Shown piece by piece: positions 1 through 64,000 of a stretch of 64,000 nucleotides of DNA (positions within the stretch are counted from its first letter, which is position 1; the number at the start of each line of letters is the position of its first letter). The DNA comes from Terriglobia bacterium (GTDB lineage Bacteria > Acidobacteriota > Terriglobia > JAJPHL01): assembly GCA_021325275.1 (NCBI GenBank), contig JAJPHL010000055.1, positions 62,001-126,000 of the forward strand. The letters are read 5' to 3'. The notes under the pieces are model-generated. The model was not told the origin of the DNA, did no database searches, and saw only the letters and a program-made list of their open reading frames with translations. The translations under genes and the position numbers were made by a program.

Positions 1-57
1 TGTCGCGGGCATTATTCGAAGAACTTGTCAGACAGGCTAGGCGTTCATAGGTCCAAC

Positions 58-825
58 ATGATTCCCAACATCTCTCTCGAAGGCAAAGTGGCAGTCGTCA
101 CCGGCGGATCGCGCGGCATCGGCGCGGCCATCGTGAAACTTTTCTGGAAGGCCGGCGCCAGCGTCGTCTTCAGCTATCGCAAGGATCGCGCGTCGGCGGC
201 GCGCGTGGTCGCGGAGTGCGACGCCGAGCACGTTTGCTCCGTGAAGGCCGACGTGTCGCGCATGAAAGACGCCGAGGCGCTCATCGGCGGCGCGATCGAG
301 CGATTCGGGCGTCTCGATATTCTCGTGGCTAACGCGGGAATCTGGAACGCCGCCGACGCGCCCATCGATCGCATGACGGAACGGCAGTGGGATCAAATGA
401 TCGACACCAACTTGAAGGGCGTGTACACCGTCACGCATCAAGCCGTGAAGCAGATGAAGAAACAGAAATCGGGACGCGTGATTTGTATTTCCTCGACGGC
501 GGGCCAGCGCGGCGAAGCGTTTCATTCTCACTACGCGGCGTCGAAGGGCGGAATCATCAGCTTCGTCAAAGGACTTTCCACCGAACTCGCGAGCGATGGA
601 ATTTTGGTGAACTGTGTCGCGCCGGGATGGGTGGATACGGACATGGCGCGGCCGGCGCTTGAAGATCCCGACGTGGGCGCGAAGATTTCCGCGGTGATTC
701 CGCTCGGTCGCGTGGGCACGGCGGACGAAATCGCGGGGCCGGTGCTGTTTCTCGCAGGCGAGCACTCCACGTTCATCACCGGCGAAATTCTCAACGTGAA
801 CGGCGGCGCCGTACTCGTTGGATAG
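58..825 (+). CDS. SDR family NAD(P)-dependent oxidoreductase (FabG-like)
   Basis: This 255-residue protein is a classical short-chain dehydrogenase, probably a cytosolic 3-oxoacyl or sugar/polyol oxidoreductase. The cofactor motif TGGSRGIG lies near residue 17, NAG follows the central strand, and the catalytic S-Y-K set is seen in ISST and YAASK. A PGW and a C-terminal ITGEILNVNGG segment are typical of FabG-like enzymes. The ATG at 58 gives the usual family start a few residues before the first strand; an in-frame ATG at 25 would add 11 atypical residues. The next gene, a Gfo/Idh/MocA dehydrogenase, starts 19 bases downstream on the same strand, so a joint role in sugar or inositol oxidation is possible. 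The substrate cannot be told from sequence. Confidence 0.9.
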   Translation: MIPNISLEGKVAVVTGGSRGIGAAIVKLFWKAGASVVFSYRKDRASAARVVAECDAEHVCSVKADVSRMKDAEALIGGAIERFGRLDILVANAGIWNAADAPIDRMTERQWDQMIDTNLKGVYTVTHQAVKQMKKQKSGRVICISSTAGQRGEAFHSHYAASKGGIISFVKGLSTELASDGILVNCVAPGWVDTDMARPALEDPDVGAKISAVIPLGRVGTADEIAGPVLFLAGEHSTFITGEILNVNGGAVLVG

Positions 826-844
826 AGCCAGTCGGATAACGCAA

Positions 845-1813
845 ATGGTCAACTGGGCCGTTGTCGGCGTCGGCGACATCACAACGAAACGCGTGCTTCC
901 CGCCATCGCGGAGGAACCGCGCAGCCGCGTGCAAGCGATTGTCACGCGGAACCCCGAGCAAACGCGCGCCGTGTGCGAATACTTCGGCGCGAAGCATGTA
1001 TGCACGACGCTTGAAGAAGCGCTGGCCGATCAAGAAGTGAACGCCGTGTACGTGGCGTCGCCGGTTTTCCTGCATTTTCCGCAGACCATGGCGGCGCTCG
1101 CCGCGAACAAACACGTCCTGTGCGAAAAGCCCACGGCGCTCAATCTCGATGAAGCGAAAACGATGCTCTTGACCGCGCAAGCGAGCGGCGTACATTACGG
1201 CGTGGCGTTTTATCGACGCTTGTTTCCGGTTCTCTCTCGCGCCCGCGAGTTGCTGCGTCAAGGCGTGATCGGCCAGCCGACGCTCGTCTGGGTCACGTGT
1301 CATGGCTGGTTCAACGACGAAGTCGTGAGCCATCGCGCGTGGCTTTTCGATCCCGTAAAATCGGGCGGCGGGCCGCTGATGGATGTGGGCAGCCATCGCA
1401 TCGACGTGCTGAATTATCTTTTTGGCACGCCGCGCTTGGTGTCCGCGGCCATGTCGCGGCAAACGCATCAGACGCCGGGCTTCAAAGTGGAAGACAACGC
1501 CACTTTGACTATTGAATATAACGGTGAGTTCGGGCCGCTACGCGCGATTGTCGACGTGCGATGGAATTCGCAGGTAGCCGGCGACGATTTCAAGGTTTTT
1601 GGAACGCACGGCGACATGGATCTCACGCCGCTGAACAGCGGTCTGATCCAATGGCCCGGCGGCAAGGAATCGCATCCGGCGGATGTGAATTTTCACGCGC
1701 CGCTACTGAAGCACTTCGCCGACGTTCTCGAAGACGGCGCGCCGCTCATCTGTTCCGGGGAAGCGGCGCTGGCCACTGATCGCATTTTGAACGAAGCATA
1801 TCGCAGAGACTAA
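845..1813 (+). CDS. Gfo/Idh/MocA family oxidoreductase
   Basis: This 322-residue NAD(P)-dependent sugar or inositol dehydrogenase has an N-terminal Rossmann motif (AVVGVGDIT) and the family hallmark CEKP near residue 97, which carries the conserved lysine. The middle segment GGGPLMDVGSHRIDVLNYL matches the catalytic helix region with its His/Asp pair. I chose the ATG at 845 because the Rossmann strand starts five residues later; an in-frame ATG at 818 would overlap the preceding SDR stop. It is probably co-transcribed with the SDR. The substrate is unknown. Confidence 0.92.
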   Translation: MVNWAVVGVGDITTKRVLPAIAEEPRSRVQAIVTRNPEQTRAVCEYFGAKHVCTTLEEALADQEVNAVYVASPVFLHFPQTMAALAANKHVLCEKPTALNLDEAKTMLLTAQASGVHYGVAFYRRLFPVLSRARELLRQGVIGQPTLVWVTCHGWFNDEVVSHRAWLFDPVKSGGGPLMDVGSHRIDVLNYLFGTPRLVSAAMSRQTHQTPGFKVEDNATLTIEYNGEFGPLRAIVDVRWNSQVAGDDFKVFGTHGDMDLTPLNSGLIQWPGGKESHPADVNFHAPLLKHFADVLEDGAPLICSGEAALATDRILNEAYRRD

Positions 1814-1820
1814 GAATTTC

Positions 1821-1920
1821 AAAACAGAGCACACAGAGAACTCAGAGAGCACAGAGAAATGCAAAAACCTTGGGCTTTGTTTTTCTCTGTGTGCTCCGTG
1901 TCCTCTGTGTGCTCGGTGTT
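1821..1920. repeat. Intergenic tandem-repeat hairpin R1 (CACAGAG class)
   Basis: The left arm (about 1822-1859) is built of ACAGAG-type units and the right arm (about 1880-1920) of the complementary CTCTGTG units, so the two halves can fold into one long imperfect hairpin with a loop near 1861-1879. It lies exactly between two convergent genes, and its right end supplies the stop codon of the minus-strand decarboxylase. The position would suit a bidirectional terminator, but there is no clear U-tract. Seven similar structures occur in this window. Confidence 0.85.
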
Positions 1921-3343
1921 AGATTGCCAGCACTCGGGCGACTTCCTCGACAACCAACTGCACATCTTGCTCTGTGGTTTGCCAGCTTGACGCGCTCACG
2001 CGCATCACACGCCTTCCTCGCCACGTGCTGGGACCAAAGAACGCCGTACCGCTGCGCAGGATCGCGGCGATCACTTGTTCGGTCCGCGCCGCGTGATCCG
2101 CTTCCGTCGCGCCGGCACGACCGTCGAGGAATCGCACCAGTCCTTGATTGATGATCGGTTCCCACACGACTTCCGCGCCGGGCAACGCGCCGATGCGCAT
2201 CACTAATTCATGCGCCGCGCGACAGCAGCGCTCGACCATCTCCCCAACTCCGTGGCGACCCAACTGGCGCAGCGCCGCGTACGTCGCGAAGCCGCGGGCC
2301 CGCCGCGACCACTCGGGGTTCCAGTCCATTTCGTCGCGCGCGCCGGAGTCGTAAGTAAGGTACGAGGCTTGGTGTGACATTGACGCCCGCTGCGCCGCGC
2401 TTTCCGCCACGAACGCGTAGCCGCAGTCGAACGGCACGTTCAGCCACTTGTGACCATCGGTGGCCCACGAGTCACATTGCTCGATTCCCGCGGTCAAGTG
2501 GCGATAGTTCGGACTCGTCGCCGCAAACAATCCAATCGCACCATCGACGTGAACCCACGCGCCGTGGTGATGCGCAACGAGGCAAATTTCCGCGAAGCGA
2601 TCGTAGACGCCCGTGTTGATGTCGCCCGCTTGCACGAGCACCACGGTCGGGATCGCGGGATCAGCGGACAAAGTTGATTCGAGCGCGCTCACCAGCAGAC
2701 GGCCGTCGGGATCGCATGATAGCCCCACAACGTGATCCGTTCCGATGCCGAGCAAACGCGCCGCGCGGTCCACCGTACCGTGACGCTCGCCGGCGACGAT
2801 GCGCATGGCGGGCGCGCCAAACAATCCTTTCGCGTTGGCGTCCCATCCGCGACGCATCAACAAGCCGTGACGCGCCGCCGCCAGACACGTCACGTGGGCC
2901 ATCTGGCATCCGGTCACAAGCGCAAATCCGCAATGCGCCGGCAATCCGAAAATCTCCTTCAACCACTGGCCCGCGATTTCCTCCACCACCGCCGCGGCCG
3001 GCGACGTCGTATGCATCGCAGCGTTTTGGTCCCATGCGGAGGTCAGCCAGTCGGCCGCCATGGCCGCCGGAAGCGTTCCGCCGATCACCCAGGCGAAGAA
3101 TCGTCCGCCGGAAGTCGCGTTCAATCCTCCGGACGCGTCGCGCACCAATTCCTCGATCACCTGCGCGGGATCCATGCCGCCATCGGCCAACGGTTTTCCC
3201 AGGCGCGCACGCAATTCGGCCAGCGTCGCCGTCGCCGCCACGGGTCGCGTGTCTAAACTGGCGATGTATTCCATCGCGTGACGCGCCGCCGCGTTCAAAC
3301 TGCCTTCATATTGTTGCGGAAGATTCTTCATAAGGTTATCCAT
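1919..3343 (-). CDS. PLP-dependent group II decarboxylase-like protein
   Basis: This 474-residue cytosolic enzyme belongs to the pyridoxal-dependent (aromatic amino acid/glutamate) decarboxylase family. The PLP-lysine motif is visible as ATDGHKWLNVPFDCG, preceded by HVDGAIG, whose Asp contacts the pyridine nitrogen. The N-terminal SGGRFFAWVIGGTLPAA is typical of AADC-like proteins. An in-frame ATG at 3331 is an alternative start. The gene converges on the Gfo/Idh/MocA gene through hairpin R1. The natural substrate is not predictable; many relatives are annotated only as aspartate aminotransferase-family or AADC proteins. Confidence 0.88.
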   Translation of the reverse strand: MDNLMKNLPQQYEGSLNAAARHAMEYIASLDTRPVAATATLAELRARLGKPLADGGMDPAQVIEELVRDASGGLNATSGGRFFAWVIGGTLPAAMAADWLTSAWDQNAAMHTTSPAAAVVEEIAGQWLKEIFGLPAHCGFALVTGCQMAHVTCLAAARHGLLMRRGWDANAKGLFGAPAMRIVAGERHGTVDRAARLLGIGTDHVVGLSCDPDGRLLVSALESTLSADPAIPTVVLVQAGDINTGVYDRFAEICLVAHHHGAWVHVDGAIGLFAATSPNYRHLTAGIEQCDSWATDGHKWLNVPFDCGYAFVAESAAQRASMSHQASYLTYDSGARDEMDWNPEWSRRARGFATYAALRQLGRHGVGEMVERCCRAAHELVMRIGALPGAEVVWEPIINQGLVRFLDGRAGATEADHAARTEQVIAAILRSGTAFFGPSTWRGRRVMRVSASSWQTTEQDVQLVVEEVARVLAI

Positions 3344-3505
3344 TCTACAGTCATGGAACTGTCGACGGAATTAACACTCGCCGTTTGGTTCCTTTCGTTA
3401 CACAGCGGTTCCCCGATGGTCCCACAGACTTTAGAGAAGCCTAACAATCGAAAAGAGATAAAGACTTGGAACGATCCTTGCTCTACTTCATGGCGAGGTA
3501 ATACG
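3344..3505. other. Divergent intergenic region before the che operon
   Basis: These 162 bases lie between the divergently transcribed decarboxylase and the PilZ gene and must contain the promoters for both. I see no convincing sigma-70 -35/-10 pair. A GAGG ribosome-binding site at 3494-3497 precedes the ATG at 3506. Confidence 0.5.
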
Positions 3506-4003
3506 ATGAACGAAAAAACAAGCCTCGCAACGAACATCACAACGCGCCCGGATCGGCGCCGCAGCCAACGCTCACTATTAGTGATGCCGCTGGCCGTTTC
3601 CTGGACCACCAGCACCGGCATGCGCGTCCGCGAACATGCGGAAACCGAAGTGGTTAGCGCCACCGGCGCGATGCTGCGCATGAAAACGCGCGTGCCATCG
3701 AACGCCACGGTGGTGATCAAGCGTCCGGCGGCAAATCAATCGGCCACCGCGAACGTGGTCACGGTGAGCAATCCGGGACCCGATGGCTGGATCCGCGTGG
3801 GAGTAGAGTTCACCACGCCGAACACAAGTTTCTGGGGTATCTCGTTCCCGCCCGCCGAGGTCGCGCCGGCCGAGCCCGTAGGGGCCAAGCCGACACTGGC
3901 GGGATTGATGTCCACCCGCGAAACGACGACGCGTCCATCGATGCCGCTGAGCGGCCTATTCTCAGGATCGCTTTCCAGCTTCAACGCCGGAGGAAAGCAA
4001 TGA
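3506..4003 (+). CDS. PilZ domain protein, first gene of the che operon
   Basis: This 165-residue protein has a PilZ-like layout: an arginine cluster (RRRSQR, residues 18-23) before a beta-rich domain, a TEVVSATGAML segment at the place of the DxSxxG signature, and a later GVEF strand. PilZ proteins bind cyclic di-GMP through the RxxxR and D/NxSxxG motifs. The second motif is degenerate here (VSATGA), so ligand binding is uncertain. The ATG at 3506 has GAGG eight bases upstream; the open frame extends further 5' but lacks such a signal. The stop overlaps the next start as ATGA, so it is translationally coupled to the CheX-like gene. The proline/serine-rich tail from about residue 120 looks disordered. 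Confidence 0.8.
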   Translation: MNEKTSLATNITTRPDRRRSQRSLLVMPLAVSWTTSTGMRVREHAETEVVSATGAMLRMKTRVPSNATVVIKRPAANQSATANVVTVSNPGPDGWIRVGVEFTTPNTSFWGISFPPAEVAPAEPVGAKPTLAGLMSTRETTTRPSMPLSGLFSGSLSSFNAGGKQ

Positions 4004-4518
4004 GCACGATGGCCGTTCCTCCGACCCCGGCCGCTGTACCTATCGCCGGCGAATCCGTGGAACAGATTTTGGGCCCGACGGCCCGCACGATTTTGGAAAC
4101 AGCGGCGCGCGAGATTTTCGACGTCATGCTGGGCGTTCGGCTCACCCGCATCACGGCCGAGCCGCCGTTGGTAGCAGATGTTACCGTGATGGTGGGATTC
4201 TCCGGTAGCCACCGCGGCGTTTTCGCGGTGCACTGCCAAGCGCACACGGCGTGCCGTCTGGCGACGATCGCACTCGGCGCGGAAACCGACGAGTTCGACG
4301 AGCGCGTGCTCGACGCCGTCGGCGAAATCGCCAACATGGTGGCGGGTAGTTTCAAGAGCAAGATTCCTGCGTTGGGTGAGAGTTCGTTTCTGTCCGTGCC
4401 CTCGGTCATCAGCGGCGCCGATTATCATCTGCACTCCTCGGCCGGCGGCGAGCATTTGGAACTTTCGTTGAATTGTGAAGGATCGCCGCTCTGGCTCACG
4501 CTAGACCTGCGCAAGTAG
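4000..4518 (+). CDS. CheX/CheC-like chemotaxis phosphatase 1
   Basis: This 172-residue protein carries the CheC/CheX/FliY phosphatase signature, with Asp105, Glu109 and Asn112 in DAVGEIANMVAG. In that family the Glu and Asn position water to remove phosphate from CheY-P. A second homologue lies at 7761, also inside this operon. No cheZ or cheD is seen in the cluster, so these two proteins are the likely signal terminators. The start overlaps the PilZ stop and the cheY gene follows after 19 bases. Confidence 0.85.
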   Translation: MSTMAVPPTPAAVPIAGESVEQILGPTARTILETAAREIFDVMLGVRLTRITAEPPLVADVTVMVGFSGSHRGVFAVHCQAHTACRLATIALGAETDEFDERVLDAVGEIANMVAGSFKSKIPALGESSFLSVPSVISGADYHLHSSAGGEHLELSLNCEGSPLWLTLDLRK

Positions 4519-4537
4519 CCCCCTAAGGAGAAACACT

Positions 4538-4915
4538 ATGAAAAAGAATCGCGTACTTATCGTGGACGACTCGGCGGTGATGCGGAAGATCGTGGAACGG
4601 TCGCTGCGCATGGCCGGCGTGGAGTTGGACAACGTGTTGGAAGCGAACGACGGCTGGGAAGCGCTGGCGTTGGCTCGCGAAACGCGCGCCGACCTGGTGC
4701 TGTGCGACATCAACATGCCCGGCATGGACGGCCTGGAGTTCGTCCGTCAACTGGGATCGCTCGATAACGGCCGCGGTGTTCCGGTCGTGATGATCACCAC
4801 CGAAGCCGGACAAGGCCGCGTGGGCGAAGCTTTCTCGTGTGGCGCGCGCGGATACATCCGCAAGCCGTTCACGCCCGATCAGATTCGCGAACAAGTGGCG
4901 CCGCTTTTGGCGTAA
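4538..4915 (+). CDS. cheY: CheY-like single-domain response regulator
   Basis: This 125-residue receiver has no output domain. The acid pocket DD at residues 10-11, phosphoacceptor Asp57 in [10 protein letters not shown], switch Thr (ITTE, 87-88) and Lys109 (RKPF) are all present. AAGGAG lies nine bases before the ATG. It would receive phosphate from CheA (8312) and be dephosphorylated by the two CheX-like proteins. No flagellar genes are visible, so its target could be a pilus or gliding motor; that is inference. Confidence 0.93.
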
Positions 4916-4959
4916 GGAGCAAGACGCAAGAAATGGAAATGTTCAAGGAGATTCCCCTC

Positions 4960-6702
4960 ATGCGTTGGACGATCAGAACCCGGCTTTTCGCGCTCAGCAT
5001 CCTCGGATTGCTGTTGGCCGTGGCGGTGGGCGCTTCCGGATATTTCGGAGTGAGCCAGGTGCAGAGCGGCATTCAGGAAATCTATCTCACCAGCTCCGCG
5101 TTGCGGAATCACTTGGAAGCCGACATGATGCGCCACGCCTTGAAGGGCGACGTGCAAGCCGCGTTGCTCGCCAAGAACGACAAAGACAAGGACCGCGTGC
5201 TGGCCGATCTCGCCGAGCACTCCAGCCGTTTCCGCCAGTACCTGCAGAAGAACAACGCGTTGGCGCTCTCCGCCGACGTGAAGGCGCAGTTGCAGGAAAC
5301 GCAGCCGATTCTCGAAGAGTACATCAAGAGCGCCGAAGTGATCGTCGACATCGCGTTCAGGAATCGCGCCACGGCGCAAGCCCAGCTCGACGCATTCCTG
5401 GTAGTCTTCAACGATCTCGATGGCAAGCTCGCGAAATTGAGCGACGACTTGCAAGCCGTTGCCAAGCGCTCCGAAGAACGTGGACAGGCCACCGTGAGAG
5501 CGTCGCAGACAACGATCCTGACGATCTGCGCAATGTCTCTGTTGGCGCTGATTCTGGTCGGTGGTTGGATCAGTCGCGGAATCGTCGCGGCGATCCAGCC
5601 GTTGATCGAAAGCCTGGAACGCATGGCGCACGGCGATCTTTCGCACCGCATCGATTCTCTTCTGGTGAACGGCAAGGGCCGCGACGAAATCGCGGAAGTG
5701 GGCCGTTTGTTCAACGTGTCCGCCGACAAACTGCGCGAGTTGATCGGTCAACTGGCCGACACGGCGCGCCGCGTCGCGGGCGCCAGTGAAGAAATCTCCA
5801 GTTCGGCCACGTCGCAAGCGCAGGGCGCAGAGTCGCAGAAAGATGAAACACGCCAGGTCGCCACGGCCATGCAGGAAATGTCCGCGACCGTGACGCAAGT
5901 AGCCGAGCACGCCAACAAAGCAGCCGAGGCCGCACGCAAGGCGGCGGGCACCGCGCGTCAAGGCGGAAAGATTGTGGAAGAAACGCTCTCGCGGATGCGT
6001 GCGATCGCCGATTCGGTCGGCTCCACCGCGCGTCAAGTGCAGGATTTGGGATCGCGCTCCGATCAGATCGGCGAAATCATCGGCGTGATCGACGAAATCG
6101 CGGGACAGACCAATTTGCTCGCGTTGAACGCCGCCATCGAAGCCGCGCGCGCCGGCGAGCAAGGCCGCGGCTTCGCGGTGGTGGCCGACGAAGTTCGCAA
6201 GTTGGCCGAACGCACCAGCAAAGCCACGAAAGAGATCGCCCAAATGATCAAGTCCATCCAGGGCGAAACGAAGAACGCCGTGAAAGCGATGCAAGAAGGC
6301 ACCAACCAAGTGGAACAAGGTCTTGTAACCACGGCGCAAGCCGGCGCGGCGCTCGACGAAATCATCCAGATGGCGCAACAGGTCGGCGAGATGGTGGTGC
6401 ACATCGCCACGGCGGCGCAGCAGCAATCCGGCGCCACCGAAGAAGTGTCCGGCAACATGGAGCAGATTTCGCGCATCAGCCAAGACACCGCGGCCGGCGC
6501 GCAGCAAACCGCGAAAGCCGCCCAGGATCTCTCGGGTCTGGCGCTCGATCTGCAATCGATGGTCGGACAATTCAAGCTCGTGAACGGAAACGGTCACAAC
6601 GGCAACGGATACAAGAAAAATGGAATCCGCTTTCCGAAGACAACGGTTTTGGCTTTCGACGGTGCGCAAACAGAAGAAGAGGCCGCCGTCGCGGTCAATT
6701 AG
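4960..6702 (+). CDS. Methyl-accepting chemotaxis protein
   Basis: This 580-residue transmembrane receptor has TM1 at about residues 8-30, a helical sensor region with a four-helix-bundle look (about 35-185), TM2 near 190-210 ([16 protein letters not shown]), a HAMP domain, and a cytoplasmic signalling domain. The hairpin tip is seen in [20 protein letters not shown]. The C-terminus ends in an Asn/Gly-rich stretch and an acidic tail with no CheR-tethering pentapeptide. I chose the ATG at 4960 because AAGGAG (4945-4950) sits nine bases before it; in-frame ATGs at 4933 and 4939 are alternatives. The ligand is unknown. It lies inside the che operon and should pair with the CheW/CheA encoded downstream. 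Confidence 0.93.
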
Positions 6703-6737
6703 CAACATCTTGATTTAAATCTGGGGAGACAACACAC

Positions 6738-7124
6738 ATGACGAACGTAAGAAACTTAGGACTCACAATGCTTCTGGCGGCGCCACTGGCAATGGCCGCG
6801 GCCGGAATTAATCCGGGACTCGGCGCGGAATCGAGCGGACCACTGAAAGTGGCCGGCGAAGTCCAGATGCTGCGGATTGTCGACCAGGTCAAGCCGGTCT
6901 ATCCGGATTTGGCGAAGCTCTCGCGCACCGAAGGGACGGTGGTGCTTCAGGTGCTCATCAACAAAGACGGCGGCGTGACGAAAGTGGAAATCACTTCCGG
7001 CCCCGCTCTGTTGACGCGCGCCGCCAGCGATGCCGTGAAGCAGTGGAAGTACAAGCCGACCATCGTGAACGGTCAGGCGGTGGAAGTGATTACGTCGGTG
7101 TCGGTGCAGTTCCACATGCACTAA
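6738..7124 (+). CDS. TonB C-terminal domain protein (periplasmic)
   Basis: This 128-residue protein has a cleavable-looking N-terminal signal sequence and a TonB C-terminal domain: KPVYPDLAKLSRTEGTVVLQVLINKDG followed by AVKQWKYKP. The proline-rich spacer of true TonB is missing, so it probably does not span the periplasm and would not energise a receptor by itself. Stand-alone TonB-C proteins are common in Acidobacteriota. It sits between the MCP and cheW and is oriented with them. A role in sensing or in envelope attachment of the chemosensory machine is only a guess. Confidence 0.85.
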   Translation: MTNVRNLGLTMLLAAPLAMAAAGINPGLGAESSGPLKVAGEVQMLRIVDQVKPVYPDLAKLSRTEGTVVLQVLINKDGGVTKVEITSGPALLTRAASDAVKQWKYKPTIVNGQAVEVITSVSVQFHMH

Positions 7125-7141
7125 AAGGATAGGGGACTCGC

Positions 7142-7747
7142 ATGAGCTTCAAGCACGGATTTCGAACCAGCGCGCGCGGGCCGGCCTTCGCCACCGCACC
7201 GGAACCATCGCAACAAGCGGGCGTCCGCCAGTTGGTGACGTTCCATCTGGACGGTGAAGAATTCGCGGTGGAGATCCTGAAAGTTCAGGAAATCATCCGC
7301 CGCATCGATCCCACGCGCGTGCCGAACGCGCCGGACTTTGTGGACGGCGTGATCAACCTGCGCGGAAAAGTCGTGCCGGTGATCTGCCTGCGCAAGCGCT
7401 TCGGATTGCCCGCCCCGGAAAATACGGCCGCCGCGATGGGCCGCATCGTTGTCGTCGAAGTCGGCGGCACGGTGGCGGGACTGGCGGTGGACTCGGTGTC
7501 GGAAGTATTGCGCCTTCCCGAAGACACAGTGGAACCGCCGCCGCGCTTGGCGAAAGTGGATCGCGACTACGTGTGCGGCGTCGGCAAACTGCAAGACCGC
7601 TTGCTGATCCTGCTGGACGTCGACCGAATCCTGAGCGAAGCCGAAAAAAGCGCGCTATCGGGTAAGGAAGCCGCGCGTGAAACGAGCGCGCCGGTGGTCA
7701 ATACGCCCGTGAACGCGGCTCAGAACATTGCAATGAGCGTTGCCTAA
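7142..7747 (+). CDS. cheW: CheW scaffold protein
   Basis: This 201-residue cytosolic coupling protein links receptors to CheA. It contains the SH3-like CheW fold pattern: QLVTFHLDGEEFAVEI, VPNAPDFVDGVINLRGKVVPVI, GLAVDSVSEVLRL and the C-terminal LILLDVDRIL. About 28 residues precede the domain and about 35 follow it, so it is longer than the usual compact CheW. It starts 17 bases after the TonB-C gene with AGGGG upstream, and the second CheX-like gene follows 13 bases later. Confidence 0.93.
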   Translation: MSFKHGFRTSARGPAFATAPEPSQQAGVRQLVTFHLDGEEFAVEILKVQEIIRRIDPTRVPNAPDFVDGVINLRGKVVPVICLRKRFGLPAPENTAAAMGRIVVVEVGGTVAGLAVDSVSEVLRLPEDTVEPPPRLAKVDRDYVCGVGKLQDRLLILLDVDRILSEAEKSALSGKEAARETSAPVVNTPVNAAQNIAMSVA

Positions 7748-7760
7748 ACAGGAAAACTAA

Positions 7761-8315
7761 ATGGCTACGACATCTTTGGCACTTACACCGAACCAAGAAA
7801 CGCCGGGAGAATGGACGCCGGAACAGACGATCCGCCGCGCTCTTCCCTCGAACGCTGTCTGGATGCGCTTGCTGGAGGCAGCGACGCGCGAAGTTTTCCT
7901 GACCATGCTCGGTGAAGCGGCCGCGCCGGCGGTCTACGGCGACGACGACCAAACACCGACTCCCGACTTTACGGCATTGGTTGGTTTGTCCGGCGGCTTG
8001 GACGGCTGCTTGCGCGTGCGCTGCCAGGCGCCGGCCGCGTATCTGATGGGATCGCGCTTGGTCGGCATGCCGCTCGATCCGCAAGACTCGCTGGTCGTCG
8101 ACGCGCTCGGCGAAATCGCCAACATGCTCGCGGGAAATTTCAAATCGAAAATCCCGGGCCTCGCCGACGCCTGCCGCCTCTCGGTGCCCACCGTTTTCCA
8201 AGGCCAAGAATTCACCATGGAGTCGATGGCGCGCGGTGAAGTTCTGGAATCGTGCTTCCTGTTTCACGGCTCGCCGTTCTGGGTGAGTCTCGACCTGTGG
8301 CCGGAGGCCGCGTGA
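7761..8315 (+). CDS. CheX/CheC-like chemotaxis phosphatase 2
   Basis: This 184-residue paralogue of the protein at 4000 has Asp114, Glu118 and Asn121 in DALGEIANMLAG, the phosphatase signature. The two share the motif block and the following FKSKIP, but the N-terminal third differs, so they may act on different CheY-P pools. Its stop overlaps the GTG start of cheA in GTGA, giving translational coupling. Confidence 0.85.
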   Translation: MATTSLALTPNQETPGEWTPEQTIRRALPSNAVWMRLLEAATREVFLTMLGEAAAPAVYGDDDQTPTPDFTALVGLSGGLDGCLRVRCQAPAAYLMGSRLVGMPLDPQDSLVVDALGEIANMLAGNFKSKIPGLADACRLSVPTVFQGQEFTMESMARGEVLESCFLFHGSPFWVSLDLWPEAA

Positions 8316-10153
8316 GCAATCAAGATTTCAATCTGGCGCAAGATCCCGAGCTGCTGCGCGACTATCTCGCCGAGTGCGACGAGTTGCTGCAGCGCGTCGA
8401 TCAGGATCTCGTGGCACTGGAAGAAGCCGCCGAAGCGGAAGAGCAAAAAGGCTCGGCCGAGCTGATCAATCGGATTTTCCGCGCCGTTCACACCATCAAA
8501 GGCACCAGCGGTTTCATGGGACTCGACCAAATCGTCAGCTTGACGCACGAGGCCGAGGAAGTCCTGAACTCGCTGCGCAAACGCACCAGCGCCTTGCCGC
8601 AGGATCGCATGCGCAAGACGATGGACGCGCTGCTCGCCACGCACGATCACCTCCGCAAGATGATCGGGGATGTGCGCGACAACACGCCGCGCGTCTACAA
8701 CCTCGATTCGCTCATCGCGCGCCTGGCCGAGCTTCGTAAAGAAGTGGAATTGGACAGCGACCGTCCGTTGCTCGGCGAGATCATGGTGGTCGAAAAAGTG
8801 ATCAGCCGCTCCGAACTGCACGAGTCGCTGGCGGAAGCGGCGTGGGACGGCCGCAAGCTCGGCGAAGTACTAGTGGAAAAGAAGCTGGCGTCGGAATCGC
8901 AGGTTCGCGAAGCGTTGGGCAGGCAGTCGGGGCAAGCAGGCGTCCAGGAAACGTCGCGGACGATTCGCGTCGACACGGCAAAGTTGGACGAACTGCTGAA
9001 TCTGGTCGGCGAATTGGTGCTGGAACGGAATCGCCTCACGCGGCTCAGTTCCGATTTGCGCAACGGCAACGTGCAAGGCGAGGCACTGACCGAAGCGTTG
9101 GCCGAATCCACGGGCCGGCTTTCGTCGATCACCGAGGAATTGCAATCGGCCAGCCTGCGCACGCGCATGGTGCCGATCGACGCGGCGTTCCGGCGCTTCC
9201 CGCGCTTGGTTCGCGATATCGCGCACGGCTTGAACAAAGACGTGGAGCTGGCGATCCGCGGCGAAGAAACGGAACTCGACAAGAACGTGGTGGAACACCT
9301 GGCCGATGCGCTCGTGCATTTGTTGCGCAACGCGCTCGATCACGGCATCGAGCCGCCGGCGGAACGCGAAGCGGCCGGCAAGCCGCGCCACGGCTGCATT
9401 CTTCTGGAAGCGCATCAGGAAGGCGATCACATTGTGGTTTCGGTTTCCGACGACGGCCGCGGCATCGATCCCGCGCGCATCGGACGGAAGGCCCTGGAAA
9501 AAGGCTTGCTTTCGTCAGAGAGACACGCGGCCATCGAGAACAATCACACCGAATTGCTGAATTTGATTTTCCTCCCGGGATTCTCCACCGCCGAGCAGGT
9601 AAGCGACATCTCCGGCCGCGGCGTGGGCATGGACGTGGTCCGCGCGAATCTCGAAAAAATTAACGGCGTGGTGGAACTGGAAAGCGTCCAAGGCGAAGGC
9701 ACGTTGATCCGTCTGAAGCTGCCCTTGACGCTAGCGATTCTCCCCGTGTTGCTGGTGGGCGTGGCCAACGAAACGTACGCGCTGCCGCTGCGCTCGGTGC
9801 AAGAAATTGTTCGCGTGCCGCGCACGCAGACGCATCGCTTGGGCGGCGGCGAAATGTTCCGCCTGCGCGATCGCGTGATTCCGCTGCGTCATTTGCATGA
9901 TGCGTTTCGCGCCGAAAGCGTGGCAACGCGCCAAGAAAGCCGCGATCTTACGGTGGTAATCATCGGCGCCGCGGAAAAACGCGCCGGTGTAGTGGTGGAT
10001 CGACTGCTGGGACAAGAAGAAACCGTCGTGAAGCCGCTCGGCGAATATCTCGGGCACGTACCCGGAGTCGGCGGCGCGACAATCTCGGGCGACGGCATAG
10101 TGCGCTTGATTCTCGATCCCGCGACGCTGGTGGAAGAAGAGGAAGCTGCCTGA
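8312..10153 (+). CDS. cheA: CheA histidine kinase with an atypical linker module
   Basis: This 613-residue kinase starts at a GTG that overlaps the previous stop, with GGAGG upstream. Domains in order: HPt (phospho-accepting His60 in RAVHTIKGTSGF), a middle segment, a dimerisation helix pair (from about 220), HATPase (LRNALDHGIE; DDGRGID; GRGVGMDVV) and a C-terminal CheW-like domain. Where a P2 CheY-docking domain is usual, residues 153-205 hold two copies of an LGE-type repeat (LLGEIMVVEKVISRSEL and KLGEVLVEKKLASESQV). These resemble the N-terminal repeats of PilB/GspE (MshEN-like) ATPases, which in some members bind cyclic di-GMP. It phosphorylates CheY and CheB. Confidence 0.95.
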   Translation: MSNQDFNLAQDPELLRDYLAECDELLQRVDQDLVALEEAAEAEEQKGSAELINRIFRAVHTIKGTSGFMGLDQIVSLTHEAEEVLNSLRKRTSALPQDRMRKTMDALLATHDHLRKMIGDVRDNTPRVYNLDSLIARLAELRKEVELDSDRPLLGEIMVVEKVISRSELHESLAEAAWDGRKLGEVLVEKKLASESQVREALGRQSGQAGVQETSRTIRVDTAKLDELLNLVGELVLERNRLTRLSSDLRNGNVQGEALTEALAESTGRLSSITEELQSASLRTRMVPIDAAFRRFPRLVRDIAHGLNKDVELAIRGEETELDKNVVEHLADALVHLLRNALDHGIEPPAEREAAGKPRHGCILLEAHQEGDHIVVSVSDDGRGIDPARIGRKALEKGLLSSERHAAIENNHTELLNLIFLPGFSTAEQVSDISGRGVGMDVVRANLEKINGVVELESVQGEGTLIRLKLPLTLAILPVLLVGVANETYALPLRSVQEIVRVPRTQTHRLGGGEMFRLRDRVIPLRHLHDAFRAESVATRQESRDLTVVIIGAAEKRAGVVVDRLLGQEETVVKPLGEYLGHVPGVGGATISGDGIVRLILDPATLVEEEEAA

Positions 10154-11091
10154 TGACATCTTTGCCCCCTCCATTTCTCGATCCGGCCAAGGACGCATCG
10201 CCTTTCGATACGGCCAGGGAGGCCTCGGCGGTTCTCGCCGATCCATATTTGTTTCGGATTCGCGATCTGGTTTATCGCGCTTCCGGGATTTTTCAGCCCG
10301 ACAACAAGTTCTACATTCTGGAAAACCGCTGCGCCAAGCGCCTGGAGGCGCTCGGCATCACGTCGCTGTTCGAATACTTCCGCTTGCTCACAACCAGTTC
10401 GCGGCGCGAGTCGGAAATCCGTCTCCTGCTGAATGAAATCACGGTGGGCGAAACAAGTTTCTTCCGCAATCAGCCGCAACTCGACGCGTTTCGCAAAACA
10501 GTAATCCCGCAATTGGTCGAAGCGAAGGGGCGATTGGGCAATCGCCGCTTGACGATTTGGAGCGCGGGCTGCGCCACGGGCGAAGAACCATACTCGCTGG
10601 CGATGATGTTGGCCGAAGAGAGCCAAACCACGCTGCGGGGATGGTCGTGGAACATTTTCGCCGTCGACTTGAACGATCAGCGCCTGGAACAAGCGCGCGA
10701 AGGCGTGTACGGCGAGTACGCGCTGCGCAGCGTGACGCCGTATTACATGCAGAAATATTTCCGGCCGCGCAACGGACAGCATCAGGTGTGCGATGAAATC
10801 CGTTCGATGGTGACGTTCGAGCGCCTGAACATTCTCGACGACAGCCGGATGGTCTTCCTGAAGGGCCAGGACGCCATCTTTTGCTGCAATGTGCTGATCT
10901 ATTTCGGCGGCGAGCCGAAGCGCCGCGTGATCCAGCACTTTCACAACAACGTGAATTTGGGCGGATACCTTTTCCTCGGTCATTCGGAATCGCTGTTCGG
11001 CATCAACAACGATTTCCGCTTGCTCCATTTTCCGGGCTGCGTGGCGTATCGCAAGATCTCGCGCAAGCCTTCTCCGACGAGTGTGATATGA
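10153..11091 (+). CDS. cheR: CheR protein-glutamate methyltransferase
   Basis: This 312-residue SAM-dependent methyltransferase modifies MCP glutamates. The N-terminal helical CheR domain is followed by the SAM-binding segment WSAGCATGEEPYSLAM and by CNVLIYF, both characteristic. Start and stop are shared with cheA as TGATG, so translation is coupled. About 30 extra residues precede the family core. The MCP in this operon lacks a C-terminal pentapeptide, so methylation would not be tether-assisted. Confidence 0.95.
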   Translation: MTSLPPPFLDPAKDASPFDTAREASAVLADPYLFRIRDLVYRASGIFQPDNKFYILENRCAKRLEALGITSLFEYFRLLTTSSRRESEIRLLLNEITVGETSFFRNQPQLDAFRKTVIPQLVEAKGRLGNRRLTIWSAGCATGEEPYSLAMMLAEESQTTLRGWSWNIFAVDLNDQRLEQAREGVYGEYALRSVTPYYMQKYFRPRNGQHQVCDEIRSMVTFERLNILDDSRMVFLKGQDAIFCCNVLIYFGGEPKRRVIQHFHNNVNLGGYLFLGHSESLFGINNDFRLLHFPGCVAYRKISRKPSPTSVI

Positions 11092-12179
11092 GCGCGTTAG
11101 CAATTCCCGCGGGTCCCGTTCGAGTGCTGGTGGTGGACGACAGCGTTTTCATGCGCACGGCATTGACGCGCATGATCGAGTCCGATCCGGCGCTCAAGGT
11201 TGTCGGCACGGCAACGCATGGACTCGAAGCGCTGGAACGCGCCGAGCAACTCGATCCCGACGTGGTGACGCTCGACATCGAGATGCCGCGCCTCGACGGA
11301 TTGCGCACGCTCACCCAAATGATGCAGCACAGCCCGCGGCCGGTGATCATGGTCAGCGCGGTGAGCCAACAAGGGGCCGAAGCGGCGCTGGAAGCGCTCG
11401 ATCAAGGCGCATTCGATTGCATCGGCAAGCCGGCGACGCCGAATCAAATGGAAATCATACGGATTCGTGAAGACCTGATCGCGAAAGTGAAAGCCGCGGC
11501 CGCCGCGAAGTGGCTGCGTTGGCGGAAGCCCGCGACCGCGCCTGTGGCGCCGGTGGAAAGCGCACAACGTGGCGCGCCGCCGCAAGCAATCGCCATCGGC
11601 TCGTCGACCGGCGGACCCAAAGCGCTGCAAACGATCGTGTCGGGATTGCCCGCGGATTTGTCCGCCGGCGTTTTGATCGTTCAACACATGCCGATCGGTT
11701 TCACGGCGCCCTTCGCGCGCCGTCTCGATTCGTTGAGTCGCTTGACGGTTCGCGAAGCCGAAGGCGACGAAGCGATCGAGCCGGGCATGGTGTTCATCGC
11801 GCCCGCCGGACGTCACTTGGTGGCGCGCCGGACGTCGTCGGGCCGCGCGGTGACACGCTTGCTTGATCAATCGCCAAACGGCCAAGAAGCCGCGCGACAC
11901 ATGCCCTCGGTCGACGTGATGATGCAATCGGTCGCGGAAACGTTCGGATCGCAGGCCATGGGCGTGATCCTCACCGGCATGGGCGCGGACGGCGCGGCGG
12001 GAATGAAGAAAATCGCCGAGGCCGGCGGCTACACCGTGGGTCAAGACGAAGCCACGTGCACGGTGTACGGCATGCCGCGCGCGGCCGCGCAGAACAATTC
12101 GTTACGCCGGGTGCTGCCGCTCGACGACATCGCCGCAGAGATCGCGGCGGCGTGTCGCGCCGAAGCGGTCGTAGCTTAG
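11088..12179 (+). CDS. cheB: CheB protein-glutamate methylesterase/glutaminase
   Basis: This 363-residue two-domain protein has an N-terminal receiver (VDDSVFMR; phosphoacceptor Asp63 in LDIEMPRLDGL) joined by a linker of about 40 residues to the methylesterase domain. The catalytic Ser (IGSSTGGPKAL), His (VQHMP) and Asp (LTGMGADGAAG) are in place. It opposes CheR and closes the adaptation loop. The ATG at 11088 overlaps the cheR stop as ATGA. It is the last coupled gene of the operon; 87 bases separate it from the next. Confidence 0.95.
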   Translation: MSALAIPAGPVRVLVVDDSVFMRTALTRMIESDPALKVVGTATHGLEALERAEQLDPDVVTLDIEMPRLDGLRTLTQMMQHSPRPVIMVSAVSQQGAEAALEALDQGAFDCIGKPATPNQMEIIRIREDLIAKVKAAAAAKWLRWRKPATAPVAPVESAQRGAPPQAIAIGSSTGGPKALQTIVSGLPADLSAGVLIVQHMPIGFTAPFARRLDSLSRLTVREAEGDEAIEPGMVFIAPAGRHLVARRTSSGRAVTRLLDQSPNGQEAARHMPSVDVMMQSVAETFGSQAMGVILTGMGADGAAGMKKIAEAGGYTVGQDEATCTVYGMPRAAAQNNSLRRVLPLDDIAAEIAAACRAEAVVA

Positions 12180-12224
12180 TCTTCGGCTTAATCCTGCTTA
12201 CACAATCCACTCACGTTCCCCAGC

Positions 12225-12230
12225 TATAAT
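12225..12230 (+). promoter_or_regulatory. Candidate -10 element for the 147-residue gene
   Basis: A perfect TATAAT lies 37 bases before the ATG at 12267. No convincing -35 is seen at 16-18 bases, so this may be an activated or extended promoter. It would let the 147-residue gene be expressed apart from the che operon. Confidence 0.45.
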
Positions 12231-12266
12231 GGAAGTGCATTCATTTCATTTTGCGAAGGGAAAACT

Positions 12267-12710
12267 ATGTCCAAACAAGCTGAAGCCGAACTGATTCTGA
12301 AACTGTACGAACTCCGCCGCGACGAGACCATGCGCAAGGCGCGCGATTGGTTCTTCCGCGATTTCCATCCCGACTCGGTACAAGACGTGGTCAAGGAATT
12401 CACGGGCGAGCACAGCGGTCACTTGCGCATGGTGATGAGCTATTGGGATATGTGCGCGTCGCTGGTGCACTACGGATCGATCGACTTGCAATTGTTCGTC
12501 GACACGACGCCGGAGTTCATCGGCTGCTTCACCAAACTCGAGCCGTTTTTGGGGGAACTCCGCAAGATGTTCGATCCAAGATTCCTGAGCAATCTCGAAA
12601 AACTGATCGACACGATGCCCGAAGGACGCAAGCGCGTCGCGGATTTCCGCGAGCGAATGAAGATGGTACGGGCGATGATGGCGCAACGCCAACAGGCCGC
12701 GAAATCCTAA
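12267..12710 (+). CDS. Hypothetical helical protein downstream of cheB
   Basis: This 147-residue protein has no signal peptide or membrane segment and looks all-helical, with many charged residues and three aromatic clusters (WFFRDFHPDS, SYWDM, FIGCFTKLEPFL). I do not recognise a named family. AAGGG lies eight bases before the ATG. It follows the che operon in the same direction but has its own TATAAT. The gene ends at hairpin R2, where it converges on thiE. Confidence 0.75.
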   Translation: MSKQAEAELILKLYELRRDETMRKARDWFFRDFHPDSVQDVVKEFTGEHSGHLRMVMSYWDMCASLVHYGSIDLQLFVDTTPEFIGCFTKLEPFLGELRKMFDPRFLSNLEKLIDTMPEGRKRVADFRERMKMVRAMMAQRQQAAKS

Positions 12711-12718
12711 GAGGATTT

Positions 12719-12787
12719 TTTAACAGGATGTACAGGTTGGTCAGGATAAAACCCGCCCGATCCTGTGCATCCTGTCTATTCGGTTAA
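12719..12787. repeat. Intergenic tandem-repeat hairpin R2 (ACAGGATG class)
   Basis: The left arm (about 12720-12748) reads ACAGGATGTACAGG and continues with a further CAGGAT. The right arm (about 12770-12787) reads GATCCTGTGCATCCTGT. They are inverted copies with a loop of about 20 bases. The element sits exactly between the convergent 147-residue gene and thiE, and its right end provides the thiE stop codon. R4 at 32969-33039 is of the same class. Confidence 0.82.
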
Positions 12788-13392
12788 ATTTCTGCCAGGA
12801 ATTCACGGACCGCCGCGTCGATGCTGTCCGCCGACAACAAATACCGCACCACCGCAACCGAATCCGCGCCCGCCGCGAGCACTTGGCGCGCGTTGGCGCG
12901 CGTAATTCCACCGATCGCGACTAATGGCTTGGCGGCGACTGCTCGCGCGGCGCGCACGCCGTCGAGTCCCACCACGGGATCGGGATTCATCTTCGTGTTC
13001 GTGGCATACACCGGACCGATCGCCACATAATCCACGGGCAACGTCGCGGCTTGGCGCGCTTGCGTTTCATTGTGCGTGGAGAATCCGATAATTTTTCCCG
13101 GACCCATCAGGCGGCGCGCGGCGTCCGGCGGCAAATCCGATTGTCCCAGATGCACGCCGGCCGCGCCGCACATCATCGCGATGTCCACGCGATCGTTGAC
13201 GATGAAAGTCGCGCCGGCCTGCGCGGAAATTTCCGCGATGCGGCAGCAGTGTTTCCAATGGACGCGCTCGAATGCGCCTTTGTGACGATATTGCAGCAAG
13301 CGAACGCCGGCCGCGAGCATCGCGGCGGCAACGTCGACGGGTTGCGATGTCAGCGTTGTGTCGATGATGGCGTACAGGCGCGGAAGTTCCAC
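12784..13392 (-). CDS. thiE: Thiamine phosphate synthase
   Basis: This 202-residue enzyme joins HMP-pyrophosphate and thiazole phosphate in thiamine synthesis. Diagnostic segments are LLQYRHKG, IVNDRVDIAM, GVHLGQSDLP, GFSTHNETQA, DYVAIGPVYATNTK and VAIGGI, spanning a TIM barrel of the usual length. The best start is a GTG at 13392; there is no ATG close upstream, and longer starts would run into the sortase gene. It lies 14 bases downstream of the sortase stop with no other thi genes nearby, an unusual partnership. Confidence 0.9.
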   Translation of the reverse strand: MELPRLYAIIDTTLTSQPVDVAAAMLAAGVRLLQYRHKGAFERVHWKHCCRIAEISAQAGATFIVNDRVDIAMMCGAAGVHLGQSDLPPDAARRLMGPGKIIGFSTHNETQARQAATLPVDYVAIGPVYATNTKMNPDPVVGLDGVRAARAVAAKPLVAIGGITRANARQVLAAGADSVAVVRYLLSADSIDAAVREFLAEI

Positions 13393-13406
13393 GCACCCAG
13401 AATAAA

Positions 13407-13991
13407 CTATTCCGACACGCGCCCGTTGCCCGGCACGGCGCGCGCCCGAACCACAAACCTGTTCGGCGCGCTGCCGATAAAGTTGAACGGATAACACGTG
13501 ATCAGCGTGAGTGTGTTGGCCTGAGTCTTGCCAAGCACGCTGACTTCTTGCGGCGCCACCACGTTCGATCCCACCACGCGATACACCTTCATGCCTTCCG
13601 GCGTGCGGATGTCCACTTCGTCGCCCTCGGCGATTCCCTTCAGCGGGCGGAACAAACGATCGCGATGTCCCGCGAGACAAATGTTTCCACCGTGTCCGGG
13701 GAGCGCCGTGCCCGGCACGTGGCCGATGGCGCGGCGCAGTGTGGTGTCGCCGGTGCCTTCCAGAATCACCGAAGAAACGCCCAGCCGCGGAATCAAGATT
13801 TCGCCGAGCAGTTCTCCTTCGTGGAGGCGCGGAGCGGCTTCACGAACACCGGGCGCGGGAGCGCGTTCCAATTCCTCGAGTTGATGGTCTTGAAAAACTT
13901 TGGAGTCCCAATAAACCCAGGCGCAATATCCCAAGCAAACGGCGGCCAAACAAAAGCAGAGACATTCGACGATGAGTTTGACGGCGCGCAT
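13407..13991 (-). CDS. Sortase (class D-like transpeptidase)
   Basis: This 194-residue membrane-anchored cysteine transpeptidase has an N-terminal TM helix (residues 5-27), a beta-barrel, catalytic His109 (LAGHRD), Cys166 in TLITC, and an Arg in the NRFVVRA segment. The TLxTC form of the active site is typical of class D/E sortases. The gene upstream encodes a protein with an LPKTG C-terminal sorting signal, an evident substrate. Sortases are best known in Gram-positive bacteria, so their pairing in an apparently Gram-negative genome is notable. The acceptor nucleophile is unknown. Confidence 0.92.
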   Translation of the reverse strand: MRAVKLIVECLCFCLAAVCLGYCAWVYWDSKVFQDHQLEELERAPAPGVREAAPRLHEGELLGEILIPRLGVSSVILEGTGDTTLRRAIGHVPGTALPGHGGNICLAGHRDRLFRPLKGIAEGDEVDIRTPEGMKVYRVVGSNVVAPQEVSVLGKTQANTLTLITCYPFNFIGSAPNRFVVRARAVPGNGRVSE

Positions 13992-14074
13992 ACTCGTTTA
14001 GAAAACGCCGGCGCGACCACTTCACAGCAGCCGCGCCGGCGTGCCTACCTCACCACATCACGTCACGCAGCGCT

Positions 14075-14869
14075 TTACCGCGAGCGCTTGCGCAATTTGG
14101 AAACACCCGCGCCCAGCGCCAACGACAAGCTGCCGAGCAATCCGATCAGCGGCAGTTCGCTGCCGGTTTTCGGAAGAGTGCTGGGCGTGCTGCTGCTGTT
14201 GGTGTCGGGCGTCGTGGCCGGCGCCTGAGGAGTTTCAGTTTCAGGAGTGGCCTCCGGCATTTCTTCAGCCGAAGGAGCCGGAGCTTCCGCGGCCGGCGTC
14301 GGTTCGGTCTCCGTCGGAGTGGTGTCTACCACCGCAGGAGTTGTCACGGCGGGCTCGCTCGGCAAAGCGGGCGCCGCTTCCGCGGTGGCGACTTCCGTGT
14401 TCGCCGTGCCCTGGATCGCCCAGGCGCTGTTCATGGCCAGCAACTTCGATTGGTCCTTCGAGTAGACGAACTCGTTGCCAACGTCGTCGCCCGGACGGAA
14501 CCAGATCTTCACCGCTTGCGGTTCGTTGGAGAGCCGTTCCTCAAACTTGATGACCGGCTCGTCGGCGTGATACCGCGACGTGTCGCGGTACACCGGGATG
14601 GCTAACAGCGTCGCGTACAAATGCATTCCATCTTTGTCGAAGACCTGAACGACGTGATTGTCGCTCGGACTCCGCATCGTTTTGAATGTGTACGTGCCCG
14701 CGGGGAGGGCTTGGCCGGGAATCTGCACCGCCTCACCGAAAGTGATGATGGTCTTGTGATCAAAATCATCCGCCGAAGCCTTGGGGAGGTAGGTGAAAAC
14801 CAGCGTGGCCGCAATTAGGACAGCGGCTGCCGTCCAGGAGTGCTTATTGGTTGTTTTTTTCTCGAACAT
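14075..14869 (-). CDS. LPXTG-type surface protein, likely sortase substrate
   Basis: This 264-residue exported protein has a basic N-terminus, a hydrophobic segment (12-28) and a probable cleavage after ASA near residue 33. A compact domain (about 36-155) follows; its function is not recognised. Residues 157-230 are a Pro/Thr/Glu/Ala-rich spacer. The C-terminus is a textbook cell-wall sorting signal: LPKTG (232-236), a hydrophobic stretch and KLRKRSR. The ATG at 14869 has GAGAGGA five bases upstream. The sortase gene lies 83 bases downstream on the same strand. Confidence 0.88.
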   Translation of the reverse strand: MFEKKTTNKHSWTAAAVLIAATLVFTYLPKASADDFDHKTIITFGEAVQIPGQALPAGTYTFKTMRSPSDNHVVQVFDKDGMHLYATLLAIPVYRDTSRYHADEPVIKFEERLSNEPQAVKIWFRPGDDVGNEFVYSKDQSKLLAMNSAWAIQGTANTEVATAEAAPALPSEPAVTTPAVVDTTPTETEPTPAAEAPAPSAEEMPEATPETETPQAPATTPDTNSSSTPSTLPKTGSELPLIGLLGSLSLALGAGVSKLRKRSR

Positions 14870-15229
14870 TGCAATCCTCTCTTTCGATTCGAATTGTGTT
14901 CGGCGAAGTGATGGAGCCTGCATGCAAGCTCCTGCGCGATTCATGCGGCCCAGCGCGGAATAATTGGGACCGCCTTCGAAAACAACTGCTGTCTATCGAG
15001 ACGCAGCCTTCGCCGGAATGGTTTCTACGCTTTGGTGTGCCGCATTAAGCCACGCGGACACAGGCAGTTAGATCCCGAGTACGAAGGTCCTGTGTGCGCA
15101 CTTTCGCGCGTCTCGCTGTGCTATACTGAACGTGCTAGAAGAAATATGGTGGTTCTCTCCTAGGGGTAGTTCCAGAATCCCAAAATCAACTTCAGTGGAG
15201 CGGTTCATTCCCGGTATGGCTCTGGCGTT
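14870..15229. promoter_or_regulatory. 360-bp divergent region between the LPKTG gene and rho
   Basis: No gene is supported here. A TATACT at 15122-15127, about 100 bases before rho, is a possible -10 but lacks a good -35. The long leader that would result (about 95 bases) could allow Rho autoregulation, as is known for rho genes in other bacteria; no attenuator hairpin is obvious by eye. The first 60 bases next to the LPKTG gene hold its GAGAGGA ribosome-binding site. Confidence 0.4.
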
Positions 15230-16486
<1,257 letters not shown>

Positions 16487-16540
16487 CTGAAAATAGGTGT
16501 GTGACAAGTCAGGGCGTCCGGCGTCTAATCTTGGACAGCC

Positions 16541-18196
16541 ATGAAAACCACCCTATGTGTGTGCCTGCTCAACGTGACGGCCGTCTTCGCTCAGACCCCC
16601 GCCCAACCCGCGGCCGAGAAACCCCTGAAATTTGACCTTGCCGATGTGCACATCAGCAAGACCTCGCCAGGATTCGTGCAGAGCTTCGGCGGACAATTCC
16701 ACAAGGGCCGCTACGTCAACCGTGAAGCGACCATGCTCCAGTTGATTGCGGCGGCCTACGGCGTCAGCGACGATGCGGTCTCCGGCGGACCGGGTTGGGT
16801 GAGTTCCGACTTGTTCGATATTGTCGCCAAGGTCCCCGACGGAACCACGCGCGCGCAAGCGAACACGATGCTGAAAACACTACTGGCGGAGCGTTTCGGT
16901 CTAGAAGTGAAGAGCGGAAACAATCCCGTGCCGCGCTGGGTGCTGACGGTGGCCAAGGGCGGATCGAAACTGAAACCCGGAGGCGGCGAAGGGTCGGGAT
17001 GCACGCCGGAGCAGCAAGGACCACCACCCAATCAGAACGACTTGGCTTCCTTTCCAAACATCAAGGTGCATTGCCGCAATACCACCGCCACCGAGATCGG
17101 CAACAACCTGCGCCAATTCGCGGGCGCGTATCTCGATCATGACGTTGTCGATTCGACGCATCTGGAAGGCACGTGGAACGCCGACATCGAATGGACGGCT
17201 CGCGGACTCCTGGCCGGCAAAGGCGCCGATGGAATCCCGCTATTTACGGCGGTCGAGAAGCAACTCGGGCTGAAGTTCGATTTGCAGGACGTTCCGCAGC
17301 CATCGCTCGCCATCGTTCACGTCAACCGGACGCCGTCGCCGAATCCGCCGGACGCCATCGCTTTGTCGGAAGCGCCGCCTCGTTTTGAAGCCGCGACGAT
17401 CAAGCCGGCCGATCCCAGTGCGCCGCCGTTCGGAGGATTGCTCTACACGGGAGGCAGCCAAATGCACGCGGGCGGGACTCTCAGTGGACTTATCTCCATG
17501 GCGCTACAGATTCCAGGCAACGTGGCGAACGACATGATCATTGGCATCCCGAAATCGGTGGTCGATCAGCGCTGGGACATTCTGGCGAAGGTTCCCGCCA
17601 CGGGCGAAGGCGCACCGACGATCATCAACGGTCGTGCGACACCGCCGCCGTTCAGCGTGGCGTTGGAGATGCTCTACGGCCTGCTGCTGGAGCAATTTCA
17701 GTTGAAGACGCACTCTGAAAATCGCGAAGTCACAGTGTATGCGCTGACCCTCCCCACCGGCGGCAAGCCGAAAATGGCGCAGGCCGCGGAGTCCGAACGC
17801 GCCGGGTGCAAGCCCGATCCCAACGCGCCCAAGCCCGCCGCCAACATTCAATTCATGCTCTCCTGCAAGAACTACTCGATGGCCGAGGTCGCGCGTGATC
17901 TCCAACAGCGGGCCGGCGCCTACATCGATCATCCGGTGGTCGACGCGACGGGATTGCCTGGTGGATGGGATTTCCTGATCGGCTGGACGCCGAAGCAGGC
18001 GTTGCAGCAATCCGCACAAGCGGCTGCGACTGCGGCTGCAGCGGCGGGAGAAAAGACCGAAGGCGGGGCGGCCGATCCCGGGGGAATCACGGTCTTCGAA
18101 GCGGTGGAAAAGCAACTCGGGTTGAAGCTGGTCAAACAGAAGCGCACGATTCCGGTGATCGTGGTCGACCACGTGAGCGAAAAACCGGTGGAGTAG
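16541..18196 (+). CDS. Double-domain TIGR03435 family protein
   Basis: This 551-residue secreted protein has a short signal peptide (to about residue 18). Two homologous TIGR03435-like modules follow: about residues 27-260 (KFDLADVHISKTSPG to FTAVEKQLGLKFDLQ) and about 281-551 (RFEAATIKPADPS to FEAVEKQLGLKLVKQKR). Each has an EVAS/ATIKP-like start, an LLxERFGL or LLLEQFQL helix and a V-EKQLGL end. TIGR03435 proteins are expanded in Acidobacteriota, are often single-module, and have no known function. An ADOP permease follows 38 bases downstream, and such pairs recur in this phylum. Confidence 0.88.
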   Translation: MKTTLCVCLLNVTAVFAQTPAQPAAEKPLKFDLADVHISKTSPGFVQSFGGQFHKGRYVNREATMLQLIAAAYGVSDDAVSGGPGWVSSDLFDIVAKVPDGTTRAQANTMLKTLLAERFGLEVKSGNNPVPRWVLTVAKGGSKLKPGGGEGSGCTPEQQGPPPNQNDLASFPNIKVHCRNTTATEIGNNLRQFAGAYLDHDVVDSTHLEGTWNADIEWTARGLLAGKGADGIPLFTAVEKQLGLKFDLQDVPQPSLAIVHVNRTPSPNPPDAIALSEAPPRFEAATIKPADPSAPPFGGLLYTGGSQMHAGGTLSGLISMALQIPGNVANDMIIGIPKSVVDQRWDILAKVPATGEGAPTIINGRATPPPFSVALEMLYGLLLEQFQLKTHSENREVTVYALTLPTGGKPKMAQAAESERAGCKPDPNAPKPAANIQFMLSCKNYSMAEVARDLQQRAGAYIDHPVVDATGLPGGWDFLIGWTPKQALQQSAQAAATAAAAAGEKTEGGAADPGGITVFEAVEKQLGLKLVKQKRTIPVIVVDHVSEKPVE

Positions 18197-18234
18197 AGTG
18201 CAACATTTCGCGGCCTGGCGGTGTCTACCGCTCT

Positions 18235-20649
18235 ATGCGCATAGCATTCCGAATGTTCGTGCGCGACCGCCGCTTTGCGGTCGCGGCGCTGACGGCGATC
18301 GCCTTGGGCGTCGGCGGCGCCGCGGCGATCTTCAGCGTAGCGGATCGCAGCTTATTCCGCGCGTTGCCTTATCGCGACGGCGAGAGCCTCGTCAACGTCG
18401 GCGTGATCGCGCCCGTCCTCAACCAAAGACCCTTCGCACTCGCCGGAATGTATCGTGATTGGCGCGTGCAGCACACCCCGTTCACTTCAATGACCTCCTG
18501 GAAAGGAGCGGTCGCGTGCGACGAAGGTGCGGAAACGCAGCGGCGTTTGAGTTGTGCTCCGGTGGAAGCGAATTTCCTTGCGGTGTTGGGAATCGCGCCC
18601 GCTCTCGGGCATAGCTTCTCCGCCGACGACGATCAGCCGGGCGCGCCGCCAGTCGCGATTATCTCCTATCGCTTGTGGCGCGATCGCTTCGGCGCGAATC
18701 CGCAAATCCTCGGCTCCAACATCACGCTCGATGGCGCGACGAACAGAATTATCGGCGTATTGCCGGCCAGTTTCGAAACACCGGATCTTTCCACCGCCGA
18801 CATCTTAATGCCGGAACGCGAGCCGGGACCGGGACGCAGAAACGTAATGGTCCGCGTGATTGCCCGGCTCGCCCCGGGTTACACGGCGGAATCCTCGAGA
18901 GTCGCAGTGGATGGTTTGTTCCAAGTTTGGTGGAACGGTCTGCCGCCGGATTTGCGCAACGCGCTCGGATCCGTGCAACTGCGCATCGAGACGCTGCGCG
19001 ACGAGCAAATTCGCAACGATCGCGCGGCGTTGTGGATGCTCTTAGGGGTGGTCGCGGCGTTTCTGTTGATTGCATGCGCCAACACCGCGAATCTGGTACT
19101 CGCGCGATCGGCGAAGCGGCGGCAAGAATTTGCGGTGCGCGCCGCGTTAGGCGCTTCGCGCTGGAGACTGGCCCGCCAGCTTCTCAGCGAGGGCGCGATG
19201 CTCGGCGTGTTCGGCTGCGCGTTGGGATGCGTGCTGGCGACAATCCTGTTGCGGGTTGCCGTTGCGTTGGCGCCGGACGGGACACTCCGTTTGCGGCAAG
19301 CGTCGTTAGATCTGCGCGTCCTGCTTTTCGCGGCGACCGTTTCCATCATCACCGCGATCGCCTTCAGCCTACCCGCCATCCTCGACCGTCTGCGCGGCGA
19401 GGATTTCACCGGCACGCGCGCCACCGCCAAGCGGCCGTGGCTGCGGCAAGTGCTGGTGTCCGCGCAACTCGCGATTTCACTCACGCTCCTCACCGGATCG
19501 GGATTGTTGCTCGCGAGTCTCGACCGTCTTCGCAATGAGCCGCTGGGATTTCGCAAGGACGGCGTGGCGATGGCATCGTTTGTCCTGCCGCGTTCCCATT
19601 ACTCGGACAGCAATCGCGCCGTGAATTTCTTCAACGATTTGGAATCGCGAATCAAAACGCTGCCCGGCGTAACCGCCGCGGCGATTACCGACACGATTCC
19701 GCCGGGAAACGACAACGAGCACAGCCGTCCGTACGTTGGCTTGGCGCATCCCGGCGGCAGCGCGTCGGATCCCAACATGGGCGGCGAAGTCAGATGGCGC
19801 TACGTGACGCCCGGATATTTTGCCGCGCTCGGCGCGCCGATCTTGAACGGACGCGATTTTTCAGAGACGGACCGGACGCCGTCGAGTGTGAAGCCGGCGA
19901 TCATGAGCGAGTCGTTGGCCAGGCGGCTTTACGGCGGCGAGAATCCGATTGGGAAAGTCATCGCCACCTCGAATCCTTCATTCATGGTCATTGGAGTTGT
20001 TGGCGACGTGCGCAATTCCGGTCTGGGCGCGGCGCCTGAACTCGAAATGTACATTGTTCGCGAGAAAACGGCATCGGGAATCTTCCAAAATCAGGGTGGG
20101 AATTGCGGCTGGTGCCGCGCGGTGGCGATCGTGCGCTCGCCGCTCGACCACCGTGTCGCCGAAAACCTGGTGCGCGACGCCGTTCAGCAAATTGACCCGC
20201 AAATCGAAGTTGCCACCGAGAGCATGGACCAACATGTCGGCGGATTCTTGGCGCGTCCGCGCTTCCAGAGCGCGTTGTGGGCGGCCTTCTCGCTCACGGG
20301 CTTGCTGCTGGCGGCGATCGGACTGTATGGCCTGACGTCGTTTCTGGTCGCGGAGCGCACGCGCGAGATTGGCATTCGCATGGCGCTCGGCGCGCAGCGT
20401 GCCAACGTGATCCGCCACGTGATGGCCGACGGTTTCCGTTGGACCGTCGCGGGCACGCTCGCGGGTCTGGGATGCTCCGCGGCACTCTGGCGACTCCTGC
20501 GCGGTCTGCTGTACGGCATTCAAGCAAACGACTGGCGAGTCTCCGCGGCCGCCGCCGCCGTGCTGTTCGCGATTGCCATGCTGGCCGCGTACTTGCCCGG
20601 CCGTCACGCTTCGCGCATCGATCCCATGGTCGCGCTTCGTCATGATTAG
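18235..20649 (+). CDS. ADOP-like FtsX/MacB permease
   Basis: This 804-residue inner-membrane protein begins with TM1 (AVAALTAIALGVGGAAAIFSV), a MacB periplasmic core domain, a first FtsX three-helix block (about residues 265-425), a second periplasmic domain and a last FtsX block (ALWAAFSLTGLLLAAIGLYG to the end). This duplicated layout matches the acidobacterial duplicated orphan permease type, which usually lacks an adjacent ATPase gene, as here. The substrate and ATPase partner are unknown. The ATG at 18235 starts directly at the cytosolic basic helix. Confidence 0.9.
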   Translation: MRIAFRMFVRDRRFAVAALTAIALGVGGAAAIFSVADRSLFRALPYRDGESLVNVGVIAPVLNQRPFALAGMYRDWRVQHTPFTSMTSWKGAVACDEGAETQRRLSCAPVEANFLAVLGIAPALGHSFSADDDQPGAPPVAIISYRLWRDRFGANPQILGSNITLDGATNRIIGVLPASFETPDLSTADILMPEREPGPGRRNVMVRVIARLAPGYTAESSRVAVDGLFQVWWNGLPPDLRNALGSVQLRIETLRDEQIRNDRAALWMLLGVVAAFLLIACANTANLVLARSAKRRQEFAVRAALGASRWRLARQLLSEGAMLGVFGCALGCVLATILLRVAVALAPDGTLRLRQASLDLRVLLFAATVSIITAIAFSLPAILDRLRGEDFTGTRATAKRPWLRQVLVSAQLAISLTLLTGSGLLLASLDRLRNEPLGFRKDGVAMASFVLPRSHYSDSNRAVNFFNDLESRIKTLPGVTAAAITDTIPPGNDNEHSRPYVGLAHPGGSASDPNMGGEVRWRYVTPGYFAALGAPILNGRDFSETDRTPSSVKPAIMSESLARRLYGGENPIGKVIATSNPSFMVIGVVGDVRNSGLGAAPELEMYIVREKTASGIFQNQGGNCGWCRAVAIVRSPLDHRVAENLVRDAVQQIDPQIEVATESMDQHVGGFLARPRFQSALWAAFSLTGLLLAAIGLYGLTSFLVAERTREIGIRMALGAQRANVIRHVMADGFRWTVAGTLAGLGCSAALWRLLRGLLYGIQANDWRVSAAAAAVLFAIAMLAAYLPGRHASRIDPMVALRHD

Positions 20650-20663
20650 CTGGACTGCCCGAA

Positions 20664-20713
20664 CCGTCTGCGGTAAGCGGACGGGGTAACCAACCCATTC
20701 GCTACCCGAATGG
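20664..20713 (+). terminator. Two successive hairpins after the permease gene
   Basis: The first hairpin pairs 20664-20671 (CCGTCTGC) with 20677-20684 (GCGGACGG), with one G-T pair and a GGTAA loop. The second pairs 20695-20701 (CCATTCG) with 20707-20713 (CGAATGG). Neither has a U-tract, so this is at most a pause or processing structure feeding Rho-dependent termination. Position, 15 bases after the stop, is the main support. Confidence 0.4.
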
Positions 20714-20830
20714 TTCTGACAACGCCTTGCGTCACGATTAGCAGACGCACAACAAACTCCGTGTGCTAAAATCAAAGTCTCTAGTTTCCAGTGGTTTGGA
20801 ATCCGACACAGGTAGCCCAGGAACTCATCT

Positions 20831-22300
20831 ATGCCCATGAAGACGCTGTTCTTGAATCCCCCCTCCTTCGAGCATTTCGACGCCGGAGCAGGCTCCCGTT
20901 GGCCGGCCTCGCGGGAAATCGAGTCGTACTGGTATCCGGTGTGGCTCTGCTATCCGGCGGCCATGTTGGAGGGCAGCCGCGTCCTCGACGCCCCGCCCCA
21001 TCACGTGAGCTGGGCGCAAACCGTCGAGATCGCGAAGGACTACGACCTGGTGGTGCTGTTCACATCCACGCCGGGATTCGAAAACGACGTGAAGATCGCC
21101 GAAGAACTGAAGGCCGCGAAGCCCTCGCAGAAAATCGCGTTCGTGGGACCGCACGTCACCGTCAAGCCGAACGAGAGCTTGATGGCATCGAACGCCATCG
21201 AATGGATCGGCCGCAAGGAATTCGATTACGCCGTCTACGAATACGCCCAGGGCAAGGATTTGTCGCAAATTGAAGGCGTGAGCTATCGCGGACCGGGCGG
21301 CGAAATCCGCCATAATCCCGATCGCTCGCAGGTGCAGGATCTCGACGCGCTACCCTTCGTCACCGACGTGTACAAGCGCGATTTCCAGATCGAGAATTAC
21401 AACGTTCCCTTCCTGCTGCATCCCTACGTCTCTTTCTATACGACCAGAGGCTGCCCGGCGCAATGCACATTCTGCCTGTGGCCGCAGACGCTCTCGGGAC
21501 ATCCCTGGCGCGTGCGGTCGTCGGACAACGTTGTCGAAGAAGTGAAGCGATGCATGAAGATGTTCCCGCAGATGAAGGAGATTTTCTTCGACGACGACAC
21601 GTTCAACTACAAAAAATCGCGCACGCTGGAATTGTGCGCCAAGCTGAAGCCGCTGGGCTTGACGTGGTCGTGCACGTCGCGCGTCACCACCGACCCGGAA
21701 ACGCTGAAGGCGATGAAAGACGCCGGCTGCCGCTTGATGATCGTGGGCTATGAAACCGGCGATCCGCAAATTCTCAAGAACATCAAGAAGGGCGCGACGC
21801 TCGAACAGGCGCGCAAGTTTACCAAGGAAGCGCATCGCCTCGGTCTCATCATCCATGGCGACTTCATCGTGGGATTGCCCGGCGAAACCAAGGCGTCCAT
21901 CGACGCCACGATCGCCTTCGCCAAGGAACTCGACTGCGAAACGATCCAAGTTTCCGTGGGCCACGCGTATCCCGGCACCGAGTTCCACCAGTATTTGACC
22001 GACAACAGTTTCCTCACCAGCAGCCTGATGACCGACGCCGGCGGCCATCAGCTTCCGCAAATGGATTATCCGGAATTGACCAAAGCCGACCTTATGGAAG
22101 CGGTGGAGCGTTTCTACGCCGAGTATTATTTCCGTCCGCGCACGGCGTGGCGCTTGGTGCGCAAGGCGCTCTCCGATTGGAACGAGTTCAAGCGCCTGGC
22201 CAAAGAAGCGCGCGAGTATATGGGACTGCGCTCGCAGCGCAAAGTTTTTGTGGCCGAGACGCGCGCGCACGCCGCCGCGGAAAAAGTTTCCGTGAATTGA
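20831..22300 (+). CDS. hpnJ: Hopanoid-associated B12-binding radical SAM protein HpnJ
   Basis: This 489-residue protein has an N-terminal cobalamin-binding-like domain (about 1-170) and a radical SAM barrel with the 4Fe-4S motif C208-x3-C212-x2-C215 (RGCPAQCTFC). HpnJ family members act in formation of the bacteriohopanetetrol cyclitol ether side chain. Identity rests on the overall family resemblance and on the hpnI-like glycosyltransferase 0.8 kb downstream in the same operon. An in-frame ATG at 20837 is an equally good start. Its stop overlaps the next ATG in TGATG. Confidence 0.85.
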   Translation: MPMKTLFLNPPSFEHFDAGAGSRWPASREIESYWYPVWLCYPAAMLEGSRVLDAPPHHVSWAQTVEIAKDYDLVVLFTSTPGFENDVKIAEELKAAKPSQKIAFVGPHVTVKPNESLMASNAIEWIGRKEFDYAVYEYAQGKDLSQIEGVSYRGPGGEIRHNPDRSQVQDLDALPFVTDVYKRDFQIENYNVPFLLHPYVSFYTTRGCPAQCTFCLWPQTLSGHPWRVRSSDNVVEEVKRCMKMFPQMKEIFFDDDTFNYKKSRTLELCAKLKPLGLTWSCTSRVTTDPETLKAMKDAGCRLMIVGYETGDPQILKNIKKGATLEQARKFTKEAHRLGLIIHGDFIVGLPGETKASIDATIAFAKELDCETIQVSVGHAYPGTEFHQYLTDNSFLTSSLMTDAGGHQLPQMDYPELTKADLMEAVERFYAEYYFRPRTAWRLVRKALSDWNEFKRLAKEAREYMGLRSQRKVFVAETRAHAAAEKVSVN

Positions 22301-22761
22301 TGAAGACTCGCATCATCCTGGCCGTAACGGTTGCCGAAAGCGTGGCCGGCAATCTGGCGTTGGGGCACGGGATGAAGCTGGTCGGTGACCTTTCCAAACT
22401 CCCGCCGCTGCGCATGGCGGTGGCGTCGGTGGCGGCGCTGTTCAATCCTTGGGTTGCGCTCGGCGTGGTTCTGCTGATCGCTTGGTTTCTCACTTACACA
22501 ACCGCCCTTTCGTGGGCCGATTTAAGTTACGTCGTGCCGACGACCGCGATCGGCTACGTGATCACCGCAATTCTCTCGTATTTCCTCTTGCATGAAACGC
22601 TGAGTCCCGCGCGGTGGGCGGGAACGGTGTTGATCGCCGCGGGCGTTGTGCTGGTGGCGCGCACCGATGTTACGACCACGCCATGCGAAGTGACTTCGGC
22701 GGCTGCCGAGACGGCCGTGCAGCTCGGCCATGTGGCCGCCGAGGAAGGCGGCGCGTCATGA
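22300..22761 (+). CDS. Half-size EamA/SMR-like membrane protein 1
   Basis: This 153-residue protein has about four TM helices (near 5-22, 45-68, 76-96, 103-120) and an EamA-type pattern (SYVVPTTAIGYVITAILSYFLLHETLSPARWAG). It is half the length of a classical ten-TM EamA permease, like small multidrug resistance proteins and the ArnE/ArnF pair. It is coupled to hpnJ (TGATG) and to the next gene (ATGA). A role in moving a hopanoid or lipid-linked intermediate is inferred from context only. Confidence 0.82.
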   Translation: MKTRIILAVTVAESVAGNLALGHGMKLVGDLSKLPPLRMAVASVAALFNPWVALGVVLLIAWFLTYTTALSWADLSYVVPTTAIGYVITAILSYFLLHETLSPARWAGTVLIAAGVVLVARTDVTTTPCEVTSAAAETAVQLGHVAAEEGGAS

Positions 22762-23123
22762 CCTGGCTTTTGGTGGCGCTGGTCGTGGGATCGACGGCGA
22801 TCGGTGAAGTGGCGATCACGCGCGGTATGAAGCAAACCGGCGAGATCGACGATTTTCGCCCAGGCGCCTGGCTGCGATCGTTGGGCCGCGCGTTTTCGAA
22901 TCCTTGGCTGATGCTCGGCGTCGGCGGAATGACCGTGGCTTTCTTCAGTTTCCTGATTCTGGTGTCGCACGAAGACTTGAGCTTCTCCGTGCCCGCCACG
23001 GCGGCGACGGTGGTGGCGCAAACGTTAGGAGCCCGCTTCATTTTGCGCGAGCGCGTAGGCGTGGCACGCTGGGCCGGAACGCTGCTGGTGGCGGCGGGCG
23101 TCTTGCTGCTGCGCGCGGCGTAA
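22758..23123 (+). CDS. Half-size EamA/SMR-like membrane protein 2
   Basis: This 121-residue protein has four predicted TM helices and is homologous in layout to the gene before it (FSVPATAATVVAQTLGARFILRERVGVARWAG). The two overlap by four bases, as expected for subunits of a heterodimer. It lacks the 30-residue polar tail of its partner. The hpnI-like gene follows two bases after its stop. Confidence 0.82.
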   Translation: MTWLLVALVVGSTAIGEVAITRGMKQTGEIDDFRPGAWLRSLGRAFSNPWLMLGVGGMTVAFFSFLILVSHEDLSFSVPATAATVVAQTLGARFILRERVGVARWAGTLLVAAGVLLLRAA

Positions 23124-23125
23124 AC

Positions 23126-24244
23126 ATGTTCCTGCTTGCGGCGCTGCTCGCGGCGGCGATCATCTACAACCTGATTGTGATTTGGGCGGCGGAAGATTTT
23201 CGCCGCCAGCCCGCGGCGCCTGGGCCCGCAACTTCTCCCGCATTTTCCATTTTCAAACCGCTGCGCGGTAATGATCCGTGGCTCTACGACTGCCTCGCGA
23301 CGTTTTGCCGTCTCGACTATCCCGAGTATGAATTGCTTTTTTGCGCGGCCGACGCCGATGATCCGGCGCTCGACGTGGCGCGGCGCTTGCAGCAGGATTT
23401 TCCGGCGGTGCCCATACGAGTTTTCACTGCGGATCGCCGGCACGGCGCGAATCGTAAGGTGGATAATCTCGACAAGATGCTTCGCGAGATGCGTCATGAG
23501 ATTCTAGTGATTTCGGACGACGACATATACGCGCCGCCCGATTATCTGCGCCGTTTGGCGGCTGAAATTGCGCCGGCGGAAGTTGCCACCGTGACGTGTC
23601 CATATCGCGGCCGACCCGGCGGGACGTTTGCGTCCACGATGGAAGCACTCGGCATTGCCGGTGAGTTTTTTGGCGGCGCGTTTGTGGCGCGCAAAATGGA
23701 AGGCGTGCGTTTCGCGATGGGATCGACGATCGCCGTGCGCAAGTCGCGCGTGGAAGAAATCGGCGGATTCCCGGCTCTGGCCGATTATCTCGCCGACGAC
23801 TACGAGCTGGGCGCGAGACTAGCCGCGCGCGGATATCGCAACGTGATGCACACAATGATTGTGGACACGCAACTGCCGCCCGACACGTGGTCGTCGATGC
23901 TGGCGCATCAGTTTCGCTGGATGCGCACGCAGGCGATCTCGCGCCCCGGCGGACATTTGGGGCTCGGCGCGACGTACGGATCGCTTTGGTCCTTGGTATT
24001 GCTCGCCGCAAAGCCGGAGTGGTGGCCGCTCGCCGCGTTGTGGGCCGGTTCGCGCTGCGCGGCCTGTTGGTGGGCCGGCGCGCGCACGCTGGACGATCCC
24101 ACGGTGCGCCGCTGGTGGTGGCTGGCTCCTGTGCGCGAACTGCTTACGGCGGCGTTGTGGGTGGCGAGCTTGGTGCGCCGCACAGTGGTGTGGCGCGGCG
24201 AGCGCTATCGCGCTGATCGCGGAAAAATGGTCAGAGTGGAGTAA
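23126..24244 (+). CDS. hpnI: Hopanoid-associated glycosyltransferase HpnI-like
   Basis: This 372-residue membrane glycosyltransferase resembles ceramide glucosyltransferases (GT2/GT21). It has an N-terminal TM helix, FKPLRGNDP, ISDDDIYAPPDYL (metal-binding DxD region), the acceptor-site Asp pair in LADDYELG, and HQFRW (the Q/RxxRW motif), then two or three C-terminal TM helices. HpnI transfers N-acetylglucosamine to bacteriohopanetetrol; the neighbouring hpnJ supports that reading. No hpnK-type deacetylase is found here. Confidence 0.85.
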   Translation: MFLLAALLAAAIIYNLIVIWAAEDFRRQPAAPGPATSPAFSIFKPLRGNDPWLYDCLATFCRLDYPEYELLFCAADADDPALDVARRLQQDFPAVPIRVFTADRRHGANRKVDNLDKMLREMRHEILVISDDDIYAPPDYLRRLAAEIAPAEVATVTCPYRGRPGGTFASTMEALGIAGEFFGGAFVARKMEGVRFAMGSTIAVRKSRVEEIGGFPALADYLADDYELGARLAARGYRNVMHTMIVDTQLPPDTWSSMLAHQFRWMRTQAISRPGGHLGLGATYGSLWSLVLLAAKPEWWPLAALWAGSRCAACWWAGARTLDDPTVRRWWWLAPVRELLTAALWVASLVRRTVVWRGERYRADRGKMVRVE

Positions 24245-24895
24245 ATGGAGAACGAAGTACACGTCTGGCAAATCGCGCTGGACACGCTTCCGCCCGGTCG
24301 CGAACGCATCCTTTCCGCGAGCGAGTGCGATCGCATGGCGCGCTTCCACTTCGAACGCGATCGAGGGCGATATGCGGCGAGTCACGCGGCGTTACGGCAG
24401 ATTCTGGCGAGATATGCCGGCGGCGAACCGGCGGCGCTTGAGTTCACGGCGGGCCCGGGCGGCAAGCCGGCGCTCGAACCGAAAATGAATCCTTTGGGGA
24501 TTTCGTTCAATCTATCTCATTCCGGGGATCTCGCGATGGTCGCGGTGGCCCGGGGACGCGACGTTGGCGTCGACGTCGAGCGAATTCGCGGCGACATTGA
24601 GGCGCTGGAAATCGCGCGGCGCTTTTTCGATCCTGCGGAAGCGGCGGAGCTTGCGGCGCTCGCGCCCGATGCGGCTGATGGCGCGTTCTTCGCACTGTGG
24701 ACTCGCAAGGAAGCGTTGCTGAAGGCGCGCGGACTGACGCTCGGTGAGGGATTGCATCACGCCCCAGCCGAAGCCGCCGGCTACACGGTCCAAGGCATTG
24801 ACGCGCCAACGGGCTATGCGGCGGCGGTCGCGGCCGCGGGCAGCGGCTGGACGCTACGAACGTTTCAATTCTCTGATAAGACTTCCAGACCGTAG
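24245..24895 (+). CDS. 4'-phosphopantetheinyl transferase (Sfp/AcpT type)
   Basis: This 216-residue enzyme moves phosphopantetheine from CoA to a carrier protein serine. Both family signatures are present: GVDVE (metal-binding) and FFALWTRKEALLKARG. The two-lobed length is that of Sfp rather than of AcpS. It begins directly after the hpnI stop codon. The only carrier protein visible in the window is the ACP at 51443, a possible but unproven client. Confidence 0.93.
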   Translation: MENEVHVWQIALDTLPPGRERILSASECDRMARFHFERDRGRYAASHAALRQILARYAGGEPAALEFTAGPGGKPALEPKMNPLGISFNLSHSGDLAMVAVARGRDVGVDVERIRGDIEALEIARRFFDPAEAAELAALAPDAADGAFFALWTRKEALLKARGLTLGEGLHHAPAEAAGYTVQGIDAPTGYAAAVAAAGSGWTLRTFQFSDKTSRP

Positions 24896-24951
24896 ACGGG
24901 TTGTGGTATCTTCATTCTTCCGGGCCGTTGGCCGGAATTTTGAGCCGAAAT

Positions 24952-25269
24952 ATGACTCCTGATAGCCCCATAAATCAGTTGGAATCGGGCGCCGCCGGGC
25001 CGCTGACAGATCCGCAAGTGCGAACGGGTGAGCTACCCTCACCGCAACAGGAAGCGGCGTTCTTCTTCGGCCTGTTCATGCGCGGCCATTCCGCCGATCA
25101 GCTTCGCCGCGACATCGATTTCCCGCCCAGTTTGATGCAGCGCTGGCAGCGCCGCCACGACCCGCAAGCCCCTTCCGCTCAAGAACTTCAGCGCCTTTAC
25201 GACTTCCGCAAGCGCGTCCTTGCGATCTTCAACTTTTTGGTCAGCAGCGAATCCGGCAGAACGATGTGA
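24952..25269 (+). CDS. Hypothetical small protein with a possible HTH
   Basis: This 105-residue soluble protein is not recognised. Residues 45-70 (MRGHSADQLRRDIDFPPSLMQRW) read like a helix-turn-helix, and the C-terminal third is helical. The ATG at 24952 is chosen over upstream alternatives because the protein becomes polar from there. It stands 56 bases after the Sfp gene in the same direction. Confidence 0.6.
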   Translation: MTPDSPINQLESGAAGPLTDPQVRTGELPSPQQEAAFFFGLFMRGHSADQLRRDIDFPPSLMQRWQRRHDPQAPSAQELQRLYDFRKRVLAIFNFLVSSESGRTM

Positions 25270-25304
25270 CCGGTCGCGGGTTGCCGGTCGCCGGCTGCCG
25301 GAAA
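25266..25304. repeat. Short GGTCGCCGG-type tandem array
   Basis: Just after the preceding stop the sequence reads as three near-copies of a CGGTCGC/GGTTGCC/GGCTGCC unit. It resembles one arm of the tandem-repeat hairpins elsewhere in the window, but no complementary arm is seen before the next gene. Confidence 0.45.
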
Positions 25305-25375
25305 AAACCTCGCGCAGGAGAATCGCGCAAGAAAACCAGGGCTTCTCCGTTCTCATAGCGGAGGGAATTACAGCC

Positions 25376-26227
25376 ATGCGCAAACTAATCGCCGTTCTCG
25401 TGGTTCTCACTGCTCCTTTGCTTTCCGCCACCAGCCTGCCGCCCGCCACCGATGCCCGAATGGACATTCTTGTCAACGGCATCGCACGACCCGAATACTC
25501 GGCGCGCGGAACCACCTACGTTGAAGCGCTTAAGAATCAAGGCTACGAGATCCGCCTGACGAATCCTTACGGAGTGCGCGTGGCGGTGGCGCTTTCGGTG
25601 GACGGATTGAACACGCTCGACGCGCGCCATACCGACGCAAAATCCGCCCGCAAGTGGGTGCTGAATCCCTACGAAACCATCGTGCTGCGCGGATGGCAAA
25701 CCGGCAACGACCAGGCGCGCCGCTTTTTCTTCACGAGCGAGGAGAAATCGTATGGAGCGTGGCTTGGGAACACCGCGAATCTCGGCGTGATCAGCGCGGC
25801 ATTTTTCCGCGAACGCGCACCCTATGCGTGGCGCGAAACCGTGCCGTATGCTAAGGAGCGCAGTGGCGGAGATTCGAGGAACGCTCCGCCTCCTCCGCCC
25901 GCGCCACAGGCGAAGCCGCAAGCTGGTCTTGGCGGCGAGCTTCGCGACAATTCCCCGCGCGCGGAAGCCGCGCCGGCATCGGAAAGTAGAGTGGCGAAAG
26001 ACAACAACGAATTCGCAGCTACCGGCATGGGTCAAGCCGAGCGCCATCCCGTGACGCTCGTTTCGCTCGACCTCGAGGATTCGCCCGCCGCCGTCGTAAC
26101 GATTCGCTACGAATACCGCGATGCGCTCGTCGCGCTCGGCGTGTTGCCGACATCGCCGTCGCAGGACGCGCTGATCCGCCGCGAAAAATCACGAGGATTT
26201 ACCGAGTATTGCCCGCAACCGAAATAA
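25376..26227 (+). CDS. Secreted protein of unknown function
   Basis: This 283-residue protein has a signal peptide (about 1-19). A first domain (25-160) is followed by a Pro/Ala-rich linker (165-205) and a C-terminal beta-type segment with VTIRYEYRDALVALGVLP. The ATG at 25376 is preceded by GGAGGGA. I do not recognise the family. The linker suggests two exported domains. Confidence 0.75.
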   Translation: MRKLIAVLVVLTAPLLSATSLPPATDARMDILVNGIARPEYSARGTTYVEALKNQGYEIRLTNPYGVRVAVALSVDGLNTLDARHTDAKSARKWVLNPYETIVLRGWQTGNDQARRFFFTSEEKSYGAWLGNTANLGVISAAFFRERAPYAWRETVPYAKERSGGDSRNAPPPPPAPQAKPQAGLGGELRDNSPRAEAAPASESRVAKDNNEFAATGMGQAERHPVTLVSLDLEDSPAAVVTIRYEYRDALVALGVLPTSPSQDALIRREKSRGFTEYCPQPK

Positions 26228-26334
26228 TACGCCGTGAATTTAGCACCCGGGGAGAACAGCGAAAAATCTGAAGGTCGGTGTCGGCCTGCTTGGCTGGCCT
26301 TGCCTTGCGGCGGCAAAGCGGATAGCATGAGGCG

Positions 26335-26706
26335 ATGCGGCGGTTCTTGGCCACATTGCTTCTCTCCGTACTCGGTTCCCCGGCGGTGATCCTGCTGGCG
26401 CTCGCCGATACGGAGTTGCAACAGCCGGCTTGCTGCCGCCGGGGCGGGAAGCATCAATGCGCGATGAACTCGCCATCGCCAGACTCATCGCCGGAACCAG
26501 TGCTTCGTGCGGTCCGCTCGATTTGCCCGTATTTTCCTAGCGCCGGCACCGTGCCGGCGTATCAGGGACCAGCCAAGCTCGAGGCGTCCTCGGCGATTTT
26601 CGCCGCTCTGATCAGCCATCCCGCCGTTCACGCGCAGGGCGAAGCGCGCGCGCGTATTTCCTGCACTCGAACGCATCAAAAGCGCGGACCTCCCATCGTT
26701 TCCTAA
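26335..26706 (+). CDS. Small exported protein with a Cys/His-rich motif
   Basis: This 123-residue protein has an N-terminal hydrophobic signal (about 5-24) followed at once by CCRRGGKHQCAM, three Cys and a His in ten residues, which suggests metal binding. A TonB receptor gene follows 93 bases after its stop, so a role with a metal or metallophore uptake system is plausible but inferred. The second half is of low complexity and contains a short palindromic repeat at 26541-26559. Coding potential of the C-terminal half is less certain. Confidence 0.6.
   Translation: MRRFLATLLLSVLGSPAVILLALADTELQQPACCRRGGKHQCAMNSPSPDSSPEPVLRAVRSICPYFPSAGTVPAYQGPAKLEASSAIFAALISHPAVHAQGEARARISCTRTHQKRGPPIVS
26541..26559. 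repeat. Perfect 9-bp-arm GC palindrome inside a CDS
   Basis: CGCCGGCAC at 26541-26549 is followed, after one base, by its exact reverse complement GTGCCGGCG (26551-26559). It lies inside the Cys/His-protein reading frame and may be an inserted small palindromic element. Confidence 0.7.
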
Positions 26707-26798
26707 CCATCGCTCTTTCTCGGATCGCCATGGAATTTGCGCGGTCCGTGTGTTCACTCTCTCTCCAGGCATGTTGTTTCGAGCATAAGGAGCATTGC

Positions 26799-29009
26799 AT
26801 GAAAGCGTGTTGGTTCGCATCCGTGATTTTGTTTTCCGCACTCTTCTGCGCGGCCGTTCTCGGAACGGTTCGCGGCGTCGTACACGATCCTGATCATCGC
26901 CCGGTGCCGGGCGCGCAGATTCTTTTCAAATCGAAAACGTCCGACTACAACCAAACCGTGACCACTGGCGCAGAAGGACAATTCGAAACGTCCACGCTTC
27001 CGGTGGGCGCCTACATCGTCACCGTCACCAAGGATGGCTTTGCGGCATCGGCGCAGGAAATCGTGGTGTCCTCAACCACTACGCCGGTGGTGCATTTTCA
27101 GCTCGTGGTCGGCTCGATGCACCAAATGGTTTCGGTGAGTGAAGGGGCACTGGCGGCGAATCCCGAACACGTCACGCCCACGACGATCCTCGACCGCAAC
27201 GAGATCGCCGCGACTCCTGGCGCGGACTTGAGCAACAGCATGAGCGCGATCGTCAACTTCGTCCCCGACGCCTGGATGACCCACGATCAGCTTCACGTGC
27301 GCGGCGGACACCAAGTAACCTGGGAGATCGACGGCGTTCCGATTCCCAACACCAACATCGCCAGCAACGTTGGTCCGCAGATCGATCCGAAGGACATCGA
27401 CTATCTGGAAATCCAGCGCGGCGGCTATTCCGCGGATTCCGGCGATCGCACCTACGCGCTTTTCAATGCGATTCCGCGCACCGGCTTCGAGATGAACCGG
27501 CAGGGCGAGTTCACCGGCACTTTCGGCACGTTCCATCAGACCAACGACCAGATCAATTTCGGCAGTCACAGCGAGAAGTTTGCGTACTACGCCAGCTTCA
27601 GCGGCAATCGCAGCGACTACGGTTTGGAAACGCCGGGGCCCGCGGTGCTGCACGATCGCGCTTGGGGACTGGCGGGAATGGCCACGTTCATCTACAATCG
27701 CGATCCGAACAACCAGTTTCGCTTCGTGACGTCGCTGCGCGGCGACGATTATCAAATTCCCAACGACTCCGATGCGCAGGCTGCCGGAATCCGCGACGTG
27801 GAACGGGAACGCGATGACCTGGCCAGTTTTTCCTGGATCCACACGGTGCGGCCGGGTTTGCTGGTGACGGTGTCGCCGTTTTTCCACTACAATCGCGCCA
27901 ATTACGACGGCGATCCGAACGATACGCCGCTCTCTACCACGCAGCATCGCGGATCGGCGTACGCGGGCGCGCAAGTTTCCGTCAGCGCGATCAGCAAGCA
28001 GCATAATTTCACCGCCGGCACGTACTCGTTTGGGCAGCGCGACAGCGAATTCATCAACCTGATTGCCAACGACGGCTCGGGGAGCTCGCTCACGCAGTCG
28101 CAGCACTCGCATGGAGAGTTGTGGACGCTGTACGCGGAGGATCAATACAAACCGCTGTCGTGGCTCACGCTCACCGGCGGCTTACGCCTCACGCATTTCG
28201 CCGGAGCAGTTGGCGATAGCGCCGCGAGTCCGCGGGTCGGCGCGGCCATTCGTCTGCCGCATTTGAACTGGGTGCTGCGCGGATTCTGGGGAACGTATTA
28301 TCAAGCGCCACCGCTTTCAACCGTGGCCGGACCGTTGGCGGACTTCGCGGTTTCGCAGGGACTCGGTTTTATTCCGCTATACGGTGAGCGCGATCAGGAA
28401 CATCAGTTTGGTGTAACGATTCCCATTCGCGGCTGGTCCTTCGAAGTGAACAACTATCATCAACGGGCGAAGAATTATTTCGATCACAACAATATCGGCG
28501 ATTCCAATATTTTCTTCCCCTTGACGATCGACGGCGCGCGCTTGTACGGATGGGAAGTCACCGCGCGCTCGCCGAAACTCGCGGGACGCGGCGAGGTTTA
28601 CGTGACCTACGCGCACGCCGTGGCCGAAGGCCAGGGTGCGGTGAGCGGAGGTCTCACCGATTTCTCGCCGCCGTCGTCGGGATATTTCCTGCTGGATCAC
28701 GATCAGCGCGAGACGTTGCACACCGGCTTCAACTTCGATCTACCGGGAAAGATCCTGGCCTCTGGAAGCCTCTACTACGGTTCCGGATTCACCGACGGCT
28801 CTCTTCCCAACCCGGCGCACCTGGACCCGCACGTAACAAGCGATTTCTCATTCGGCAAGAAGATCCGCGAGAACGTGACTGTTTCCGTGACCGGGTTGAA
28901 CGTGACGAACCGGCGGTTCCTGCTGGACAACAGCACCACGTTCGGTGGGACGCATTACGCCGATCCGCGGCAGATTTATGTGCAGTTGAAGTATCGGTTC
29001 CACTGGTAG
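26799..29009 (+). CDS. TonB-dependent receptor with carboxypeptidase-like domain
   Basis: This 736-residue outer-membrane protein has a signal peptide (1-24), a carboxypeptidase regulatory-like beta-sandwich (about 24-110: GTVRGVVHDPDHRPVPGAQILF and TLPVGAYIVTVTKDGF), a plug domain (about 125-235; VRGGHQVTWEIDGVPIPN) and a beta-barrel ending in aromatic FHW. No clear TonB box is seen by eye. AAGGAG lies six bases before the ATG at 26799; the in-frame ATG at 26730 is less likely. The substrate is unknown; the Cys/His gene upstream hints at a metal. Confidence 0.92.
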   Translation: MKACWFASVILFSALFCAAVLGTVRGVVHDPDHRPVPGAQILFKSKTSDYNQTVTTGAEGQFETSTLPVGAYIVTVTKDGFAASAQEIVVSSTTTPVVHFQLVVGSMHQMVSVSEGALAANPEHVTPTTILDRNEIAATPGADLSNSMSAIVNFVPDAWMTHDQLHVRGGHQVTWEIDGVPIPNTNIASNVGPQIDPKDIDYLEIQRGGYSADSGDRTYALFNAIPRTGFEMNRQGEFTGTFGTFHQTNDQINFGSHSEKFAYYASFSGNRSDYGLETPGPAVLHDRAWGLAGMATFIYNRDPNNQFRFVTSLRGDDYQIPNDSDAQAAGIRDVERERDDLASFSWIHTVRPGLLVTVSPFFHYNRANYDGDPNDTPLSTTQHRGSAYAGAQVSVSAISKQHNFTAGTYSFGQRDSEFINLIANDGSGSSLTQSQHSHGELWTLYAEDQYKPLSWLTLTGGLRLTHFAGAVGDSAASPRVGAAIRLPHLNWVLRGFWGTYYQAPPLSTVAGPLADFAVSQGLGFIPLYGERDQEHQFGVTIPIRGWSFEVNNYHQRAKNYFDHNNIGDSNIFFPLTIDGARLYGWEVTARSPKLAGRGEVYVTYAHAVAEGQGAVSGGLTDFSPPSSGYFLLDHDQRETLHTGFNFDLPGKILASGSLYYGSGFTDGSLPNPAHLDPHVTSDFSFGKKIRENVTVSVTGLNVTNRRFLLDNSTTFGGTHYADPRQIYVQLKYRFHW

Positions 29010-29041
29010 GGAGTTCTCGCCGCGAGAGGTCGATAGAAAAA

Positions 29042-29121
29042 TAGCCACCGAGACACCGAGGACACAGAGAAAACAACACCCGACTTTCCCGGTCTCTGTG
29101 TTCTCCGTGTCTCAGTGGCTA
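29042..29121. repeat. Intergenic tandem-repeat hairpin R3 (TAGCCACCGAGA class)
   Basis: Arms of 29 bases, 29042-29070 and 29093-29121, are reverse complements with three mismatches by hand count; the loop is 22 bases. The outer part begins TAGCCACCGAGACAC, the same as R8 at 63829, while the inner part GACACAGAGA matches R1 and R5. It separates the convergent TonB receptor and MacB-like permease genes. Confidence 0.9.
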
Positions 29122-29128
29122 AGATTTT

Positions 29129-30352
<1,224 letters not shown>

Positions 30353-30400
30353 AATCGCTTCTCCTCGTTCCAGGTCAGTCCTGCGCCGCGTCTTGCGCGA

Positions 30401-31213
30401 CTATTCCTGCTCGCCGTCTTGTGACGCCAGTTCCGATTCCACGCTGGGCAGCGTGGGCAGCACTTCCCTGGCGATCGAGCGCGACGGAACCACTTGATCA
30501 AGGCGAATCCGGCCGTCCTTGAAGATCACCGTGCGCTTCGCGTATGCCGCGATATCCGGCTCGTGCGTCACCATGATGGTGGTGATGCCTTCTTCGTTGA
30601 GATCCTGGAAAATGTCCATGATCTCCACCGATGTCCGGCTGTCTAGATTGCCCGTCGGCTCATCGGCCAGCAAAATCGCTGGACTATTCACGAGCGCGCG
30701 TGCGATGGCGACGCGTTGCTGTTGTCCGCCCGAGAGTTGGCTCGGGAAATGGTGCTCGCGGCCTTTCAATCCGACACGCGTCAGCGCGCGCATCGCCCGC
30801 TCGTGACGTTCTTTCGTCGGAATCGCCGAGTAGATGCACGGCAACTCTACGTTTTCCATCGCCGTGGTCCGCGCCAGCAAGTTGAATCCTTGAAAAACGA
30901 AACCGATGCGCCGGTTGCGGATGTGCGCGAGATCCACTTTGTTCAAAGTGGAAACGTCGGTGCCTTCCAGAATGTACGATCCCTTGGAAGGACGATCGAG
31001 GCAGCCGACGATGTTCATGAACGTCGACTTGCCGCCGCCGGATGCGCCCATGATGGCGACGAACTCGCCTTTGTTCACGTCGAGCGAAACGCCGCGCAGC
31101 GCGTGGACTTTCTGTTCGCCCAGATCGTAGATCTTGTGCACGCCCTCCATATGGATGACGTTGCCGCGGCGCGTGTTGACCTCAGGCGTTGCCGGAATCG
31201 ATGCGGTGGCCAC
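30401..31213 (-). CDS. MacB/LolD-type ABC transporter ATPase
   Basis: This 270-residue ATPase has Walker A GASGGGKST, Q-loop VFQGFNLL, signature LSGGQQQRVAIARAL, Walker B ILLADEPTGNLD and the switch His in MVTHEPDIA. The family core starts at the ATG at 31150. A GTG at 31213 with AGGACGG upstream, just after the adaptor stop, gives better coupling and was chosen, adding 21 residues. The C-terminus has about 30 extra residues after the last helix. It powers the permease encoded downstream. Confidence 0.9.
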   Translation of the reverse strand: MATASIPATPEVNTRRGNVIHMEGVHKIYDLGEQKVHALRGVSLDVNKGEFVAIMGASGGGKSTFMNIVGCLDRPSKGSYILEGTDVSTLNKVDLAHIRNRRIGFVFQGFNLLARTTAMENVELPCIYSAIPTKERHERAMRALTRVGLKGREHHFPSQLSGGQQQRVAIARALVNSPAILLADEPTGNLDSRTSVEIMDIFQDLNEEGITTIMVTHEPDIAAYAKRTVIFKDGRIRLDQVVPSRSIAREVLPTLPSVESELASQDGEQE

Positions 31214-31215
31214 GG

Positions 31216-32823
31216 TTACCGTCCTGGACCGCGTCCGCCCGGTTGTCCGAATCCGCCGCGTCCGCCCGGTTGATTGAATTGTCCTGTGGCCGCGCGATTC
31301 GGAATCGCCATGCCGGTGATGACGTTGTCGCCGGGGTTCAGCGTTCCGTGCAAAATCTCGATGCACGCGGTGAACGTGTAGTCGGTGATGCTGGTGCGAA
31401 CTTCCACCGGCTCCATTTGCTTGTCGCCGACCAGTTTCCAGACGATGTGCCGTTCGATAGCGCCGCGCTGCGGCTTCATAGCCATGCCCGCGGCCAGATC
31501 GGCCGCGCCGCCGGCTTGTCCGCCACGTCCGCCACCGCCTCCGCGCTGGCCGCCAGCGCCGCCACCGCCGGGTCCACCTGCGCCCGGTCCACCGGCTGCG
31601 GGACCGCCTTGTCCGCCGCCACCGCCGCCTGCAGGTGCGCCTTGTCCACCGCCCTCGCCCGAGGACGCCATGCCTTTGCCCTTGCCGCCGCCGGGAATCG
31701 GGATGCCGGCCTTTTGGTAGGCCGCGTTGCGTTCATCGTCGGGAATATCGGGCCGGAAACGCACTGCGCCGTTCGGCAGCTTGATCGTATCCTTCACTTC
31801 GCCGATCGGAATCGTGATGTATGCGGTCATACCGGGCAGCAGTTTGCGTCCGGGATTATCGAAATCCACCACGGTGTCGTAGGTCACCACGTTCTGCACG
31901 GTCGTCGCGTTCAAGCGAACTTCGCGAATGGTTCCGTTGAACGTGTCTTTCGGAAATGCGTCGACCTTGAAACTGACCGGGCCGCCTTTTTTGAGATTAC
32001 CCACGTCGCTTTCGTCGGTGGCCACGTCCACTTGCATCCGGTCGAGGTTCTCGGCGATGGTGAAAAGGGTGGGCGCGGACATCGACGCCGCCACCGTTTG
32101 CCCGACGTCAACCGAGCGCGCGACCACCGTGCCATCGATGGGCACGTAGATCACGGTGTGATCGAGGTTCACTTGCGCGGCATCGAGCGCGGCCTTCTTC
32201 TGCGCCACTTGGGCTTTGGCTTGCTCCACCTGCGCGATCTGCGATTGCAGTTTCGCCTGCGCCTGCTCATACTGCGCTTGGGCGGCTTCGGTCAACGCGT
32301 GGTTCGAATCGAACGTGGCCTGGTCGACTTCCAGTTGCTGCTGTGGAATGATGCCCTGCTTGGTCAAATCCTTGGAGCGATTGAGCGCCAGTTGCGTTTG
32401 CACTTCCATCGCCTTGGCCTTTTCCAGGTTGGCCTTTTGCGTGGCGATGTCGGCGCGTTCCACCATCACCTGCGTCTCCAGCGATTTCTGGTTGGCGAGG
32501 GCATTATCCCTGTCGGCCTTGGCCTGGTCGACCGCCGCTTGAAACAGGGACGGCTCGATGCGCGCGATCACATCCCCCTTGTGCACTTGATAGTTGTAGT
32601 CGGCGTAAAGTTTGTCGATATTGCCGGACACCTGCGATCCCACTTGCACCAAATGCGTGGAGTTGATGGTTCCGGTGGCTTGCACCACGGAGATGACGTC
32701 GCCTTTTTCCACCTTGGCGGTGAAAAAAGTACGCTCTTGCTTGCGAGCCATTGCAACGGCCAATACCACGAGCGCGATCACGGCGGGCAGGCCAATGAAA
32801 ATCAGCCAGCGATTTCGATTCAT
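31216..32823 (-). CDS. MacA/HlyD-family periplasmic adaptor with Gly-rich insert
   Basis: This 535-residue adaptor has an N-terminal membrane anchor (7-25), lipoyl-like halves (GTINSTHLVQVGSQVSGNI and TVIYVPIDGTVVARSVDVG), a long coiled-coil hairpin (about 95-220) and a beta-barrel. The oddity is residues 377-439, about 63 residues made almost only of Gly, Ala, Pro and Gln, inserted before the last membrane-proximal segment; a second short Gly/Arg-rich tail ends the protein. The adaptor would link the MacB-like pump to a TolC-type channel. Confidence 0.9.
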   Translation of the reverse strand: MNRNRWLIFIGLPAVIALVVLAVAMARKQERTFFTAKVEKGDVISVVQATGTINSTHLVQVGSQVSGNIDKLYADYNYQVHKGDVIARIEPSLFQAAVDQAKADRDNALANQKSLETQVMVERADIATQKANLEKAKAMEVQTQLALNRSKDLTKQGIIPQQQLEVDQATFDSNHALTEAAQAQYEQAQAKLQSQIAQVEQAKAQVAQKKAALDAAQVNLDHTVIYVPIDGTVVARSVDVGQTVAASMSAPTLFTIAENLDRMQVDVATDESDVGNLKKGGPVSFKVDAFPKDTFNGTIREVRLNATTVQNVVTYDTVVDFDNPGRKLLPGMTAYITIPIGEVKDTIKLPNGAVRFRPDIPDDERNAAYQKAGIPIPGGGKGKGMASSGEGGGQGAPAGGGGGGQGGPAAGGPGAGGPGGGGAGGQRGGGGGRGGQAGGAADLAAGMAMKPQRGAIERHIVWKLVGDKQMEPVEVRTSITDYTFTACIEILHGTLNPGDNVITGMAIPNRAATGQFNQPGGRGGFGQPGGRGPGR

Positions 32824-32968
32824 GCTTTCAGATCCCTCATCTGGATCGCTCCACTGCCGGGAGCGATCCCCTCAAACCACATGGTAGCAGTTTGGGTAGT
32901 CGTATGGGCGAGCCGCTACTTTTCTTTACCTTTTACCTGGACAGGATGGCCAGACAAGGATTTGAATT

Positions 32969-33039
32969 AACAGGATGGACAGGATGCACAGGATTCGAGC
33001 AAGGCACGTTCTCATCCTGCTTATCCTGTGCATCCTGTT
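32969..33039. repeat. Tandem-repeat hairpin R4 (ACAGGATG class), recruited into a CDS
   Basis: The left arm 32969-32994 consists of three ACAGGAT units; the right arm 33014-33039 is three ATCCTG units. They match as reverse complements at 22 of 26 positions by hand count, with a 19-base loop. Further partial units lie upstream (32939-32968). Unlike the other elements, it lies at the 5' end of a gene and encodes its first 21 or so codons. Confidence 0.88.
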
Positions 33040-33466
33040 GAGTCCTCCGTTGTCGGCACGCGGGCGAGCGCGTTTCAATGGCACGTGGCGGGGGACGTTT
33101 CGTGACATGCCGACTGGAACAGAGCCGCGAACGCGCGACAATCCCGCCGGTGAATCCACACACCCGTTCGAATTGACACTGCACGAAAAGGGACGCTGGA
33201 TCACCGGCGAATTCCGCCAAACCGATGCGCCGGGCCCCTCACAACGCGTGAAGCACGCCGGACGCTTCGGCGATCGCGCGTGCTTCGATGTCATGTCGAG
33301 TGATGGCGAGAACGAAGACATGCGCTTTTGCGTCGTGCTTCAGAGCGGAAATCTCACAGGGATTTGGAGCGGAGGACCGCAAGGCGGTCCGATTCTCGGT
33401 GGAATGGGTCCCGGCGCAAGACTGTTCGAGGTTCGCGCAAAGCGTGTCCCCCGAAAACAACCATAG
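32975..33466 (+). CDS. Small secreted protein whose signal peptide derives from repeat R4
   Basis: This 163-residue protein starts at an ATG inside the left arm of hairpin R4. The left arm encodes MDRMHRIR (basic n-region) and the right arm encodes ILLILCILLS (hydrophobic core); the cleavage site is near PLSA. The mature part (RFNGTWRGTFRDMP, then ELTLHEKGRWITGEF) is a small beta-type domain, not recognised as a named family. It is divergent from the MacA-like gene by 151 bases. Frame is kept through the repeat into a domain with normal coding character, which supports real use of the repeat as coding DNA. Confidence 0.72.
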   Translation: MDRMHRIRARHVLILLILCILLSPPLSARGRARFNGTWRGTFRDMPTGTEPRTRDNPAGESTHPFELTLHEKGRWITGEFRQTDAPGPSQRVKHAGRFGDRACFDVMSSDGENEDMRFCVVLQSGNLTGIWSGGPQGGPILGGMGPGARLFEVRAKRVPRKQP

Positions 33467-33494
33467 AGATCAACGCGAAGATTTGATCGCGTGT

Positions 33495-33878
33495 CTACTG
33501 CGCGGAACTACTCGGCGTGATCGTCCTCTGGAGTTTCGTAACCGCCGCTTCGAACTTTGGTTTCTGATCCTCTGTCAGGATCGCGCGGATCCTGTCCATG
33601 GTTTGACGGCGCACTTCGTGCGCCTGCATGTGCAGCGAGTCGAAATCGCGCGACGCATCGTCGAGAATCGCTTCCATTTCTTTGGTCTGCTGATCGGTCA
33701 GGTTGAGTTCCTGGCGGACTTTTTCGATGACATGCGGGCGGCTCTCGTTCGTCACGGTGATCGCGGCGCGCACGCTGCGCGCCTCCCAATAGTGGTCGGC
33801 GAGCATGCCGGTGATGGTGCCGCAGCCGAACACAAGCAAGGCAAAGATGCGGGAATATGCACGGGGGCTCATGGTCAT
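33495..33878 (-). CDS. Periplasmic LTxxQ-like (Spy/CpxP/metal-sensor) protein
   Basis: This 127-residue protein has an N-terminal membrane or signal segment (about 8-26) and a helical domain with LNLTDQQTKEMEAILDD and ILTEDQKPKFE, the repeated LTxxQ-type pattern of Spy, CpxP and heavy-metal-sensor proteins. It lies 20 bases downstream of the anti-sigma gene, so it may be the signal input or a chaperone output of that sigma system. An ATG at 33872 is an alternative start. Confidence 0.8.
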   Translation of the reverse strand: MTMSPRAYSRIFALLVFGCGTITGMLADHYWEARSVRAAITVTNESRPHVIEKVRQELNLTDQQTKEMEAILDDASRDFDSLHMQAHEVRRQTMDRIRAILTEDQKPKFEAAVTKLQRTITPSSSAQ

Positions 33879-33898
33879 TGGTTTTTCGTCCGCCCCGG

Positions 33899-34501
33899 CT
33901 AGTCGCCTAGAAGCGCGGCCATCGTCTGTTCGCGATTGGCGTGATCGGTGGCGCTCTCGCTTGCGGGCGCGGGGGTCTCTGAATTCTGCCAGCAGCGCAG
34001 GCAGGAGTGACCGAATAATCCGGTAGCCTCGCTTCCGGTGATCAACGCGGGAGCGTCGTGCTCCACCGGCATGTCGAAGAGCAATCCCGCCGTCGCGCTC
34101 GCTTCGCTCGATTGCAAGCTGAAGGCGTAGCCGCCGGCCAGCACCGCGAGCATCACCGCGGCCACCGCGACTTGACGGATCGCGGTTTGATACGAACTGG
34201 TCAGCCCCAGGAATCCTAAGCTCGACCAGAAAGATGCAGGTGCCCCGGCAGCCGCCAAAGCAGGTTGCCCGGCTGGAAGCCCCTCAATTACTTTCAGGGC
34301 GAAGCCGGGCACTGGTTCCGGCGCCGGATCGGCCTCGGTAACGGCCAGCACTCTCAGCAACCGGCTGCTTTCCATGGCGTCATTCACCACTTCCTGGCAG
34401 GAACTGCATTCCGTCAGGTGCTTGTCCAGCGAGTCCTGGAGTTGAGCCGACAGACGGCCCTCCAGGTATTTTTCCAAGTTGTCGTTCAGAATCGTGTGCA
34501 T
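33899..34501 (-). CDS. Zinc-finger-type transmembrane anti-sigma factor
   Basis: This 200-residue protein has the ZAS motif His28-x3-Cys32-x2-Cys35 (HLTECSSC) in its N-terminal cytosolic domain and a TM helix near residues 103-122 (VAVAAVMLAVLAGGYAF). The periplasmic tail is short and contains two cysteines (HSCLRC). It would hold the ECF sigma encoded upstream. The gap to sigma is 91 bases. Confidence 0.88.
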   Translation of the reverse strand: MHTILNDNLEKYLEGRLSAQLQDSLDKHLTECSSCQEVVNDAMESSRLLRVLAVTEADPAPEPVPGFALKVIEGLPAGQPALAAAGAPASFWSSLGFLGLTSSYQTAIRQVAVAAVMLAVLAGGYAFSLQSSEASATAGLLFDMPVEHDAPALITGSEATGLFGHSCLRCWQNSETPAPASESATDHANREQTMAALLGD

Positions 34502-34592
34502 TGCCTACTCCCCACTCGAGGGTCTATTGCCCTCTGTTTAAAGTACTTAACCCTTCGGCAGGTTCGTTTTGTAAAAACGCCATTCCGAAGTT

Positions 34593-35261
34593 CTATTCCG
34601 ACTCCGCGAAATCCGGACGCAACGCCGGATTCTTGCGCGCCGCCTTCATCAGCTTCTGGCGCGCGCGGAACAACTTCACTTTCACGGTGTTTTCGTTCAT
34701 GCCGTTCATCGCGGCCAACTCTTCCACCGAGTATCCATCCACTTCTTTCATCATCAACAGCGTCCGCTCTTCTTCCGACAAGCGCTCCATCAAGCGCATC
34801 ACATACTGGCGCTCGGCCATGGTGTTGTCGACGGCCTGCGATCCCGACTGGCGGATGTCTTCCACGTCTCCAACGCGACGCGCTTCATCTTCACTCAAAT
34901 CGGACTCATAAGTGAGTTTGCGGACTTTCTGCTTGCGCAGGTAGTCGTAGCACTCGTTCACGGTGATCTTGTACAGCCACGTGACGAGGGACGAGCGGAA
35001 ATCGAAGCCCTTCAGGGCGAACCATACTTTGGTGAACACCTGTTGGGCGATATCCTCCACGTCGTTGCGATTCCGCAGCACGCCGTGAATGATGGAGAAA
35101 ACCTTCGACTGATACTTCTCGATGAGCAGACGAAAAGCCGCCTGATCGCCTTCCTGCGCGCGGCGAACAAGAGCCACTTCCGGGCTGACGTTAGGCTCCA
35201 CTTTGTGAGTCGCACTGCTTCTGATCGCAATGCCGATTCCCGGATTCAGCACCATCTCCAT
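34593..35261 (-). CDS. ECF (RpoE-type) sigma factor
   Basis: This 222-residue sigma has region 2 (FRLLIEKYQSKVFSIIHGVLRNRNDVEDIAQQVF) and region 4 (LSEEERTLLMMKEVDGYSVEELAAMNGMNENTVKVKLFRARQKL). It is first in an operon with the anti-sigma and LTxxQ genes, the standard order for envelope-stress ECF systems. The region upstream of 35261 shows no clear autoregulated promoter by eye. Confidence 0.93.
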   Translation of the reverse strand: MEMVLNPGIGIAIRSSATHKVEPNVSPEVALVRRAQEGDQAAFRLLIEKYQSKVFSIIHGVLRNRNDVEDIAQQVFTKVWFALKGFDFRSSLVTWLYKITVNECYDYLRKQKVRKLTYESDLSEDEARRVGDVEDIRQSGSQAVDNTMAERQYVMRLMERLSEEERTLLMMKEVDGYSVEELAAMNGMNENTVKVKLFRARQKLMKAARKNPALRPDFAESE

Positions 35262-35317
35262 ACACCACTTACGACGTGCCCGGGAAAGTACAGGTTACTC
35301 CAACCCTACAATTCTGA

Positions 35318-36523
35318 TCAGCCGTGCACGGCCCCTACCAGTCGATTTGCCAACCGCCCTAACTCACTCAATCCCTTGGCGATATCCGCTTCCGACTCGC
35401 GCGAGTATGCCAGGCGCACCGTGCGCGCCGCCTCTGCGGCGTCGAAGTGTCCTACAAAGAAGCAGTTACCGGGCATAAAGGCTACGCCCGACTCGAGCGC
35501 CGGAGCCAAAAGGGCTTGGGTGTCGGTGTCCTCCGGCATCTCCAACCAGAAAAAGAATCCGCCCTTCGGGGTAACCCACCGCGTTCCCGGAAAATGCTCC
35601 CGCAGTGCCTTTTCCATGGCGTCCCGGCGGGACTTGTAGACTTGGCGCAAGCCGGGAAGCCGCGCGGCAAAGTGTCCGCGGACGATGAACTCGTTCACCA
35701 GAATCTGCGTCAGCGACGACGTGAACATGTCGGCGGTTTGCTTCACGGTCTCAAGCAACTCAGTTGTCTTCACCGGAGCGGCGATCGCCGCCACGCGTAA
35801 TCCCGGTGCGATGGTCTTCGAAAACGTCTGCATGTAGATGACGCATCCGGAGTGATCATGCGCCTTCACGGGCACAACGTCCGCCGTGCTGCCTTCGAAC
35901 ATGATTTCGCCGTAGGCGTCGTCCTCGACGATCCAGAAGCGATAACGCTCGGCCATTTCGACCAGATGCCGGCGCTTCTCAACCGACATCAGCACGCCCG
36001 CGGGATTCGCGAAGTTCGGCGTGACGTAGAAAAACTTGGGACGTTCGCGCTTCACAATGCGTTCGAGCGCCTCGAGGTCGGGACCATCAGCCAAAACCGG
36101 AATACCTTCCAGCCGCGCGCCTAAGTTCAAGAACGCGCCGCTCGCACCCGGATACCCCGGCGACTCCATCAGCACGAGATCGCCAGGATCGATCAGGATT
36201 CGCGCGACCAAGTCGATCGCTTGCTGCGATCCCGCGGCGATCAGCAAGTTCTCCGGCTTCACGCCGGCGACGCCGCGGCCGTCGAGATATTTCGCGATGG
36301 TCTCGAGCAGCGGGTGATAACCCTGCGTCTGTCCGTATTGCAGGGCTTCGGCGCCGCGCGACTCCAGAATCTCGGCGGCGAGCGCGGTCAACTCGGCCTG
36401 AGGAAACGTCGCGGAGTGCGGCATGCCGCCGGCGAAGGAGATCACCTTCTTGCCGTGGATCGCTTTGCTCACGGCGCGAATCGCAGACGGTTGGAGGTTT
36501 TGGGCGAAGTGAGAGTATTCCAT
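35318..36523 (-). CDS. PLP-dependent aminotransferase, MocR/LysN-like class I fold
   Basis: This 401-residue enzyme has the class I/II aminotransferase fold: ISFAGGMPHSATFP near the N-terminus, NPAGVLMS, EDDAYGE, and the PLP lysine in TFSKTIAPGLRV. It resembles 2-aminoadipate transaminases (LysN) and the enzymatic half of MocR regulators but has no GntR domain. The ATG at 36523 precedes the family core; upstream codons in the same frame lie in repeat R5 flank. The substrate is uncertain. Confidence 0.9.
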   Translation of the reverse strand: MEYSHFAQNLQPSAIRAVSKAIHGKKVISFAGGMPHSATFPQAELTALAAEILESRGAEALQYGQTQGYHPLLETIAKYLDGRGVAGVKPENLLIAAGSQQAIDLVARILIDPGDLVLMESPGYPGASGAFLNLGARLEGIPVLADGPDLEALERIVKRERPKFFYVTPNFANPAGVLMSVEKRRHLVEMAERYRFWIVEDDAYGEIMFEGSTADVVPVKAHDHSGCVIYMQTFSKTIAPGLRVAAIAAPVKTTELLETVKQTADMFTSSLTQILVNEFIVRGHFAARLPGLRQVYKSRRDAMEKALREHFPGTRWVTPKGGFFFWLEMPEDTDTQALLAPALESGVAFMPGNCFFVGHFDAAEAARTVRLAYSRESEADIAKGLSELGRLANRLVGAVHG

Positions 36524-36587
36524 CGGTGCTTTAATCTTACGCCAAATCTGCGGGCCCTTTGGCAATCCGCGTAACACAGGCAAGTTC

Positions 36588-36685
36588 GACACAGAGGACA
36601 CAGAGAACTCAGAGGACACAGAGAACGTTCATCTTGGGTTGAAAAACCTCCGTGTTCTCTGTGTTTCTCCGTGTGCTTTGTGGTG
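36588..36685. repeat. Intergenic tandem-repeat hairpin R5 (CACAGAG class)
   Basis: The left arm (36588-36626) has three or four ACACAGAG units and the right arm (36648-36685) has the complementary CTCTGTG/CTCCGTG units, with a loop of about 20 bases. It lies between two genes transcribed in the same (minus) direction, so it is not limited to convergent gene ends. Class as R1. Confidence 0.85.
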
Positions 36686-36696
36686 AAATTGCCGGG

Positions 36697-37044
36697 CTAA
36701 TCGCTTACCTGATGGATCGCGCCTTGTCTGATCCTCTCGTGTAATTCAACGGCAAAATACCCCGACACCGTCACAGGCAGCGCCGCTACGCCTACGGCCG
36801 TGTTGTGCCATCCACGCTGCCACAACCAAATTGACGGAATCGCGGTCAGTGCGAGGAAAAACCACTTCAGCGTCGAGTTCGTCGCCGCATCTAGGCCGAG
36901 GCGCAGACCCGAATCCGCGAAACGCCGCCAGCCGTCGCGCCACGCGCCCGAGTCTTCGATCACCAAAAGCAACAGCGACACCCAGCGCCAACAACAATAC
37001 ATCGCCAGCGAAAACACACTGACCACGCTCATCGCCGATTCCAT
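36697..37044 (-). CDS. Small membrane protein B (115 residues)
   Basis: This 115-residue protein has about three hydrophobic segments (near 5-25, 50-68, 78-93). It starts at an ATG that overlaps the stop of the preceding 115-residue membrane protein (TGATG), so both are made together. No family is recognised. It ends just before repeat R5. Confidence 0.7.
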   Translation of the reverse strand: MESAMSVVSVFSLAMYCCWRWVSLLLLVIEDSGAWRDGWRRFADSGLRLGLDAATNSTLKWFFLALTAIPSIWLWQRGWHNTAVGVAALPVTVSGYFAVELHERIRQGAIHQVSD

Positions 37045-37391
37045 CACCAGCGGCCATGCGCAATCGACATCACCAGGCGATAGCTCGTGAACACAGCCGC
37101 CGATCCCGCAGCCAGCGCGATCGTCCGCAGCAATACGAGCATGAAAAACGGCCGGCGAAAGAAGATCGCGCGCACCGCCGCTCCGGCAAGAATCCAAAAC
37201 GCGGCGAGGATGGCGAGCCCCGTCGAGTCGAGCGCCACGCGGCCGGCCGTGAGCGTGGGCCACCACCGCGTCAAAAAGGCCGGGCGAATCACCAAATGGT
37301 TCGACGCTTCGAGCGACACAATCACCACCATCAACGCCAAGCGCCAGGAGGTTTCGACGATGATGCGGCTCTTTTCCAGGTGCGGATCCAT
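37044..37391 (-). CDS. Small membrane protein A (115 residues)
   Basis: This 115-residue protein has hydrophobic segments near 16-30, 55-72 and 80-100. Its ATG follows the stop of the alcohol dehydrogenase gene directly (TAAATG), and its own stop overlaps the next start. Its charge pattern is basic at the N-terminus. The function is unknown; coupling suggests a two-subunit membrane complex with protein B. Confidence 0.7.
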   Translation of the reverse strand: MDPHLEKSRIIVETSWRLALMVVIVSLEASNHLVIRPAFLTRWWPTLTAGRVALDSTGLAILAAFWILAGAAVRAIFFRRPFFMLVLLRTIALAAGSAAVFTSYRLVMSIAHGRW

Positions 37392-38432
37392 TTATTGCAG
37401 GGGTGTGAGAACGGCCTTGATGACTTGCCGCGAATACATCGCATCAAACGCGCTCTGCCATTTTTCGAGCGGTTCCACTGCGCCGACAATCGAGTCGAGA
37501 TTCATCGCGCCGTTTTCGAGCAAGGCCAACACCGCTTCCCACGTCTTGTACGTATGACTGAACGAACCTGTTAGAGTCACAGCCTTTTGGACCAGAGGGT
37601 CGAGCGAGAATCCCAACGGCTGCGGTCCCCAGCCGACTTTGGTGATTTGTCCGCCGGGACGCACCACGTCGAGACTCGCGCGCAAGGTTTGCGAGACGCC
37701 CGCGGCGTCGATCACGACGTCCGCGCCCAGGCCGTCGCCGGTTTCGCGAATCCACGTCATCGGATCGCCCGCAATTGCCGCGTCGGCGCCGAGTTTCTTC
37801 GCCACCTCGAGACGTTCGCGATCCGCTTCCACGCCGACCATCGCGAGCCGGCCGGGACCACAGAGTTTGGCCATCTGCAAACAGAGCAACCCAATCGGCC
37901 CGGGACCGAAAACGACAACCGTATCGCCGGGACGGATGCGCGACTTCACGACGCACGCGTTATACGCCACGCAACACGGCTCGGTGAGCGATGCGCGCTC
38001 GAACGTTACCGATTTCGGCAAGCGGTGCAGGCAGCGCGCCGCCACTTTCACGTATTGCGCCATCGCGCCGTCGACGCCGTAGCCGAATCCCATGCGTTTC
38101 GGGCACAAGTTGTACTCGCCCGACCGGCAATACGCGCACGTGCCGCAGATTACCGCCGCCGTTTCGCTGACCACGCGATCGCCTTCGCGAAACGCGCTGA
38201 CTTCGCGGCCGGCGCGCGCGATCTCGCCGCCGAATTCGTGGCCTAACACCACCGGCACGTTGACGCGCCAACTGTGCGAGTTGTGATACTGATGCACGTC
38301 ACTGCCGCAAACGCTGACGCCGCGCACCGCCAGCAGCACGTCGTCCGGCCCGATCTCGGGAACCGGATGTTCGCGCAACTCTACGCCTCCGGGAGTCAAG
38401 GTGTGGTGTACGACAGCCGCCATATTCTTCAT
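37392..38432 (-). CDS. Zinc-dependent medium-chain dehydrogenase
   Basis: This 346-residue enzyme has the catalytic zinc set (Cys in SVCGSD; GHEFGGE), the structural zinc four-Cys lobe (CGTCAYCRSGEYNLC) and the NAD-binding VVVFGPGPIGLLCLQ. It resembles sorbitol/threonine/galactitol dehydrogenases. It is followed directly by the two small membrane genes. The substrate is probably a polyol or sugar alcohol; not provable here. Confidence 0.92.
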   Translation of the reverse strand: MKNMAAVVHHTLTPGGVELREHPVPEIGPDDVLLAVRGVSVCGSDVHQYHNSHSWRVNVPVVLGHEFGGEIARAGREVSAFREGDRVVSETAAVICGTCAYCRSGEYNLCPKRMGFGYGVDGAMAQYVKVAARCLHRLPKSVTFERASLTEPCCVAYNACVVKSRIRPGDTVVVFGPGPIGLLCLQMAKLCGPGRLAMVGVEADRERLEVAKKLGADAAIAGDPMTWIRETGDGLGADVVIDAAGVSQTLRASLDVVRPGGQITKVGWGPQPLGFSLDPLVQKAVTLTGSFSHTYKTWEAVLALLENGAMNLDSIVGAVEPLEKWQSAFDAMYSRQVIKAVLTPLQ

Positions 38433-38440
38433 AAGTGGTT

Positions 38441-38518
38441 AGTCCTTTAGTGCTGAGTGCTGAGTGCTGAGTGCTGCGAGGCGCCGACTCAGCACTCAGG
38501 ACTCAGCACTCAGCACTG
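38441..38518. repeat. Intergenic tandem-repeat hairpin R6 (GTGCTGA class)
   Basis: The left arm (38441-38476) has four 7-base GTGCTGA units in a row, and the right arm (38488-38518) has the complementary CAGCACT units with one CAGGACT variant. The loop is only 11 bases. It fills the gap between two same-strand genes. Sequence is unlike R1-R5 but the architecture is identical. Confidence 0.9.
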
Positions 38519-38521
38519 TTC

Positions 38522-39214
38522 TTAGTTCTCCGTTCGGATCCGCGTGACGATTTCACGCAAGATCGCTTCCAGATCGCCCGCGGCGGTCTTGAAACGATCG
38601 GCGTCAACCGCCAGCGGCGCGCCGATCACCACAAGCGGCGCACCGTGACGCGGCATCGAGATCGCTTGTTCGATGCTCAATCCGCCCACCGCCTGCACGG
38701 GAATGTTCACCGCCGCAACCACTGCGGCCAACTCGTCGAGCGGCGACGGCACCGCGCCGTGCAGGGCAATTTCTTCGGCGTCGCGACGCTCGTCGAAGCC
38801 CGTGTGGTGCACGATGTAATCGACGCCCAGATCTTGCATCATGCGCGAGCAATCGGGCTTGCTGCCGGCGCCGAGATTGTCGCCCATCACCGCGACGCCG
38901 TAGTCGCGGCCCGCTTGCACCACTTGCTTGATGGTGGCGCGATGCGCACGTCCCATCACCACCACGTGCGTCGCGCCGGCCTTGGCCATCATTTCCGCTT
39001 CCAGCCATCCGCCGTCCATGGTTTTGAGATCCGCGACAATCGGATGCGTCGGAAATGCGGCGCGCAGTTCCTTCACCGCCGTGAGTCCCGCGGCGAGCAG
39101 CAACGGCGTGCCCGCTTCCAGCCAATCGACGCCGGCACGCACGGCTTTCTGCGCGGTGTCGAGCGCTTCGGAGATGTTGATGAGGTCGAGCGAAATCTGA
39201 ACGATCGGTTTCAT
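38522..39214 (-). CDS. HUMPS/OMPDC-superfamily aldolase or decarboxylase
   Basis: This 230-residue TIM-barrel protein carries the DxKxxD motif (VADLKTMDGG) shared by 3-hexulose-6-phosphate synthase and 3-keto-L-gulonate-6-phosphate decarboxylase, plus VMGDNLG and QAVGGLS. A 3-hexulose-6-phosphate synthase role (formaldehyde fixation) is possible, but no phosphohexuloisomerase gene is adjacent. The NUDIX gene diverges from it with 27 bases between starts. Confidence 0.85.
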   Translation of the reverse strand: MKPIVQISLDLINISEALDTAQKAVRAGVDWLEAGTPLLLAAGLTAVKELRAAFPTHPIVADLKTMDGGWLEAEMMAKAGATHVVVMGRAHRATIKQVVQAGRDYGVAVMGDNLGAGSKPDCSRMMQDLGVDYIVHHTGFDERRDAEEIALHGAVPSPLDELAAVVAAVNIPVQAVGGLSIEQAISMPRHGAPLVVIGAPLAVDADRFKTAAGDLEAILREIVTRIRTEN

Positions 39215-39241
39215 TCCTTATCGATGGTAGCATTCCAGTTG

Positions 39242-39754
39242 ATGAAGAAGAGCCCTGTTGTCTACCAAGGAAAATTCTTTTCCGTCACCAAAGAAGTAGT
39301 CGACGAACCGGGCGGCGTGCGCGCACTGCGCGAGATTGTCCATCATCCCGGATCAAGCGTGGTGATCGCGCGTAACAATCGCGGAGAGGTACTGCTAGTA
39401 AGCCAGTACCGCCGCGCGGCGCGCAAGAAGATGTGGGAAGTCGTGGCCGGCAAGCTCGACGGCCGCGAGTCGCCGCTCACCGCCGCGAAGCGAGAGTTAG
39501 CCGAAGAAGGCGGGTATGCCGCCAAACGATGGACCAGACTCGGCGTCTATTACCCGAGTCCCGGATTCCTCGATGAACGCATGTGGTTGTATCTGGCGGA
39601 AGGCCTGTCCCCGTGCTTCGCGGAGGCCGACGCCGACGAATGGATCAAGAAGAGATGGGTTTCGCACCGTAAGCTTGGTGAAATGGTCGAACATGGTGAG
39701 ATTCTCGACGCCAAGACCGCGCTTTGCTACTTCCTCACGAAACATTCTCGGTAA
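39242..39754 (+). CDS. NUDIX hydrolase, ADP-ribose pyrophosphatase-like
   Basis: This 170-residue enzyme has a complete Nudix box (GKLDGRESPLTAAKRELAEEGG) with the preceding strand typical of ADP-ribose/sugar-nucleotide pyrophosphatases. YYPSPGFLDERMWLYLAEGL also fits the NudF-like group. The ATG at 39242 is preferred; one at 39224 is in frame. The role is housekeeping of nucleotide-sugar pools. Confidence 0.92.
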   Translation: MKKSPVVYQGKFFSVTKEVVDEPGGVRALREIVHHPGSSVVIARNNRGEVLLVSQYRRAARKKMWEVVAGKLDGRESPLTAAKRELAEEGGYAAKRWTRLGVYYPSPGFLDERMWLYLAEGLSPCFAEADADEWIKKRWVSHRKLGEMVEHGEILDAKTALCYFLTKHSR

Positions 39755-39888
39755 ACATTGATCGAAGAATCACATTCAATGATTTAGAGCGATGTTAGAA
39801 CAAATCGTTTTTGCTATGACTTCGCGTAGTCAACATCCCATCTACACCCAATCATTCGAAAAGCCGCCCATATTAGCCGTTTGATTGC

Positions 39889-39917
39889 TTGACACGTTTT
39901 TAACCCGGCCTAATAAT
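39889..39917 (+). promoter_or_regulatory. Sigma-70 promoter for the cold-shock gene
   Basis: A perfect -35 TTGACA (39889-39894) is followed after 17 bases by AATAAT (39912-39917), or after 16 by TAATAA. This is the best consensus promoter in the window and would give a leader of about 40 bases before the csp start. The 130 bases upstream to the NUDIX stop are AT-rich and hold no gene. Confidence 0.75.
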
Positions 39918-39962
39918 GGCGGGCGTTAGCAGTTAGAGGGGCAGTTGGAGGAGGGTGTCGCG

Positions 39963-40169
39963 TTGGCTCGAGTACAAGGAAAAGTGAAGTGGTTTAACAA
40001 CAGTAAGGGTTACGGATTCATCGGTCAAGACAATGGCGCAGATGTGTTCGTGCATTACTCGGCGATTCAGTCGGAAGGATACAAGAGCTTGACCGAAGGA
40101 GACACGGTCGAGTTTGAGATCACCCAGGGGCAAAAGGGTCCGCAAGCCGAAAACGTCGTTAAGTTGTAA
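39963..40169 (+). CDS. CspA-family cold-shock protein
   Basis: This 68-residue single cold-shock domain binds RNA. Both RNP motifs are present (KGYGFI and VFVHYSAI). The start is a TTG at 39963: a strong GGAGGAGGG lies seven bases before it, and the protein then begins [11 protein letters not shown] as is usual. A TTG at 39945 would place this signal inside the gene. Its last 11 bases overlap the 3' end of the convergent deacetylase gene. Confidence 0.93.
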
Positions 40170-40878
40170 GCCCGAACAGATCACTGACGGTAACGGCGCG
40201 TAGTCCTTGCGCGCGGTAAGCTGCCAGGATCGCACGGAGTGCTCGTGCGGTTCCTTGGCGGCGATCGCCGGGGTGTGTCGTGTCGCCGTCGTGCATCAGT
40301 ACGACGTCCCCGGGACGCGTGTGGGTGCCCACGTGTTGCGCGATCCACTCGGCGGGCCGCTCCCAATCGCGGCTCGATAGCGACCACATCACCACTCGCA
40401 GGCCCAACCTTTCAACAATAGGATACATGCCGAACCAGCGCGCCCCGTACGGCGGACGGAAGAGGCGCGGAGCGACTCCGTGCACCGATTCGAGTGATCG
40501 CTGTCCGCGTTCGATGTCGCGTGCGATCATGGCGGGCGTGCACAAGTAGAAGCGCGGATGCGTTTCGGTGTGCCCGGCGATCTCGTGACCCTCTAGCGCT
40601 ACGCGCCGTGCGATCTCCGGCAATCGGCGAGCATTCGATCCTACTTGGAAAAACGTGGCGCGCGCTTGCGCTTCAGCGAGTGCGTCGAGGACGGCGGGCG
40701 TGCTTTCGCTGGGCCCATCGTCGAACGTCAACGCAACGGCGCGGGCGTTCGATTGCTTCACCAGCGATGGTCCAAAGACTTGCGACGACGGCACGCCGGC
40801 CGCATAGTACATACTCGCGCTAAGCGCGGCCGCGGCCCCCGCGGCGCCCCATGCGATCGAAATGTTTCCCAGCGGCAT
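40159..40878 (-). CDS. Polysaccharide deacetylase (NodB domain)
   Basis: This 239-residue CE4-type enzyme has an N-terminal membrane/signal segment and the five motifs: TFDDGP, HTETH (His-x3-His zinc ligands), RPPYGAR, DWERP and LMHDG. It acts on N-acetyl groups of an extracellular glycan. It follows the tandem glycosyltransferase after one base and is the last gene of a minus-strand operon of three, so it probably modifies the polymer those genes help to make. Confidence 0.92.
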
Positions 40879-40879
40879 G

Positions 40880-43300
40880 TTACGCGCGCCCCGTCATTTC
40901 GAGCAGGCTCGACTCCACGGCGAGTCCATAACCATCCCACGTATACCGGAGCGCGGAATGCAACGCGTTGCGGCCCATTTGACGGCGCATTTCCGGATCG
41001 CGATACATCTCGACCAGGCGCGCTGCCAGCGCTTCCACGTTGCGCGCCTCGAAGACGAATCCAGTGACACCTTCGGTGACCGCCTCCGACGATCCGGCGT
41101 TCGAGCTCACCAGCGCCGGAAGGCCCGTGGCCATCGCCTGCACCACCACCTGACCGAAACCATCCTGCACCGAGGGCAAAACGAAGACCGAAGCGTTGTG
41201 ATAGTAGTCCAGCAACCGGGGAAACCGGATGACGCCGTGCACTTTCACCGACGCGGGATGGTTGCGCAACGCCGCATGCATGATCGGCCGCACCGCGCCG
41301 ACCAAGTGCAGTTCGCTGTTCGGCAGCGCGGCGCGCTGAAACGCGTCCAGCAAATAGTGAATGCCTTTCTGCGCGCTGATCTCTCCGACGTACAGCACGC
41401 GGAAGGGGCCTTCACGGCGTTCCTCCGTAGGCGGTTTGAAGCGCTTTGTGTCGGCGCCCAGCGGCCATACGCGCAGTTTCTCGCGCGGCAATCCGCGCTC
41501 CACGAACGATCGCTCGCAAAACTTCGAGGGCATCGCGATGTAGTCGGCTAGTTCGTACTCTCGCAGTTCTTTTTCCACCGTGAGCGGATCCACCTCGCTC
41601 TGGTGCAAGCCAAAACGGGCGTTTTCTTCATCGACCAGTTGCTTTTGCGTGAGGATGTGCGCCGATCCGCGCACCAGAACCACTTTCCCTCCGATTTCGC
41701 GCATTCGCCGGATGGTGTGCAGCGAGAATCCCGACCAGCCCACGAGAATGTCGCACGGCTCGACCGTGCGCGCCGCCCACTGGTCGAAAAGCTCGCCCTT
41801 GCGGTAGAACCAGTGCGACGGTCCCGCGTGAAGCACCGTGGGCACGCGCGCGATCAACTCGGGAAACAAGTTTGTGACCACCCGATCGCGGGGAATGTCT
41901 AATCCCCAAGCGTTCGAGCGAGGATTGAAATAGGTCGTGAGAAATTGCCGCAGCCATCCGCGCTTGGCGAGTTGCTCCACCAAGTGGAACGCGTGAAACT
42001 TTCCGCCCACCGACACGCTCACGCGCAACGGCGGCAACGCCTCTCGCCGCGCGGCCGGGCCGCGTGCCGCGGCCGCCGGATCGGGTGGCAACGCGCCGGT
42101 GACCGTCGCCACCGGCCCCGACACGCTCGTCGCTTCGATGGCCTCGTGGCGGAGTTCCTCTCGTTGATGAAGACCGGAGCGGTAGATGTCCGCGATGCGA
42201 TTGCCGTAGGTCTCCCATCCGCCCACTTGCTTGACGCGTTCCAGGGCCGCGCGCGACATTTCCATTCGCAAGTCCGGGCGCTCGTACAGCAAGCGAATCT
42301 TGGCGGCGATGGCGTCGGCGTCGCGGATGGGAACGATAAAACCCTCCACGCCGTCGGTGAAGAGATCCTCCGCGCCGGTATGCTGCGTCGCGATCACCGG
42401 CACGCCGCATGCCAGCGCCTGCGCCTGCACCAACCCGAACCCGTCTTGCACGGAAGGCAGCACGAAAACAGACGCCTGACTGTAGTGATAAAATAGTTTG
42501 TTGCGCGGCACTATGCCGAGATACTTGAAGGTCCCTTCGCGCTCGGCCAGAAAGGAGCGCATCTCCGGCATGCACCCACCGATCAAAGTCAGTTCGATGC
42601 GCGACGGGCCGAACTGCCGGACAGCGTCGAGCAAGTAGGGAATGCCTTTCTGCAATGACAACGCGCCGACATACAGTACGCGAAACACGTCGTCCTGTTT
42701 CGGCTCCGGGCGGAACAGGGTCAGATCCACGCCCAGCGGCGCTTTGGCCATTTTCCGGGCGGGCACGCCGCGCGCGATAAACGAGCGCAACGCGAATTCC
42801 GACGGCACCACGATGACATCGGATTGCTGATACTCGTCCACTTCGCGCTGCACGATCACCGGATCGATGGGTTGATATCGAACCTGCCAGCGGTCGAACT
42901 CTTCTGCGAGAATCTCATCCTGAAACCAGATGTGCGCCGACCCGCGATCGCAAACCAGCAGCGAACCGTATTTGCGGCGGGCTTCCCGCTGCGCGTTGGT
43001 GCCGAAACTGGATAGCGTGTGCAGCACATCGCAGGGCGCCACGCGTTCCGCCAGCCAGCGATCGAAATTCTCAATGGCGGCGCGATTCACATAGTTGTAA
43101 ATCTTACCGCTATTGAGCCGCGAGACGGCTTGCGCCGGAGCCGTCAACCACGTGTGCCGACTCACCTTGCCGTCGGGCAATCCGGTTGGCTTCCACGAAG
43201 GATAGCCGGTATACAGATGCTCCAGGAAGCCCAGACGTTCCATTTGGCGGGCCAAATCGATAATGTGAAACATTCCGCCGGCCGCGACACAAACTTTCAT
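40880..43300 (-). CDS. Tandem double glycosyltransferase (GT4 x 2)
   Basis: This 806-residue protein consists of two homologous GT4-like enzymes joined by a linker near residues 395-430. Each module repeats the same landmarks: MFHII/KFHAFHL start, RGSAHI, VPSEFALRSF / MPSKFCERSF, FRVLYVGAL / FRVLYVGEI, and SVFVLPSVQDGFG followed by the E/Q-rich nucleotide-sugar site. One polypeptide may add two sugars in sequence. No membrane span is seen. The start overlaps the stop of the previous gene (ATGA). Confidence 0.92.
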   Translation of the reverse strand: MKVCVAAGGMFHIIDLARQMERLGFLEHLYTGYPSWKPTGLPDGKVSRHTWLTAPAQAVSRLNSGKIYNYVNRAAIENFDRWLAERVAPCDVLHTLSSFGTNAQREARRKYGSLLVCDRGSAHIWFQDEILAEEFDRWQVRYQPIDPVIVQREVDEYQQSDVIVVPSEFALRSFIARGVPARKMAKAPLGVDLTLFRPEPKQDDVFRVLYVGALSLQKGIPYLLDAVRQFGPSRIELTLIGGCMPEMRSFLAEREGTFKYLGIVPRNKLFYHYSQASVFVLPSVQDGFGLVQAQALACGVPVIATQHTGAEDLFTDGVEGFIVPIRDADAIAAKIRLLYERPDLRMEMSRAALERVKQVGGWETYGNRIADIYRSGLHQREELRHEAIEATSVSGPVATVTGALPPDPAAAARGPAARREALPPLRVSVSVGGKFHAFHLVEQLAKRGWLRQFLTTYFNPRSNAWGLDIPRDRVVTNLFPELIARVPTVLHAGPSHWFYRKGELFDQWAARTVEPCDILVGWSGFSLHTIRRMREIGGKVVLVRGSAHILTQKQLVDEENARFGLHQSEVDPLTVEKELREYELADYIAMPSKFCERSFVERGLPREKLRVWPLGADTKRFKPPTEERREGPFRVLYVGEISAQKGIHYLLDAFQRAALPNSELHLVGAVRPIMHAALRNHPASVKVHGVIRFPRLLDYYHNASVFVLPSVQDGFGQVVVQAMATGLPALVSSNAGSSEAVTEGVTGFVFEARNVEALAARLVEMYRDPEMRRQMGRNALHSALRYTWDGYGLAVESSLLEMTGRA

Positions 43301-44718
43301 GCGCGAGTCTCCTGCGGGTATTCATCTCGCGCCGGCGACGCTGCGCCCGCCGCGGCCAGTGCGTCGTCGTAAATCTTTTCGACCGCTGCGGCGTGTTCCG
43401 CCATTGAATCGAGCTTGGGAAAGCGGCACGCCTTTTCCACAAGTGATGCTTTTCCCAACGAGCGATCGGAGCAAAGCCGACCAATCTGCTCGGCGAGCGC
43501 CGCCACATCTCCGTGCGGAAAGAGCCAGCCGTTCTCGCCGGGGCGGACCCACTCGTTGATGCCGCTCAAATCCGATCCCAGCACGGGCAGCTTGGCCGCG
43601 AATGCTTCGAGAACCGTGAGCGGCCCAGTCTCGATCCACATCGACGGCACGACCACCACGTCGAGTTGCGCGAGCGCGGCGGCTTGCTCGGATTTCGCGA
43701 TCTGGCCGTGCCACACAATGCGGGAATCCGCGGCAGAGGCGGCCCGCACCTCCTCCTCGATGCTTTGTTCCACCGGGCTCTGCGCGCGCCCATAGAGATC
43801 AACGCGCAGTTTCAAATCCGGCCGCCGACGGATCGCCTCAAGAAGCACGCTGACTCCTTTGGTCTTGTTGAATCGACCAAAGAATCCCAGGCGCAGCGTG
43901 CCGTCGGAAGCCGTGCGCTCGACGGGCGCGAGCGATGGCACGGCGTGACGGAGCAGGACGATGCGGTCCTGGGGAACACCGTTGACCATCAGCGTATGGC
44001 GCGACCACTCGCTGAAAACGTGCCAGCGATGGGGAATCTGCGTAATGGCGAGCCGCGATTCAAAGTAAATCCGCATGAGTGCCGGAAAGTACAAAGCGCT
44101 TTGCCAAGACGGCCATCCCGTGGATTCGGGTACGGTGAGGCGCTCAAGCAGCGGCGCAGCAGCGGTCATCGCAGCGCCCGCCATCCAGCTCACCGCGCCT
44201 CCAGCCCCCGCGCCGGCTCGCGAGGCGGTCACGCAATGCATGCATTTCGCCGGTGTGGCGATACCGTCGCACATTTCGCCTGTCCAGGTGACGAAATCTC
44301 CCTTTCGGCAAAGCAGGATGGCGTTGTGCAGCGTGAAGACAACGGGGATTCGCAGAGCGGCGGCGGCTTCCATGAAACTCAGCGATACCGTCATGCTGTG
44401 GCCGTGAATATGCAGAAGATCGGGCTGGCGTTGCTTCAGCCAAGCGGTCCAAAACTCGCGCAGGCCGGTGGCGCGTGTGGTGTACAGCTCGGGCATGGTG
44501 ATGTTGTCGACGTTGAAATACCACGCCGGCCATCCCCAGCACGATCCTTGCTTGATGTGAAAGCGCGAGCTTGTTGACGTTGATCCACTGGCTGTGGATC
44601 CCGCGAGCAATTCCACCGAGTGCCGTTGGCCGAAAGCCGCGAGCAACGACTCTAAATACACTTCGGTTCCTCCGTATGCTTCGGGCGGAAGATTGTAGGT
44701 GGCCAACAACAGTTTCAT
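43297..44718 (-). CDS. GT4-family glycosyltransferase
   Basis: This 473-residue enzyme has a GT-B fold: TYNLPPEAYGGTEVYLESLL at the N-terminus, FSEWSRHTL, LRLGFFGRFNKTKGVSVL and VVVPSMWIETGPLTVLEAFA. It carries a Cys-rich insert (LCRKGDFVTWTGEMCDG... CMHC) often seen in polysaccharide-cluster GT4 enzymes. It is the first gene of the minus-strand operon GT4 - tandem GT - deacetylase and is divergent from wzt. Confidence 0.92.
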   Translation of the reverse strand: MKLLLATYNLPPEAYGGTEVYLESLLAAFGQRHSVELLAGSTASGSTSTSSRFHIKQGSCWGWPAWYFNVDNITMPELYTTRATGLREFWTAWLKQRQPDLLHIHGHSMTVSLSFMEAAAALRIPVVFTLHNAILLCRKGDFVTWTGEMCDGIATPAKCMHCVTASRAGAGAGGAVSWMAGAAMTAAAPLLERLTVPESTGWPSWQSALYFPALMRIYFESRLAITQIPHRWHVFSEWSRHTLMVNGVPQDRIVLLRHAVPSLAPVERTASDGTLRLGFFGRFNKTKGVSVLLEAIRRRPDLKLRVDLYGRAQSPVEQSIEEEVRAASAADSRIVWHGQIAKSEQAAALAQLDVVVVPSMWIETGPLTVLEAFAAKLPVLGSDLSGINEWVRPGENGWLFPHGDVAALAEQIGRLCSDRSLGKASLVEKACRFPKLDSMAEHAAAVEKIYDDALAAAGAASPARDEYPQETRA

Positions 44719-44786
44719 AAGTTGCTGCTTTATTCTAGCCTGTTTCGCGCGGGCGGCTCGGAGACGGGCCGGGAAAACCGGCGGTG

Positions 44787-44792
44787 TATAAT
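44787..44792 (+). promoter_or_regulatory. Candidate -10 element for wzt
   Basis: TGTATAAT (TATAAT at 44787-44792) lies 28 bases before the wzt ATG at 44820. It has the TG extension at the -15 position, which can replace a weak -35. No good -35 is seen. Confidence 0.45.
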
Positions 44793-44819
44793 GACGTAGA
44801 CTCGATTGGCGCTCACTCG

Positions 44820-46088
44820 ATGGAACCCAACATCCGCTTAGCAGGCGTCTGGAAGAAATACCTCATTGGCGGTTCTCACTATCGCAGTTTGCGCGAAGAT
44901 TTTACGCGGGCCGGCGCCGCCATCGTGCGCGGCGTGGCGAAGGTCACCGGCGCCAAAGTCAACGTGATGCCCCCCCGCCCGGTTTTCTGGGCGCTCAAGG
45001 GCCTCGACATCGGGATCAACCCCGGCGAGCGCGTTGGGATCATCGGCGCGAACGGCGCCGGCAAAACCACCACGCTGCGCTTGATGGCGCGCATCACCAA
45101 AGCCACCAAAGGGACCGTGTACATGCGCGGACGCATCGGCGCGCTGATCGCGGTGGGCGCGGGCATTCACCCGGAACTGAGCGGACGCGAAAACATTTTT
45201 CTGTACGGTTCCATCATGGGGCTGAAGCGCGCCGAGATTCAGCGGAAACTCGACAGCATCGTGGCGTTTTCCGGAGTCGAGGAGTTTCTCGATACGCCGG
45301 TGAAGTATTACTCCTCGGGCATGCGCGTGCGCTTGGGATTTTCCGTCGCGCTGCACGTGGATCCGGAAATCATGCTGGTGGACGAAGTGCTCGCCGTGGG
45401 TGATTTCCAGTTTCAGAAACGCTGTCTCGATGGAATCGACGACATGGCGCGCCAAGGCACAACCATCGTGTTCGTCTCGCACGATCTGCATTCGGTGAAG
45501 CAAACTTGCCGGCGCGTGATCTATCTCAATCACGGCGAAGTGAAGTACGACGGCGAACCCCAAACCGCGATCAACGTCTACATGGACGACATGCGCAGCG
45601 GGACGGGCGCCCTCGGCGGTTCGACGCCAGGCGGACGCGGCACTCGGTTCGGTTCGTTCGACGCGGTGATCGAAGGCGTCCAGTTTCTTGACGGCCAAGG
45701 CCACGCGGTGGAGGAAATCCGCACCGGCGAGCCGCTCACGATTGAGATTCGTTACTACGCGCCCAAGCCCATTCCTGCGCCCGATTTCTCCACTTACATC
45801 CGGCGCAACGATGGCGAGCACGTTTGCTCATCGATGGCCTCTTGGGAAGGCCTGCGATTGAAGGAAATCTCCGGGCGCGGCGTGTTGCGCGCGACGATCA
45901 ATCAATTCGACATGGCTCCCGGCCGCTATCTGGTTTCGGCTGTGATTTTCGATTCCTCGGGCGTGGCCTTTATCGATCATCACCAGGACGCCTACGAACT
46001 GACAGTGCAATCCGACCGGCACGGTCAAGGACTGCTTTACCCCAAAGTTGCGTGGGCGGCGTCGCAGGAAACTCCCGCCGCGCGTTAG
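44820..46088 (+). CDS. wzt: Wzt-type polysaccharide export ATPase with C-terminal domain
   Basis: This 422-residue ATPase has Walker A GANGAGKTT, signature YSSGMRVRLGFSVAL and Walker B IMLVDEVLAVGD, which is the polysaccharide/teichoic-acid exporter type. The C-terminal 150 residues (IEGVQFLDGQGHAVEEI onward) match the Wzt carbohydrate-binding beta-sandwich that recognises the finished chain end. The permease partner is at 53886-54671 on the other strand. The ATG at 44820 is preferred to one at 44784 because the latter would include the -10 element. Confidence 0.9.
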   Translation: MEPNIRLAGVWKKYLIGGSHYRSLREDFTRAGAAIVRGVAKVTGAKVNVMPPRPVFWALKGLDIGINPGERVGIIGANGAGKTTTLRLMARITKATKGTVYMRGRIGALIAVGAGIHPELSGRENIFLYGSIMGLKRAEIQRKLDSIVAFSGVEEFLDTPVKYYSSGMRVRLGFSVALHVDPEIMLVDEVLAVGDFQFQKRCLDGIDDMARQGTTIVFVSHDLHSVKQTCRRVIYLNHGEVKYDGEPQTAINVYMDDMRSGTGALGGSTPGGRGTRFGSFDAVIEGVQFLDGQGHAVEEIRTGEPLTIEIRYYAPKPIPAPDFSTYIRRNDGEHVCSSMASWEGLRLKEISGRGVLRATINQFDMAPGRYLVSAVIFDSSGVAFIDHHQDAYELTVQSDRHGQGLLYPKVAWAASQETPAAR

Positions 46089-46735
46089 CGAACGGCTTCG
46101 CAAATCAGCAAGGAATCCTCGCGCGTTTCCAGACCGCGCAATTCCGGAACTTCACTCTCGCCCCTGCGGCAGTACCGAATGGTGCGAAATCCGGCGGTTT
46201 CCATGTATCGATGCAGTTCCTCATGGTCATAAATCCAGGTATGTCCCCACGCGCGCATCGCCGTATTCACCATCTCACACGGCGTGGCGATCCCGCTGTT
46301 GTGGGGAAGCTTCAACCAACTTTGCTCCCTCCATTCGCTGGACCCATACTGGCGCGCGATTTCTTCCAGCGACGGCGTGGCGACCCGCAACACTCCGTCT
46401 GGAATCAGCAAGCGATAGGCGTCGGTTAGGAAGCGCGCGCCTGTTTCGCGCGGCAAATGCTCGAAGAAATGCTCGTTGTAGATAAATTGGCAGGATGCCG
46501 CCGGCAGCGGATAAGGATCGTTGGCATCCCACGCGAACTCTCCAACGCCGTCGTAGTAATCGGTGTTGATCCAACCGTTCAAGAGAACCGTAGCGCAACC
46601 CACGTGCAAACGCACGGGATGAGGAAACCGCTCGTAGACACGGGCCGCTTTCCGCGCGTTGCGGATCCGCGCGTTGCGCTTCTCCCATCGGCCGGCGGCA
46701 TCGTGTAAACGGCGAGTGATCGAGGTAAGTTTCAT
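46085..46735 (-). CDS. SAM-dependent methyltransferase-like protein
   Basis: This 216-residue protein has a class I methyltransferase look: VRLHVGCATVLLNGWINTDYYD (SAM-binding), FIYNEHFFEHLP, FLTDAYRLLIPDGVLRVATP. It could methylate a sugar in the polysaccharide, perhaps a terminal one read by Wzt. It converges on wzt with a four-base overlap and diverges from the DegT gene. The ATG at 46735 fits; an ATG at 46756 is seven codons longer. Confidence 0.82.
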   Translation of the reverse strand: MKLTSITRRLHDAAGRWEKRNARIRNARKAARVYERFPHPVRLHVGCATVLLNGWINTDYYDGVGEFAWDANDPYPLPAASCQFIYNEHFFEHLPRETGARFLTDAYRLLIPDGVLRVATPSLEEIARQYGSSEWREQSWLKLPHNSGIATPCEMVNTAMRAWGHTWIYDHEELHRYMETAGFRTIRYCRRGESEVPELRGLETREDSLLICEAVR

Positions 46736-46822
46736 GCGGCTTTGCGAGAGCCTCATTATTTTACACTGACGGCGCGGATACGCGACGAATGCAGCGCCGC
46801 TGGCCGCTGTATACTGATACGG

Positions 46823-47971
46823 ATGCCAAGAATCCCGCTCATCAAGCCCGATCTTCCGCAACTGGAGGAAGTCGCTGACTCGTTTCGCGAAGTTCTTTCC
46901 AGCGGAAAAATCACGAATTTCGGAAAATACGTCAGCGCCTTCGAGAAAGAAGCCGGCGAATACTTGGGCGCCGAAACGGTGACTACGTCGTCGGGCACCA
47001 TGGCGCTGCTGTTGACGCTCCAAGCGTTGGGATTGAAGCAAGGCGAAAAAGTGATCCTGCCGAGTTTCACGTTCATGGCTACCGGACAAGCCATTCTCTA
47101 CGCCGGCGGCGTTCCGGTTTTCGCGGAATGCGAGAACGACTTGACCCTCTCGCCCGCGGACCTCGAGCAGTTGCTGGCGAAGCACGACAACGTGGGCGCG
47201 GTGATTCCCGTGCACACTTACGGACTGCCGGCGCGCACCGCGGAGATCGAAACAATCGTCGACGCCGCGGGACGCAAGCGCGGTCGTAAGATTCCGGTGA
47301 TGTACGACGCCGCGCACGCCTTCGGATCGTCGGCCGCGGGCCGCCGCGTGGGAACATTCGGCGACGCCGAGGTTTTTTCGCTCTCGGTGACGAAGATGCT
47401 CGTCAGCGTCGAGGGCGGCATGCTCGCGAGCCGTAATCCTGAAACGATCGCGCTGGTGAAAAAGATGCGTGGCTATGGCATCGAAGCCAACTACAACGCG
47501 CAATGGCCGGGCCTCAATGGCAAGATGAGCGAGTTTCACGCCATCATCGGCCTGCACAACTTACGGCGTCTCGGCGAACTTATGGCGGATCGCCAGAAGA
47601 AAGCGCGCCGCTATCTGGATTTGGTGAAAGCGCGCACCGCGTTCGACACGTTCCCTTGGCCGCAAGGCGTGGAGCACACCTTCAAGGATTTCACCGTGCT
47701 CGTGCCGCCCGGAACGGCGGAGACGCGCGACGCCGTGATGGCGTCGCTTTTGGAACAAGGCGTCGAAACGCGCGCCTACTTCCATCCGCCCGTGCATCAA
47801 CAAGGATGGTTCGCGCGTTTCGCCGATCGTCCGCTGCCGCGGACCGAAGATCTCGCCTCGCGCGTGATTACGCTGCCGTTTTACACCAGCATCACCGAAC
47901 AAGAAATGGAGCACGTCGCCAACGCGCTGGCGTCCGCGCAGAAACACTTTCACGCAGGAGCCTCAAGGTGA
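46823..47971 (+). CDS. DegT/DnrJ/EryC1/StrS sugar aminotransferase
   Basis: This 382-residue PLP enzyme converts a 3- or 4-keto nucleotide sugar to an amino sugar. The family features are GKITNFGKYVSAFEKE, TSSGTMALLLTL, and the PLP lysine in FSLSVTKML. The lysine is present, so it is not the degenerate dehydratase type. A TATACT lies eight bases before the ATG. It opens the plus-strand run that ends with a GT2 at 53889. Confidence 0.92.
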   Translation: MPRIPLIKPDLPQLEEVADSFREVLSSGKITNFGKYVSAFEKEAGEYLGAETVTTSSGTMALLLTLQALGLKQGEKVILPSFTFMATGQAILYAGGVPVFAECENDLTLSPADLEQLLAKHDNVGAVIPVHTYGLPARTAEIETIVDAAGRKRGRKIPVMYDAAHAFGSSAAGRRVGTFGDAEVFSLSVTKMLVSVEGGMLASRNPETIALVKKMRGYGIEANYNAQWPGLNGKMSEFHAIIGLHNLRRLGELMADRQKKARRYLDLVKARTAFDTFPWPQGVEHTFKDFTVLVPPGTAETRDAVMASLLEQGVETRAYFHPPVHQQGWFARFADRPLPRTEDLASRVITLPFYTSITEQEMEHVANALASAQKHFHAGASR

Positions 47972-49017
47972 CGATCCTTGTAACAGGCGGTGCGGGATAC
48001 CTCGGCAGTGTGCTGGTGCCGAAACTCTTGGCGCGCGGCCATCGCGTGAAGGTGCTCGACATCGGCTATTTCGGAATCGGACATTTGCGAGCGTTTCGAC
48101 CGACGGTCGAATTGTTCCGCGAAGATATTGAGCGAGTTGTTAACGACCATCGCTTTTGCGACGAGCTACTCGATCAAGTGGACTGCATTATCCATTTGGC
48201 GGCGATCTCTAACGATCCCTCGGCGGAACTGAATCCCACCTTGACCAAACATGTGAACTTCGACGGCACTTTAGCGCTGGCCGAAGAGGCCCGCAAGCGA
48301 GGGATTCACTTTGTCTTTTCGTCTTCGTGTTCAGTCTACGGCGAAGCGCCGGGAGAACTGACGGAGGACTCACCGCTCGAGCCGCTCACCGCCTACGCTC
48401 ACTCCAAGGTCGAGGCCGAGGCCGCGCTCGGGCAAATGGCGGGTGGCGAGTGGCGTCCCGTTTCGCTCAGAAACGGAACGCTGTTTGGCTATTCTCCGCG
48501 GATGCGCTTTGATTTGGTTGTGAACATCTTTAGTCTTTACAGCACGCTCTACAACGAAATCAAGGTGTTCGGCGACGGCCTGCAATGGCGGCCCTATTTG
48601 CACGTCAACGATTGCGCGCGTGCGTTCGTTCATTTTGCGGAGAAACGCGACCATTCTCATTTTGTGTACAACATCGCGCATGAGAATCTGCGAGTCGTCG
48701 ATGTCGCTGGATTGTTTCAGCAAATGAACCCGCGCCTGAAGGTCTCTCATTTGAACATGGTCGAACCGGATCGTCGCGATTACCGCGTGAGGGCGAGCCG
48801 CATGGAAGGGGCCGGCTTCCTGCCCCGGTTGACCGTCGAGGCGGGTGTCGTCGAAATCACAGAAGCGATTATCAACGGGCAGATTCCCGATCCGGAGTCC
48901 ATCTATTACCGCAATGCCAAATGGTTAAAAGAGCTGAGCGAGTTAGGGAACCGCAGCCACCGGGAGATCCTCGGCCTGATGGAAAACATTCCTAATCGAG
49001 CCGCCACCTCTTTCTAG
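47968..49017 (+). CDS. NAD-dependent sugar epimerase/dehydratase (extended SDR)
   Basis: This 349-residue enzyme has VTGGAGYLGSVL at the N-terminus and YAHSK with a preceding SSCSVYG, the extended-SDR active site. It probably acts on a nucleotide sugar. The start is a GTG at 47968 overlapping the previous stop (GTGA), with CAGGAG upstream. Confidence 0.92.
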   Translation: MTILVTGGAGYLGSVLVPKLLARGHRVKVLDIGYFGIGHLRAFRPTVELFREDIERVVNDHRFCDELLDQVDCIIHLAAISNDPSAELNPTLTKHVNFDGTLALAEEARKRGIHFVFSSSCSVYGEAPGELTEDSPLEPLTAYAHSKVEAEAALGQMAGGEWRPVSLRNGTLFGYSPRMRFDLVVNIFSLYSTLYNEIKVFGDGLQWRPYLHVNDCARAFVHFAEKRDHSHFVYNIAHENLRVVDVAGLFQQMNPRLKVSHLNMVEPDRRDYRVRASRMEGAGFLPRLTVEAGVVEITEAIINGQIPDPESIYYRNAKWLKELSELGNRSHREILGLMENIPNRAATSF

Positions 49018-49026
49018 TCAACCTCC

Positions 49027-49713
49027 ATGTCCGAGACTGGAATCATCATTGTTGGGGCCGGAAAACACGGTTGGGAACTGGACTCCTACCTTTTGGACGC
49101 CGCGCGGGAAGGAAGTCCGCTGCGCTTGGCCGGCTATATCGACGAACACAAAGCCCCCGGTCCATGGGGCTCGTCTCGAATCCTCGGTAACTTCGAAACA
49201 CTGCGGCAAATGGCGGCCGCCGACCCTTCGAAACCACTGCAGTACATCACGGCGGTTGGTGACAATCGCGCACGACGAGAAATGGTGGGCAAACTGGAAG
49301 CGCTCGGCTGCCCGAATCTTGTCCCGGGAATCATTCGCCACCCCTTCTCATCGGTCGGCCTGAAAAACGAGATTGGAGAGGGAACCTGTTTGGCGCCCGG
49401 CAGCATCATCAGCACGGAGGCTCGCCTAGGACGTCACGTGATCATGAATATGCGGGCATTGGTTTCGCACGAATGCGTTGTGGAAGACTACGCAAACCTG
49501 AATCCGGGTTGCATCCTGTGCGGGAACGTGCGCGTTGAAGAGGGAGCCTACATCGGACCTGGCGCGACGGTCATTCGTAACGTTACCGTCGGAGCCTGGT
49601 CCGTGGTGGCAGCCGGTGCGACGGTGTTCACCAACGTTCCGCCAGGTGTCACGGTGATGGGTGCGCCGGCTCGCAAGATCATGAGCAGAGAGGATCTCCC
49701 CAGCCGGCCATGA
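49027..49713 (+). CDS. NeuD/PglD-like sugar O/N-acyltransferase
   Basis: This 228-residue enzyme has an N-terminal Rossmann-like domain (IIIVGAGKHGWELDSYL) and a left-handed beta-helix of hexapeptide repeats, with catalytic His in ALVSHECVVEDYANL. PglD, WecD-like and NeuD enzymes acylate an amino sugar from acetyl-CoA. Here the acyl donor could instead be the ACP made by the next genes; that is inference. Its stop overlaps the start of the FkbH gene (ATGA). Confidence 0.9.
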   Translation: MSETGIIIVGAGKHGWELDSYLLDAAREGSPLRLAGYIDEHKAPGPWGSSRILGNFETLRQMAAADPSKPLQYITAVGDNRARREMVGKLEALGCPNLVPGIIRHPFSSVGLKNEIGEGTCLAPGSIISTEARLGRHVIMNMRALVSHECVVEDYANLNPGCILCGNVRVEEGAYIGPGATVIRNVTVGAWSVVAAGATVFTNVPPGVTVMGAPARKIMSREDLPSRP

Positions 49714-51446
49714 CATTGAATCAAGCCTTGGCAACGATTCATTCTCACCGTCAAGGAAGCGTGCAGCATTCCCTCTCGTTGCTTTGCGGGTTTGAACCCC
49801 TCCATCTCTCCACGTTTCTACAAGCCCACGCCATGGAGCGGCTGGAAGGATCGAACGTTGCGGTCAAGACCGGAATCTTCGGTGACCTAACAGGCAATCT
49901 GGCCCGCGCCACCGAACATCAGGAAGGCGTTGCCGCCGTAGTCGTGGAATGGCCGGATCTGGACGCCCGCCTGGGCTTGAGGGCCAGCGGTGGGTGGTCA
50001 AGATCGATTCGCCTCGATATCGCCAAGACGGTTGCCGCACGCCTGATGCAGCTAGCGGACTTGATCGAGGGACTCGCCTCCGGCACTCCCGTCGCGCTGG
50101 CCGGTCCTTCCTTGCCCTTGCCGCCTCTCGGACATACGCCTCCTGATCAAGCAACCACATTCGAACTTCTGCTTCAGGAACACGTGCTTACATTCCTGCG
50201 CCGTATGAGCGAAAGGCCCGGAGTGCGCGTCGTTCACCCGACGTGGTTGGAGAACGTCAGCCCGTTGAGCCAACGCCTGGACCCGCGCCTGGAGATTCTT
50301 GCAGGATTTCCGTACTCGCTCAAACATGCTGACGCGCTGGCCGCGGCGCTTGTAAACCTGCTTTACCCGAGAGTCGCGAAGAAAGGACTCATCGTGGATC
50401 TCGACGACACGCTCTGGGCCGGGATCGTCGGCGAGGTGGGAGTGGAGAGTATCTCCTGGCATCAAGAACATGGGACCCAGATTCATGCTCTCTTGCAGCA
50501 AATGCTTGGACAGTTGGCTGAGAGCGGTGTGCTTTTGGCAATCGCTTCCAAGAACGAAGCCGCGATTGTCCGCCAAGCCTTACAGCGACCCGATCTGTTG
50601 CTTCCGGCCGATTCATTCTTTCCAGTGATCGCAGGCTGGGGACCAAAGTCCGCCGCCGTGAAAGAGATCTTGCAAGCCTGGAACGTCGGGGCCGAGAGCG
50701 TCGTAATCCTGGACGACAATCCGATGGAACTAGAGGAGGTGCGATCCTTATTTCCCGAGGTGACCGGCCTTCGATTTACTCCGGGCGATCCCGCCGCAGT
50801 TTGGCGGCTTCTGGGAGAGTTGCGCGAGTTGTTTGGCAAGCAGGAGGTCCACACCGAGGATGTATTGCGCGCATCGAGCCTTCGCGCGGGAGAAGCATTT
50901 CGGTCGGCGGGCGGGAATCTGAATAACGGCACTGCCGGAGCAGAATTCCTGGCTTCTCTCGGCGGCTGCGTCGAAATCGATTATCGACTCGCCTCCGCCG
51001 ACGAGCGGTATCTGGAACTCATCAACAAGACCAATCAATTCAACTTGAACGGTGCGAGAATGACGCAAGCGGAGTGGAACGCAGCCTTGCACGCCGATGG
51101 CGCCGTCGCGGTCACCGTTTCCTACCGCGACAAGTTCGGACCATTGGGGAGGATCGCCGTCCTGCTGGGCCGCCGCGCCCCAGACCACATTCGGGTAACC
51201 GCTTGGGCGATGAGTTGCCGAGCGTTCTCCCGAAAAATCGAATACCATCTGTTGGATAGTATGTTCGGTGAATTCGATGTGGAGTGCTTGCTCTTCGATT
51301 TCCGGGCGACCTCCCGCAACGAACCGCTGCAGAGTTTCTTCCGCGATCTGGGCGTGTTCACGCCAGCGGCAGAACCCCTCCGGCTCTCGCGCGGGGATTT
51401 TCGACGACGCCCCCCATTGCCACATGAAGTGAGGGTATGGTCATGA
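49710..51446 (+). CDS. FkbH-like HAD-IIIC protein
   Basis: This 578-residue protein has an N-terminal region of about 215 residues, a HAD-IIIC domain with the nucleophile motif DLDDTLW (Asp230, Asp232, Asp233) and a C-terminal GNAT-like acyltransferase region. FkbH enzymes in antibiotic pathways take 1,3-bisphosphoglycerate and load a glyceryl unit onto an ACP. An ACP gene follows with an ATGA overlap. Here the surroundings are polysaccharide genes, not PKS genes. Confidence 0.9.
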   Translation: MTLNQALATIHSHRQGSVQHSLSLLCGFEPLHLSTFLQAHAMERLEGSNVAVKTGIFGDLTGNLARATEHQEGVAAVVVEWPDLDARLGLRASGGWSRSIRLDIAKTVAARLMQLADLIEGLASGTPVALAGPSLPLPPLGHTPPDQATTFELLLQEHVLTFLRRMSERPGVRVVHPTWLENVSPLSQRLDPRLEILAGFPYSLKHADALAAALVNLLYPRVAKKGLIVDLDDTLWAGIVGEVGVESISWHQEHGTQIHALLQQMLGQLAESGVLLAIASKNEAAIVRQALQRPDLLLPADSFFPVIAGWGPKSAAVKEILQAWNVGAESVVILDDNPMELEEVRSLFPEVTGLRFTPGDPAAVWRLLGELRELFGKQEVHTEDVLRASSLRAGEAFRSAGGNLNNGTAGAEFLASLGGCVEIDYRLASADERYLELINKTNQFNLNGARMTQAEWNAALHADGAVAVTVSYRDKFGPLGRIAVLLGRRAPDHIRVTAWAMSCRAFSRKIEYHLLDSMFGEFDVECLLFDFRATSRNEPLQSFFRDLGVFTPAAEPLRLSRGDFRRRPPLPHEVRVWS

Positions 51447-51688
51447 GCACGGACGTGCGGGAACGAGCAAGTCGCTGTTTTCAAAACGTCTTCCCCGGAC
51501 TCCCCCAAGGGGAGATTCCTCACGCTAGCATGGCGTCACTCGCGGCTTGGGATTCGCTTGCCCACGTGACGCTTCTGATGGCAATTGAAGAAGAGTTCTC
51601 GCTGACCTTCTCGCCCGCCGATTTTCAGGAGCTCACTTCCTACGATTTGATCATCGACTTCATGGAAAGCCAACCGAGCCATGGATGA
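51443..51688 (+). CDS. Stand-alone acyl carrier protein
   Basis: This 81-residue carrier has its attachment Ser38 in WDSLAHVTLL, where the usual pattern is DSL. The ATG at 51443 overlaps the FkbH stop (ATGA); an ATG at 51437 is in frame. It needs a phosphopantetheinyl transferase; an Sfp-type one is encoded at 24245-24895. The last eight bases overlap the next gene. Confidence 0.9.
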   Translation: MSTDVRERASRCFQNVFPGLPQGEIPHASMASLAAWDSLAHVTLLMAIEEEFSLTFSPADFQELTSYDLIIDFMESQPSHG

Positions 51689-52862
51689 GCCGGCGAAGGC
51701 ACAAACATTCGAGAGCCAGGACCTGAGAACCGGTCTAACGGCCTCTTTCGAGCGGAAGATCGAAGAAGCGGATATCGCCACCTTCGCGACGCTTTCCGGT
51801 GACTTCAATCCGCTTCACGTGGACCGGGCCTACGCCAGCCAAACCAACTATGGGAGTCCCATCGTCCACGGAGCCTTTCAAGTAGCCCTGGCGTCAACGA
51901 TGGCGGGAATGTATCTGCCGGGACGTAATGTCGTCGTGGGATCTTTCCAAGCACGTTTCCCAGCGCCTTTGTACGCGCCGTGCGTTGTCGTGGTACGCGG
52001 CGTAATCGTGCACTGGGTCCCTTCCACCAGTACGGGCGTCTTGCGGGTCACCGTAGTGGCGCAAAGCAACTCAAATCTAACGGCGGATATCACGGTAAAT
52101 TTCGGAATGCACGAGCAAGGGTCCGCCAAGGTCGCTTCTGTTTCTCGGGGCGCTCCACGGGGTGAAAACGAATCTCCCCTTTTGGTTGTGACCGGGGCCG
52201 GCGGCGCAATCGGATCCGATCTCGTCGCATCGCTGCCTCATTCATTTCGTATTCTTGCCTTGGCTAGATCGCCGCAAACCTCCGTTCGCTCCGGCGTCGA
52301 GTATTTGTCCTGCGACTTAGAGGAGCCGGATTGGGAATCGACTCTGGATGCTGCGGTCGATGGCAATGCCGTCTACGGAGTTGTTCACGCGGCCTGGCCG
52401 GGCGCGCCGATGGGCGGGCTGATGGATGCGGAACCGGACGTTGTATCTCGCCAAGTCCGCTTTGGAAGCGCGGTCACGATCAGACTTGCGAACTGGCTCA
52501 GCCGGCACGTTCAGGGCAGTGGCCGCTTCGTGGCGCTCAGCTCCACGGCCGCATCTCTGAAACCAGTGCTCAACCTTTCCGCGTATTCCCTCGGCAAGGC
52601 GACCCTGGAACATACCATCCGCTTGCTCGCGCCGGAGCTGGCGCGTAAGAAGATTACGGTTAACGCGGTGTCGCCTTCCTTCATGCCCGTAGGAATGAAT
52701 CGGACAGCCAACAACCGTGCGATCCTCAGCGAAAGCGCCAAAGTTCCGCTGGGAAGACTCTGCTCGGCGGCGGATGTCGTGGCGTCCGTGCGTTACCTTC
52801 TCTCGGAGGACGCGGCCTTTCTAACGGGTCAGGTTCTTCCCCTCACCGGCGGGCAGTTGTAG
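51681..52862 (+). CDS. MaoC-like dehydratase fused to an SDR
   Basis: This 393-residue protein has an N-terminal MaoC hot-dog domain (about 14-140) with its active-site motif FATLSGDFNPLHVD and SPIVHG, then an SDR domain (about 165-393) with TGAGGAIG, the S-Y-K set (ALSST; YSLGK) and a C-terminal LTGQVLPLTGGQL. The pair would act as (R)-hydroxyacyl dehydratase/hydratase and ketoreductase on acyl-ACP. The fusion order and the coupled ACP gene suggest substrate channelling. Confidence 0.9.
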   Translation: MDEPAKAQTFESQDLRTGLTASFERKIEEADIATFATLSGDFNPLHVDRAYASQTNYGSPIVHGAFQVALASTMAGMYLPGRNVVVGSFQARFPAPLYAPCVVVVRGVIVHWVPSTSTGVLRVTVVAQSNSNLTADITVNFGMHEQGSAKVASVSRGAPRGENESPLLVVTGAGGAIGSDLVASLPHSFRILALARSPQTSVRSGVEYLSCDLEEPDWESTLDAAVDGNAVYGVVHAAWPGAPMGGLMDAEPDVVSRQVRFGSAVTIRLANWLSRHVQGSGRFVALSSTAASLKPVLNLSAYSLGKATLEHTIRLLAPELARKKITVNAVSPSFMPVGMNRTANNRAILSESAKVPLGRLCSAADVVASVRYLLSEDAAFLTGQVLPLTGGQL

Positions 52863-52926
52863 AAGCCACGCATGATACAATCGCGGGCGTGGTAAGAGGT
52901 TTTACCCTTCTCTGTTTTTCTTTGCT

Positions 52927-53889
52927 ATGAGCCGCCCCCTCGTAACCTTCATTGTTCCTTGCTACAACTACGGGCGGTATCTGCCTGATTGTCTCGGCAG
53001 CATTTTTGAGCAGCAAAGCGACTTTGATTTTGAAGTGATCGCGATCGACGACGCAGCGATCGATAATTCGCGGGAAATTCTGGAAAGTTATCGCGATCCG
53101 CGAATGCGGATTATCACGCACGAGAAGAATCAGGGCGCGCTCGCCGCCGTCACCCACGGTTTCGAAGCGGCCCGCGGAAAATACGCGGCGCGCATCGATC
53201 CCGACGATCGCTATCATCCGAATTTTCTCGCGACCCTCGTACCGGTGCTGGAAGCGCATCCGGAAATCGGCATGGCGTATGGCGACGCCGCGATGATCAA
53301 CGGCGACGGCGTGGTGCAGGAAGCGGCGCTCGATTCCGTACACGGCGGCCGAGACTTCGTTGGCAACGAGTTGGTCGCGCTGATGCAACATCACTTCATC
53401 TGTGCGCCCACCGCGCTCGCGCGCATCGAAGCATGGCGCGGAGCGCTGCCGATTCCCTCGCACCTGGCCTTCAACGACATTTGGTTCAACTGGATGATCG
53501 CGCGCGATTGGGATTACTGCTACCGGAACGTTGTGGTGGCCGACTATCGTGTCCATGGAACGAATTGGCATGGGCGGATCGCGCGCGATGGATCCGAGGA
53601 AAAGTCGATTGTATGGCTGCTCGACAAGATTTATTCGACGCCCGAAAAATCCGCGGAGTTGGAACGCGCCAAACAACGCGCGCGCTCGCAAGTGTACGGC
53701 GCGCAGTATCTGGGATTCGCGCGGCGATACTTCGGCGCGGGGATGGAAGCCGATTCGCGGCGCTGCTTCCTGCAAGCGTTTCGGGTGAATCCGCGAACGA
53801 TTTTTGCCGATCGCGTCCTCCGGCACTTCTTGGGAACGGTGGTGGGATTGAAAAACTACAACGCCACGAAAGCGACGCTTAAGAGTTAA
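52927..53889 (+). CDS. GT2-family glycosyltransferase
   Basis: This 320-residue GT-A enzyme begins SFIVPCYNYGRYLPD-like (TFIVPCYNYG), with IDDAAIDNS and the RIDPDD metal/donor motif. No TM helix is seen. Its 3' end overlaps the convergent Wzm gene by four bases. It ends the plus-strand run of the locus. A GATACAAT at about 52872 is a weak candidate -10. Confidence 0.92.
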   Translation: MSRPLVTFIVPCYNYGRYLPDCLGSIFEQQSDFDFEVIAIDDAAIDNSREILESYRDPRMRIITHEKNQGALAAVTHGFEAARGKYAARIDPDDRYHPNFLATLVPVLEAHPEIGMAYGDAAMINGDGVVQEAALDSVHGGRDFVGNELVALMQHHFICAPTALARIEAWRGALPIPSHLAFNDIWFNWMIARDWDYCYRNVVVADYRVHGTNWHGRIARDGSEEKSIVWLLDKIYSTPEKSAELERAKQRARSQVYGAQYLGFARRYFGAGMEADSRRCFLQAFRVNPRTIFADRVLRHFLGTVVGLKNYNATKATLKS

Positions 53890-54671
53890 ACAATATCGGC
53901 GAACGCCTGTTCCACCCAGCGGAAATAAAGCACCGCCAGCGACAATCCGACGATCGCGCCGGCCGACCCAATCGCCAGATTTGCGAGCGGCGGCGCTTGT
54001 CCCATCACGAGACACCGCCGAAATCCGTCGACCACCACGGCCACGGGATCGGCCATGTACAGCCAATACAATTTCGGATACTGCTGCGCGACTTTGTCCG
54101 CCGAGTAAACCACCGGCACGCCGTAAATCCACAATTGCAACACCAGCGGCAGCGCGTAACGGATGTCGCGATAGAACACGTTGAGTCCCGCGAAGAACAA
54201 GCAGACACCCGAGGTAAAGACGATGAGAATCGCCAGCAGCGGAAAAACGTACAACGCCGTCAACGTGAATTGCACCTTGGCGTGATACCAAATCATGATT
54301 CCCGCGCAAAGAATGGACGACACCAGAAAATCGGCGCTGGCCACGATGATCGACGACAGCGGAATCACCATGCGCGGAAAATAAACTTTGTTGATGAGAT
54401 CACTCGCGGTCACGAGACTGGGAATCGCTTGACCGAGCGAGCCGGAAAAGAGCGTCCACGGCAAGAGCGCCGTGAAATAGAAAAGCGGATACGGCAGGCC
54501 GCTCGAATCAAGATGCGCCACGCGTCCGAAGACCACGGTGAAGACCAGCATCTGGGAAAGCGGCTGGATGATCGCCCACAAGAGGCCGAGAAACGTTTGC
54601 TTGTAGCGGATGCTTAGCTCGCGAATCGCGAAACTCCACAGCAGTTCGCGAGCTTCCCAAAGTTCGTGCAT
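53886..54671 (-). CDS. wzm: Wzm-type ABC-2 polysaccharide export permease
   Basis: This 261-residue membrane protein has six predicted TM helices and the ABC-2 signature region near WAIIQPLSQMLVFTVVFG with RYKQTFLGLLW at its N-terminus. It is the partner of the Wzt ATPase at 44820 but lies at the far end of the locus on the other strand. A NIPSNAP gene upstream ends three bases before it. Confidence 0.9.
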   Translation of the reverse strand: MHELWEARELLWSFAIRELSIRYKQTFLGLLWAIIQPLSQMLVFTVVFGRVAHLDSSGLPYPLFYFTALLPWTLFSGSLGQAIPSLVTASDLINKVYFPRMVIPLSSIIVASADFLVSSILCAGIMIWYHAKVQFTLTALYVFPLLAILIVFTSGVCLFFAGLNVFYRDIRYALPLVLQLWIYGVPVVYSADKVAQQYPKLYWLYMADPVAVVVDGFRRCLVMGQAPPLANLAIGSAGAIVGLSLAVLYFRWVEQAFADIV

Positions 54672-54674
54672 CTT

Positions 54675-55487
54675 CTAACGGATGTCCGATCCGTTGATGG
54701 GAACGAGGATCGCGTTGCTGATGTTCGATACCAGCGGCGGCTTGGCGAATTCCGGAACGGCTTGCAGCTTTTTCCACTCGTCGTCGTTGCGGAACGCCGT
54801 CCAGGCTTTGTCGCGCGCGGCCATGTCGTCGAACGCGACCATATACGTGAGGCGCGGCATGTTCGATCCCGCGATGCACTCGCCGAACCACACCGGCTGC
54901 AATCCGCAGCGGCGGAAGATTCCCACTTCGCCGGAGCCGAACATTTTAATCTTGCGGGCGCCCAGCGTTTGATTCGCTGACTCGTAGGTGCGCATTTCAA
55001 AAACGCGCGCGGGACGTTTGGCGTCGCCGGAACCGGGCTCGGGCGCCGGAAAAAAGTCGAAGGCGCGCAGGAGCCATGTTTCCATGCGCTCGTACGCGCG
55101 GCTCGGAGATGTATCGGAAGTGGACGAATCGAAATCGGCCAGCGCTTTTTGATACGCGCTATCGGCCAAGAGTTTTTCGCGCACTTCGTTGACGTGCGCA
55201 AACGTCGGATACGTCGTGAGGGCGATCGTGAACGGTGTCGATGGCGCGATCGACGAGCCGAACAGACCGATCGTCGTGGCGCCGGCGCGCTTCGCCGCCG
55301 GCATGTACGCGCCGGTCAAGAAATCGGCGGTGCGTTTCTCCTGCGCGGTGGAATCGGTGCGCAGTTGAAAATGGCGCAGTTCGTAGTACGAACTCTTGGC
55401 GGTATCGGCGGCTTCGCCTAAGGCACCGGCGGCGCCCGCGGCCACCACAGTTGCGATCATGCTGCGGCGAGAAATTGTTTCGGACAT
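54675..55487 (-). CDS. NIPSNAP-family protein with Tat signal
   Basis: This 270-residue protein has a twin-arginine signal (ISRRSMIATVVAAGAAGALG) and two NIPSNAP-like ferredoxin-fold modules (YYELRHFQLRT; RVFEMRTYES). NIPSNAP proteins have no settled function. It is followed directly by wzm on the same strand, but a link is unlikely. Confidence 0.88.
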   Translation of the reverse strand: MSETISRRSMIATVVAAGAAGALGEAADTAKSSYYELRHFQLRTDSTAQEKRTADFLTGAYMPAAKRAGATTIGLFGSSIAPSTPFTIALTTYPTFAHVNEVREKLLADSAYQKALADFDSSTSDTSPSRAYERMETWLLRAFDFFPAPEPGSGDAKRPARVFEMRTYESANQTLGARKIKMFGSGEVGIFRRCGLQPVWFGECIAGSNMPRLTYMVAFDDMAARDKAWTAFRNDDEWKKLQAVPEFAKPPLVSNISNAILVPINGSDIR

Positions 55488-55512
55488 AAGATCCTTGATT
55501 CTATCAGAGGCA

Positions 55513-57765
55513 CTACATTCCCGGGTGGTATTCCCGCTGAGTGTGACCCTTCAGTTGCTCGCGATAGAAATAAACTTCGCGCAAATTTCCCGTGGCGTAG
55601 CGCTTGGCTTCGTCGTTGAAGTGCGGAGACTTCGGATCGCCGCTCTCGCCTCCGGCCGTAACAGCTCGGGCACGCACTTTGTCGCCGAACTCCACGACCG
55701 CCACAAAGCTGTTGCCGCTGGTTCCGTACCACTTTTTCGTGCCGGGATACGCGCGCGCGCCAAACGACGCGAGCGATCCCCACGCGGACGAAGTGAACGC
55801 CACGGGAATGCTCGGCGCGCTGTCGTCGAACTTCTGCACGATGTCGCCGTTGATGCGCTGATAGCGATTGAGGTCGCCCCAGGGAGTTTTCCACGTGCCG
55901 AAGTCGGCGGTGAGTTTATCGGACGCCGCGACCAGCGCCTGCAAGAGTTGATCGCCGGGCAAACGAGCGATGTTGTCCTCCGGCATTTCGCCGGGTCCGC
56001 GGGGATTGCGTCCGCCGGCGCCGCGTCCGCCACGGCCCGAAGCTTCTCGCTGCGCGCGTTGTATCGCGTCGCCCCAGAAAACCGCCAGCGATGTTGGAAT
56101 CGATTTTTCCGCCCAGCGGAAGTCCCAGCCGCGTAGCAGGGCGACTTGCTCCGACAACTGGGCGCGGCGCGGATCGCTCTCGGGCAGCGCGTCGTACGCT
56201 TTCACGAGCGCGGGAATCGTTTTGTCGAACCACGGGAGATAGCTGTCGTACGCGGCGGCGATCAAGGAGTCGAGCGTGAAATCCTTTTTGCCGTCGAAGA
56301 CGCGCAGGGCGTGCAAGCCGCGCGCCGACTCACCGCCGTTCTCCACGTACGGCGGGTAATCCTTCATCTTGGGACTGCTCGCGCCCGCCGCCGACCACGG
56401 CCAATTGTTCGAGTTGTAGAGCCAACCGCTGGCGGGATTCAGCAATTGCGGTAATTCGTCGACGTTGAGTAAGCCTTTCCACTCGGTGGCGGGCGTCGAG
56501 CCGTCGACGGGTCGAGACCAATCGTAAGCTGTGTCGCGGCGCGGAATGAAATTACCGTGAAAGTAGGCGATGTCGCCGTCGGCGTCGGCGAAAATCGTGT
56601 TGTTCGAGGAGTTCGCTTTCAACTCCATCGTTTGGCGATATTCCTTGTAGTTTCGCGCTTTCGTGCGCGTATACGACTGCGTAAGCGCCTTGATCGGCTC
56701 TTGCATCAAGCGAATGGTCACCCACTTGCCCGGCGCTCCCGCCAAGGCGGCCTGTTCGCGAATCACCGGTCCATGATGCGTGCGATAGACCGTGAATTTC
56801 TTCGTCTGCATGCCGTGATCGCTCTTGTAGGGCACACTGATTTCTTCCGTGATCACGGGGCGTTGCTCGTCGCCGTATTTGTAAACCCAGCCGCTATCTT
56901 TTTTCTCGATCGTCTCCAGGTATTCGTCGACGGCGTCCACGCCGCTCGACGTGTGCATCCATCCGGCGCGATCGTTGAATCCTTGGTAGATAAAAAACTG
57001 TCCCCACGTCGACGCGCCGTAGGCGTTCAGTCCTTCCTCGCTGACCATTTGCAATTCCGAGCGGAAGAAAAACGACGTGTGCGGATTGATCAGCAGCAGC
57101 GCGTGATGATTCACCGTGTTCGAGGGCCCGACGGCCGCGCCGTTTGATCCGGATGGTTCGGGCGGAGGCGCGTTTAGTTCATCGCGCAACAGGGCGGTTT
57201 CGCTGACCGGCGTCTTTCCGCCGCCGTAAAACGCTTGAAGCTGAGTCAAATTCACTTTCTCGATGTCGCCGCCGATGCTGCCTTCAGTGAAACTAAGCGC
57301 CATCCACGGCTCGAAGTGGTGGATCACGCGCGGCGTGACGTGGGGATGTTTGTAGAGATAGAAATTCAATCCGTCGGCGAACGCGACCATCAGCTTTTGC
57401 AGCCACGCGGGACTTTCTGCGTAGTCTTTCTTGAGCGCCTCGGGATTGATGAACAGCTTCATCCGCAAGTCCTGATAGATTTTCGATTCGCCCTCGGCTT
57501 CGGCGAGGCGTCCCATGGCGTTGATGTAATTTGTCTCGACGCGGTTGAAATCGTCTTCGGCTTGCGCGTACTCCGATCCGAAGACGCAGTCGGCGTCGGT
57601 TTTGCCGTAGATATGCGCGATGCCCCAGTCGTCGCGAATGATGGTGATGCGTGCGGCTTGATCGCTCCAGCGCGCGACCTCCGCGGGAGACGCCTGCGGA
57701 ATCCTTTGCGCAAAAAGGGACGCGGTCAAGTCCGCGAGTAGAAGCAGCTTGTGGATGAATTTCAT
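55513..57765 (-). CDS. Penicillin acylase-family N-terminal nucleophile hydrolase
   Basis: This 750-residue periplasmic amidase has a signal peptide (1-19), an alpha-chain region, and a likely autoprocessing site with the nucleophile Ser207 in SGSNGAAVGPS. GWGIAHIY-like (DDWGIAHIYG) at residue 45 and INPHTSF are typical. In relatives it cleaves acyl-homoserine lactones or beta-lactam side chains. A Gly/Arg/Pro-rich stretch (GRGGRGAGGRNPRGPG) interrupts the C-terminal part. In-frame starts at 57783-57786 are alternatives. Confidence 0.9.
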   Translation of the reverse strand: MKFIHKLLLLADLTASLFAQRIPQASPAEVARWSDQAARITIIRDDWGIAHIYGKTDADCVFGSEYAQAEDDFNRVETNYINAMGRLAEAEGESKIYQDLRMKLFINPEALKKDYAESPAWLQKLMVAFADGLNFYLYKHPHVTPRVIHHFEPWMALSFTEGSIGGDIEKVNLTQLQAFYGGGKTPVSETALLRDELNAPPPEPSGSNGAAVGPSNTVNHHALLLINPHTSFFFRSELQMVSEEGLNAYGASTWGQFFIYQGFNDRAGWMHTSSGVDAVDEYLETIEKKDSGWVYKYGDEQRPVITEEISVPYKSDHGMQTKKFTVYRTHHGPVIREQAALAGAPGKWVTIRLMQEPIKALTQSYTRTKARNYKEYRQTMELKANSSNNTIFADADGDIAYFHGNFIPRRDTAYDWSRPVDGSTPATEWKGLLNVDELPQLLNPASGWLYNSNNWPWSAAGASSPKMKDYPPYVENGGESARGLHALRVFDGKKDFTLDSLIAAAYDSYLPWFDKTIPALVKAYDALPESDPRRAQLSEQVALLRGWDFRWAEKSIPTSLAVFWGDAIQRAQREASGRGGRGAGGRNPRGPGEMPEDNIARLPGDQLLQALVAASDKLTADFGTWKTPWGDLNRYQRINGDIVQKFDDSAPSIPVAFTSSAWGSLASFGARAYPGTKKWYGTSGNSFVAVVEFGDKVRARAVTAGGESGDPKSPHFNDEAKRYATGNLREVYFYREQLKGHTQREYHPGM

Positions 57766-57790
57766 GGGATTTCTCGCAACCATCATAGCT

Positions 57791-58558
57791 CTATCCGGCG
57801 TCGAACAAAATGCTCATGCAAGTGGTTCCCGCTTCGGCCTTCTGCAACTCGGAGAGGTCGACCGCGCAGACGGCGAAACCACGCTTGCGCAGTATCCCCT
57901 GCAGCTCGGGACAATCGGCCGTGGCGATGATCGTGCTGCCAATCGGTAGCACGTCGGCGCTGTTCGGCTCGCTCAGCGGAACATGCAGAATCTCGTAGCC
58001 GCGAAAGATGGTTTCGTCGACCCATTCGGGATTCACGAGGATCATTTTGCCTCCGAGATACGCGCACGCCGACTTCAGGTGCAGGCAACCCGTCACCGGC
58101 ACGCCGATCACCTTGTAATCATGCTTAACGAGAATGTGTCGAAGCTGCGCGATTCCCTCCGTATTCGTGCGCGACGATTCGCCAACGTAGAGCGTCCGGC
58201 CGGCGCGGACTACGTCGCCGCCTTCGAGCGTCGCGGGATAAGCGAGACGAGCGATGCTTCGATAAGGCGCGATCGCCGTGGAGGTGTCCTGCTCTTCCCC
58301 GCGCCGCGACTCCGCGCCCATCCGGCAAATCACCGCGAGCTCGTCGAGGACAATCGCCGTATCCTCCACGAAAACACCGTCGGCGTGCTCGGGGCGCGGC
58401 GGTAAGCGAATGATTTTAGCGCCCAGGCCGGTGAGCGCGCGTTGATACGCGGCGTGTTGGCGCGCGGCGAGATCGTAGCGGATCGGCGCCCGCTGCAAAT
58501 GCGTCAACTCGCAGTCCGCGATCTTGGGACTCACCTCGCGCGTGATGGCATGAAGCAT
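57791..58558 (-). CDS. Dimethylargininase-like amidinotransferase-fold hydrolase
   Basis: This 255-residue enzyme has the DDAH/arginine deiminase layout: FVEDTAIV, ATLEGGDVV, catalytic His in GCLHLKSAC and the catalytic Cys in TTCMSILF. It would hydrolyse methylated arginines to citrulline and methylamines. It starts 21 bases from the divergent YkgJ-like gene. It may also act on other guanidino compounds. Confidence 0.88.
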   Translation of the reverse strand: MLHAITREVSPKIADCELTHLQRAPIRYDLAARQHAAYQRALTGLGAKIIRLPPRPEHADGVFVEDTAIVLDELAVICRMGAESRRGEEQDTSTAIAPYRSIARLAYPATLEGGDVVRAGRTLYVGESSRTNTEGIAQLRHILVKHDYKVIGVPVTGCLHLKSACAYLGGKMILVNPEWVDETIFRGYEILHVPLSEPNSADVLPIGSTIIATADCPELQGILRKRGFAVCAVDLSELQKAEAGTTCMSILFDAG

Positions 58559-58579
58559 CTGTCGCGTACAATAACAGAC

Positions 58580-59002
58580 ATGGCGATTGAACGTCGTTTC
58601 GAATGCGTGGCCGGCTGCACGGAATGTTGCCGGCGTCCCGGCACGATTGTGATCACGCGCGAAGACGCCGCGCGGATCGCCGCGCATTTCAAACTGAGTT
58701 TACGAAAGTTTTCCGAACGTTACACGGAACGCGTCCACGGCGAGACGCGGCTAAAACTTCTCGGCCCGGAGAAGCGCTGTCCGTTCCTCGGCGGCGACGA
58801 CGAAAAGGGCTGGTGCAACATTCACGCCATCAAACCGATCCAGTGCGCGACGTATCCTTTTTGGCCGGGCGTAGCGGACAACGCTTGGGGATGGAAAGAA
58901 GAAAAGAAAACGTGTCCCGGCATCGGGCGCGGACCCAATCACTCGCAGGAATGGATCCAGATTCAGATTCGCGCCGCGTCGCCCACTGCGACGGGTCGCT
59001 AG
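58580..59002 (+). CDS. YkgJ-family cysteine-cluster protein
   Basis: This 140-residue protein has the Cys pattern of the YkgJ/zinc-iron chelating family: C(x3)C(x2)CC (CVAGCTECCRRPG), then CPFL, CNIHAIKPIQCATYPF and C near the end. It probably holds a metal or Fe-S cluster; function is unknown. Its 3' end overlaps the convergent DUF1624-like gene by four bases. Confidence 0.9.
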   Translation: MAIERRFECVAGCTECCRRPGTIVITREDAARIAAHFKLSLRKFSERYTERVHGETRLKLLGPEKRCPFLGGDDEKGWCNIHAIKPIQCATYPFWPGVADNAWGWKEEKKTCPGIGRGPNHSQEWIQIQIRAASPTATGR

Positions 59003-60141
59003 AGATAGCTCAGCCACCAGGCTTTGCTTTGCCGCTTCACCTGGGCATACCAGCGGCACAACGGATAGAGCGACGCCACGACGAAAACCCACACGGCATA
59101 AACGACCGGCAACGAGTATCCCCAATCTGGCGGGCGCGTGAATGGAAAATTAGCGAGGTCCGGCGACTCAAACATCCAGTGGACCGCGCCGTAGCGCACG
59201 CCGCACACGATCACCGCCAGCGCGTGAATCAAGAAAAGGTGCAGCAAGAAATAGAACATTGGGACTTTGCCGAACACCAGCGCGGGGCGCAAGAACGCCG
59301 GCGTGCGGCCGTCAATGGCGCGAAGGAAAAGCAGCACCGGTCCCAGAGTCATCAGGAGATACAGCAGCGAAGGCGGCTGCTTGTTGGTGTTCAGGAACGA
59401 TAGTACGGTGAAGATCGCCGACCCCTGCGTCGACCAGCGGAATGGATTGCCGTATATGTTCGCCGCGCGCAGCGCCACAAACGCGAGTGTCGCGGCGATA
59501 CCCGCGTAAAGTAGGAAAGCGCGTCGCCGTGCCGGTTCCCAACGATAGATGGGCCCGAGCGCAAATCCCACGGCCGTCACGGCGACCCAGGGAATCAATG
59601 GATACGCGTCGAAAAGACGCCCTTCGAGCAAAATGTTCGGCGAGTGCAGAATCACCCACAGCGGATTCGCCGATTGCACCGAATCGAACGCGTTGTGCCC
59701 CGCGATCATCAACAGGCCGATGGCTGCGATGGCCGGCATTGGCAACCACACCAGCACCGCCAGCGTGATCATCGCGCAGCCGAGCGCCCACAAAATTAAG
59801 AGCATTGATGCGCGGAAATCAAAATTGAATTGCAGACCGAATCCGCGAACCACTACCAACTCTAGAAAAATCAGCCACACACCGCGCGTGAAGAGAAATC
59901 GCGAGAGCTCGCCGGTGGACTTCCGCGCCAGCGACAAGTACGCGCCCGTGCCCATCAGCAGAAAAAACGTCGGCGCGCAAAAGTGGGTGATCCAGCGGGT
60001 GAAGAAGAGCGCCGGCGTAGTGGTAGCAATGTTGACGGGATTGGCCGCGCTGCCGAAGAAATCGCGCGTGTGGTCGAGCGCCATCAGGATCATGATGGCG
60101 CCTCGAACCACGTCTACGGACTCAATGCGCGCGCGTTCCAA
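58999..60141 (-). CDS. HGSNAT/DUF1624-like membrane acyltransferase
   Basis: This 380-residue integral membrane protein has about ten TM helices and begins RIESVDVVRGAIMILMALDHTRDFF, the hallmark of the heparan-alpha-glucosaminide acetyltransferase catalytic/YeiB-like group. The Asp-His in LDHTRDFF marks the predicted active site. It might acetylate a cell-surface sugar. The secreted DUF1080-like gene lies just upstream. Confidence 0.85.
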   Translation of the reverse strand: MERARIESVDVVRGAIMILMALDHTRDFFGSAANPVNIATTTPALFFTRWITHFCAPTFFLLMGTGAYLSLARKSTGELSRFLFTRGVWLIFLELVVVRGFGLQFNFDFRASMLLILWALGCAMITLAVLVWLPMPAIAAIGLLMIAGHNAFDSVQSANPLWVILHSPNILLEGRLFDAYPLIPWVAVTAVGFALGPIYRWEPARRRAFLLYAGIAATLAFVALRAANIYGNPFRWSTQGSAIFTVLSFLNTNKQPPSLLYLLMTLGPVLLFLRAIDGRTPAFLRPALVFGKVPMFYFLLHLFLIHALAVIVCGVRYGAVHWMFESPDLANFPFTRPPDWGYSLPVVYAVWVFVVASLYPLCRWYAQVKRQSKAWWLSYL

Positions 60142-60147
60142 ACGAAA

Positions 60148-60849
60148 TTACGGCTTGGTCATCGCCAGGCCGGTGATGAATCCTTCGGTGTTGTGCGCCA
60201 CGCGGACGCCGTACACTCCATCGGTGGATTTCAGCTTGCCTTCACCCACGGCTTCGGACTTCGCGTACGATCCCACCACCGCGCCGTTGATCGAGCACTC
60301 GATCTTGTCGCCCTTCACGGAAACGGCGATGGTTTGTTCCACCGGCTCGCCGGGTCCCGCGGCCTTATGAACTGACTCCGCGGGCGCTCCGCGGCGTCCA
60401 TTGAGTTGAAACGGCGCGGGGCCGAATCCACGCATGATGAAGTTGCCGTTGCCGTACGCGGCGCAATACAGCAAGCTCTGATGATCGGTGCCGAGATCGT
60501 TGCCGGCGATCATGATGCCGTACGGATGCGGATGCGTGTTGAGATTCTGGAATTTCGGTTCCTTGAACGTGGCCTTCACGGTGTAATCGCCGCTGGCCTT
60601 GTTCGCGGGATTCCAATACGTGGTGGCCGGGCCGGTGACGAAGTGCAGCGCGTCGCCTTCCTTGGCGAGTTTCGCGTCGTTCACGGTTTTGCCGGCTTTC
60701 TCCTCGCTGTCATCCACTTTGCCCTGCCAGCCGGACACAGAGATGCCGCCGCCGGCGACGGTACGTGACGCGTCCTGCGCCAGAACGACGATGGTGGAAA
60801 GCAAACAGATGGCGCCGAGCGCCAGGGTCGAGCGATAGAGCATGCGCAT
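60148..60849 (-). CDS. Secreted DUF1080/LamG-like protein
   Basis: This 233-residue protein has a signal peptide (about 1-25) and a concanavalin-like sandwich typical of DUF1080 (3-keto-disaccharide hydrolase-like) proteins: GDYTVKATFKEP, YGIMIAGNDLG, FIMRGFG and VYGVRVAHNTEGFI. Its role is unknown. The start at 60849 has GAGGAA ten bases upstream. Confidence 0.8.
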   Translation of the reverse strand: MRMLYRSTLALGAICLLSTIVVLAQDASRTVAGGGISVSGWQGKVDDSEEKAGKTVNDAKLAKEGDALHFVTGPATTYWNPANKASGDYTVKATFKEPKFQNLNTHPHPYGIMIAGNDLGTDHQSLLYCAAYGNGNFIMRGFGPAPFQLNGRRGAPAESVHKAAGPGEPVEQTIAVSVKGDKIECSINGAVVGSYAKSEAVGEGKLKSTDGVYGVRVAHNTEGFITGLAMTKP

Positions 60850-60907
60850 AAGGTGGGTTCCTCGCAAAAGAGAATGGTAACGGGGCGATTATACCGCAGC
60901 CGGCGGG

Positions 60908-61237
60908 CTAGTGGCGCTGCGCGGTCGTCATTTCCCTGCGTAAGGCCTCATTCATATGAGCCTGATACTCCTTACCCTGCGCCTCGAACCATGCCAGGAC
61001 GTCGGTGTCAATCTTGAGGCTGATCTGGCGCTGCGCTGGACGATGGAAACGTCCCACGTGAATGCGCTTTGGCGTGGTTTTCACCGGCGGAGCGTCCGAC
61101 GTGTCGATCTCGGAGTCCGACTTGCGGGCCAGTTGCTTCAGTTCCCTAAGCTCGCGAGGCGAGAGCGTCGTCGTAAAGAGCTCGCTCGCGCGGATCAGCC
61201 TTTCTCGCCGAGATGATCCTGATCTTTTCTTCGTCAT
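60908..61237 (-). CDS. brnA: BrnA-family antitoxin
   Basis: This 109-residue protein ends with the BrnA ribbon-helix-helix-like domain (QISLKIDTDVLAWFEAQGKEYQAHMNEAL). The ATG at 61237 has AGGGGAA five bases upstream and lies inside the 3' end of the brnT reading frame (92-base overlap). In the known BrnT/BrnA pair the antitoxin binds the toxin and represses the operon. The partner toxin gene is disrupted here. Confidence 0.9.
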   Translation of the reverse strand: MTKKRSGSSRRERLIRASELFTTTLSPRELRELKQLARKSDSEIDTSDAPPVKTTPKRIHVGRFHRPAQRQISLKIDTDVLAWFEAQGKEYQAHMNEALRREMTTAQRH

Positions 61238-61441
61238 TCTGTTCCCCTACAGTGTGAACCACCAGAATTAATGTAATTCCACCGGCCAATCCAATCGTGT
61301 GCCACCGCTCTTGTCTATCGACCACGCGCTCAACAAGAATCGGGCTAACCGAAAGAAGCACGGCATCTCGTTCGACACGGCCGCTCGCGCATTCAAGGAC
61401 GCAGATGCGGCATCCTTGGACTCGTCCCAAGCAAAAAGCAT
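61146..61441 (-). pseudogene. brnT: brnT toxin disrupted by an internal inversion
   Basis: On the minus strand, MLFAWDESK (from 61441) is the expected start of a BrnT RNase toxin, and ERVVDRQERWHTIGLAGG to the stop at 61146 is the expected second half (ending IRIISARKADPRERALYDD). The piece that should lie between them, NRANRKKHGISFDTAARAF, is found in the same place but on the plus strand (61332-61418). Inverting 61334-61418, bounded by CAAG and CTTG, restores frame at the left junction; the right junction is then off by one base. The gene is therefore broken as read. Confidence 0.82.
61334..61418. other. 85-bp inverted segment inside brnT
   Basis: Bounded by CAAG (61334-61337) and CTTG (61415-61418), a 4-base inverted repeat. 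The segment encodes BrnT residues only when read on the plus strand while its flanks encode BrnT on the minus strand. Confidence 0.78.
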
Positions 61442-61487
61442 GTCGAGAGATCGTAGCATGGCTCCCTCGGTGCGCTACAATCACGCC

Positions 61488-62378
61488 ATGCTGAAATCAT
61501 TCGTTCGATTCTTGGCGGTGACTTTTTTCCTCGCCGCGACGCTCTGCGCCGCTGCCATCGACAAAAAAGATGTCGAGTACGCACGGCCCGGTGGACACCC
61601 GGTGCTGCTCGACATGCACGTGCCAGACGGACCGGGACCGTTTCCCGCCGCCATCCTGATTCATGGCGGTGGATTCGACAGCGGCAGCAGAAGCAGCGGC
61701 TACATGAGTCCTACGTTCGATCTGTTTTCTCAAGTCGGCTTCGCATGGTTCACCATCGACTATCGCATGGCGCCGGAGTTCCGTTTCCCCGAGGCGCGCG
61801 AGGACGTGGAGAGCGCCATCAAATGGGTGAAAGCGCACGCCAAGGAATATCACCTCGATCCAGCGAAGATCGTTCTGGCAGGCGAATCGGCCGGCGGATT
61901 CCTGGTGAACTATGCAGGCACGCACGAAACGAAAGAAACGAAAGTCGCGGCGGTCGTCGATATTTACGGTCCCGTCGATTATGCGAAACTCGCCGTCGAG
62001 CGTCGCGACCATCCCGAGCGATTCAACATGAAGAGCATTGGCGGTCACCTGGCCAACGGCGGCAGTTCGCGATTCTTTCTTCCGGTGGGTGGCGCCGATC
62101 CGTCCGGCGACGCGGGTCTCGCCAAGCTGCGTGAAGTCTCGCCGCTCTTCGCGGTGCACAAAGGAATGCCGCCGTTTCTCTGCATCCACGGAACGAAGGA
62201 CGATCAAGTTTCCTACGAGCAGTCGCCAATGATGTGCGACGCGATGCACAAAGTGGGCGCGGTGTGCGACATTATCACGGTGGAAGGCGGCGGTCACGGC
62301 ATGAGCACGTGGAAAGCGCCGGAACAACAGCATTGGAAAACGGAAATGATCGAGTGGTTGAAGAAGACGCTGAAATAA
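61488..62378 (+). CDS. Secreted alpha/beta-hydrolase (acetyl-esterase/lipase type)
   Basis: This 296-residue protein has a signal peptide (1-22) and the alpha/beta-hydrolase set: oxyanion HGGGFDSGS, nucleophile GESAGG, acid near DDQVSYEQ and catalytic His in GGGHGMST. It is of the HSL/Aes type. The ATG at 61488 starts the signal peptide; longer starts reach into the brnT remnant. It converges on the DinB gene through hairpin R7. Confidence 0.9.
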   Translation: MLKSFVRFLAVTFFLAATLCAAAIDKKDVEYARPGGHPVLLDMHVPDGPGPFPAAILIHGGGFDSGSRSSGYMSPTFDLFSQVGFAWFTIDYRMAPEFRFPEAREDVESAIKWVKAHAKEYHLDPAKIVLAGESAGGFLVNYAGTHETKETKVAAVVDIYGPVDYAKLAVERRDHPERFNMKSIGGHLANGGSSRFFLPVGGADPSGDAGLAKLREVSPLFAVHKGMPPFLCIHGTKDDQVSYEQSPMMCDAMHKVGAVCDIITVEGGGHGMSTWKAPEQQHWKTEMIEWLKKTLK

Positions 62379-62380
62379 AA

Positions 62381-62459
62381 AACAGGCCCGAGGCCCGAGT
62401 TCCGAGGCCCGAGTAAAACCAAGGCTCAACTACTCGGGCCTCGTGGCTCGGGCCTTGTT
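62381..62459. repeat. Intergenic tandem-repeat hairpin R7 (GGCCCGAG class)
   Basis: The left arm (62381-62415) has three GGCCCGAG-type units; the right arm (62431-62459) has two complementary CTCGGGCC units. The ends, AACA and TTGTT, also pair. The left arm carries an extra internal stretch, as if one unit was gained or lost. It fills the gap between convergent esterase and DinB genes. Confidence 0.9.
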
Positions 62460-62460
62460 C

Positions 62461-63165
62461 TTACTTCGGAAACCCCGCGCTCTGCGCCGTCATCTTGGTT
62501 TCCGTGATCTGTCCCAAGTGACGCCGTGTGTGCAACGACGCCAGCGTCAACCAATGGTCCAGCGTGAACGTGCCGGGACCGCCTGAGAACAAGTGCGCCT
62601 TCAGCGGCAAATCCGGCTTGCTCAGCAATTCACGAATCGCCGCGTGACCCTCCTTATAGCGGCGTGCGGTTTCCGCGGCGCTCCATTGACCCTTGGGTTG
62701 GAACGGGTCCGGCGCGATGATGCCGCGCGTCGAGCGATCCATGATGCGGACGCGCATCGTTTCCCACGCCGAGCCGATTTGCAGAAAGCCCGTGCGCGAA
62801 CTGACGGCTTCTTCGATCGCGGCGTCCGGCTCTTTCGCGAGAGTTTGCTGCACGATGGGCGCAATGAATGCTTCCACAAGGATCACGTGCTCGGCGGTTT
62901 CCTGCACGCTCCAGCGATCGGGAGCGGGCTTGAAGGTCCATTGCGCTTCGCTCAGTCCGTCGATGGCGGCGAGAAAGTCGCGTTCCGTGGAGTCGTGAAT
63001 CGCCAGCGCGTCGGTGCGCTCGGTGGCGGTGAGAGAGACGGTTGCCAGTGCTAAGGCGGTCGCTTGCATATAGAGTTCCTCCAGTTTTTCCTGGCGGATC
63101 CCGCTCAACAGATCCCGCCACTCGTGTTCGAGTTGTCCGAGAATGTTCAGATTCGGGTCCGTCAT
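62461..63165 (-). CDS. DinB-superfamily protein
   Basis: This 234-residue protein contains the DinB/YfiT four-helix bundle in residues 50-234 (ALAIHDSTERDFLAAIDGLSEAQW; WSVQETAEHVILVE; LHTRRHLGQI), with the metal-binding His residues in HDSTE, AEHVI and HTRRHLGQI. The first 45 residues are an extra helical extension. It overlaps the sigma gene by four bases (ATGA) with AAGGAAA upstream, so it is coupled to it. DinB proteins are often thiol-linked transferases or of unknown role. Confidence 0.88.
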   Translation of the reverse strand: MTDPNLNILGQLEHEWRDLLSGIRQEKLEELYMQATALALATVSLTATERTDALAIHDSTERDFLAAIDGLSEAQWTFKPAPDRWSVQETAEHVILVEAFIAPIVQQTLAKEPDAAIEEAVSSRTGFLQIGSAWETMRVRIMDRSTRGIIAPDPFQPKGQWSAAETARRYKEGHAAIRELLSKPDLPLKAHLFSGGPGTFTLDHWLTLASLHTRRHLGQITETKMTAQSAGFPK

Positions 63166-63773
63166 GATGTTGTTTCCTTCGGTTGCAGATGGCGCCGCAG
63201 GCGCGCCACTGCGCTTCGATAGCGATGATCGGCGATGGCCGCCGTGACGCCCAGCGAGACACTCATTTCCTCGCCAGAAAGCCCCGCGAGTTTCGCGAGC
63301 AGGGCGTCCAGCTCCTCCGGCGAGCAAACTTCCGCCGCCAGATCGAGACAACGTCCGAGTTGCACGCAAGCGTCCAACGCCGCCGGCGTGCTGGACGCAT
63401 CGGGGATCGCCGGGCTGGCTTCTTCCTCACGCATTTCGCGTTGCCGCTTGCGGCGATACTGTCCGCCGCGCACGAACGCCGCGGTGCGAAACAAGAAACT
63501 CAGCACGGGACGCGCTTCGGGCGCCGACACGCTCTCACGGAATTCCCAAGTGCGCCAGCGCACGAAAAACGCCGCCCAGATTTCCTGGAATAAATCCTCG
63601 GCATGATCGCGTGGGACGCGCACCAGCAGCCAGCCCATCACGGCGCGAGCGTGCAGATCGAACAGCGCGCGGAAAGAATCTTCCACGGACAGTTCACCCG
63701 CTTGCCGCGCACGCAGGACCGCTTGCTCGTCGGTCAACGAGTTCCGATCCCTGACTGGGCGCGTTGTTTCCAT
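63162..63773 (-). CDS. ECF-type sigma factor, divergent
   Basis: This 203-residue sigma has a region 2-like helix set (FRALFDLHARAVMGWLLVRVPRDHAEDLFQEIWAAFF) and a region 4-like end (LDALLAKLAGLSGEEMSVSLGVTAAIADHRYRSAVARLRRHL), though region 4 is weaker than usual. The ATG at 63773 fits the family; an upstream ATG at 63836 would overlap hairpin R8. It is coupled to the DinB gene, which could be its regulator or target. Confidence 0.8.
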   Translation of the reverse strand: METTRPVRDRNSLTDEQAVLRARQAGELSVEDSFRALFDLHARAVMGWLLVRVPRDHAEDLFQEIWAAFFVRWRTWEFRESVSAPEARPVLSFLFRTAAFVRGGQYRRKRQREMREEEASPAIPDASSTPAALDACVQLGRCLDLAAEVCSPEELDALLAKLAGLSGEEMSVSLGVTAAIADHRYRSAVARLRRHLQPKETTS

Positions 63774-63828
63774 CGCGTACACCCGGTATATGCAGGAAGT
63801 GAGGTTTTTTCGCGGACAAAAAAGATTC

Positions 63829-63894
63829 TTAGCCACCGAGACACGGAGAACACCGAGAACCCGGGATTGGTTTTCTCGGTGTCTCGGTGGCTAA
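63829..63894. repeat. Intergenic tandem-repeat hairpin R8 (TTAGCCACCGAGA class)
   Basis: The left arm 63829-63859 and right arm 63873-63894 pair along TTAGCCACCGAGACAC and CGAGAA, with a nine-base unit extra in the left arm. The outer sequence is the same as R3. It separates two minus-strand genes (the sigma gene and a partial CDS). Confidence 0.9.
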
Positions 63895-63897
63895 TTC

Positions 63898-64000
63898 TTA
63901 GGGTTGCAGCTCGGAGACCAGCGTCGCGCCGCCCATCGACGGCAATACTTGCTCCATCTTCACCGGCTTACGGCTCGACTTGTCGACCCATGCCGTGAAT
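63898..64000 (-). CDS. Partial CDS running off the window end
   Basis: The last 33 codons of a minus-strand gene are visible, with the stop TAA at 63900-63898; the rest lies beyond 64000. The peptide (FTAWVDKSSRKPVKMEQ, then VLPSMGGATLVSELQP) is too short to assign. Confidence 0.55.
   Translation of the reverse strand, partial: FTAWVDKSSRKPVKMEQVLPSMGGATLVSELQP

Follow-up and report, generated by a model that had tools for sequence, protein, structure and literature searches.

In a genome assembly of Terriglobia bacterium (Acidobacteriota), two short genes for EamA-type membrane proteins lie between hpnJ and hpnI, the genes of two hopanoid head-group enzymes, which raises the question of what these proteins contribute to hopanoid biology. 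HpnI depends on UDP-GlcNAc, and HpnJ on SAM, an iron-sulphur cluster and cobalamin, so both are expected to assemble the head group at the cytoplasmic face of the inner membrane. Any product destined for the outer leaflet or the outer membrane then has to traverse the inner membrane. This crossing of a sugar-bearing hopanoid is a step without an established protein. Here we analyse the locus within a 64,000-nucleotide stretch of that genome (the window) and compare it with hopanoid loci of Acidobacteriota, Nitrospirota-type bacteria and Pseudomonadota.

Gene organization in the window

Five genes on the plus strand, each overlapping or abutting the next, form a row that resembles a translationally coupled operon. 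The first, hpnJ (20831..22300; 489 aa; TIGR03471, 748 bits, cut-off 577.6), encodes a B12-binding radical SAM enzyme, the maker of the cyclitol ether head group. It is followed by two genes for half-size EamA/SMR-fold subunits, eamA1 (22300..22761; 153 aa) and eamA2 (22758..23123; 121 aa), by hpnI (23126..24244; 372 aa; TIGR03472, 332 bits, cut-off 310), encoding the GT21-type glycosyltransferase that adds GlcNAc to bacteriohopanetetrol (BHT), and by a gene for a 4'-phosphopantetheinyl transferase (24245..24895; 216 aa; Pfam ACPS, 55.7 bits). The hpnJ/eamA1 junction reads TGATG, the last base of the hpnJ stop codon being the first of the eamA1 ATG, and eamA1 and eamA2 share a 4-nt overlap, ATGA. 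The coordinates, the overlap and the HpnJ and HpnI scores bear out the original prediction of two half-size, four-helix EamA genes between hpnJ and hpnI. The phosphopantetheinyl transferase gene is probably co-transcribed with hpnI; it had no match in other hpnJ neighbourhoods. The neighbouring gene at 17965-20649 encodes an ADOP permease (737 bits). A few kb away from the hopanoid genes, at 29129-32823 on the minus strand, a MacB-like permease, an ABC ATPase and an HlyD-like adaptor were recognised by eye.

A search of the window's own genome with family models identified HpnH and two copies of squalene-hopene cyclase over the cut-off, so extended hopanoids should be made. No HpnK above the cut-off was found in this search, in agreement with the report of hpnI and hpnJ without hpnK in subdivision 1 and 3 Acidobacteria (PMC5462960), and the product of HpnI and HpnJ in this genome is accordingly uncertain. 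Another locus encodes an acidobact_VWFA protein, which, with the ADOP permease, marks the genome as most likely acidobacterial. The genome also carries a second EamA pair (locus L209, G000:C13:98500-118400, about 6858-10560), convergent with genes for an HpnI paralogue (283.6 bits, below the cut-off) and an ArnT-like glycosyltransferase (588 aa); these genes possibly constitute a separate lipid-sugar system.

Conservation of the EamA pair in Acidobacteriota

Among 396 genomes of the phylum, HpnJ matches were obtained in 63, of which 62 were credible, and 60 neighbourhoods were fetched. Both EamA genes are on the hpnJ strand in 49 of the 60, as a rule 0-1.6 kb after hpnJ, and the encoded proteins show 30-48% identity to those of the window, with invariant residues. 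Of the 62 genomes with hpnJ, 58 carry the pair, in nearly all cases adjoining hpnJ, hpnK or hpnI; in one genome (G130) it is ~8 kb from hpnJ, and in another (G195), where hpnJ is on a 6-kb contig, it is on a different contig. The EamA2 profile scores at least 132 bits in these 58 genomes, and the best score in the about 334 hpnJ-less genomes is 111 bits, a gap that is inflated, partly by construction, as the profile was built from hpnJ-linked sequences; the linkage is therefore the independent evidence. Pair-bearing genomes represent eight families (f1, f2, f3, f12, f34, f52, f72 and f79), but most of the 62 hpnJ genomes come from one of them, f2, and hence are not independent.

Gene order varies among families. 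The order hpnJ-eamA1-eamA2-hpnI is found in the window, f3 and f52; hpnJ-hpnK-eamA1-eamA2-hpnI in members of f12, f34 and f79; and hpnJ-eamA1-eamA2 in f2. In two genomes with hpnJ on another contig, the order is hpnK-eamA1-eamA2-hpnI (G291) or hpnK-eamA1-eamA2 (G267). The pair tracks whichever head-group genes are present and not one particular gene. In six genomes without hpnJ (five of f30, one of f41), a single EamA gene comes after hpnK, and hpnI precedes these genes in the row unless it is on another contig; all six genomes encode a squalene-hopene cyclase over the cut-off. No fused EamA1-EamA2 was seen, the long EamA2 ORFs (for example, in L084) being an open frame that continues upstream.

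Most f2 genomes contain only 2 to 4 EamA2-profile matches (E<=1e-6) in 3.4-6.4 Mb, and we estimate that two matches would fall beside hpnJ by luck in about 1 in 1000 genomes or fewer. Given this rarity, the recurrence in 49 of 60 neighbourhoods, the 30-48% identity and the invariant residues, the association is not due to chance, and the linkage to hpn genes, that is, membership in the hopanoid cluster, is conserved.

In f2 (L057:4489-8119 and about 30 similar loci), hpnJ-eamA1-eamA2 is immediately preceded by genes for a periplasmic adaptor of the RND/MacA type, a TPR protein and a TolC-like outer membrane protein. HpnN above the cut-off was not found in the Acidobacteriota tested, and because HpnN is missing, this set may carry hopanoids to the outer membrane.

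EamA genes in Nitrospirota-type loci

The second set comprised 20 hpnJ loci from the phylum of the genome holding L159 (Nitrospira sp.). An EamA gene is located near hpnI or hpnJ in 18 of these, on the same strand in 15, and in L271 an EamA pair is right behind hpnJ. The gene-order survey had been set beforehand as a refutation test of the original prediction, which survived it: the EamA genes, paired or single, follow hpnJ, hpnK or hpnI across two phyla.

Many of these loci match the hopanoid cluster of Leptospirillum ferriphilum, in which an EamA-like protein has been listed, without comment (PMC12654047). Apart from that entry, our search of mostly open-access literature found no proposal of an EamA pair as a hopanoid flippase. 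The single EamA proteins of nine Leptospirillum-type loci (L274, L276, L279, L280, L282-L284, L288 and L289) have a Glu near the position of EmrE Glu14 and a strong one-sided charge bias; a second EamA beside such a charge-biased protein was sought in the Leptospirillum-type loci and not found.

HpnL occupies the equivalent position in other loci

In Burkholderiaceae, hpnK is followed by a gene for a lysylphosphatidylglycerol-synthase-domain protein, which is HpnL (TIGR03476, 328 bits; PF03706, 69.5 and 77 bits). The survey also covered 80 named genome contigs that carry hpnJ, almost all of them from Pseudomonadota: HpnL is encoded in 63 of these loci and EamA in none; several of the remaining 17 loci stop at a contig edge. 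Pseudomonadota were also rejected as carriers of the pair by profile search, the best EamA2 score in 398 genomes being 73 bits. In Acidobacteriota, an HpnL-like gene is beside hpnJ only in two genomes (G029 and G278), both without the pair; in a third genome that lacks the pair (G192), such a gene is on another contig. The sole HpnL-like gene of the Nitrospirota-type set is in L277. HpnL was detected in L086, L075 and L277, and EamA in none of the three.

In Pseudomonadota, and in a handful of loci from Acidobacteriota and the Nitrospirota-type set, the slot by hpnI, hpnJ and hpnK that the EamA pair takes elsewhere is occupied by HpnL, a protein of about 350 aa from an unrelated family (PF03706, with a flippase-like domain). 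HpnL and EamA are mutually exclusive at the surveyed loci of all three groups: none contains both. Two pair-bearing genomes (G265 and G291) have a weaker HpnL-like gene elsewhere. We take PF03706 to be the family of the lipid flippase domain of MprF. The presence of such a domain in MprF is described in PMC8131360, and the function of hpnL itself is described as not established (PMC12583986), so that the argument from displacement is no stronger than the flippase-like label of HpnL.

Two further arrangements emerged from this survey. Paraburkholderia loci, including L119, L120, L124 and L140, contain hpnJ, a gene for an HpnI-like glycosyltransferase and one for a divergent HpnL-like protein (94-129 bits), in addition to the standard hpnI-hpnK genes or close to them; this second arrangement possibly serves a different hopanoid head group. 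A plasmid of Lawsonia intracellularis (L105, 7001-8464) encodes an HpnJ-like B12 radical SAM protein (32% identity) in a setting of genes for glycosyltransferases and methyltransferases.

Family membership and predicted structure of EamA1 and EamA2

EamA1 exceeds the cut-off of the Pfam EamA family (PF00892; 34.2 bits, cut-off 28.2), and EamA2 falls just under it (26.5 bits), with some of its relatives scoring 28.2-29.2. Neither window protein matched Multi_Drug_Res (PF00893) at E<=0.1, and phmmer searches of the PDB with the single proteins yielded no significant match. Homology between EamA1 and EamA2 is clear from hhalign (E 9e-38), and judging from their sequences, the two are ancient paralogues. 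In a tree built from a short alignment, with many weak forks, the EamA2 sequences group together, along with the second genes of pairs from cyclase-less genomes (see below), EamA1 is paraphyletic around EamA2, and the hpnI-hpnK singletons fall outside.

AlphaFold2 models of both subunits (pLDDT 86.7 for EamA1 and 91.4 for EamA2) have four membrane helices and an extra helix between helices 1 and 2, and both contain the four-helix, EmrE-like fold unit of the EamA/DMT superfamily. The best structural matches are EmrE and Gdx of the small multidrug resistance family, with Z 11-12 over 102-109 residues (for EmrE, Z 12.0 with EamA1 and 11.6 with EamA2), and the EamA1 model matches SLC35B1 with Z 11.0; scores of 11-12 are suggestive for helical bundles, and here the sequence agrees. 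The profile match of EamA2 to EmrE is weak (E 4e-4, probability 35%).

The closest characterised lipid flippases with this fold are ArnE/ArnF, of the SMR lipid subtype, which flip undecaprenyl-phosphate-Ara4N, that is, an amino sugar on a lipid (PMC9574504). Like the EamA pair, ArnE/ArnF are two half-size, four-helix subunits encoded by adjacent genes in a lipid head-group operon, and an amino-sugar lipid would be the likely cargo of the EamA pair as well. The predicted resemblance holds at the profile level (hhalign to ArnE, E 2e-7 and 6e-7 for the two subunits), but the pair is not ArnE/ArnF proper: scores with the equivalog models NF011625 and NF002816 (ArnE, 14.1 and 18.1 bits; ArnF, 14.0 bits) are far below 92 and 99, the neighbours are hpnJ and hpnI in place of an arnBCADT operon, and the expected lipid is hopane instead of polyprenyl phosphate.

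The two families also differ in helix 1. At the position after a Gly, EamA2 has Glu17, which is Asp or Glu in all 49 relatives, and EamA1 has Asn18, which is Asp in 39 of 49 relatives and Asn in 10, whereas ArnE/ArnF, like the hpnI-hpnK singletons, have Gln. In an alignment anchored on this Gly, the pair mostly has uncharged residues where EmrE has Glu14, and its conserved acid comes about one helical turn later.

The positive-inside charge bias indicates a strongly N-out EamA2 and a near neutral to N-in EamA1. The mean bias is -7.5 for EamA2 and +0.55 for EamA1, the latter only weakly positive and below zero in 19 of 49 proteins before counting the N-terminus; EamA1 is above EamA2 in all 49 pairs. 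The hpnI-hpnK singletons have a bias of -2 to 0. The singletons match the rule that single SMR subunits have a neutral charge bias and paired subunits have opposite ones (PMC9574504); the pair follows it in part, with an EamA1 that is near neutral and not clearly positive.

Proposed function and alternatives

Given an SMR-type dimer beside head-group genes and its replacement by a PF03706 protein in other phyla, a flippase is the best reading. We consider it likely that the EamA pair is a fixed-topology heterodimeric flippase with an EmrE/DMT fold that moves a sugar-bearing hopanoid and stands in for HpnL. We infer this mechanism from gene position, conservation, family, predicted fold, the differing charge bias of the subunits and the mutual exclusion with HpnL. 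HpnI, HpnK where present, and HpnJ would build the head group at the cytoplasmic leaflet of the inner membrane, and the resulting BHT-glucosamine or BHT cyclitol ether would be transferred to the periplasmic leaflet by an antiparallel heterodimer of EamA1 and EamA2. A lateral opening would allow the hopane skeleton to remain in the bilayer, as proposed for ArnE/ArnF, with the polar head held in the dimer pocket near the conserved helix-1 acids. These acids may pair with the amine of the glucosamine or cyclitol or couple transport to protons. The linkage and the exclusion of HpnL support the predicted movement of a hopanoid; the cargo, originally thought to be an intermediate, would be better described as an end product or a late, amine-bearing product, because HpnI, HpnK and HpnJ are all expected to act in the cytoplasm. 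HpnN, an RND exporter from an unrelated family that is likewise encoded in hopanoid operons, moves hopanoids to the outer membrane and is the only protein with a shown role in hopanoid transport (PMC12583986).

Related pairs are present in four genomes (G169, G074, G215 and G201) without squalene-hopene cyclase, hpnI or hpnJ, so the family is not exclusive to hopanoids. Such cyclase-less pairs (L214, L215, L216 and L217) have toxin-antitoxin, helicase, kinase or outer membrane efflux genes nearby. Together with the L209 pair, they suggest that the family as a whole probably transports several kinds of lipid-linked sugar. An alternative for the pair at hpnJ is that it flips a polyprenyl-phosphate sugar, like ArnE/ArnF, with the adjoining hopanoid genes using or feeding that carrier. 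The profile similarity to ArnE and the company of an HpnI paralogue and an ArnT-like enzyme at L209 fit this explanation, but we judge it unlikely: HpnI is reported to glycosylate BHT itself (PMC12583986, citing Schmerk 2015), the examined neighbours in hpnJ/hpnI operons included no recognisable gene for an ArnT-like enzyme or a polyprenyl-phosphate transferase, and where the pair is missing, its slot is taken by HpnL and not by an Arn-type gene.

The same gene linkage would be compatible with movement in the opposite direction at an earlier step, that is, with the pair bringing BHT from the outer to the cytoplasmic leaflet for modification by HpnI and HpnJ, and SMR-fold proteins can work both ways. 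This is quite unlikely, given that the cytoplasmic side is also the expected site of BHT synthesis (by HpnH and HpnG), so that no import is needed, and that the helix-1 acids would suit an amine-bearing product better than BHT. Constant co-location, and genes that overlap or abut hpnJ and hpnI in the window, could also point to a non-transporting membrane scaffold or a subunit of these enzymes; the partner genes differ between families, the slot is elsewhere filled by HpnL, a member of a flippase-type family, and the fold is a transporter fold, which together make such a role highly improbable. An ordinary drug or metabolite exporter, in the operon by happenstance, is barely plausible: the fold alone is that of EmrE-type exporters and Pfam assigns only EamA, but the linkage recurs in two phyla and at least eight families, HpnL is excluded, and the pair is devoid of a conserved acid at the Glu14 position of EmrE. 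Because the survey is dominated by f2 and the family label of HpnL carries the displacement argument, we regard the proposal of a hopanoid-lipid flippase as well-supported comparative evidence and not as proof.

Implications for hopanoid transport

Hopanoids correspond in bacteria to sterols and have given rise to a vast molecular fossil record. In Acidobacteriota and Nitrospirota, EamA would perform the role that HpnL probably has in Pseudomonadota. At a somewhat less than even chance, flipping of sugar-bearing hopanoids may be a dedicated step performed by two unrelated, interchangeable proteins: in Pseudomonadota this would be HpnL, and in Acidobacteriota and Nitrospirota EamA, either as a homodimer or as an acid-bearing heterodimer that arose from a single gene by duplication. 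If the proposal is true, HpnL gains a function and the first hopanoid flippases are defined, and the swap of HpnL for EamA would be part of the explanation for how Acidobacteriota get by without HpnN and HpnL.

Follow-up and report, generated by a model that had tools for sequence, protein, structure and literature searches.

A repeat hairpin at the 5′ end of an open reading frame

In the window, the whole 64,000-nucleotide stretch of DNA analysed here, an open reading frame of 163 codons runs on the plus strand from an ATG at 32975 or 32984 to a stop codon at 33464–33466. Divergent to it lies a HlyD/MacA-type membrane-fusion gene (31216–32823, minus strand), together with an ABC ATPase gene (30401–31366) and MacB (29129–30352). 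Convergent to it lies an LTXXQ-motif gene (33495–33878, minus strand), after which come a zf-HC2 anti-sigma-like gene (33899–34501) and an ECF sigma gene (34593–35261).

The frame begins within a 69-bp hairpin (32970–33038) that belongs to a repeat family. Its left arm (32970–32994) consists of three copies of ACAGGATNN and its right arm (33014–33038) of three inverted copies of ATCCTGTNN, separated by a short loop, and pairing reaches a few bases past 32970 and 33038 on both sides. The segment 32950–33060 has a predicted folding energy of −53.2 kcal/mol (z = −7.3), a stability that none of 200 shuffled sequences equalled. The 16-mer ACAGGATNNACAGGAT occurs 8 times in the window at up to two mismatches, against 0.13 expected from shuffles, and at up to one mismatch has 48 matches in the 6.86 Mb genome, against 0 for the reversed control.

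Grouped by hand, these 48 matches fall into about 23 places, of which 22 were examined (20 fetched and 2 in the window). Clear arrays are present at 19 of the 22, with both arms in 11 of those 19. Many of the 22 places are at most a few dozen bases from a gene end and 15 overlap no called gene; the place at 32970–33038 is counted among these 15 because its frame, ending at 33466, was not called. REP-type Y1 transposases were considered as movers of the repeat, a role that the counts do not support: they are found in 7 of 9 repeat-bearing and 42 of 52 repeat-free genomes, and 8 stretches with genes for such transposases lack the repeat. Literature searches returned no publication on the ACAGGATNN/ATCCTGTNN repeat or on a signal peptide built from it.

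Repeat-coded candidate start codons and a predicted signal peptide

An in-frame TGA at 32963–32965 closes the frame upstream of the repeat. The initial annotation had placed the start at the ATG in the left arm (32975–32977), which is indeed there, as is a second ATG in the same frame and arm (32984–32986); no further in-frame ATG follows until 33107, already within the mature domain. The AGGA of the first repeat unit (32972–32975) forms a Shine–Dalgarno-like site 8 bases before ATG 32984 (duplex energy −6.5 kcal/mol), and a weak Shine–Dalgarno-like AAGGA (32956–32960) lies 14 bases from ATG 32975 (−4.7 kcal/mol), both energies being computed with a generic anti-Shine–Dalgarno octamer that may not be the host's. 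ATG 32984 is the likelier start because its AGGA, which is also better spaced, pairs better with this octamer.

Signal-peptide character was judged by charge and hydropathy only. On these measures, the repeat-coded residues 1–22 (MDRMHRIRARHVLILLILCILL) combine a basic n-region with a very hydrophobic core. The left arm and loop encode the n-region MDRMHRIRARH (32975–33007), giving a net charge of +3 ahead of the h-region. The end of the loop and the right arm encode this h-region, VLILLILCILL (33008–33040), whose mean Kyte–Doolittle hydropathy over 11 residues is 3.91, compared with a highest value of 3.02 among 49 window ORFs. The assignment of MDRMHRIR to the left arm and ILLILCILLS to the right in the initial annotation thus agrees with the translation (residues 1–8 and 14–23), and its proposal that start codon, n-region and h-region of a putative signal all come from the repeat is supported by frame, charge and hydropathy.

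The c-region, SPPLSA (33041–33058), lies outside the repeat units. Signals cleaved by SPase I carry small residues at −1 and −3; here cleavage may occur after A28, the putative site LSA before R29 having alanine at −1 and leucine at −3. Lipoprotein signals, cleaved by SPase II, carry a lipobox with G/A/S before the cysteine, and this class was rejected: the sole cysteine of the signal stands in LILC (residues 16–19), with leucine at −1.

The nine-base unit equals three codons, so that one arm is read as AGG-ATN-NAC (R-M/I-x) and the other as ATC-CTG-TNN (I-L-x). In-frame R-M-x and I-L-x units mean that signal-like peptides arise easily from the repeat by chance. The start region is also strongly folded. 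Around ATG 32984 the folding energy is −42.1, compared with a mean of −22.9 (s.d. 7.2, minimum −43.7) for 55 called genes, and around ATG 32975, in the same short window, it is −29.6; control of translation by the hairpin is possible. Two antisense ORFs (32926–33321 and 32933–33220) were set aside on their negative codon-usage scores. An upstream frame, MVAVWVVVWASRYFSLPFTW..., which ends at the left edge of the repeat, was considered as a displaced old signal; as it is in another frame, that reading was set aside.

The mature domain is conserved and predicted to be a β-barrel

Evidence for the mature domain (residues 29–163, 33059–33463) comes from homology and predicted structure. Its codon usage is weak: the score is 0.045 per codon, where 33 training ORFs average 0.20, and 22 of 70 spurious ORFs exceed it, yet this frame is the best of the six there. 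The ORF was not called by a codon-based gene caller. It is homology, and not codon usage alone, that identifies the domain as a real gene product.

Several searches support this homology. A profile built from only two relatives (L096 and L097) has 32966–33463 as its sole match among 580 window ORFs (E = 3.8 × 10−19), and a four-relative profile matches the window ORF with E = 5.2 × 10−12. Aligned directly, L096 and the window protein share 36% identity over 149 aligned columns (E = 1 × 10−21). The profile match starts downstream of the repeat-coded part, and the conserved motifs GTWRGTF and GxGARxFxVxAxRVP are kept. As had been proposed, the frame continues from the repeat into a real domain; this domain is conserved and has no signal of its own after the repeat.

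With the mature domain as query, 60 relatives and 399 genomes of the class yielded mostly chance matches (E up to 1), and a pattern scan of genome contigs gave 43 matches, none confirmed. A weak class-wide match, L066 (E = 0.0056), led to the family comprising L096, L097, L091, L066 and the C-terminal domains L092–L094; the other class-wide candidates inspected were judged by eye to be chance matches, except for L073, a secreted protein that looks related to the family. Among the 399 class genomes, a five-member profile has matches in 6 (E = 0.001), counting the own genome, and in a chosen set of 8 genomes it has matches in 7 (E = 0.01); at E = 1 × 10−5 it matches the own genome only among 396 phylum genomes. 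The mature domain likewise matches only its own genome among 61, and that genome has no paralogue at E = 0.001. Synteny by way of the anti-sigma gene gave weak partial matches only. Pfam and NCBIfam hold no family for the domain: the window protein has no Pfam match, and the five family members scanned reach E = 0.08 or worse. In two genomes (L093 and L094), the same barrel domain forms the C-terminal part of a 284-residue frame.

AlphaFold2 models from the single sequence (pLDDT 65.6) and from nine sequences (pLDDT 79.0, pTM 0.67) both place an N-terminal helix (residues 3–22 and 4–21) before β strands, eight of them in the single-sequence model. Foldseek and VIA-align 2 match residues 29–161 to small β-barrels with Z of about 10–12, namely designed barrels, avidins, a domain of quinohemoprotein amine dehydrogenase and Cap15. 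The mature part is thus predicted to be a streptavidin/lipocalin-like β-barrel, a statement about fold that implies no function. Identity with CBASS Cap15 was rejected as fold resemblance only; PADLOC reports nothing for the protein, and its matches at the neighbours are overlaps with the ABC ATPase, the MacB-type permease and the sigma factor.

Relatives carry unrelated signal peptides

Read by eye, four relatives (L096, L097, L091 and L066) begin with short ordinary signal peptides that stop just before the GxWxG motif, at the place taken here by the repeat-coded leader. These peptides, MRLAPTLLWALLASPAS, MRLILAAAFLGWSCPLVFA, MLPLIFSLQLLLGA and MCTLAAIAVLALASVAS, are unrelated to the repeat-coded leader, and the mean hydropathy of their hydrophobic cores is 1.9–2.6, compared with 3.9 for the repeat-derived core. 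The motif ACAGGAT is absent from the 120 bases upstream of all four; in L097 one ACAGGAT lies downstream, some 700 bases beyond the gene. L229 and L106 show that secreted proteins built to this plan form a wider set.

This comparison of relatives speaks against one part of the initial annotation. The repeat-supplied start, n-region and h-region and the real domain behind them are supported; de novo origin of a signal peptide is not, the relatives already having unrelated signals before the same GxWxG. Because these signals sit at the same place, export is probably the older state, and what the repeat brought was most likely a substitute for the n- and h-regions of an existing signal peptide.

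We therefore favour, with a probability of about 0.62, the reading that a repeat copy took over the start and replaced the signal n- and h-regions of a small exported barrel protein. The identity of the repeat, the frame, the lack of another usable ATG, the homology of the mature domain and the unrelated signals of relatives are computed directly. A copy of a dispersed hairpin repeat of 9-bp period would have inserted at the 5′ end of a gene for an exported β-barrel protein, or entered it by recombination, and taken over the gene's start, with loss of the ancestral n- and h-regions. The left arm of the repeat would supply a Shine–Dalgarno-like AGGA, a start codon (ATG 32984 being a better candidate than 32975) and the basic n-region of R-M-x units, and its right arm the hydrophobic core of I-L-x units, whereas c-region and cleavage site would come from outside the repeat. 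The protein would be exported by Sec, perhaps through SRP, as the core is unusually hydrophobic. We infer translation, export, cleavage, the order of these events, and replacement in preference to first acquisition. Against this reading count the folded start region, the weak codon usage, the ease with which the repeat yields signal-like peptides, the occurrence of the arrangement in a single genome, and a scan of 32700–33600 that found no sigma-70-like promoter.

Genes that change or gain export signals are seldom caught in sequence. In the present case one can still tell where the new signal came from; the state seen in relatives is a different one and probably older, and the three-codon period of the repeat makes visible why the leader could work. 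If expressed, the protein would be a clear example of repeated DNA co-opted for targeting, at the cost of a start site inside a strong hairpin.

Other copies of the repeat

In its own genome, 9 of 20 oriented hairpins can be read from an ATG in the arm through the right arm, and the arms are in phase in 10 of the 20. A scan of a wider collection found the hairpin in at least 117 stretches, with 80 loci (L108–L187) among the matches listed. Among these listed matches, 37 of 182 oriented hairpins read through and 83 of 182 have arms in phase, in a sample biased because the scan pattern demanded an ATG in the left arm. Taking the own genome and the matches listed together, 24 of 46 read-throughs have signal-like charge and hydropathy.

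Long read-throughs are fewer. Among the matches listed, 8 of the 37 collection read-throughs extend at least 40 codons past the repeat, and Pfam gave no match for the 7 of these 8 that were searched (L154 was left out). The own genome has four: the present case, L051, L049 and the plus strand of L047. L051 and L049 were rejected as further cases, their best Pfam-matched stretches beginning after the repeat and a Met of their own following it, in L051 with a signal peptide; the L047 plus-strand read-through has no Pfam match. Where copies stand just before genes for exported proteins, inspection by eye shows a separate start and signal belonging to the gene itself downstream of the repeat (L036, L040 on the minus strand, L047, L048 and L051, all in the own genome). 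Among the copies followed up, no second convincing repeat-derived signal was found, and only the present case enters a conserved domain without another start.

With arms in phase, one insertion can give a Shine–Dalgarno-like site, an ATG, an n-region and an I-L-x core, which would make the repeat a recurrent source of signals. That the hairpin is a portable signal-peptide cassette, recurrently furnishing new or replacement signals across many phyla, nevertheless seems to us improbable.

The ACAGGATNN/ATCCTGTNN hairpin is also seen in Chloroflexi, Planctomycetes, Elusimicrobiota, Spirosoma, Thiobaca and Acidobacteria, and in archaea (Methanoperedens and Methanosarcinaceae). It is present in 9 of 61 genomes (the own genome and 60 relatives) and absent from the only other genome of the order; genomes of genus g8 have 85–199 repeat matches each. 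The longest ORFs at four loci begin in or cross the repeat (L040, 2130–2990, minus; L048, 414–3077, minus; L051, 2906–4618, plus; L049, 1969–3078, minus). Their N-termini are probably mis-annotated, because each has, further on, a more plausible start that opens a signal peptide or a domain.

Alternative explanations

The main rival is that the repeat, with a deletion, decapitated the gene: the ancestral start and signal would have been destroyed, the leader would be an accidental by-product and the gene a young pseudogene or hardly expressed. We regard this as somewhat unlikely. The repeat by its nature reads RMx/ILx in frame, no close relative is known to share the arrangement (the own genome being the sole match among 61 relatives and among 396 phylum genomes), and a poorly expressed remnant would fit a start buried in a hairpin and weak codon usage. 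Against this, the 163 codons are still open, with both conserved motifs intact, and a fitting leader would have arisen by accident with a chance of about 0.08 (9/20 × 1/3 for frame × 24/46), a rough inference in which the counted sets include the present case and the 46 come partly from the matches listed.

It is very unlikely that translation truly starts after the repeat, at a TTG at 33038 or 33050, to give a leaderless cytosolic protein with the repeat as mere upstream DNA. Such TTG codons are present, and most copies sit before a gene and not inside one; yet all four relatives with a readable N-terminus have a signal peptide at this place, and no ATG occurs before 33107.

Least probable of all is that the hairpin was selected as an RNA or DNA structure, for example as a transcript stabiliser or a control element between divergent operons, with coding secondary: among the 11 two-armed copies, several (L049 and L051, for example) have arms that also pair at the variable NN positions, and the family occurs in both Bacteria and Archaea, but no terminator-like site was scored at the locus, and Rfam gave only a sub-threshold match to a plant microRNA family (22.2 bits, where the gathering score is 75). 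Such selection would be compatible with replacement of the signal.

Comparison with known repeat-derived protein segments

The closest precedent is YPO1552 of Yersinia, in which an RU-2/YPAL repeat is reported, from prediction alone, to form residues 1–30 of a predicted 41-residue signal peptide; the signal peptides of relatives from other genera are unrelated (Delihas 2007, PMC2759123). A review by the same author treats YPO1552 and the Rickettsia palindromic elements (PMC2229807). As in that account of YPO1552, the repeat here is many-copied and mostly intergenic (15 of 22 places) and relatives of the mature part carry unrelated signals. The repeat is in frame at the N-terminus, and the leader it codes is signal-like in charge and hydropathy. 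RU-2 is described there as about 168 bp and found in Yersinia and Erwinia (PMC2759123), whereas the present repeat is a 69-bp hairpin of 9-bp units found across phyla. Unlike what is described for YPO1552, the n-region here comes from one arm and the h-region from the other, and the repeat also brings a Shine–Dalgarno-like site and start. An event of the kind proposed here has thus been described before, for YPO1552, and the present case would be of that kind, with another repeat.

Rickettsia palindromic elements are likewise palindromic repeats kept in frame in protein genes, and are described as tolerated in-frame inserts of 105–146 bp (PMC2229807, PMC10969869), whereas here the repeat would form the start and targeting signal. 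Membership of that class was rejected, the present element being a 69-bp hairpin at the N-terminus and not an insert of 105–146 bp within a gene. RU-1f/ERIC fusions share a hydrophobic-rich repeat frame that gives predicted membrane or exported proteins; those described are mostly small loci of doubtful function (PMC2759123), whereas here a conserved mature domain follows.

A second repeat family in the window

Another repeat with a 9-bp period, CACAGAGNN, some of whose copies are inverted, is found at 1821–1920, 29042–29124, 36582–36674 and 63827–63860. The longest form of an aminotransferase ORF (35318–36619, minus strand) starts at 36619 inside this repeat, so that annotators could add a repeat-coded N-terminal extension. 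At 38449–38517, near ORF ends, two heptamer arrays adjoin, AGTGCTG × 4 and ACTCAGC × 4.4.

Follow-up and report, generated by a model that had tools for sequence, protein, structure and literature searches.

A compact operon in a polysaccharide locus of a Terriglobia bacterium brings an FkbH-like protein, a free acyl carrier protein (ACP) and a dehydratase-reductase fusion together with amino-sugar genes, which raises the question of what acid is built on the carrier protein and to which acceptor it is passed. The window analysed here is the whole 64-kb stretch of DNA. The genes that bear on the question are the following.

44784-46088, + strand: Wzt-type ABC transporter ATPase with a C-terminal glycan-binding domain (PF00005 and PF14524 Wzt_C)
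46085-46735, - strand: divergent methyltransferase-like gene outside the operon (weak PF13489/PF08241, below cut-off)
46823-47971, + strand: DegT/DnrJ sugar aminotransferase, first gene of the operon (PF01041)
47968-49017, + strand: NAD-dependent epimerase/dehydrogenase-type extended SDR (PF01370; nearest solved structure 6vo6)
49027-49713, + strand: NeuD/PglD/VioB-type left-handed beta-helix N-acyltransferase (TIGR03570, 169.1 bits against a cut-off of 160.8)
49710-51446, + strand: FkbH glyceryltransferase/phosphatase (TIGR01686, 211.5 bits against a cut-off of 146.65)
51437-51688, probable start 51443, + strand: free ACP (PF00550 above cut-off)
51681-52862, + strand: MaoC (R)-hydratase/dehydratase domain fused to an SDR ketoreductase domain (PF01575 and PF13561)
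52927-53889, + strand: GT2 glycosyltransferase, final + strand gene of the block (PF00535)
53886-54671, - strand: Wzm-type ABC-2 transporter permease, convergent with the operon (PF01061; Wzm/RfbD similarity below cut-off)

The preliminary description of this DNA placed four overlapping genes between 49027 and 52862, encoding a NeuD-like acyltransferase, an FkbH-like protein, a free ACP and a MaoC-SDR fusion, with amino-sugar genes upstream. All four were found there on the + strand, with coordinates, families and overlaps in agreement, and the DegT and epimerase genes precede them. The sequence reads DegT-epimerase-NeuD-FkbH-ACP-MaoC/SDR, neighbouring genes overlapping or nearly abutting. The epimerase GTG start at 47968 overlaps the DegT stop (GTGA), the NeuD and FkbH genes share 4 bp (ATGA), the FkbH and ACP genes share 10 bp (ATGA with an ACP start at 51443), and the ACP and MaoC-SDR genes share 8 bp. 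Scanning the operon for promoters and terminators gave nothing beyond what shuffled sequence gives. The preliminary description also mentioned wzt/wzm, and both export genes are present, with PF14524 Wzt_C and PF01061 above their cut-offs; however, Wzt lies upstream on the + strand and Wzm downstream on the - strand, so they flank the operon and do not form an adjacent pair.

FkbH enzymes load glycerate from 1,3-bisphosphoglycerate onto a carrier protein, a step shared by tetronate/methoxymalonyl polyketide and vioprolide/corramycin pathways (PMC7489565, PMC10099666, PMC8949500). The FkbH protein of the window comprises an N-terminal SGNH-like domain, an HAD-IIIC core, and a GNAT-like C-terminal domain with an SCR cysteine; TIGR01681 is also above cut-off. 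Its structure model (pLDDT 83) matches 3slr, MDP-1 and GNAT folds, and the DLDDT motif, K313, D335-D336 and C503 of the SCR motif are kept in comparison with PKS-type and cassette FkbH proteins. The ACP carries the WDSL serine, and a PPTase gene lies within the window. By analogy with characterised families, the ACP would be primed and FkbH would transfer the glyceryl unit of 1,3-bisphosphoglycerate to it: the HAD domain would remove the phosphate, and the glycerate would reach the phosphopantetheine of the ACP, probably via the SCR cysteine.

Two known fates of an FkbH-loaded glyceryl unit are ruled out here. The operon differs from the FkbH/ACP pathways above in containing no PKS or NRPS, no FabH-like tetronate enzyme, and no methoxymalonyl dehydrogenases or O-methyltransferase. 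Instead of an FkbG-FkbK type set for methoxymalonyl-ACP, with its two C3-oxidising dehydrogenases and its O-methyltransferase, it holds only MaoC and a FabG-like SDR, and neither an acyl-CoA dehydrogenase nor an O-methyltransferase family is present in it. The methoxymalonyl/tartronyl route to an oxidised acid is therefore excluded, and so is tetronate formation, since the local KSIII profile detects no FabH-like enzyme or other KSIII in the window. It had been proposed that a short oxidised or reduced acid is built on the ACP and passed to an amino sugar of the exported glycan. A short acid delivered in this way is still the best reading of the gene context and the relatives, but its oxidised version falls with the missing dehydrogenases.

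The MaoC-SDR fusion offers a route to a reduced acid. Its closest solved structures are HTD2, (R)-specific enoyl-CoA hydratase and FabG, and its structure model is middling (pLDDT 66) and contributes an SDR fold match only. The MaoC residues D41/N43/P44/H46 and the SDR residues S288/Y302/K306 are invariant among relatives, and seven cassette SDRs cluster separately from FabG-type SDRs (84/96). The MaoC domain may remove the C3 hydroxyl to give 2-hydroxyacryloyl, whose tautomer is pyruvyl, and the fused SDR may reduce the 2-keto group to yield lactyl-ACP. No source consulted documents a MaoC enzyme that dehydrates a glyceryl thioester. FkbH is combined with KR and DH domains in the BryA loading module of bryostatin, which provides a D-lactate starter; BryA is a modular PKS, unlike the cassette of the window. 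Judged from the logic of the pathway, the odds that lactyl is the acyl group made here are roughly even.

The likely acceptor is suggested by the upstream genes. The closest solved structures to DegT are perosamine synthetases (3bn1/3dr7, E~4e-44). The epimerase has SCS where 4,6-dehydratases have the TDE triad, which rules it out as a 4,6-dehydratase. Both gmd and rmlB are present in the genome, and the 4-keto precursor may come from the GMD or RmlB encoded elsewhere. From it, the epimerase and DegT would make a nucleotide 4-amino sugar, perosamine-like. In the NeuD-like protein, PF00132 (hexapeptide repeats) and PF17836 (PglD_N) are above cut-off, and the closest solved structures are PglB, VioB and perosamine N-acetyltransferase. 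It resembles this NeuD/PglD/VioB family in fold, length and family score. To our knowledge, the characterised members use acetyl-CoA as donor, whereas the present enzyme is proposed, from its context, to be an acyl-ACP:amino-sugar N-acyltransferase. It would acylate the sugar amine, as the family does, to form an N-lactoyl 4-amino sugar, which glycosyltransferases may incorporate into a glycan exported by Wzt/Wzm; the sugar and its incorporation are proposed from the logic of the locus.

Delivery of a C3 acyl-ACP to an amino sugar is considered probable. The best explanation of the locus, held at even confidence, is that this surface-polysaccharide operon has an acyl-ACP branch of its own, which runs through lactyl-ACP to an N-lactoyl sugar. 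In bacterial polysaccharides, Rha4N, Fuc3N and Pse occur with N-lactyl groups and Qui4N with N-glyceric acid, and amide-linked lactyl on bacterial sugars has been called rare (PMC9912281). No paper describing the biosynthesis of N-lactyl sugars was found.

As the preliminary description suggested, the same gene order was sought elsewhere, and eleven more loci, spread over three phyla, carry FkbH-ACP-MaoC-SDR. MaoC and SDR are fused in seven (L091 from Opitutia, L092, L126, L142, L143, L144 and L145) and are separate genes in the other four (L084, L085, L086 from Subdoligranulum, and L038), so the cluster is more than a chance association. These fusions were detected via an FkbH alignment and a profile built from fusions; a single-sequence search of 396 genomes of the phylum gave no other MaoC-SDR fusion, and a search of plasmids gave no record at 80% coverage. 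Most cassettes adjoin an acyltransferase, which belongs to one of three unrelated folds: NeuD in the window and L145, GNAT-like in L091, L092 and L126, and MBOAT in L084, L085 and L038. Such variety is expected if one acyl-ACP cassette serves different acceptors. Within the FkbH clade of the window, FkbH-ACP is nearly constant and ACP is followed by MaoC-SDR in 8 of 16 loci; MaoC-SDR is thus an optional addition to FkbH-ACP.

That optional character bears on a different product, in which glycerate itself is delivered to give an N-glyceroylated sugar, and MaoC-SDR serves some other purpose: it might, for instance, clear wrongly loaded acyl groups or have a different substrate. It is common for an acyltransferase to adjoin an FkbH-ACP pair that lacks MaoC-SDR (L036, L040, L045, L089 and L095), and Qui4N and Pse are known to carry N-glyceroyl or glyceric acid amides (PMC9912281). 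Campylobacter jejuni, with the FkbH gene cj1302 in its flagellin glycosylation locus (PMC7099621), makes di-O-methylglyceroyl pseudaminic acid on flagellin (PMC3068675). However, the translation of MaoC-SDR is coupled to that of the ACP in the window, and MaoC-SDR follows the ACP in twelve loci and keeps its catalytic residues, which suggests that it works on the same ACP and makes a glyceroyl product unlikely.

A second alternative concerns the polysaccharide setting itself: the acyl-ACP might feed a small secondary metabolite or lipid, its position in the locus being incidental. FkbH proteins are known above all from clusters for polyketides and peptides, the actinobacterial FkbH loci examined often carry PKS genes, and the L086 copy of the cassette lies outside any evident glycan locus. 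This is nevertheless improbable, given the tight operon from DegT to MaoC/SDR flanked by Wzt, GT2 and Wzm genes, and relatives that adjoin Bac_transf, polysaccharide deacetylase, PIG-L or Pse genes. In L126, PseB, PseC and PseG are above their cut-offs just downstream of the cassette.

Chain length depends on ketosynthases. The earlier statement that none is present is true for the entire 64-kb window according to local KSIII and KS profiles, which were built from few sequences, the KSIII profile having positive controls and the KS profile (9 domains) having none among the searched ORFs. By the same profiles, L145 is the only cassette locus with a ketosynthase; there a KSIII and a second SDR adjoin the cassette, so that, at least in L145, acids longer than C3 could be made. 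This KSIII is divergent, being missed by the tblastn query and detected by the profile. L050 combines two KSIII with an SDR, FkbH and DegT.

These loci lend some weight to a longer hydroxy acid (C4-C6), for which FkbH would supply a starter or extender, elongation would fall to ketosynthases that are housekeeping or unlinked, and the SDR and MaoC would process the beta-keto group, ketoreductase and dehydratase being a standard beta-processing pair. The closest model is the R-group module wfpC-wfpG of the Flavobacterium psychrophilum O-polysaccharide, proposed to acylate the 4-amino group of Qui2NAc4N with a hydroxy acid; it combines an ACP and a reductase with two ketosynthases and a PglD homologue, and its acid is a C6 3,5-dihydroxyhexanoyl group (PMC6519341). 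The window likewise has an ACP, a reductase and an adjoining PglD/NeuD-type acyltransferase in a polysaccharide locus, but FkbH, which is not reported to belong to that module, takes the place of the ketosynthases, and the reductase is fused to a MaoC domain. With no ketosynthase detected by the profiles in the window or in any cassette locus but L145, and with a plain 3-hydroxybutyryl group needing no FkbH, a longer acid appears distinctly unlikely. The conserved FkbH-ACP-MaoC-SDR set, in which a ketosynthase is mostly absent, speaks for a reduced C3 acid, lactyl, derived from 1,3-bisphosphoglycerate.

Whether such a decoration is unusual, as first suggested, can be answered in part. C. jejuni likewise has an FkbH-domain gene in a surface-glycan locus and a glycerate-derived amide on its Pse; it differs in that the glycan is on flagellin, the glycerate is O-methylated and no MaoC-SDR is described there (PMC7099621, PMC3068675). 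A limited literature search for FkbH combined with O-antigen returned nothing. Acyl-ACP lines feeding a PglD-type transferase and FkbH in a glycan locus are thus already known or proposed; they leave the system of the window less singular than first suggested (PMC6519341, PMC7099621, PMC3068675). The new part is the ketosynthase-free FkbH-ACP-MaoC-SDR variant.

More broadly, and tentatively, this variant may be a modular ketosynthase-free route from 1,3-bisphosphoglycerate to lactyl-ACP with interchangeable NeuD, GNAT or MBOAT acyltransferases, and the missing origin of N-lactyl amino sugars. If so, it would give these rare sugars a testable origin and connect glycan diversity with a loading enzyme of the polyketide type. 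The cassette would then be a gene signature predicting N-lactoyl decorations from genomes, and N-glyceroyl ones where MaoC-SDR is absent. Counting against the lactyl-ACP reading, G1026 has an ACP-MaoC-SDR-acyltransferase set and its sole FkbH on another contig beside a different ACP, which indicates that MaoC-SDR need not sit with FkbH.

The genes described from the sequence alone for the putative acyl-ACP line, encoding a NeuD-like acyltransferase, FkbH, an ACP and a MaoC-SDR fusion, were all recovered on the + strand with families that agree, and the DegT and epimerase genes placed upstream lie in the same tight series.

Genes of the operon and its surroundings in the window
44784-46088, before the operon: Wzt with a C-terminal glycan-binding domain
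46823-47971, upstream, in the same tight gene series: DegT aminotransferase
upstream of the NeuD-like gene, same tight series, GTG start overlapping the DegT stop: NAD epimerase
49027-49713, + strand: NeuD/PglB/VioB sugar N-acyltransferase (TIGR03570 above cut-off)
49710-51446, + strand: FkbH (TIGR01686 above cut-off)
51437-51688, + strand: ACP (PF00550 above cut-off; possible start at 51443)
51681-52862, + strand: MaoC dehydratase fused to a short-chain reductase, SDR (PF01575, PF13561)
downstream of MaoC-SDR: GT2 glycosyltransferase
53886-54671, - strand (opposite), after the operon: Wzm-type permease

The NeuD-like and FkbH genes share an ATGA (4 bp overlap), FkbH and ACP overlap by 10 bp (a start of the ACP at 51443 would reduce this to ATGA), and ACP and MaoC-SDR by 8 bp. 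Among solved structures, DegT comes closest to perosamine synthetases, and the NeuD-like protein to PglB, VioB and perosamine N-acetyltransferases. Directly behind Wzm (54675-57786) lie a NIPSNAP-domain protein and a penicillin-amidase/PvdQ-like acylase.

The proteins retain their key residues. The DLDDT motif, K313, D335-D336 and the SCR cysteine C503 of FkbH are conserved in a comparison with PKS-type, MBOAT-associated and cassette FkbH proteins, and also across nine relatives. Its predicted model (pLDDT 83) matches 3slr (N-terminal/HAD), MDP-1 phosphatases, SGNH/GDSL-like hydrolases and GNAT folds, a three-part predicted architecture. In four MaoC-SDR fusions from two phyla, neither MaoC D41, N43, P44 and H46 nor SDR S288, Y302 and K306 vary. 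The ACP carries the WDSL serine, and a 4'-phosphopantetheinyl transferase encoded in the window (24245-24895) could prime it. This Sfp/AASDHPPT-type gene ends a consecutive run (20831-24895) behind a B12-binding radical SAM protein and a GT21-type glycosyltransferase.

The order FkbH-ACP-MaoC-SDR was found in eleven further loci; with the window, twelve loci in three phyla carry the set. One clade of the FkbH alignment spans named genomes of Acidobacteriota and a single genome of Opitutia. The fusion directly follows FkbH-ACP in L091 (Opitutia), L092 and L126, at 46-49% identity. A fusion profile was positive in 6 of 399 genomes of the class, five besides the window's own, and across the Opitutia phylum (388 genomes) it found nothing except the seed. 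FkbH and ACP precede the fusion in four of the five (loci L142-L145), the L143 contig stopping within FkbH. Separate consecutive genes occur in L084, L085 (FkbH truncated) and L086, and L038 has separate genes with an MBOAT in between. Seven cassette SDRs separate from FabG-like SDRs (84/96) on long branches; the L038 proteins have no clear affiliation to them. Genome G1026 (L146, L154) departs from this linkage: one contig has ACP, MaoC-SDR and a transferase side by side, and the sole FkbH is on another contig beside its own ACP. L086, a Subdoligranulum plasmid record, holds the four genes and a further unnamed protein (11239-15714) with no evident polysaccharide locus. The second FkbH of the window's genome (Acidobacteriota; 75 contigs, 6.86 Mb) is part of a 977-residue frame (L043, G000:C33, 9054-11987) with no identification for the N-terminal half and no recognised glycan locus nearby.

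The acyltransferases adjoining the cassette belong to three folds: NeuD (window, L145), GNAT-like (L091 and L126 with weak Pfam support, L092 by homology) and MBOAT (L084, L085, L038). L142-L144 share an unnamed protein of 360-378 residues that has no match in Pfam or NCBIfam. Polysaccharide or PIG-L deacetylases adjoin L126, L144 and L146, and PseB, PseC and PseG, all above cut-offs, lie immediately downstream in L126. FkbH-ACP is also frequent beside or near an MBOAT O-acyltransferase (L036, L040, L045, L046, L047, L048, L051, L052, L089), in Acidobacteriota and one Rhodobacteraceae plasmid, which suggests glyceryl O-acylation of some acceptor.

The preliminary description reported no ketosynthase. 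KSIII and KS profiles found none in the window, and among the cassette loci they found one only in L145. This locus (G1008:C602) is a ketosynthase-bearing version of the window's set, with Bac_transf sugar transferase, NeuD homologue, KSIII, a second SDR, FkbH, ACP and MaoC-SDR in one series (1223-8053); it also encodes a Wzz/tyrosine-kinase-like protein. Another acyl-ACP line within a glycan locus, L050 (G123:C47, 3349-10846), comprises Bac_transf, DegT, ACP, FkbH, two KSIII, SDR and a hexapeptide transferase match. Ketosynthases can thus join such loci, as L145 and L050 demonstrate.

FkbH enzymes make a glyceryl-carrier protein by loading and dephosphorylating 1,3-bisphosphoglycerate (PMC7489565; PMC8949500; PMC10099666), and FkbH of the window would likewise form glyceryl-ACP. 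Without a ketosynthase, the acid would remain three-carbon. MaoC would dehydrate glyceryl-ACP, the loss of the C3 hydroxyl giving the enol of pyruvyl-ACP, which the SDR would reduce; lactyl-ACP would be the one simple result of dehydratase and ketoreductase combined. In the window's FkbH clade, MaoC-SDR occurs in 8 of the 16 loci against a nearly constant FkbH-ACP pair, a pattern that fits an optional step converting glyceryl to lactyl. Next, the NeuD-like enzyme would acylate a nucleotide amino sugar. Perosamine or another 4-amino-4,6-dideoxyhexose is the probable acceptor, since the aminotransferase is similar to perosamine synthetase and the genome encodes a GMD at another place. RmlB is also present and the window's epimerase lacks the dehydratase triad, so the exact sugar may be a different one. 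Judged from the genes, delivery of a C3 acyl group from ACP to an amino sugar is fairly likely, and the lactyl step has about an even chance, held there because of the split in G1026, the ketosynthases of L145 and L050 and the position of L086 outside glycan loci.

Rha4N, Fuc3N and Pse are reported to carry amide-linked lactyl groups, described as rare, and Qui4N to carry glyceric acid (PMC9912281); this independent chemistry agrees with the proposed product type. In O-antigen loci of F. psychrophilum, an ACP, ketosynthases and a reductase accompany a PglD homologue for which transfer of 3,5-dihydroxyhexanoyl to Qui2NAc4N is proposed (PMC6519341). In C. jejuni, the FkbH gene cj1302 lies inside the flagellin glycosylation locus (PMC7099621), and flagellin carries di-O-methylglyceroyl pseudaminic acid (PMC3068675). 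Set against both systems, the window's set is novel, as far as could be found, in two respects: it joins FkbH, ACP and a MaoC-SDR fusion with no ketosynthase among them, and it recurs as a cassette with interchangeable transferases.

What the first reader, a model, noticed from the sequence alone, without database searches (positions are those of the whole stretch)
61146..61441. In-place 85-bp inversion breaks a BrnT toxin gene
BrnT start (MLFAWDESK) and C-terminal half are on the minus strand, but the conserved middle (NRANRKKHGISFDTAARAF) reads on the plus strand exactly between them. Re-inverting 61334-61418 (CAAG/CTTG ends) rejoins DESK to NRANRKKHG in frame. It might be a phase-variable switch, a domesticating mutation that left BrnA free, or an assembly error.
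Basis: partly seen in the sequence, partly recalled or inferred. Interest (0 to 1): 0.8.

Follow-up and report, generated by a model that had tools for sequence, protein, structure and literature searches.

The report
Toxin gene killed by tiny inversion
A small bacterial toxin gene has been destroyed because 85 of its letters were flipped in place, while the neighbouring antidote gene is still intact; it looks like one recent example of the ordinary decay of such toxin genes rather than a reversible switch.

Summary
A brnT toxin gene lies on the minus strand, in front of an intact brnA. About 85 bp of its middle (61334-61418) reads on the plus strand, exactly between its two minus-strand remnants. 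Colinear, intact brnT-brnA pairs in related genomes show the ancestral order.

It is not a workable switch. From the brnT start codon to the first in-frame base of the C-terminal half is 110 nt, which is not a multiple of three. An inversion does not change length, so no flip inside the gene can restore the frame. The ends share only a 4-bp inverted repeat. The genome has no detectable serine recombinase, and none of its six tyrosine-recombinase matches is on this contig. The operator-like GTANNTAC box that the closest relatives carry 9-11 nt before the brnT start is also missing.

The best explanation is an irreversible microinversion, made by template switching or microhomology-mediated repair, that turned brnT into a pseudogene. 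Among 110 distinct brnT loci from mostly related genomes, 23 are broken, mostly by stops and frameshifts. The brnA domain is intact in 19 of those 23. Only this locus shows an inversion. An assembly error is unlikely but cannot be excluded without reads.

The parts
61415..61441 (-). brnT N-terminal remnant MLFAWDESK; its last bases lie inside the CTTG repeat. Carries the positions matching BrnT ribonuclease residues Asp6, Glu7 and Lys9
   Evidence: translation; alignment with intact homologues; residues from review PMC5086665
61334..61418 (+). inverted 85-bp middle segment of brnT (KNRANRKKHGISFDTAARAFKDADAASL reads on plus)
   Evidence: PF04365 profile positions 4-43 on the plus strand; tblastn with intact homologue 64% over 28 aa
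61334..61337 (+). CAAG, left arm of the 4-bp inverted repeat at the inversion ends
   Evidence: longest inverted repeat between the two end regions
61415..61418 (+). CTTG, right arm of the 4-bp inverted repeat
61146..61331 (-). brnT C-terminal half, out of frame with the start (110 nt from ATG to 61331)
   Evidence: PF04365 profile positions 39-77, 37 bits; frame arithmetic
61146..61484 (-). mechanical 112-aa open frame (GTG) running through the inverted segment into the C-terminal half; lacks the N-terminal catalytic residues, probably not a gene
   Evidence: the ORF listing
60908..61237 (-). brnA antitoxin, 109 aa, intact; its start overlaps the 3' end of brnT, as in relatives
   Evidence: PF14384 48.4 bits; full-length alignment with L010 and L043 brnA at about 52%; AGGGGA upstream of the ATG (sequence)
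61450..61458 (-). TGCTACGAT, extended -10-like element kept at the position where relatives have TGCTAC/TGATAC
   Evidence: upstream comparison; inferred promoter
61442..61449 (-). place where the closest relatives carry the GTANNTAC operator-like box; absent here (best match 3 mismatches)
61490..62378 (+). divergent neighbour: alpha/beta hydrolase (BD-FAE family) with a signal-peptide-like start; not part of the module
   Evidence: Pfam BD-FAE 135.7 bits; homologues align from about query residue 6-19 onward

Best explanation
The locus is a type II brnTA toxin-antitoxin module whose toxin gene was inactivated by an irreversible in-place microinversion. Shown here: an ancestral colinear brnT had about 85 bp of its middle flipped between CAAG and CTTG, the spacing is now one nucleotide short (mod 3), and brnA is intact. 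Inferred: a stalled or broken replication fork switched template between the short inverted repeats, or was repaired by microhomology-mediated break-induced replication. This copied the segment in reverse complement and dropped a base, probably at the distal joint. No single frame now carries all the ribonuclease residues, so no active BrnT is made. The cell tolerates this because losing the toxin, unlike losing the antitoxin, is harmless. BrnA is probably still translated from its own ribosome site and is decaying slowly or retained passively.
For: Three pieces in two orientations. Intact colinear brnT-brnA in L010, L043, L044, L045, L051 and many others. The 110-nt distance excludes restoration by flipping, and the KH-to-RW span is 32 aa in 34 of the 40 intact homologues with a usable span measurement and in all of the closest, against 95 nt (one short of 96) here. 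D6/E7/K9 are separated from R41 and E78, the residues reported as needed for activity (PMC5086665). The pieces are about as similar to homologues as homologues are to each other (means 55-70% against 61-70%), with 33 of 37 invariant columns kept, so the event is fairly recent. brnA is intact. The operator-like box is missing although the five closest relatives have it, one of them with a mismatch. No serine recombinase was found, and no tyrosine recombinase on this contig. Human-chimp microinversions have inverted repeats of 3 bp or longer at their ends (PMC8755829), and E. coli makes inverted template switches at 3-30 bp microhomology (PMC3161906). brnT decay with retained brnA is common in related genomes: 23 of 110 broken, 19 of 23 with the brnA domain intact.
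Against: No raw reads and no second genome of the species were available, so both the inversion and the 1-nt shift rest on one assembly. At 85 bp it is longer than the 17-33 bp microinversions of PMC8755829, and 4-bp arms are short. The mutational mechanism is inferred, not observed. The genome is alone in its family among those searched, so no close outgroup dates the event.
Confidence: 0.85

Rival explanations
1. An intragenic inverton: a recombinase flips the 85-bp segment to turn the BrnT toxin on and off.
For: The segment is inverted exactly in place and inverted repeats lie at both ends. Intragenic invertons are a known class (cited in PMC11892184).
Against: Flipping cannot restore the frame: 110 nt, not a multiple of 3. 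The arms are 4 bp, against 10-40 nt for invertons (PMC11892184). No serine recombinase was found, and no tyrosine recombinase on this contig. The operator box is lost as well. None of 109 other brnT loci shows a flipped segment.
Confidence: 0.02
2. Assembly or sequencing artefact: the real gene is intact or carries only a simple lesion.
For: A draft assembly of 75 contigs, and no reads available.
Against: An 85-bp segment with 4-bp ends fits within one read and offers no long repeat to confuse an assembler. Independent signs of decay (missing operator box, 4 of 37 invariant residues changed) point to a real pseudogene, though each of these could also be ordinary variation.
Confidence: 0.08
3. 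Domestication: loss of BrnT was selected and the orphan BrnA is kept as a free repressor or as an antitoxin against other BrnT copies.
For: brnA is intact with its own ribosome site. The genome has several other brnT matches, including L003, next to a brnA 36% identical to this one over 85 residues. The brnA domain is intact in 19 of 23 loci with broken brnT.
Against: The box that BrnA would be expected to bind is missing at its own locus. Antitoxin outliving toxin is expected without selection, since losing the antitoxin first would be lethal. No expression or binding data. Some loci were chosen by a brnA search.
Confidence: 0.15

Closest known systems
BrnT/BrnA type II toxin-antitoxin module (Brucella abortus BrnTA; PF04365 / PF14384)
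   Same: Toxin-first order, overlapping genes, BrnT residues of the active site recognisable in the pieces, BrnA with its C-terminal DNA-binding domain intact.
   Different: brnT is split across two strands and two frames, so it encodes no BrnT.
Microinversions flanked by short inverted repeats (human-chimp set, PMC8755829)
   Same: In-place inversion with the repeats exactly at its ends; repeats of 3 bp or more are found there.
   Different: 85 bp rather than 17-33 bp, with a 1-nt length change, in a bacterial coding gene.
Intragenic invertons (programmed, recombinase-driven inversions inside genes)
   Same: Inverted segment inside a coding sequence.
   Different: 4-bp rather than 10-40-nt repeats, no candidate recombinase nearby, and flipping would not give an open frame.
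Toxin-dead, antitoxin-alive TA remnants (orphan antitoxins)
   Same: Toxin broken, antitoxin intact; seen in 19 of 23 broken brnT loci here.
   Different: The lesion is an inversion, where the others are stops, frameshifts or N-terminal loss.

Membership tests
BrnTA toxin-antitoxin module | BrnT domain (PF04365) encoded | tested here: not met
   Domain present only as pieces on opposite strands and in different frames: a brnT pseudogene
BrnTA toxin-antitoxin module | BrnA antitoxin (PF14384) directly downstream, overlapping | tested here: met
   48.4 bits, above cut-off 26.1; start lies inside the brnT 3' end
BrnTA toxin-antitoxin module | operator in front of brnT | tested here: not met
   GTANNTAC exact in 43 of 89 loci against 1% in shuffles, and in 4 of the 5 closest (the fifth has 1 mismatch); best match here has 3 mismatches. 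That this box is the operator is itself inferred
Intragenic inverton / phase switch | inverted repeats of 10-40 nt at the ends | tested here: not met
   4 bp against the definition in PMC11892184
Intragenic inverton / phase switch | flipping gives an expressible ON form of the gene | tested here: not met
   110 nt from start to C-terminal frame; no inversion changes this length
Intragenic inverton / phase switch | invertase present | tested here: inconclusive
   No PF00239 in the genome, six PF00589 matches, none on this contig
Intragenic inverton / phase switch | both orientations present in the population | not testable with these tools
   no reads available
Microinversion at short inverted repeats | in-place inversion with inverted repeats at its ends | tested here: met
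   CAAG/CTTG exactly at the ends; in-register 4-bp repeat at this spacing has frequency 0.006 in the window

The most novel reading that the evidence does not exclude
brnT is repeatedly lost while brnA is kept in this bacterial class because orphan BrnA has a selected role (regulator or shared antitoxin), and the microinversion is one of several routes to that state.
Probability: 0.12. Interest if true: 0.5.

Novelty: new member of a known kind. Interest (0 to 1): 0.28.

Why it matters
It is a clean example of a bacterial coding gene inactivated by an in-place microinversion, a mutation that ordinary gene finders miss. It also shows, in a small survey, that brnT toxins often decay while their antitoxin stays, which bears on how chromosomal toxin-antitoxin modules are lost. 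It does not reveal a new system.

Tried and rejected
Phase switch: rejected by frame arithmetic, 4-bp repeats, lack of a recombinase nearby and loss of the operator box. Plus-strand fusion of the flipped segment to the hydrolase (ORF 61299-62378): rejected as chance, since hydrolase homologues align only from about query residue 6-19 on and none of the 11 hydrolase loci checked carries brnT or brnA pieces beyond one weak brnA match (L082, E 0.012). Chimeric 112-aa ORF 61146-61484 as a new protein: nothing supports it. A strong hairpin or cruciform as the cause: single-strand folding is no better than shuffles (z -0.51). A syntenic brnTA next to the hydrolase in relatives: none found. GTDB contig scan gave only two relatives and no conspecific. 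Papers on intragenic invertons (Nature 2024) and bacterial template switching (Lovett 2017) are not held. A search for papers on bacterial small inversions gave nothing.

Full report
Observation. The three pieces were read separately, each on its own strand and frame. Minus 61441-61415 reads MLFAWDESK. Plus 61335-61418 reads KNRANRKKHGISFDTAARAFKDADAASL. Minus 61331-61149 reads ERVVDRQERWHTIGLAGGITLILVVHTVGEQNDEEKIRIISARKADPRERALYDDALASRA and then a stop. Pfam BrnT_toxin (PF04365) matches the plus piece over profile 4-43 and the minus piece over 37-77. The two matches lie next to each other on opposite strands in a whole-genome search. The next gene, 61237-60908 minus, is an intact BrnA antitoxin (PF14384, 48.4 bits).

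Ancestral order. Intact colinear brnT genes followed by brnA are found in related genomes. L010 encodes MTFAWDENKNRINRRKHGVSFETAARVFEDPNVVSYRDRVVDEEERW... with brnA overlapping its end, and L043, L044, L045, L051 and many others agree. The closest DNA match (L010, 71%) covers window 61169-61331 and stops just before the left end of the flipped segment at 61334. The window therefore holds the derived, inverted form.

Frame. From the A of the start codon (61441) to the base before the first in-frame C-terminal codon (61331) there are 110 nt, remainder 2. Any inversion inside this interval leaves its length unchanged, so no inversion, with whatever end points, can bring start and C-terminal half into one frame. 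The span from KH to the RW of the conserved motif is 32 aa in 34 of 40 intact homologues with a usable measurement (the rest 31 or 33; four further pattern matches ran on too far and were set aside), and in all of the closest. In the window it is 95 nt, one short of 96. A base was therefore lost (mod 3), probably at the distal joint. I did not build or print a mended gene; the frame argument does not need one.

Ends and mechanism. The only inverted repeat of 4 bp or more joining the two end regions is CAAG/CTTG, exactly at the inversion ends. A 4-bp in-register repeat at this spacing occurs at 0.6% of sampled positions in the window, so it is modest support for a repeat-guided event. [quoted passage not shown] Inverted template switches at 3-30 bp microhomology are documented in E. 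coli (PMC3161906). Invertons have 10-40 nt repeats and an invertase (PMC11892184). No PF00239 serine recombinase was found in the genome, and none of six PF00589 matches is on this 253-kb contig. The single strand shows no unusual fold (z -0.51). The mechanism is inference.

Toxin activity. In Brucella BrnT, Asp6, Glu7, Lys9, Arg41 and Glu78 are important for ribonuclease activity (review PMC5086665). The matching D-E-x-K lies in the N-terminal piece. Arg41 and Glu78 fall, by position, in the C-terminal half, which is in another frame. The frame from the start codon 61441 ends at 61268 after 57 residues. The 112-aa open frame that reaches the C-terminal half starts upstream in another frame and lacks the N-terminal residues. 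No product carries the full active site.

Regulatory region. In 43 of 89 brnT loci an exact GTANNTAC box lies within 35 nt of the start, against 1% in shuffled sequence. The five closest relatives have it 9-11 nt before the start (L044 with one mismatch). The window has none (best match 3 mismatches), though it keeps the preceding TGCTACGAT, a likely extended -10. That this box is the BrnA operator is inferred from its position and from the known autoregulation of brnTA (PMC11980606; PMC5086665). Its absence looks like a second lesion, although 34 of 89 loci also lack a close match. brnA has an AGGGGA sequence before its ATG, so it can probably be translated alone.

Age. The pieces are on average 55-70% identical to seven intact homologues, which are 61-70% identical among themselves over the same stretches. 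The window keeps 33 of 37 columns invariant in those seven; intact homologues lose 0-4 in the same kind of test. The inversion is therefore recent compared with the divergence of these genes.

Context survey. Among 110 distinct brnT loci, mostly from the same class, 80 are intact, 23 are broken (10 with stops, 8 frameshifts, 4 without the N-terminal part, 1 inversion: this one) and 7 are ambiguous. The brnA DNA-binding domain is intact in 19 of the 23 broken cases and in 75 of 80 intact ones. The same genome holds another brnT split by a frameshift (L004). Cautions: the loci were found through BrnT or BrnA similarity and some were selected for brnA; many are draft assemblies in which frameshifts may be errors; the sorting into stop, frameshift and N-terminal loss was done by hand from the script's output.

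Conclusion. The finding is a real, fairly recent, irreversible microinversion that turned brnT into a pseudogene, in a family where toxin decay with antitoxin retention is common. The switch reading is contradicted, the assembly-error reading is unlikely but open, and a selected role for orphan BrnA is possible but unsupported.

Noticed in passing
L004 (same genome, contig C49 about 160715-160950): A second brnT-like gene in this genome is split by a frameshift (N-terminal piece in one frame, the rest in another) with no brnA domain found nearby.
   Followed up: partly
related loci L011, L023, L032, L046, L052, L058, L063, L066, L070, L084, L086, L092, L093, L096, L104, L106, L119, L125, L135, L136, L140: Many other brnT genes in related genomes are broken by stops, frameshifts or N-terminal loss, mostly with the brnA domain intact.
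   Followed up: partly
upstream of brnT in 43 of 89 loci: A GTANNTAC box close to the brnT start is strongly enriched over shuffled sequence; probably the BrnA operator, overlapping or following a -10-like element.
   Followed up: partly
window 61299-62378 plus: After the inversion, the flipped segment happens to be open in frame with the downstream hydrolase gene, giving a 359-aa ORF that automatic annotation could miscall.
   Followed up: yes
window 61432-61447, 61562-61577 and 61608-61617: The sequence around the brnT start (CAAAAAGCATGTCGAG) has a 14/16 direct copy and a 10-nt inverted copy inside the neighbouring hydrolase gene; probably chance.
   Followed up: no
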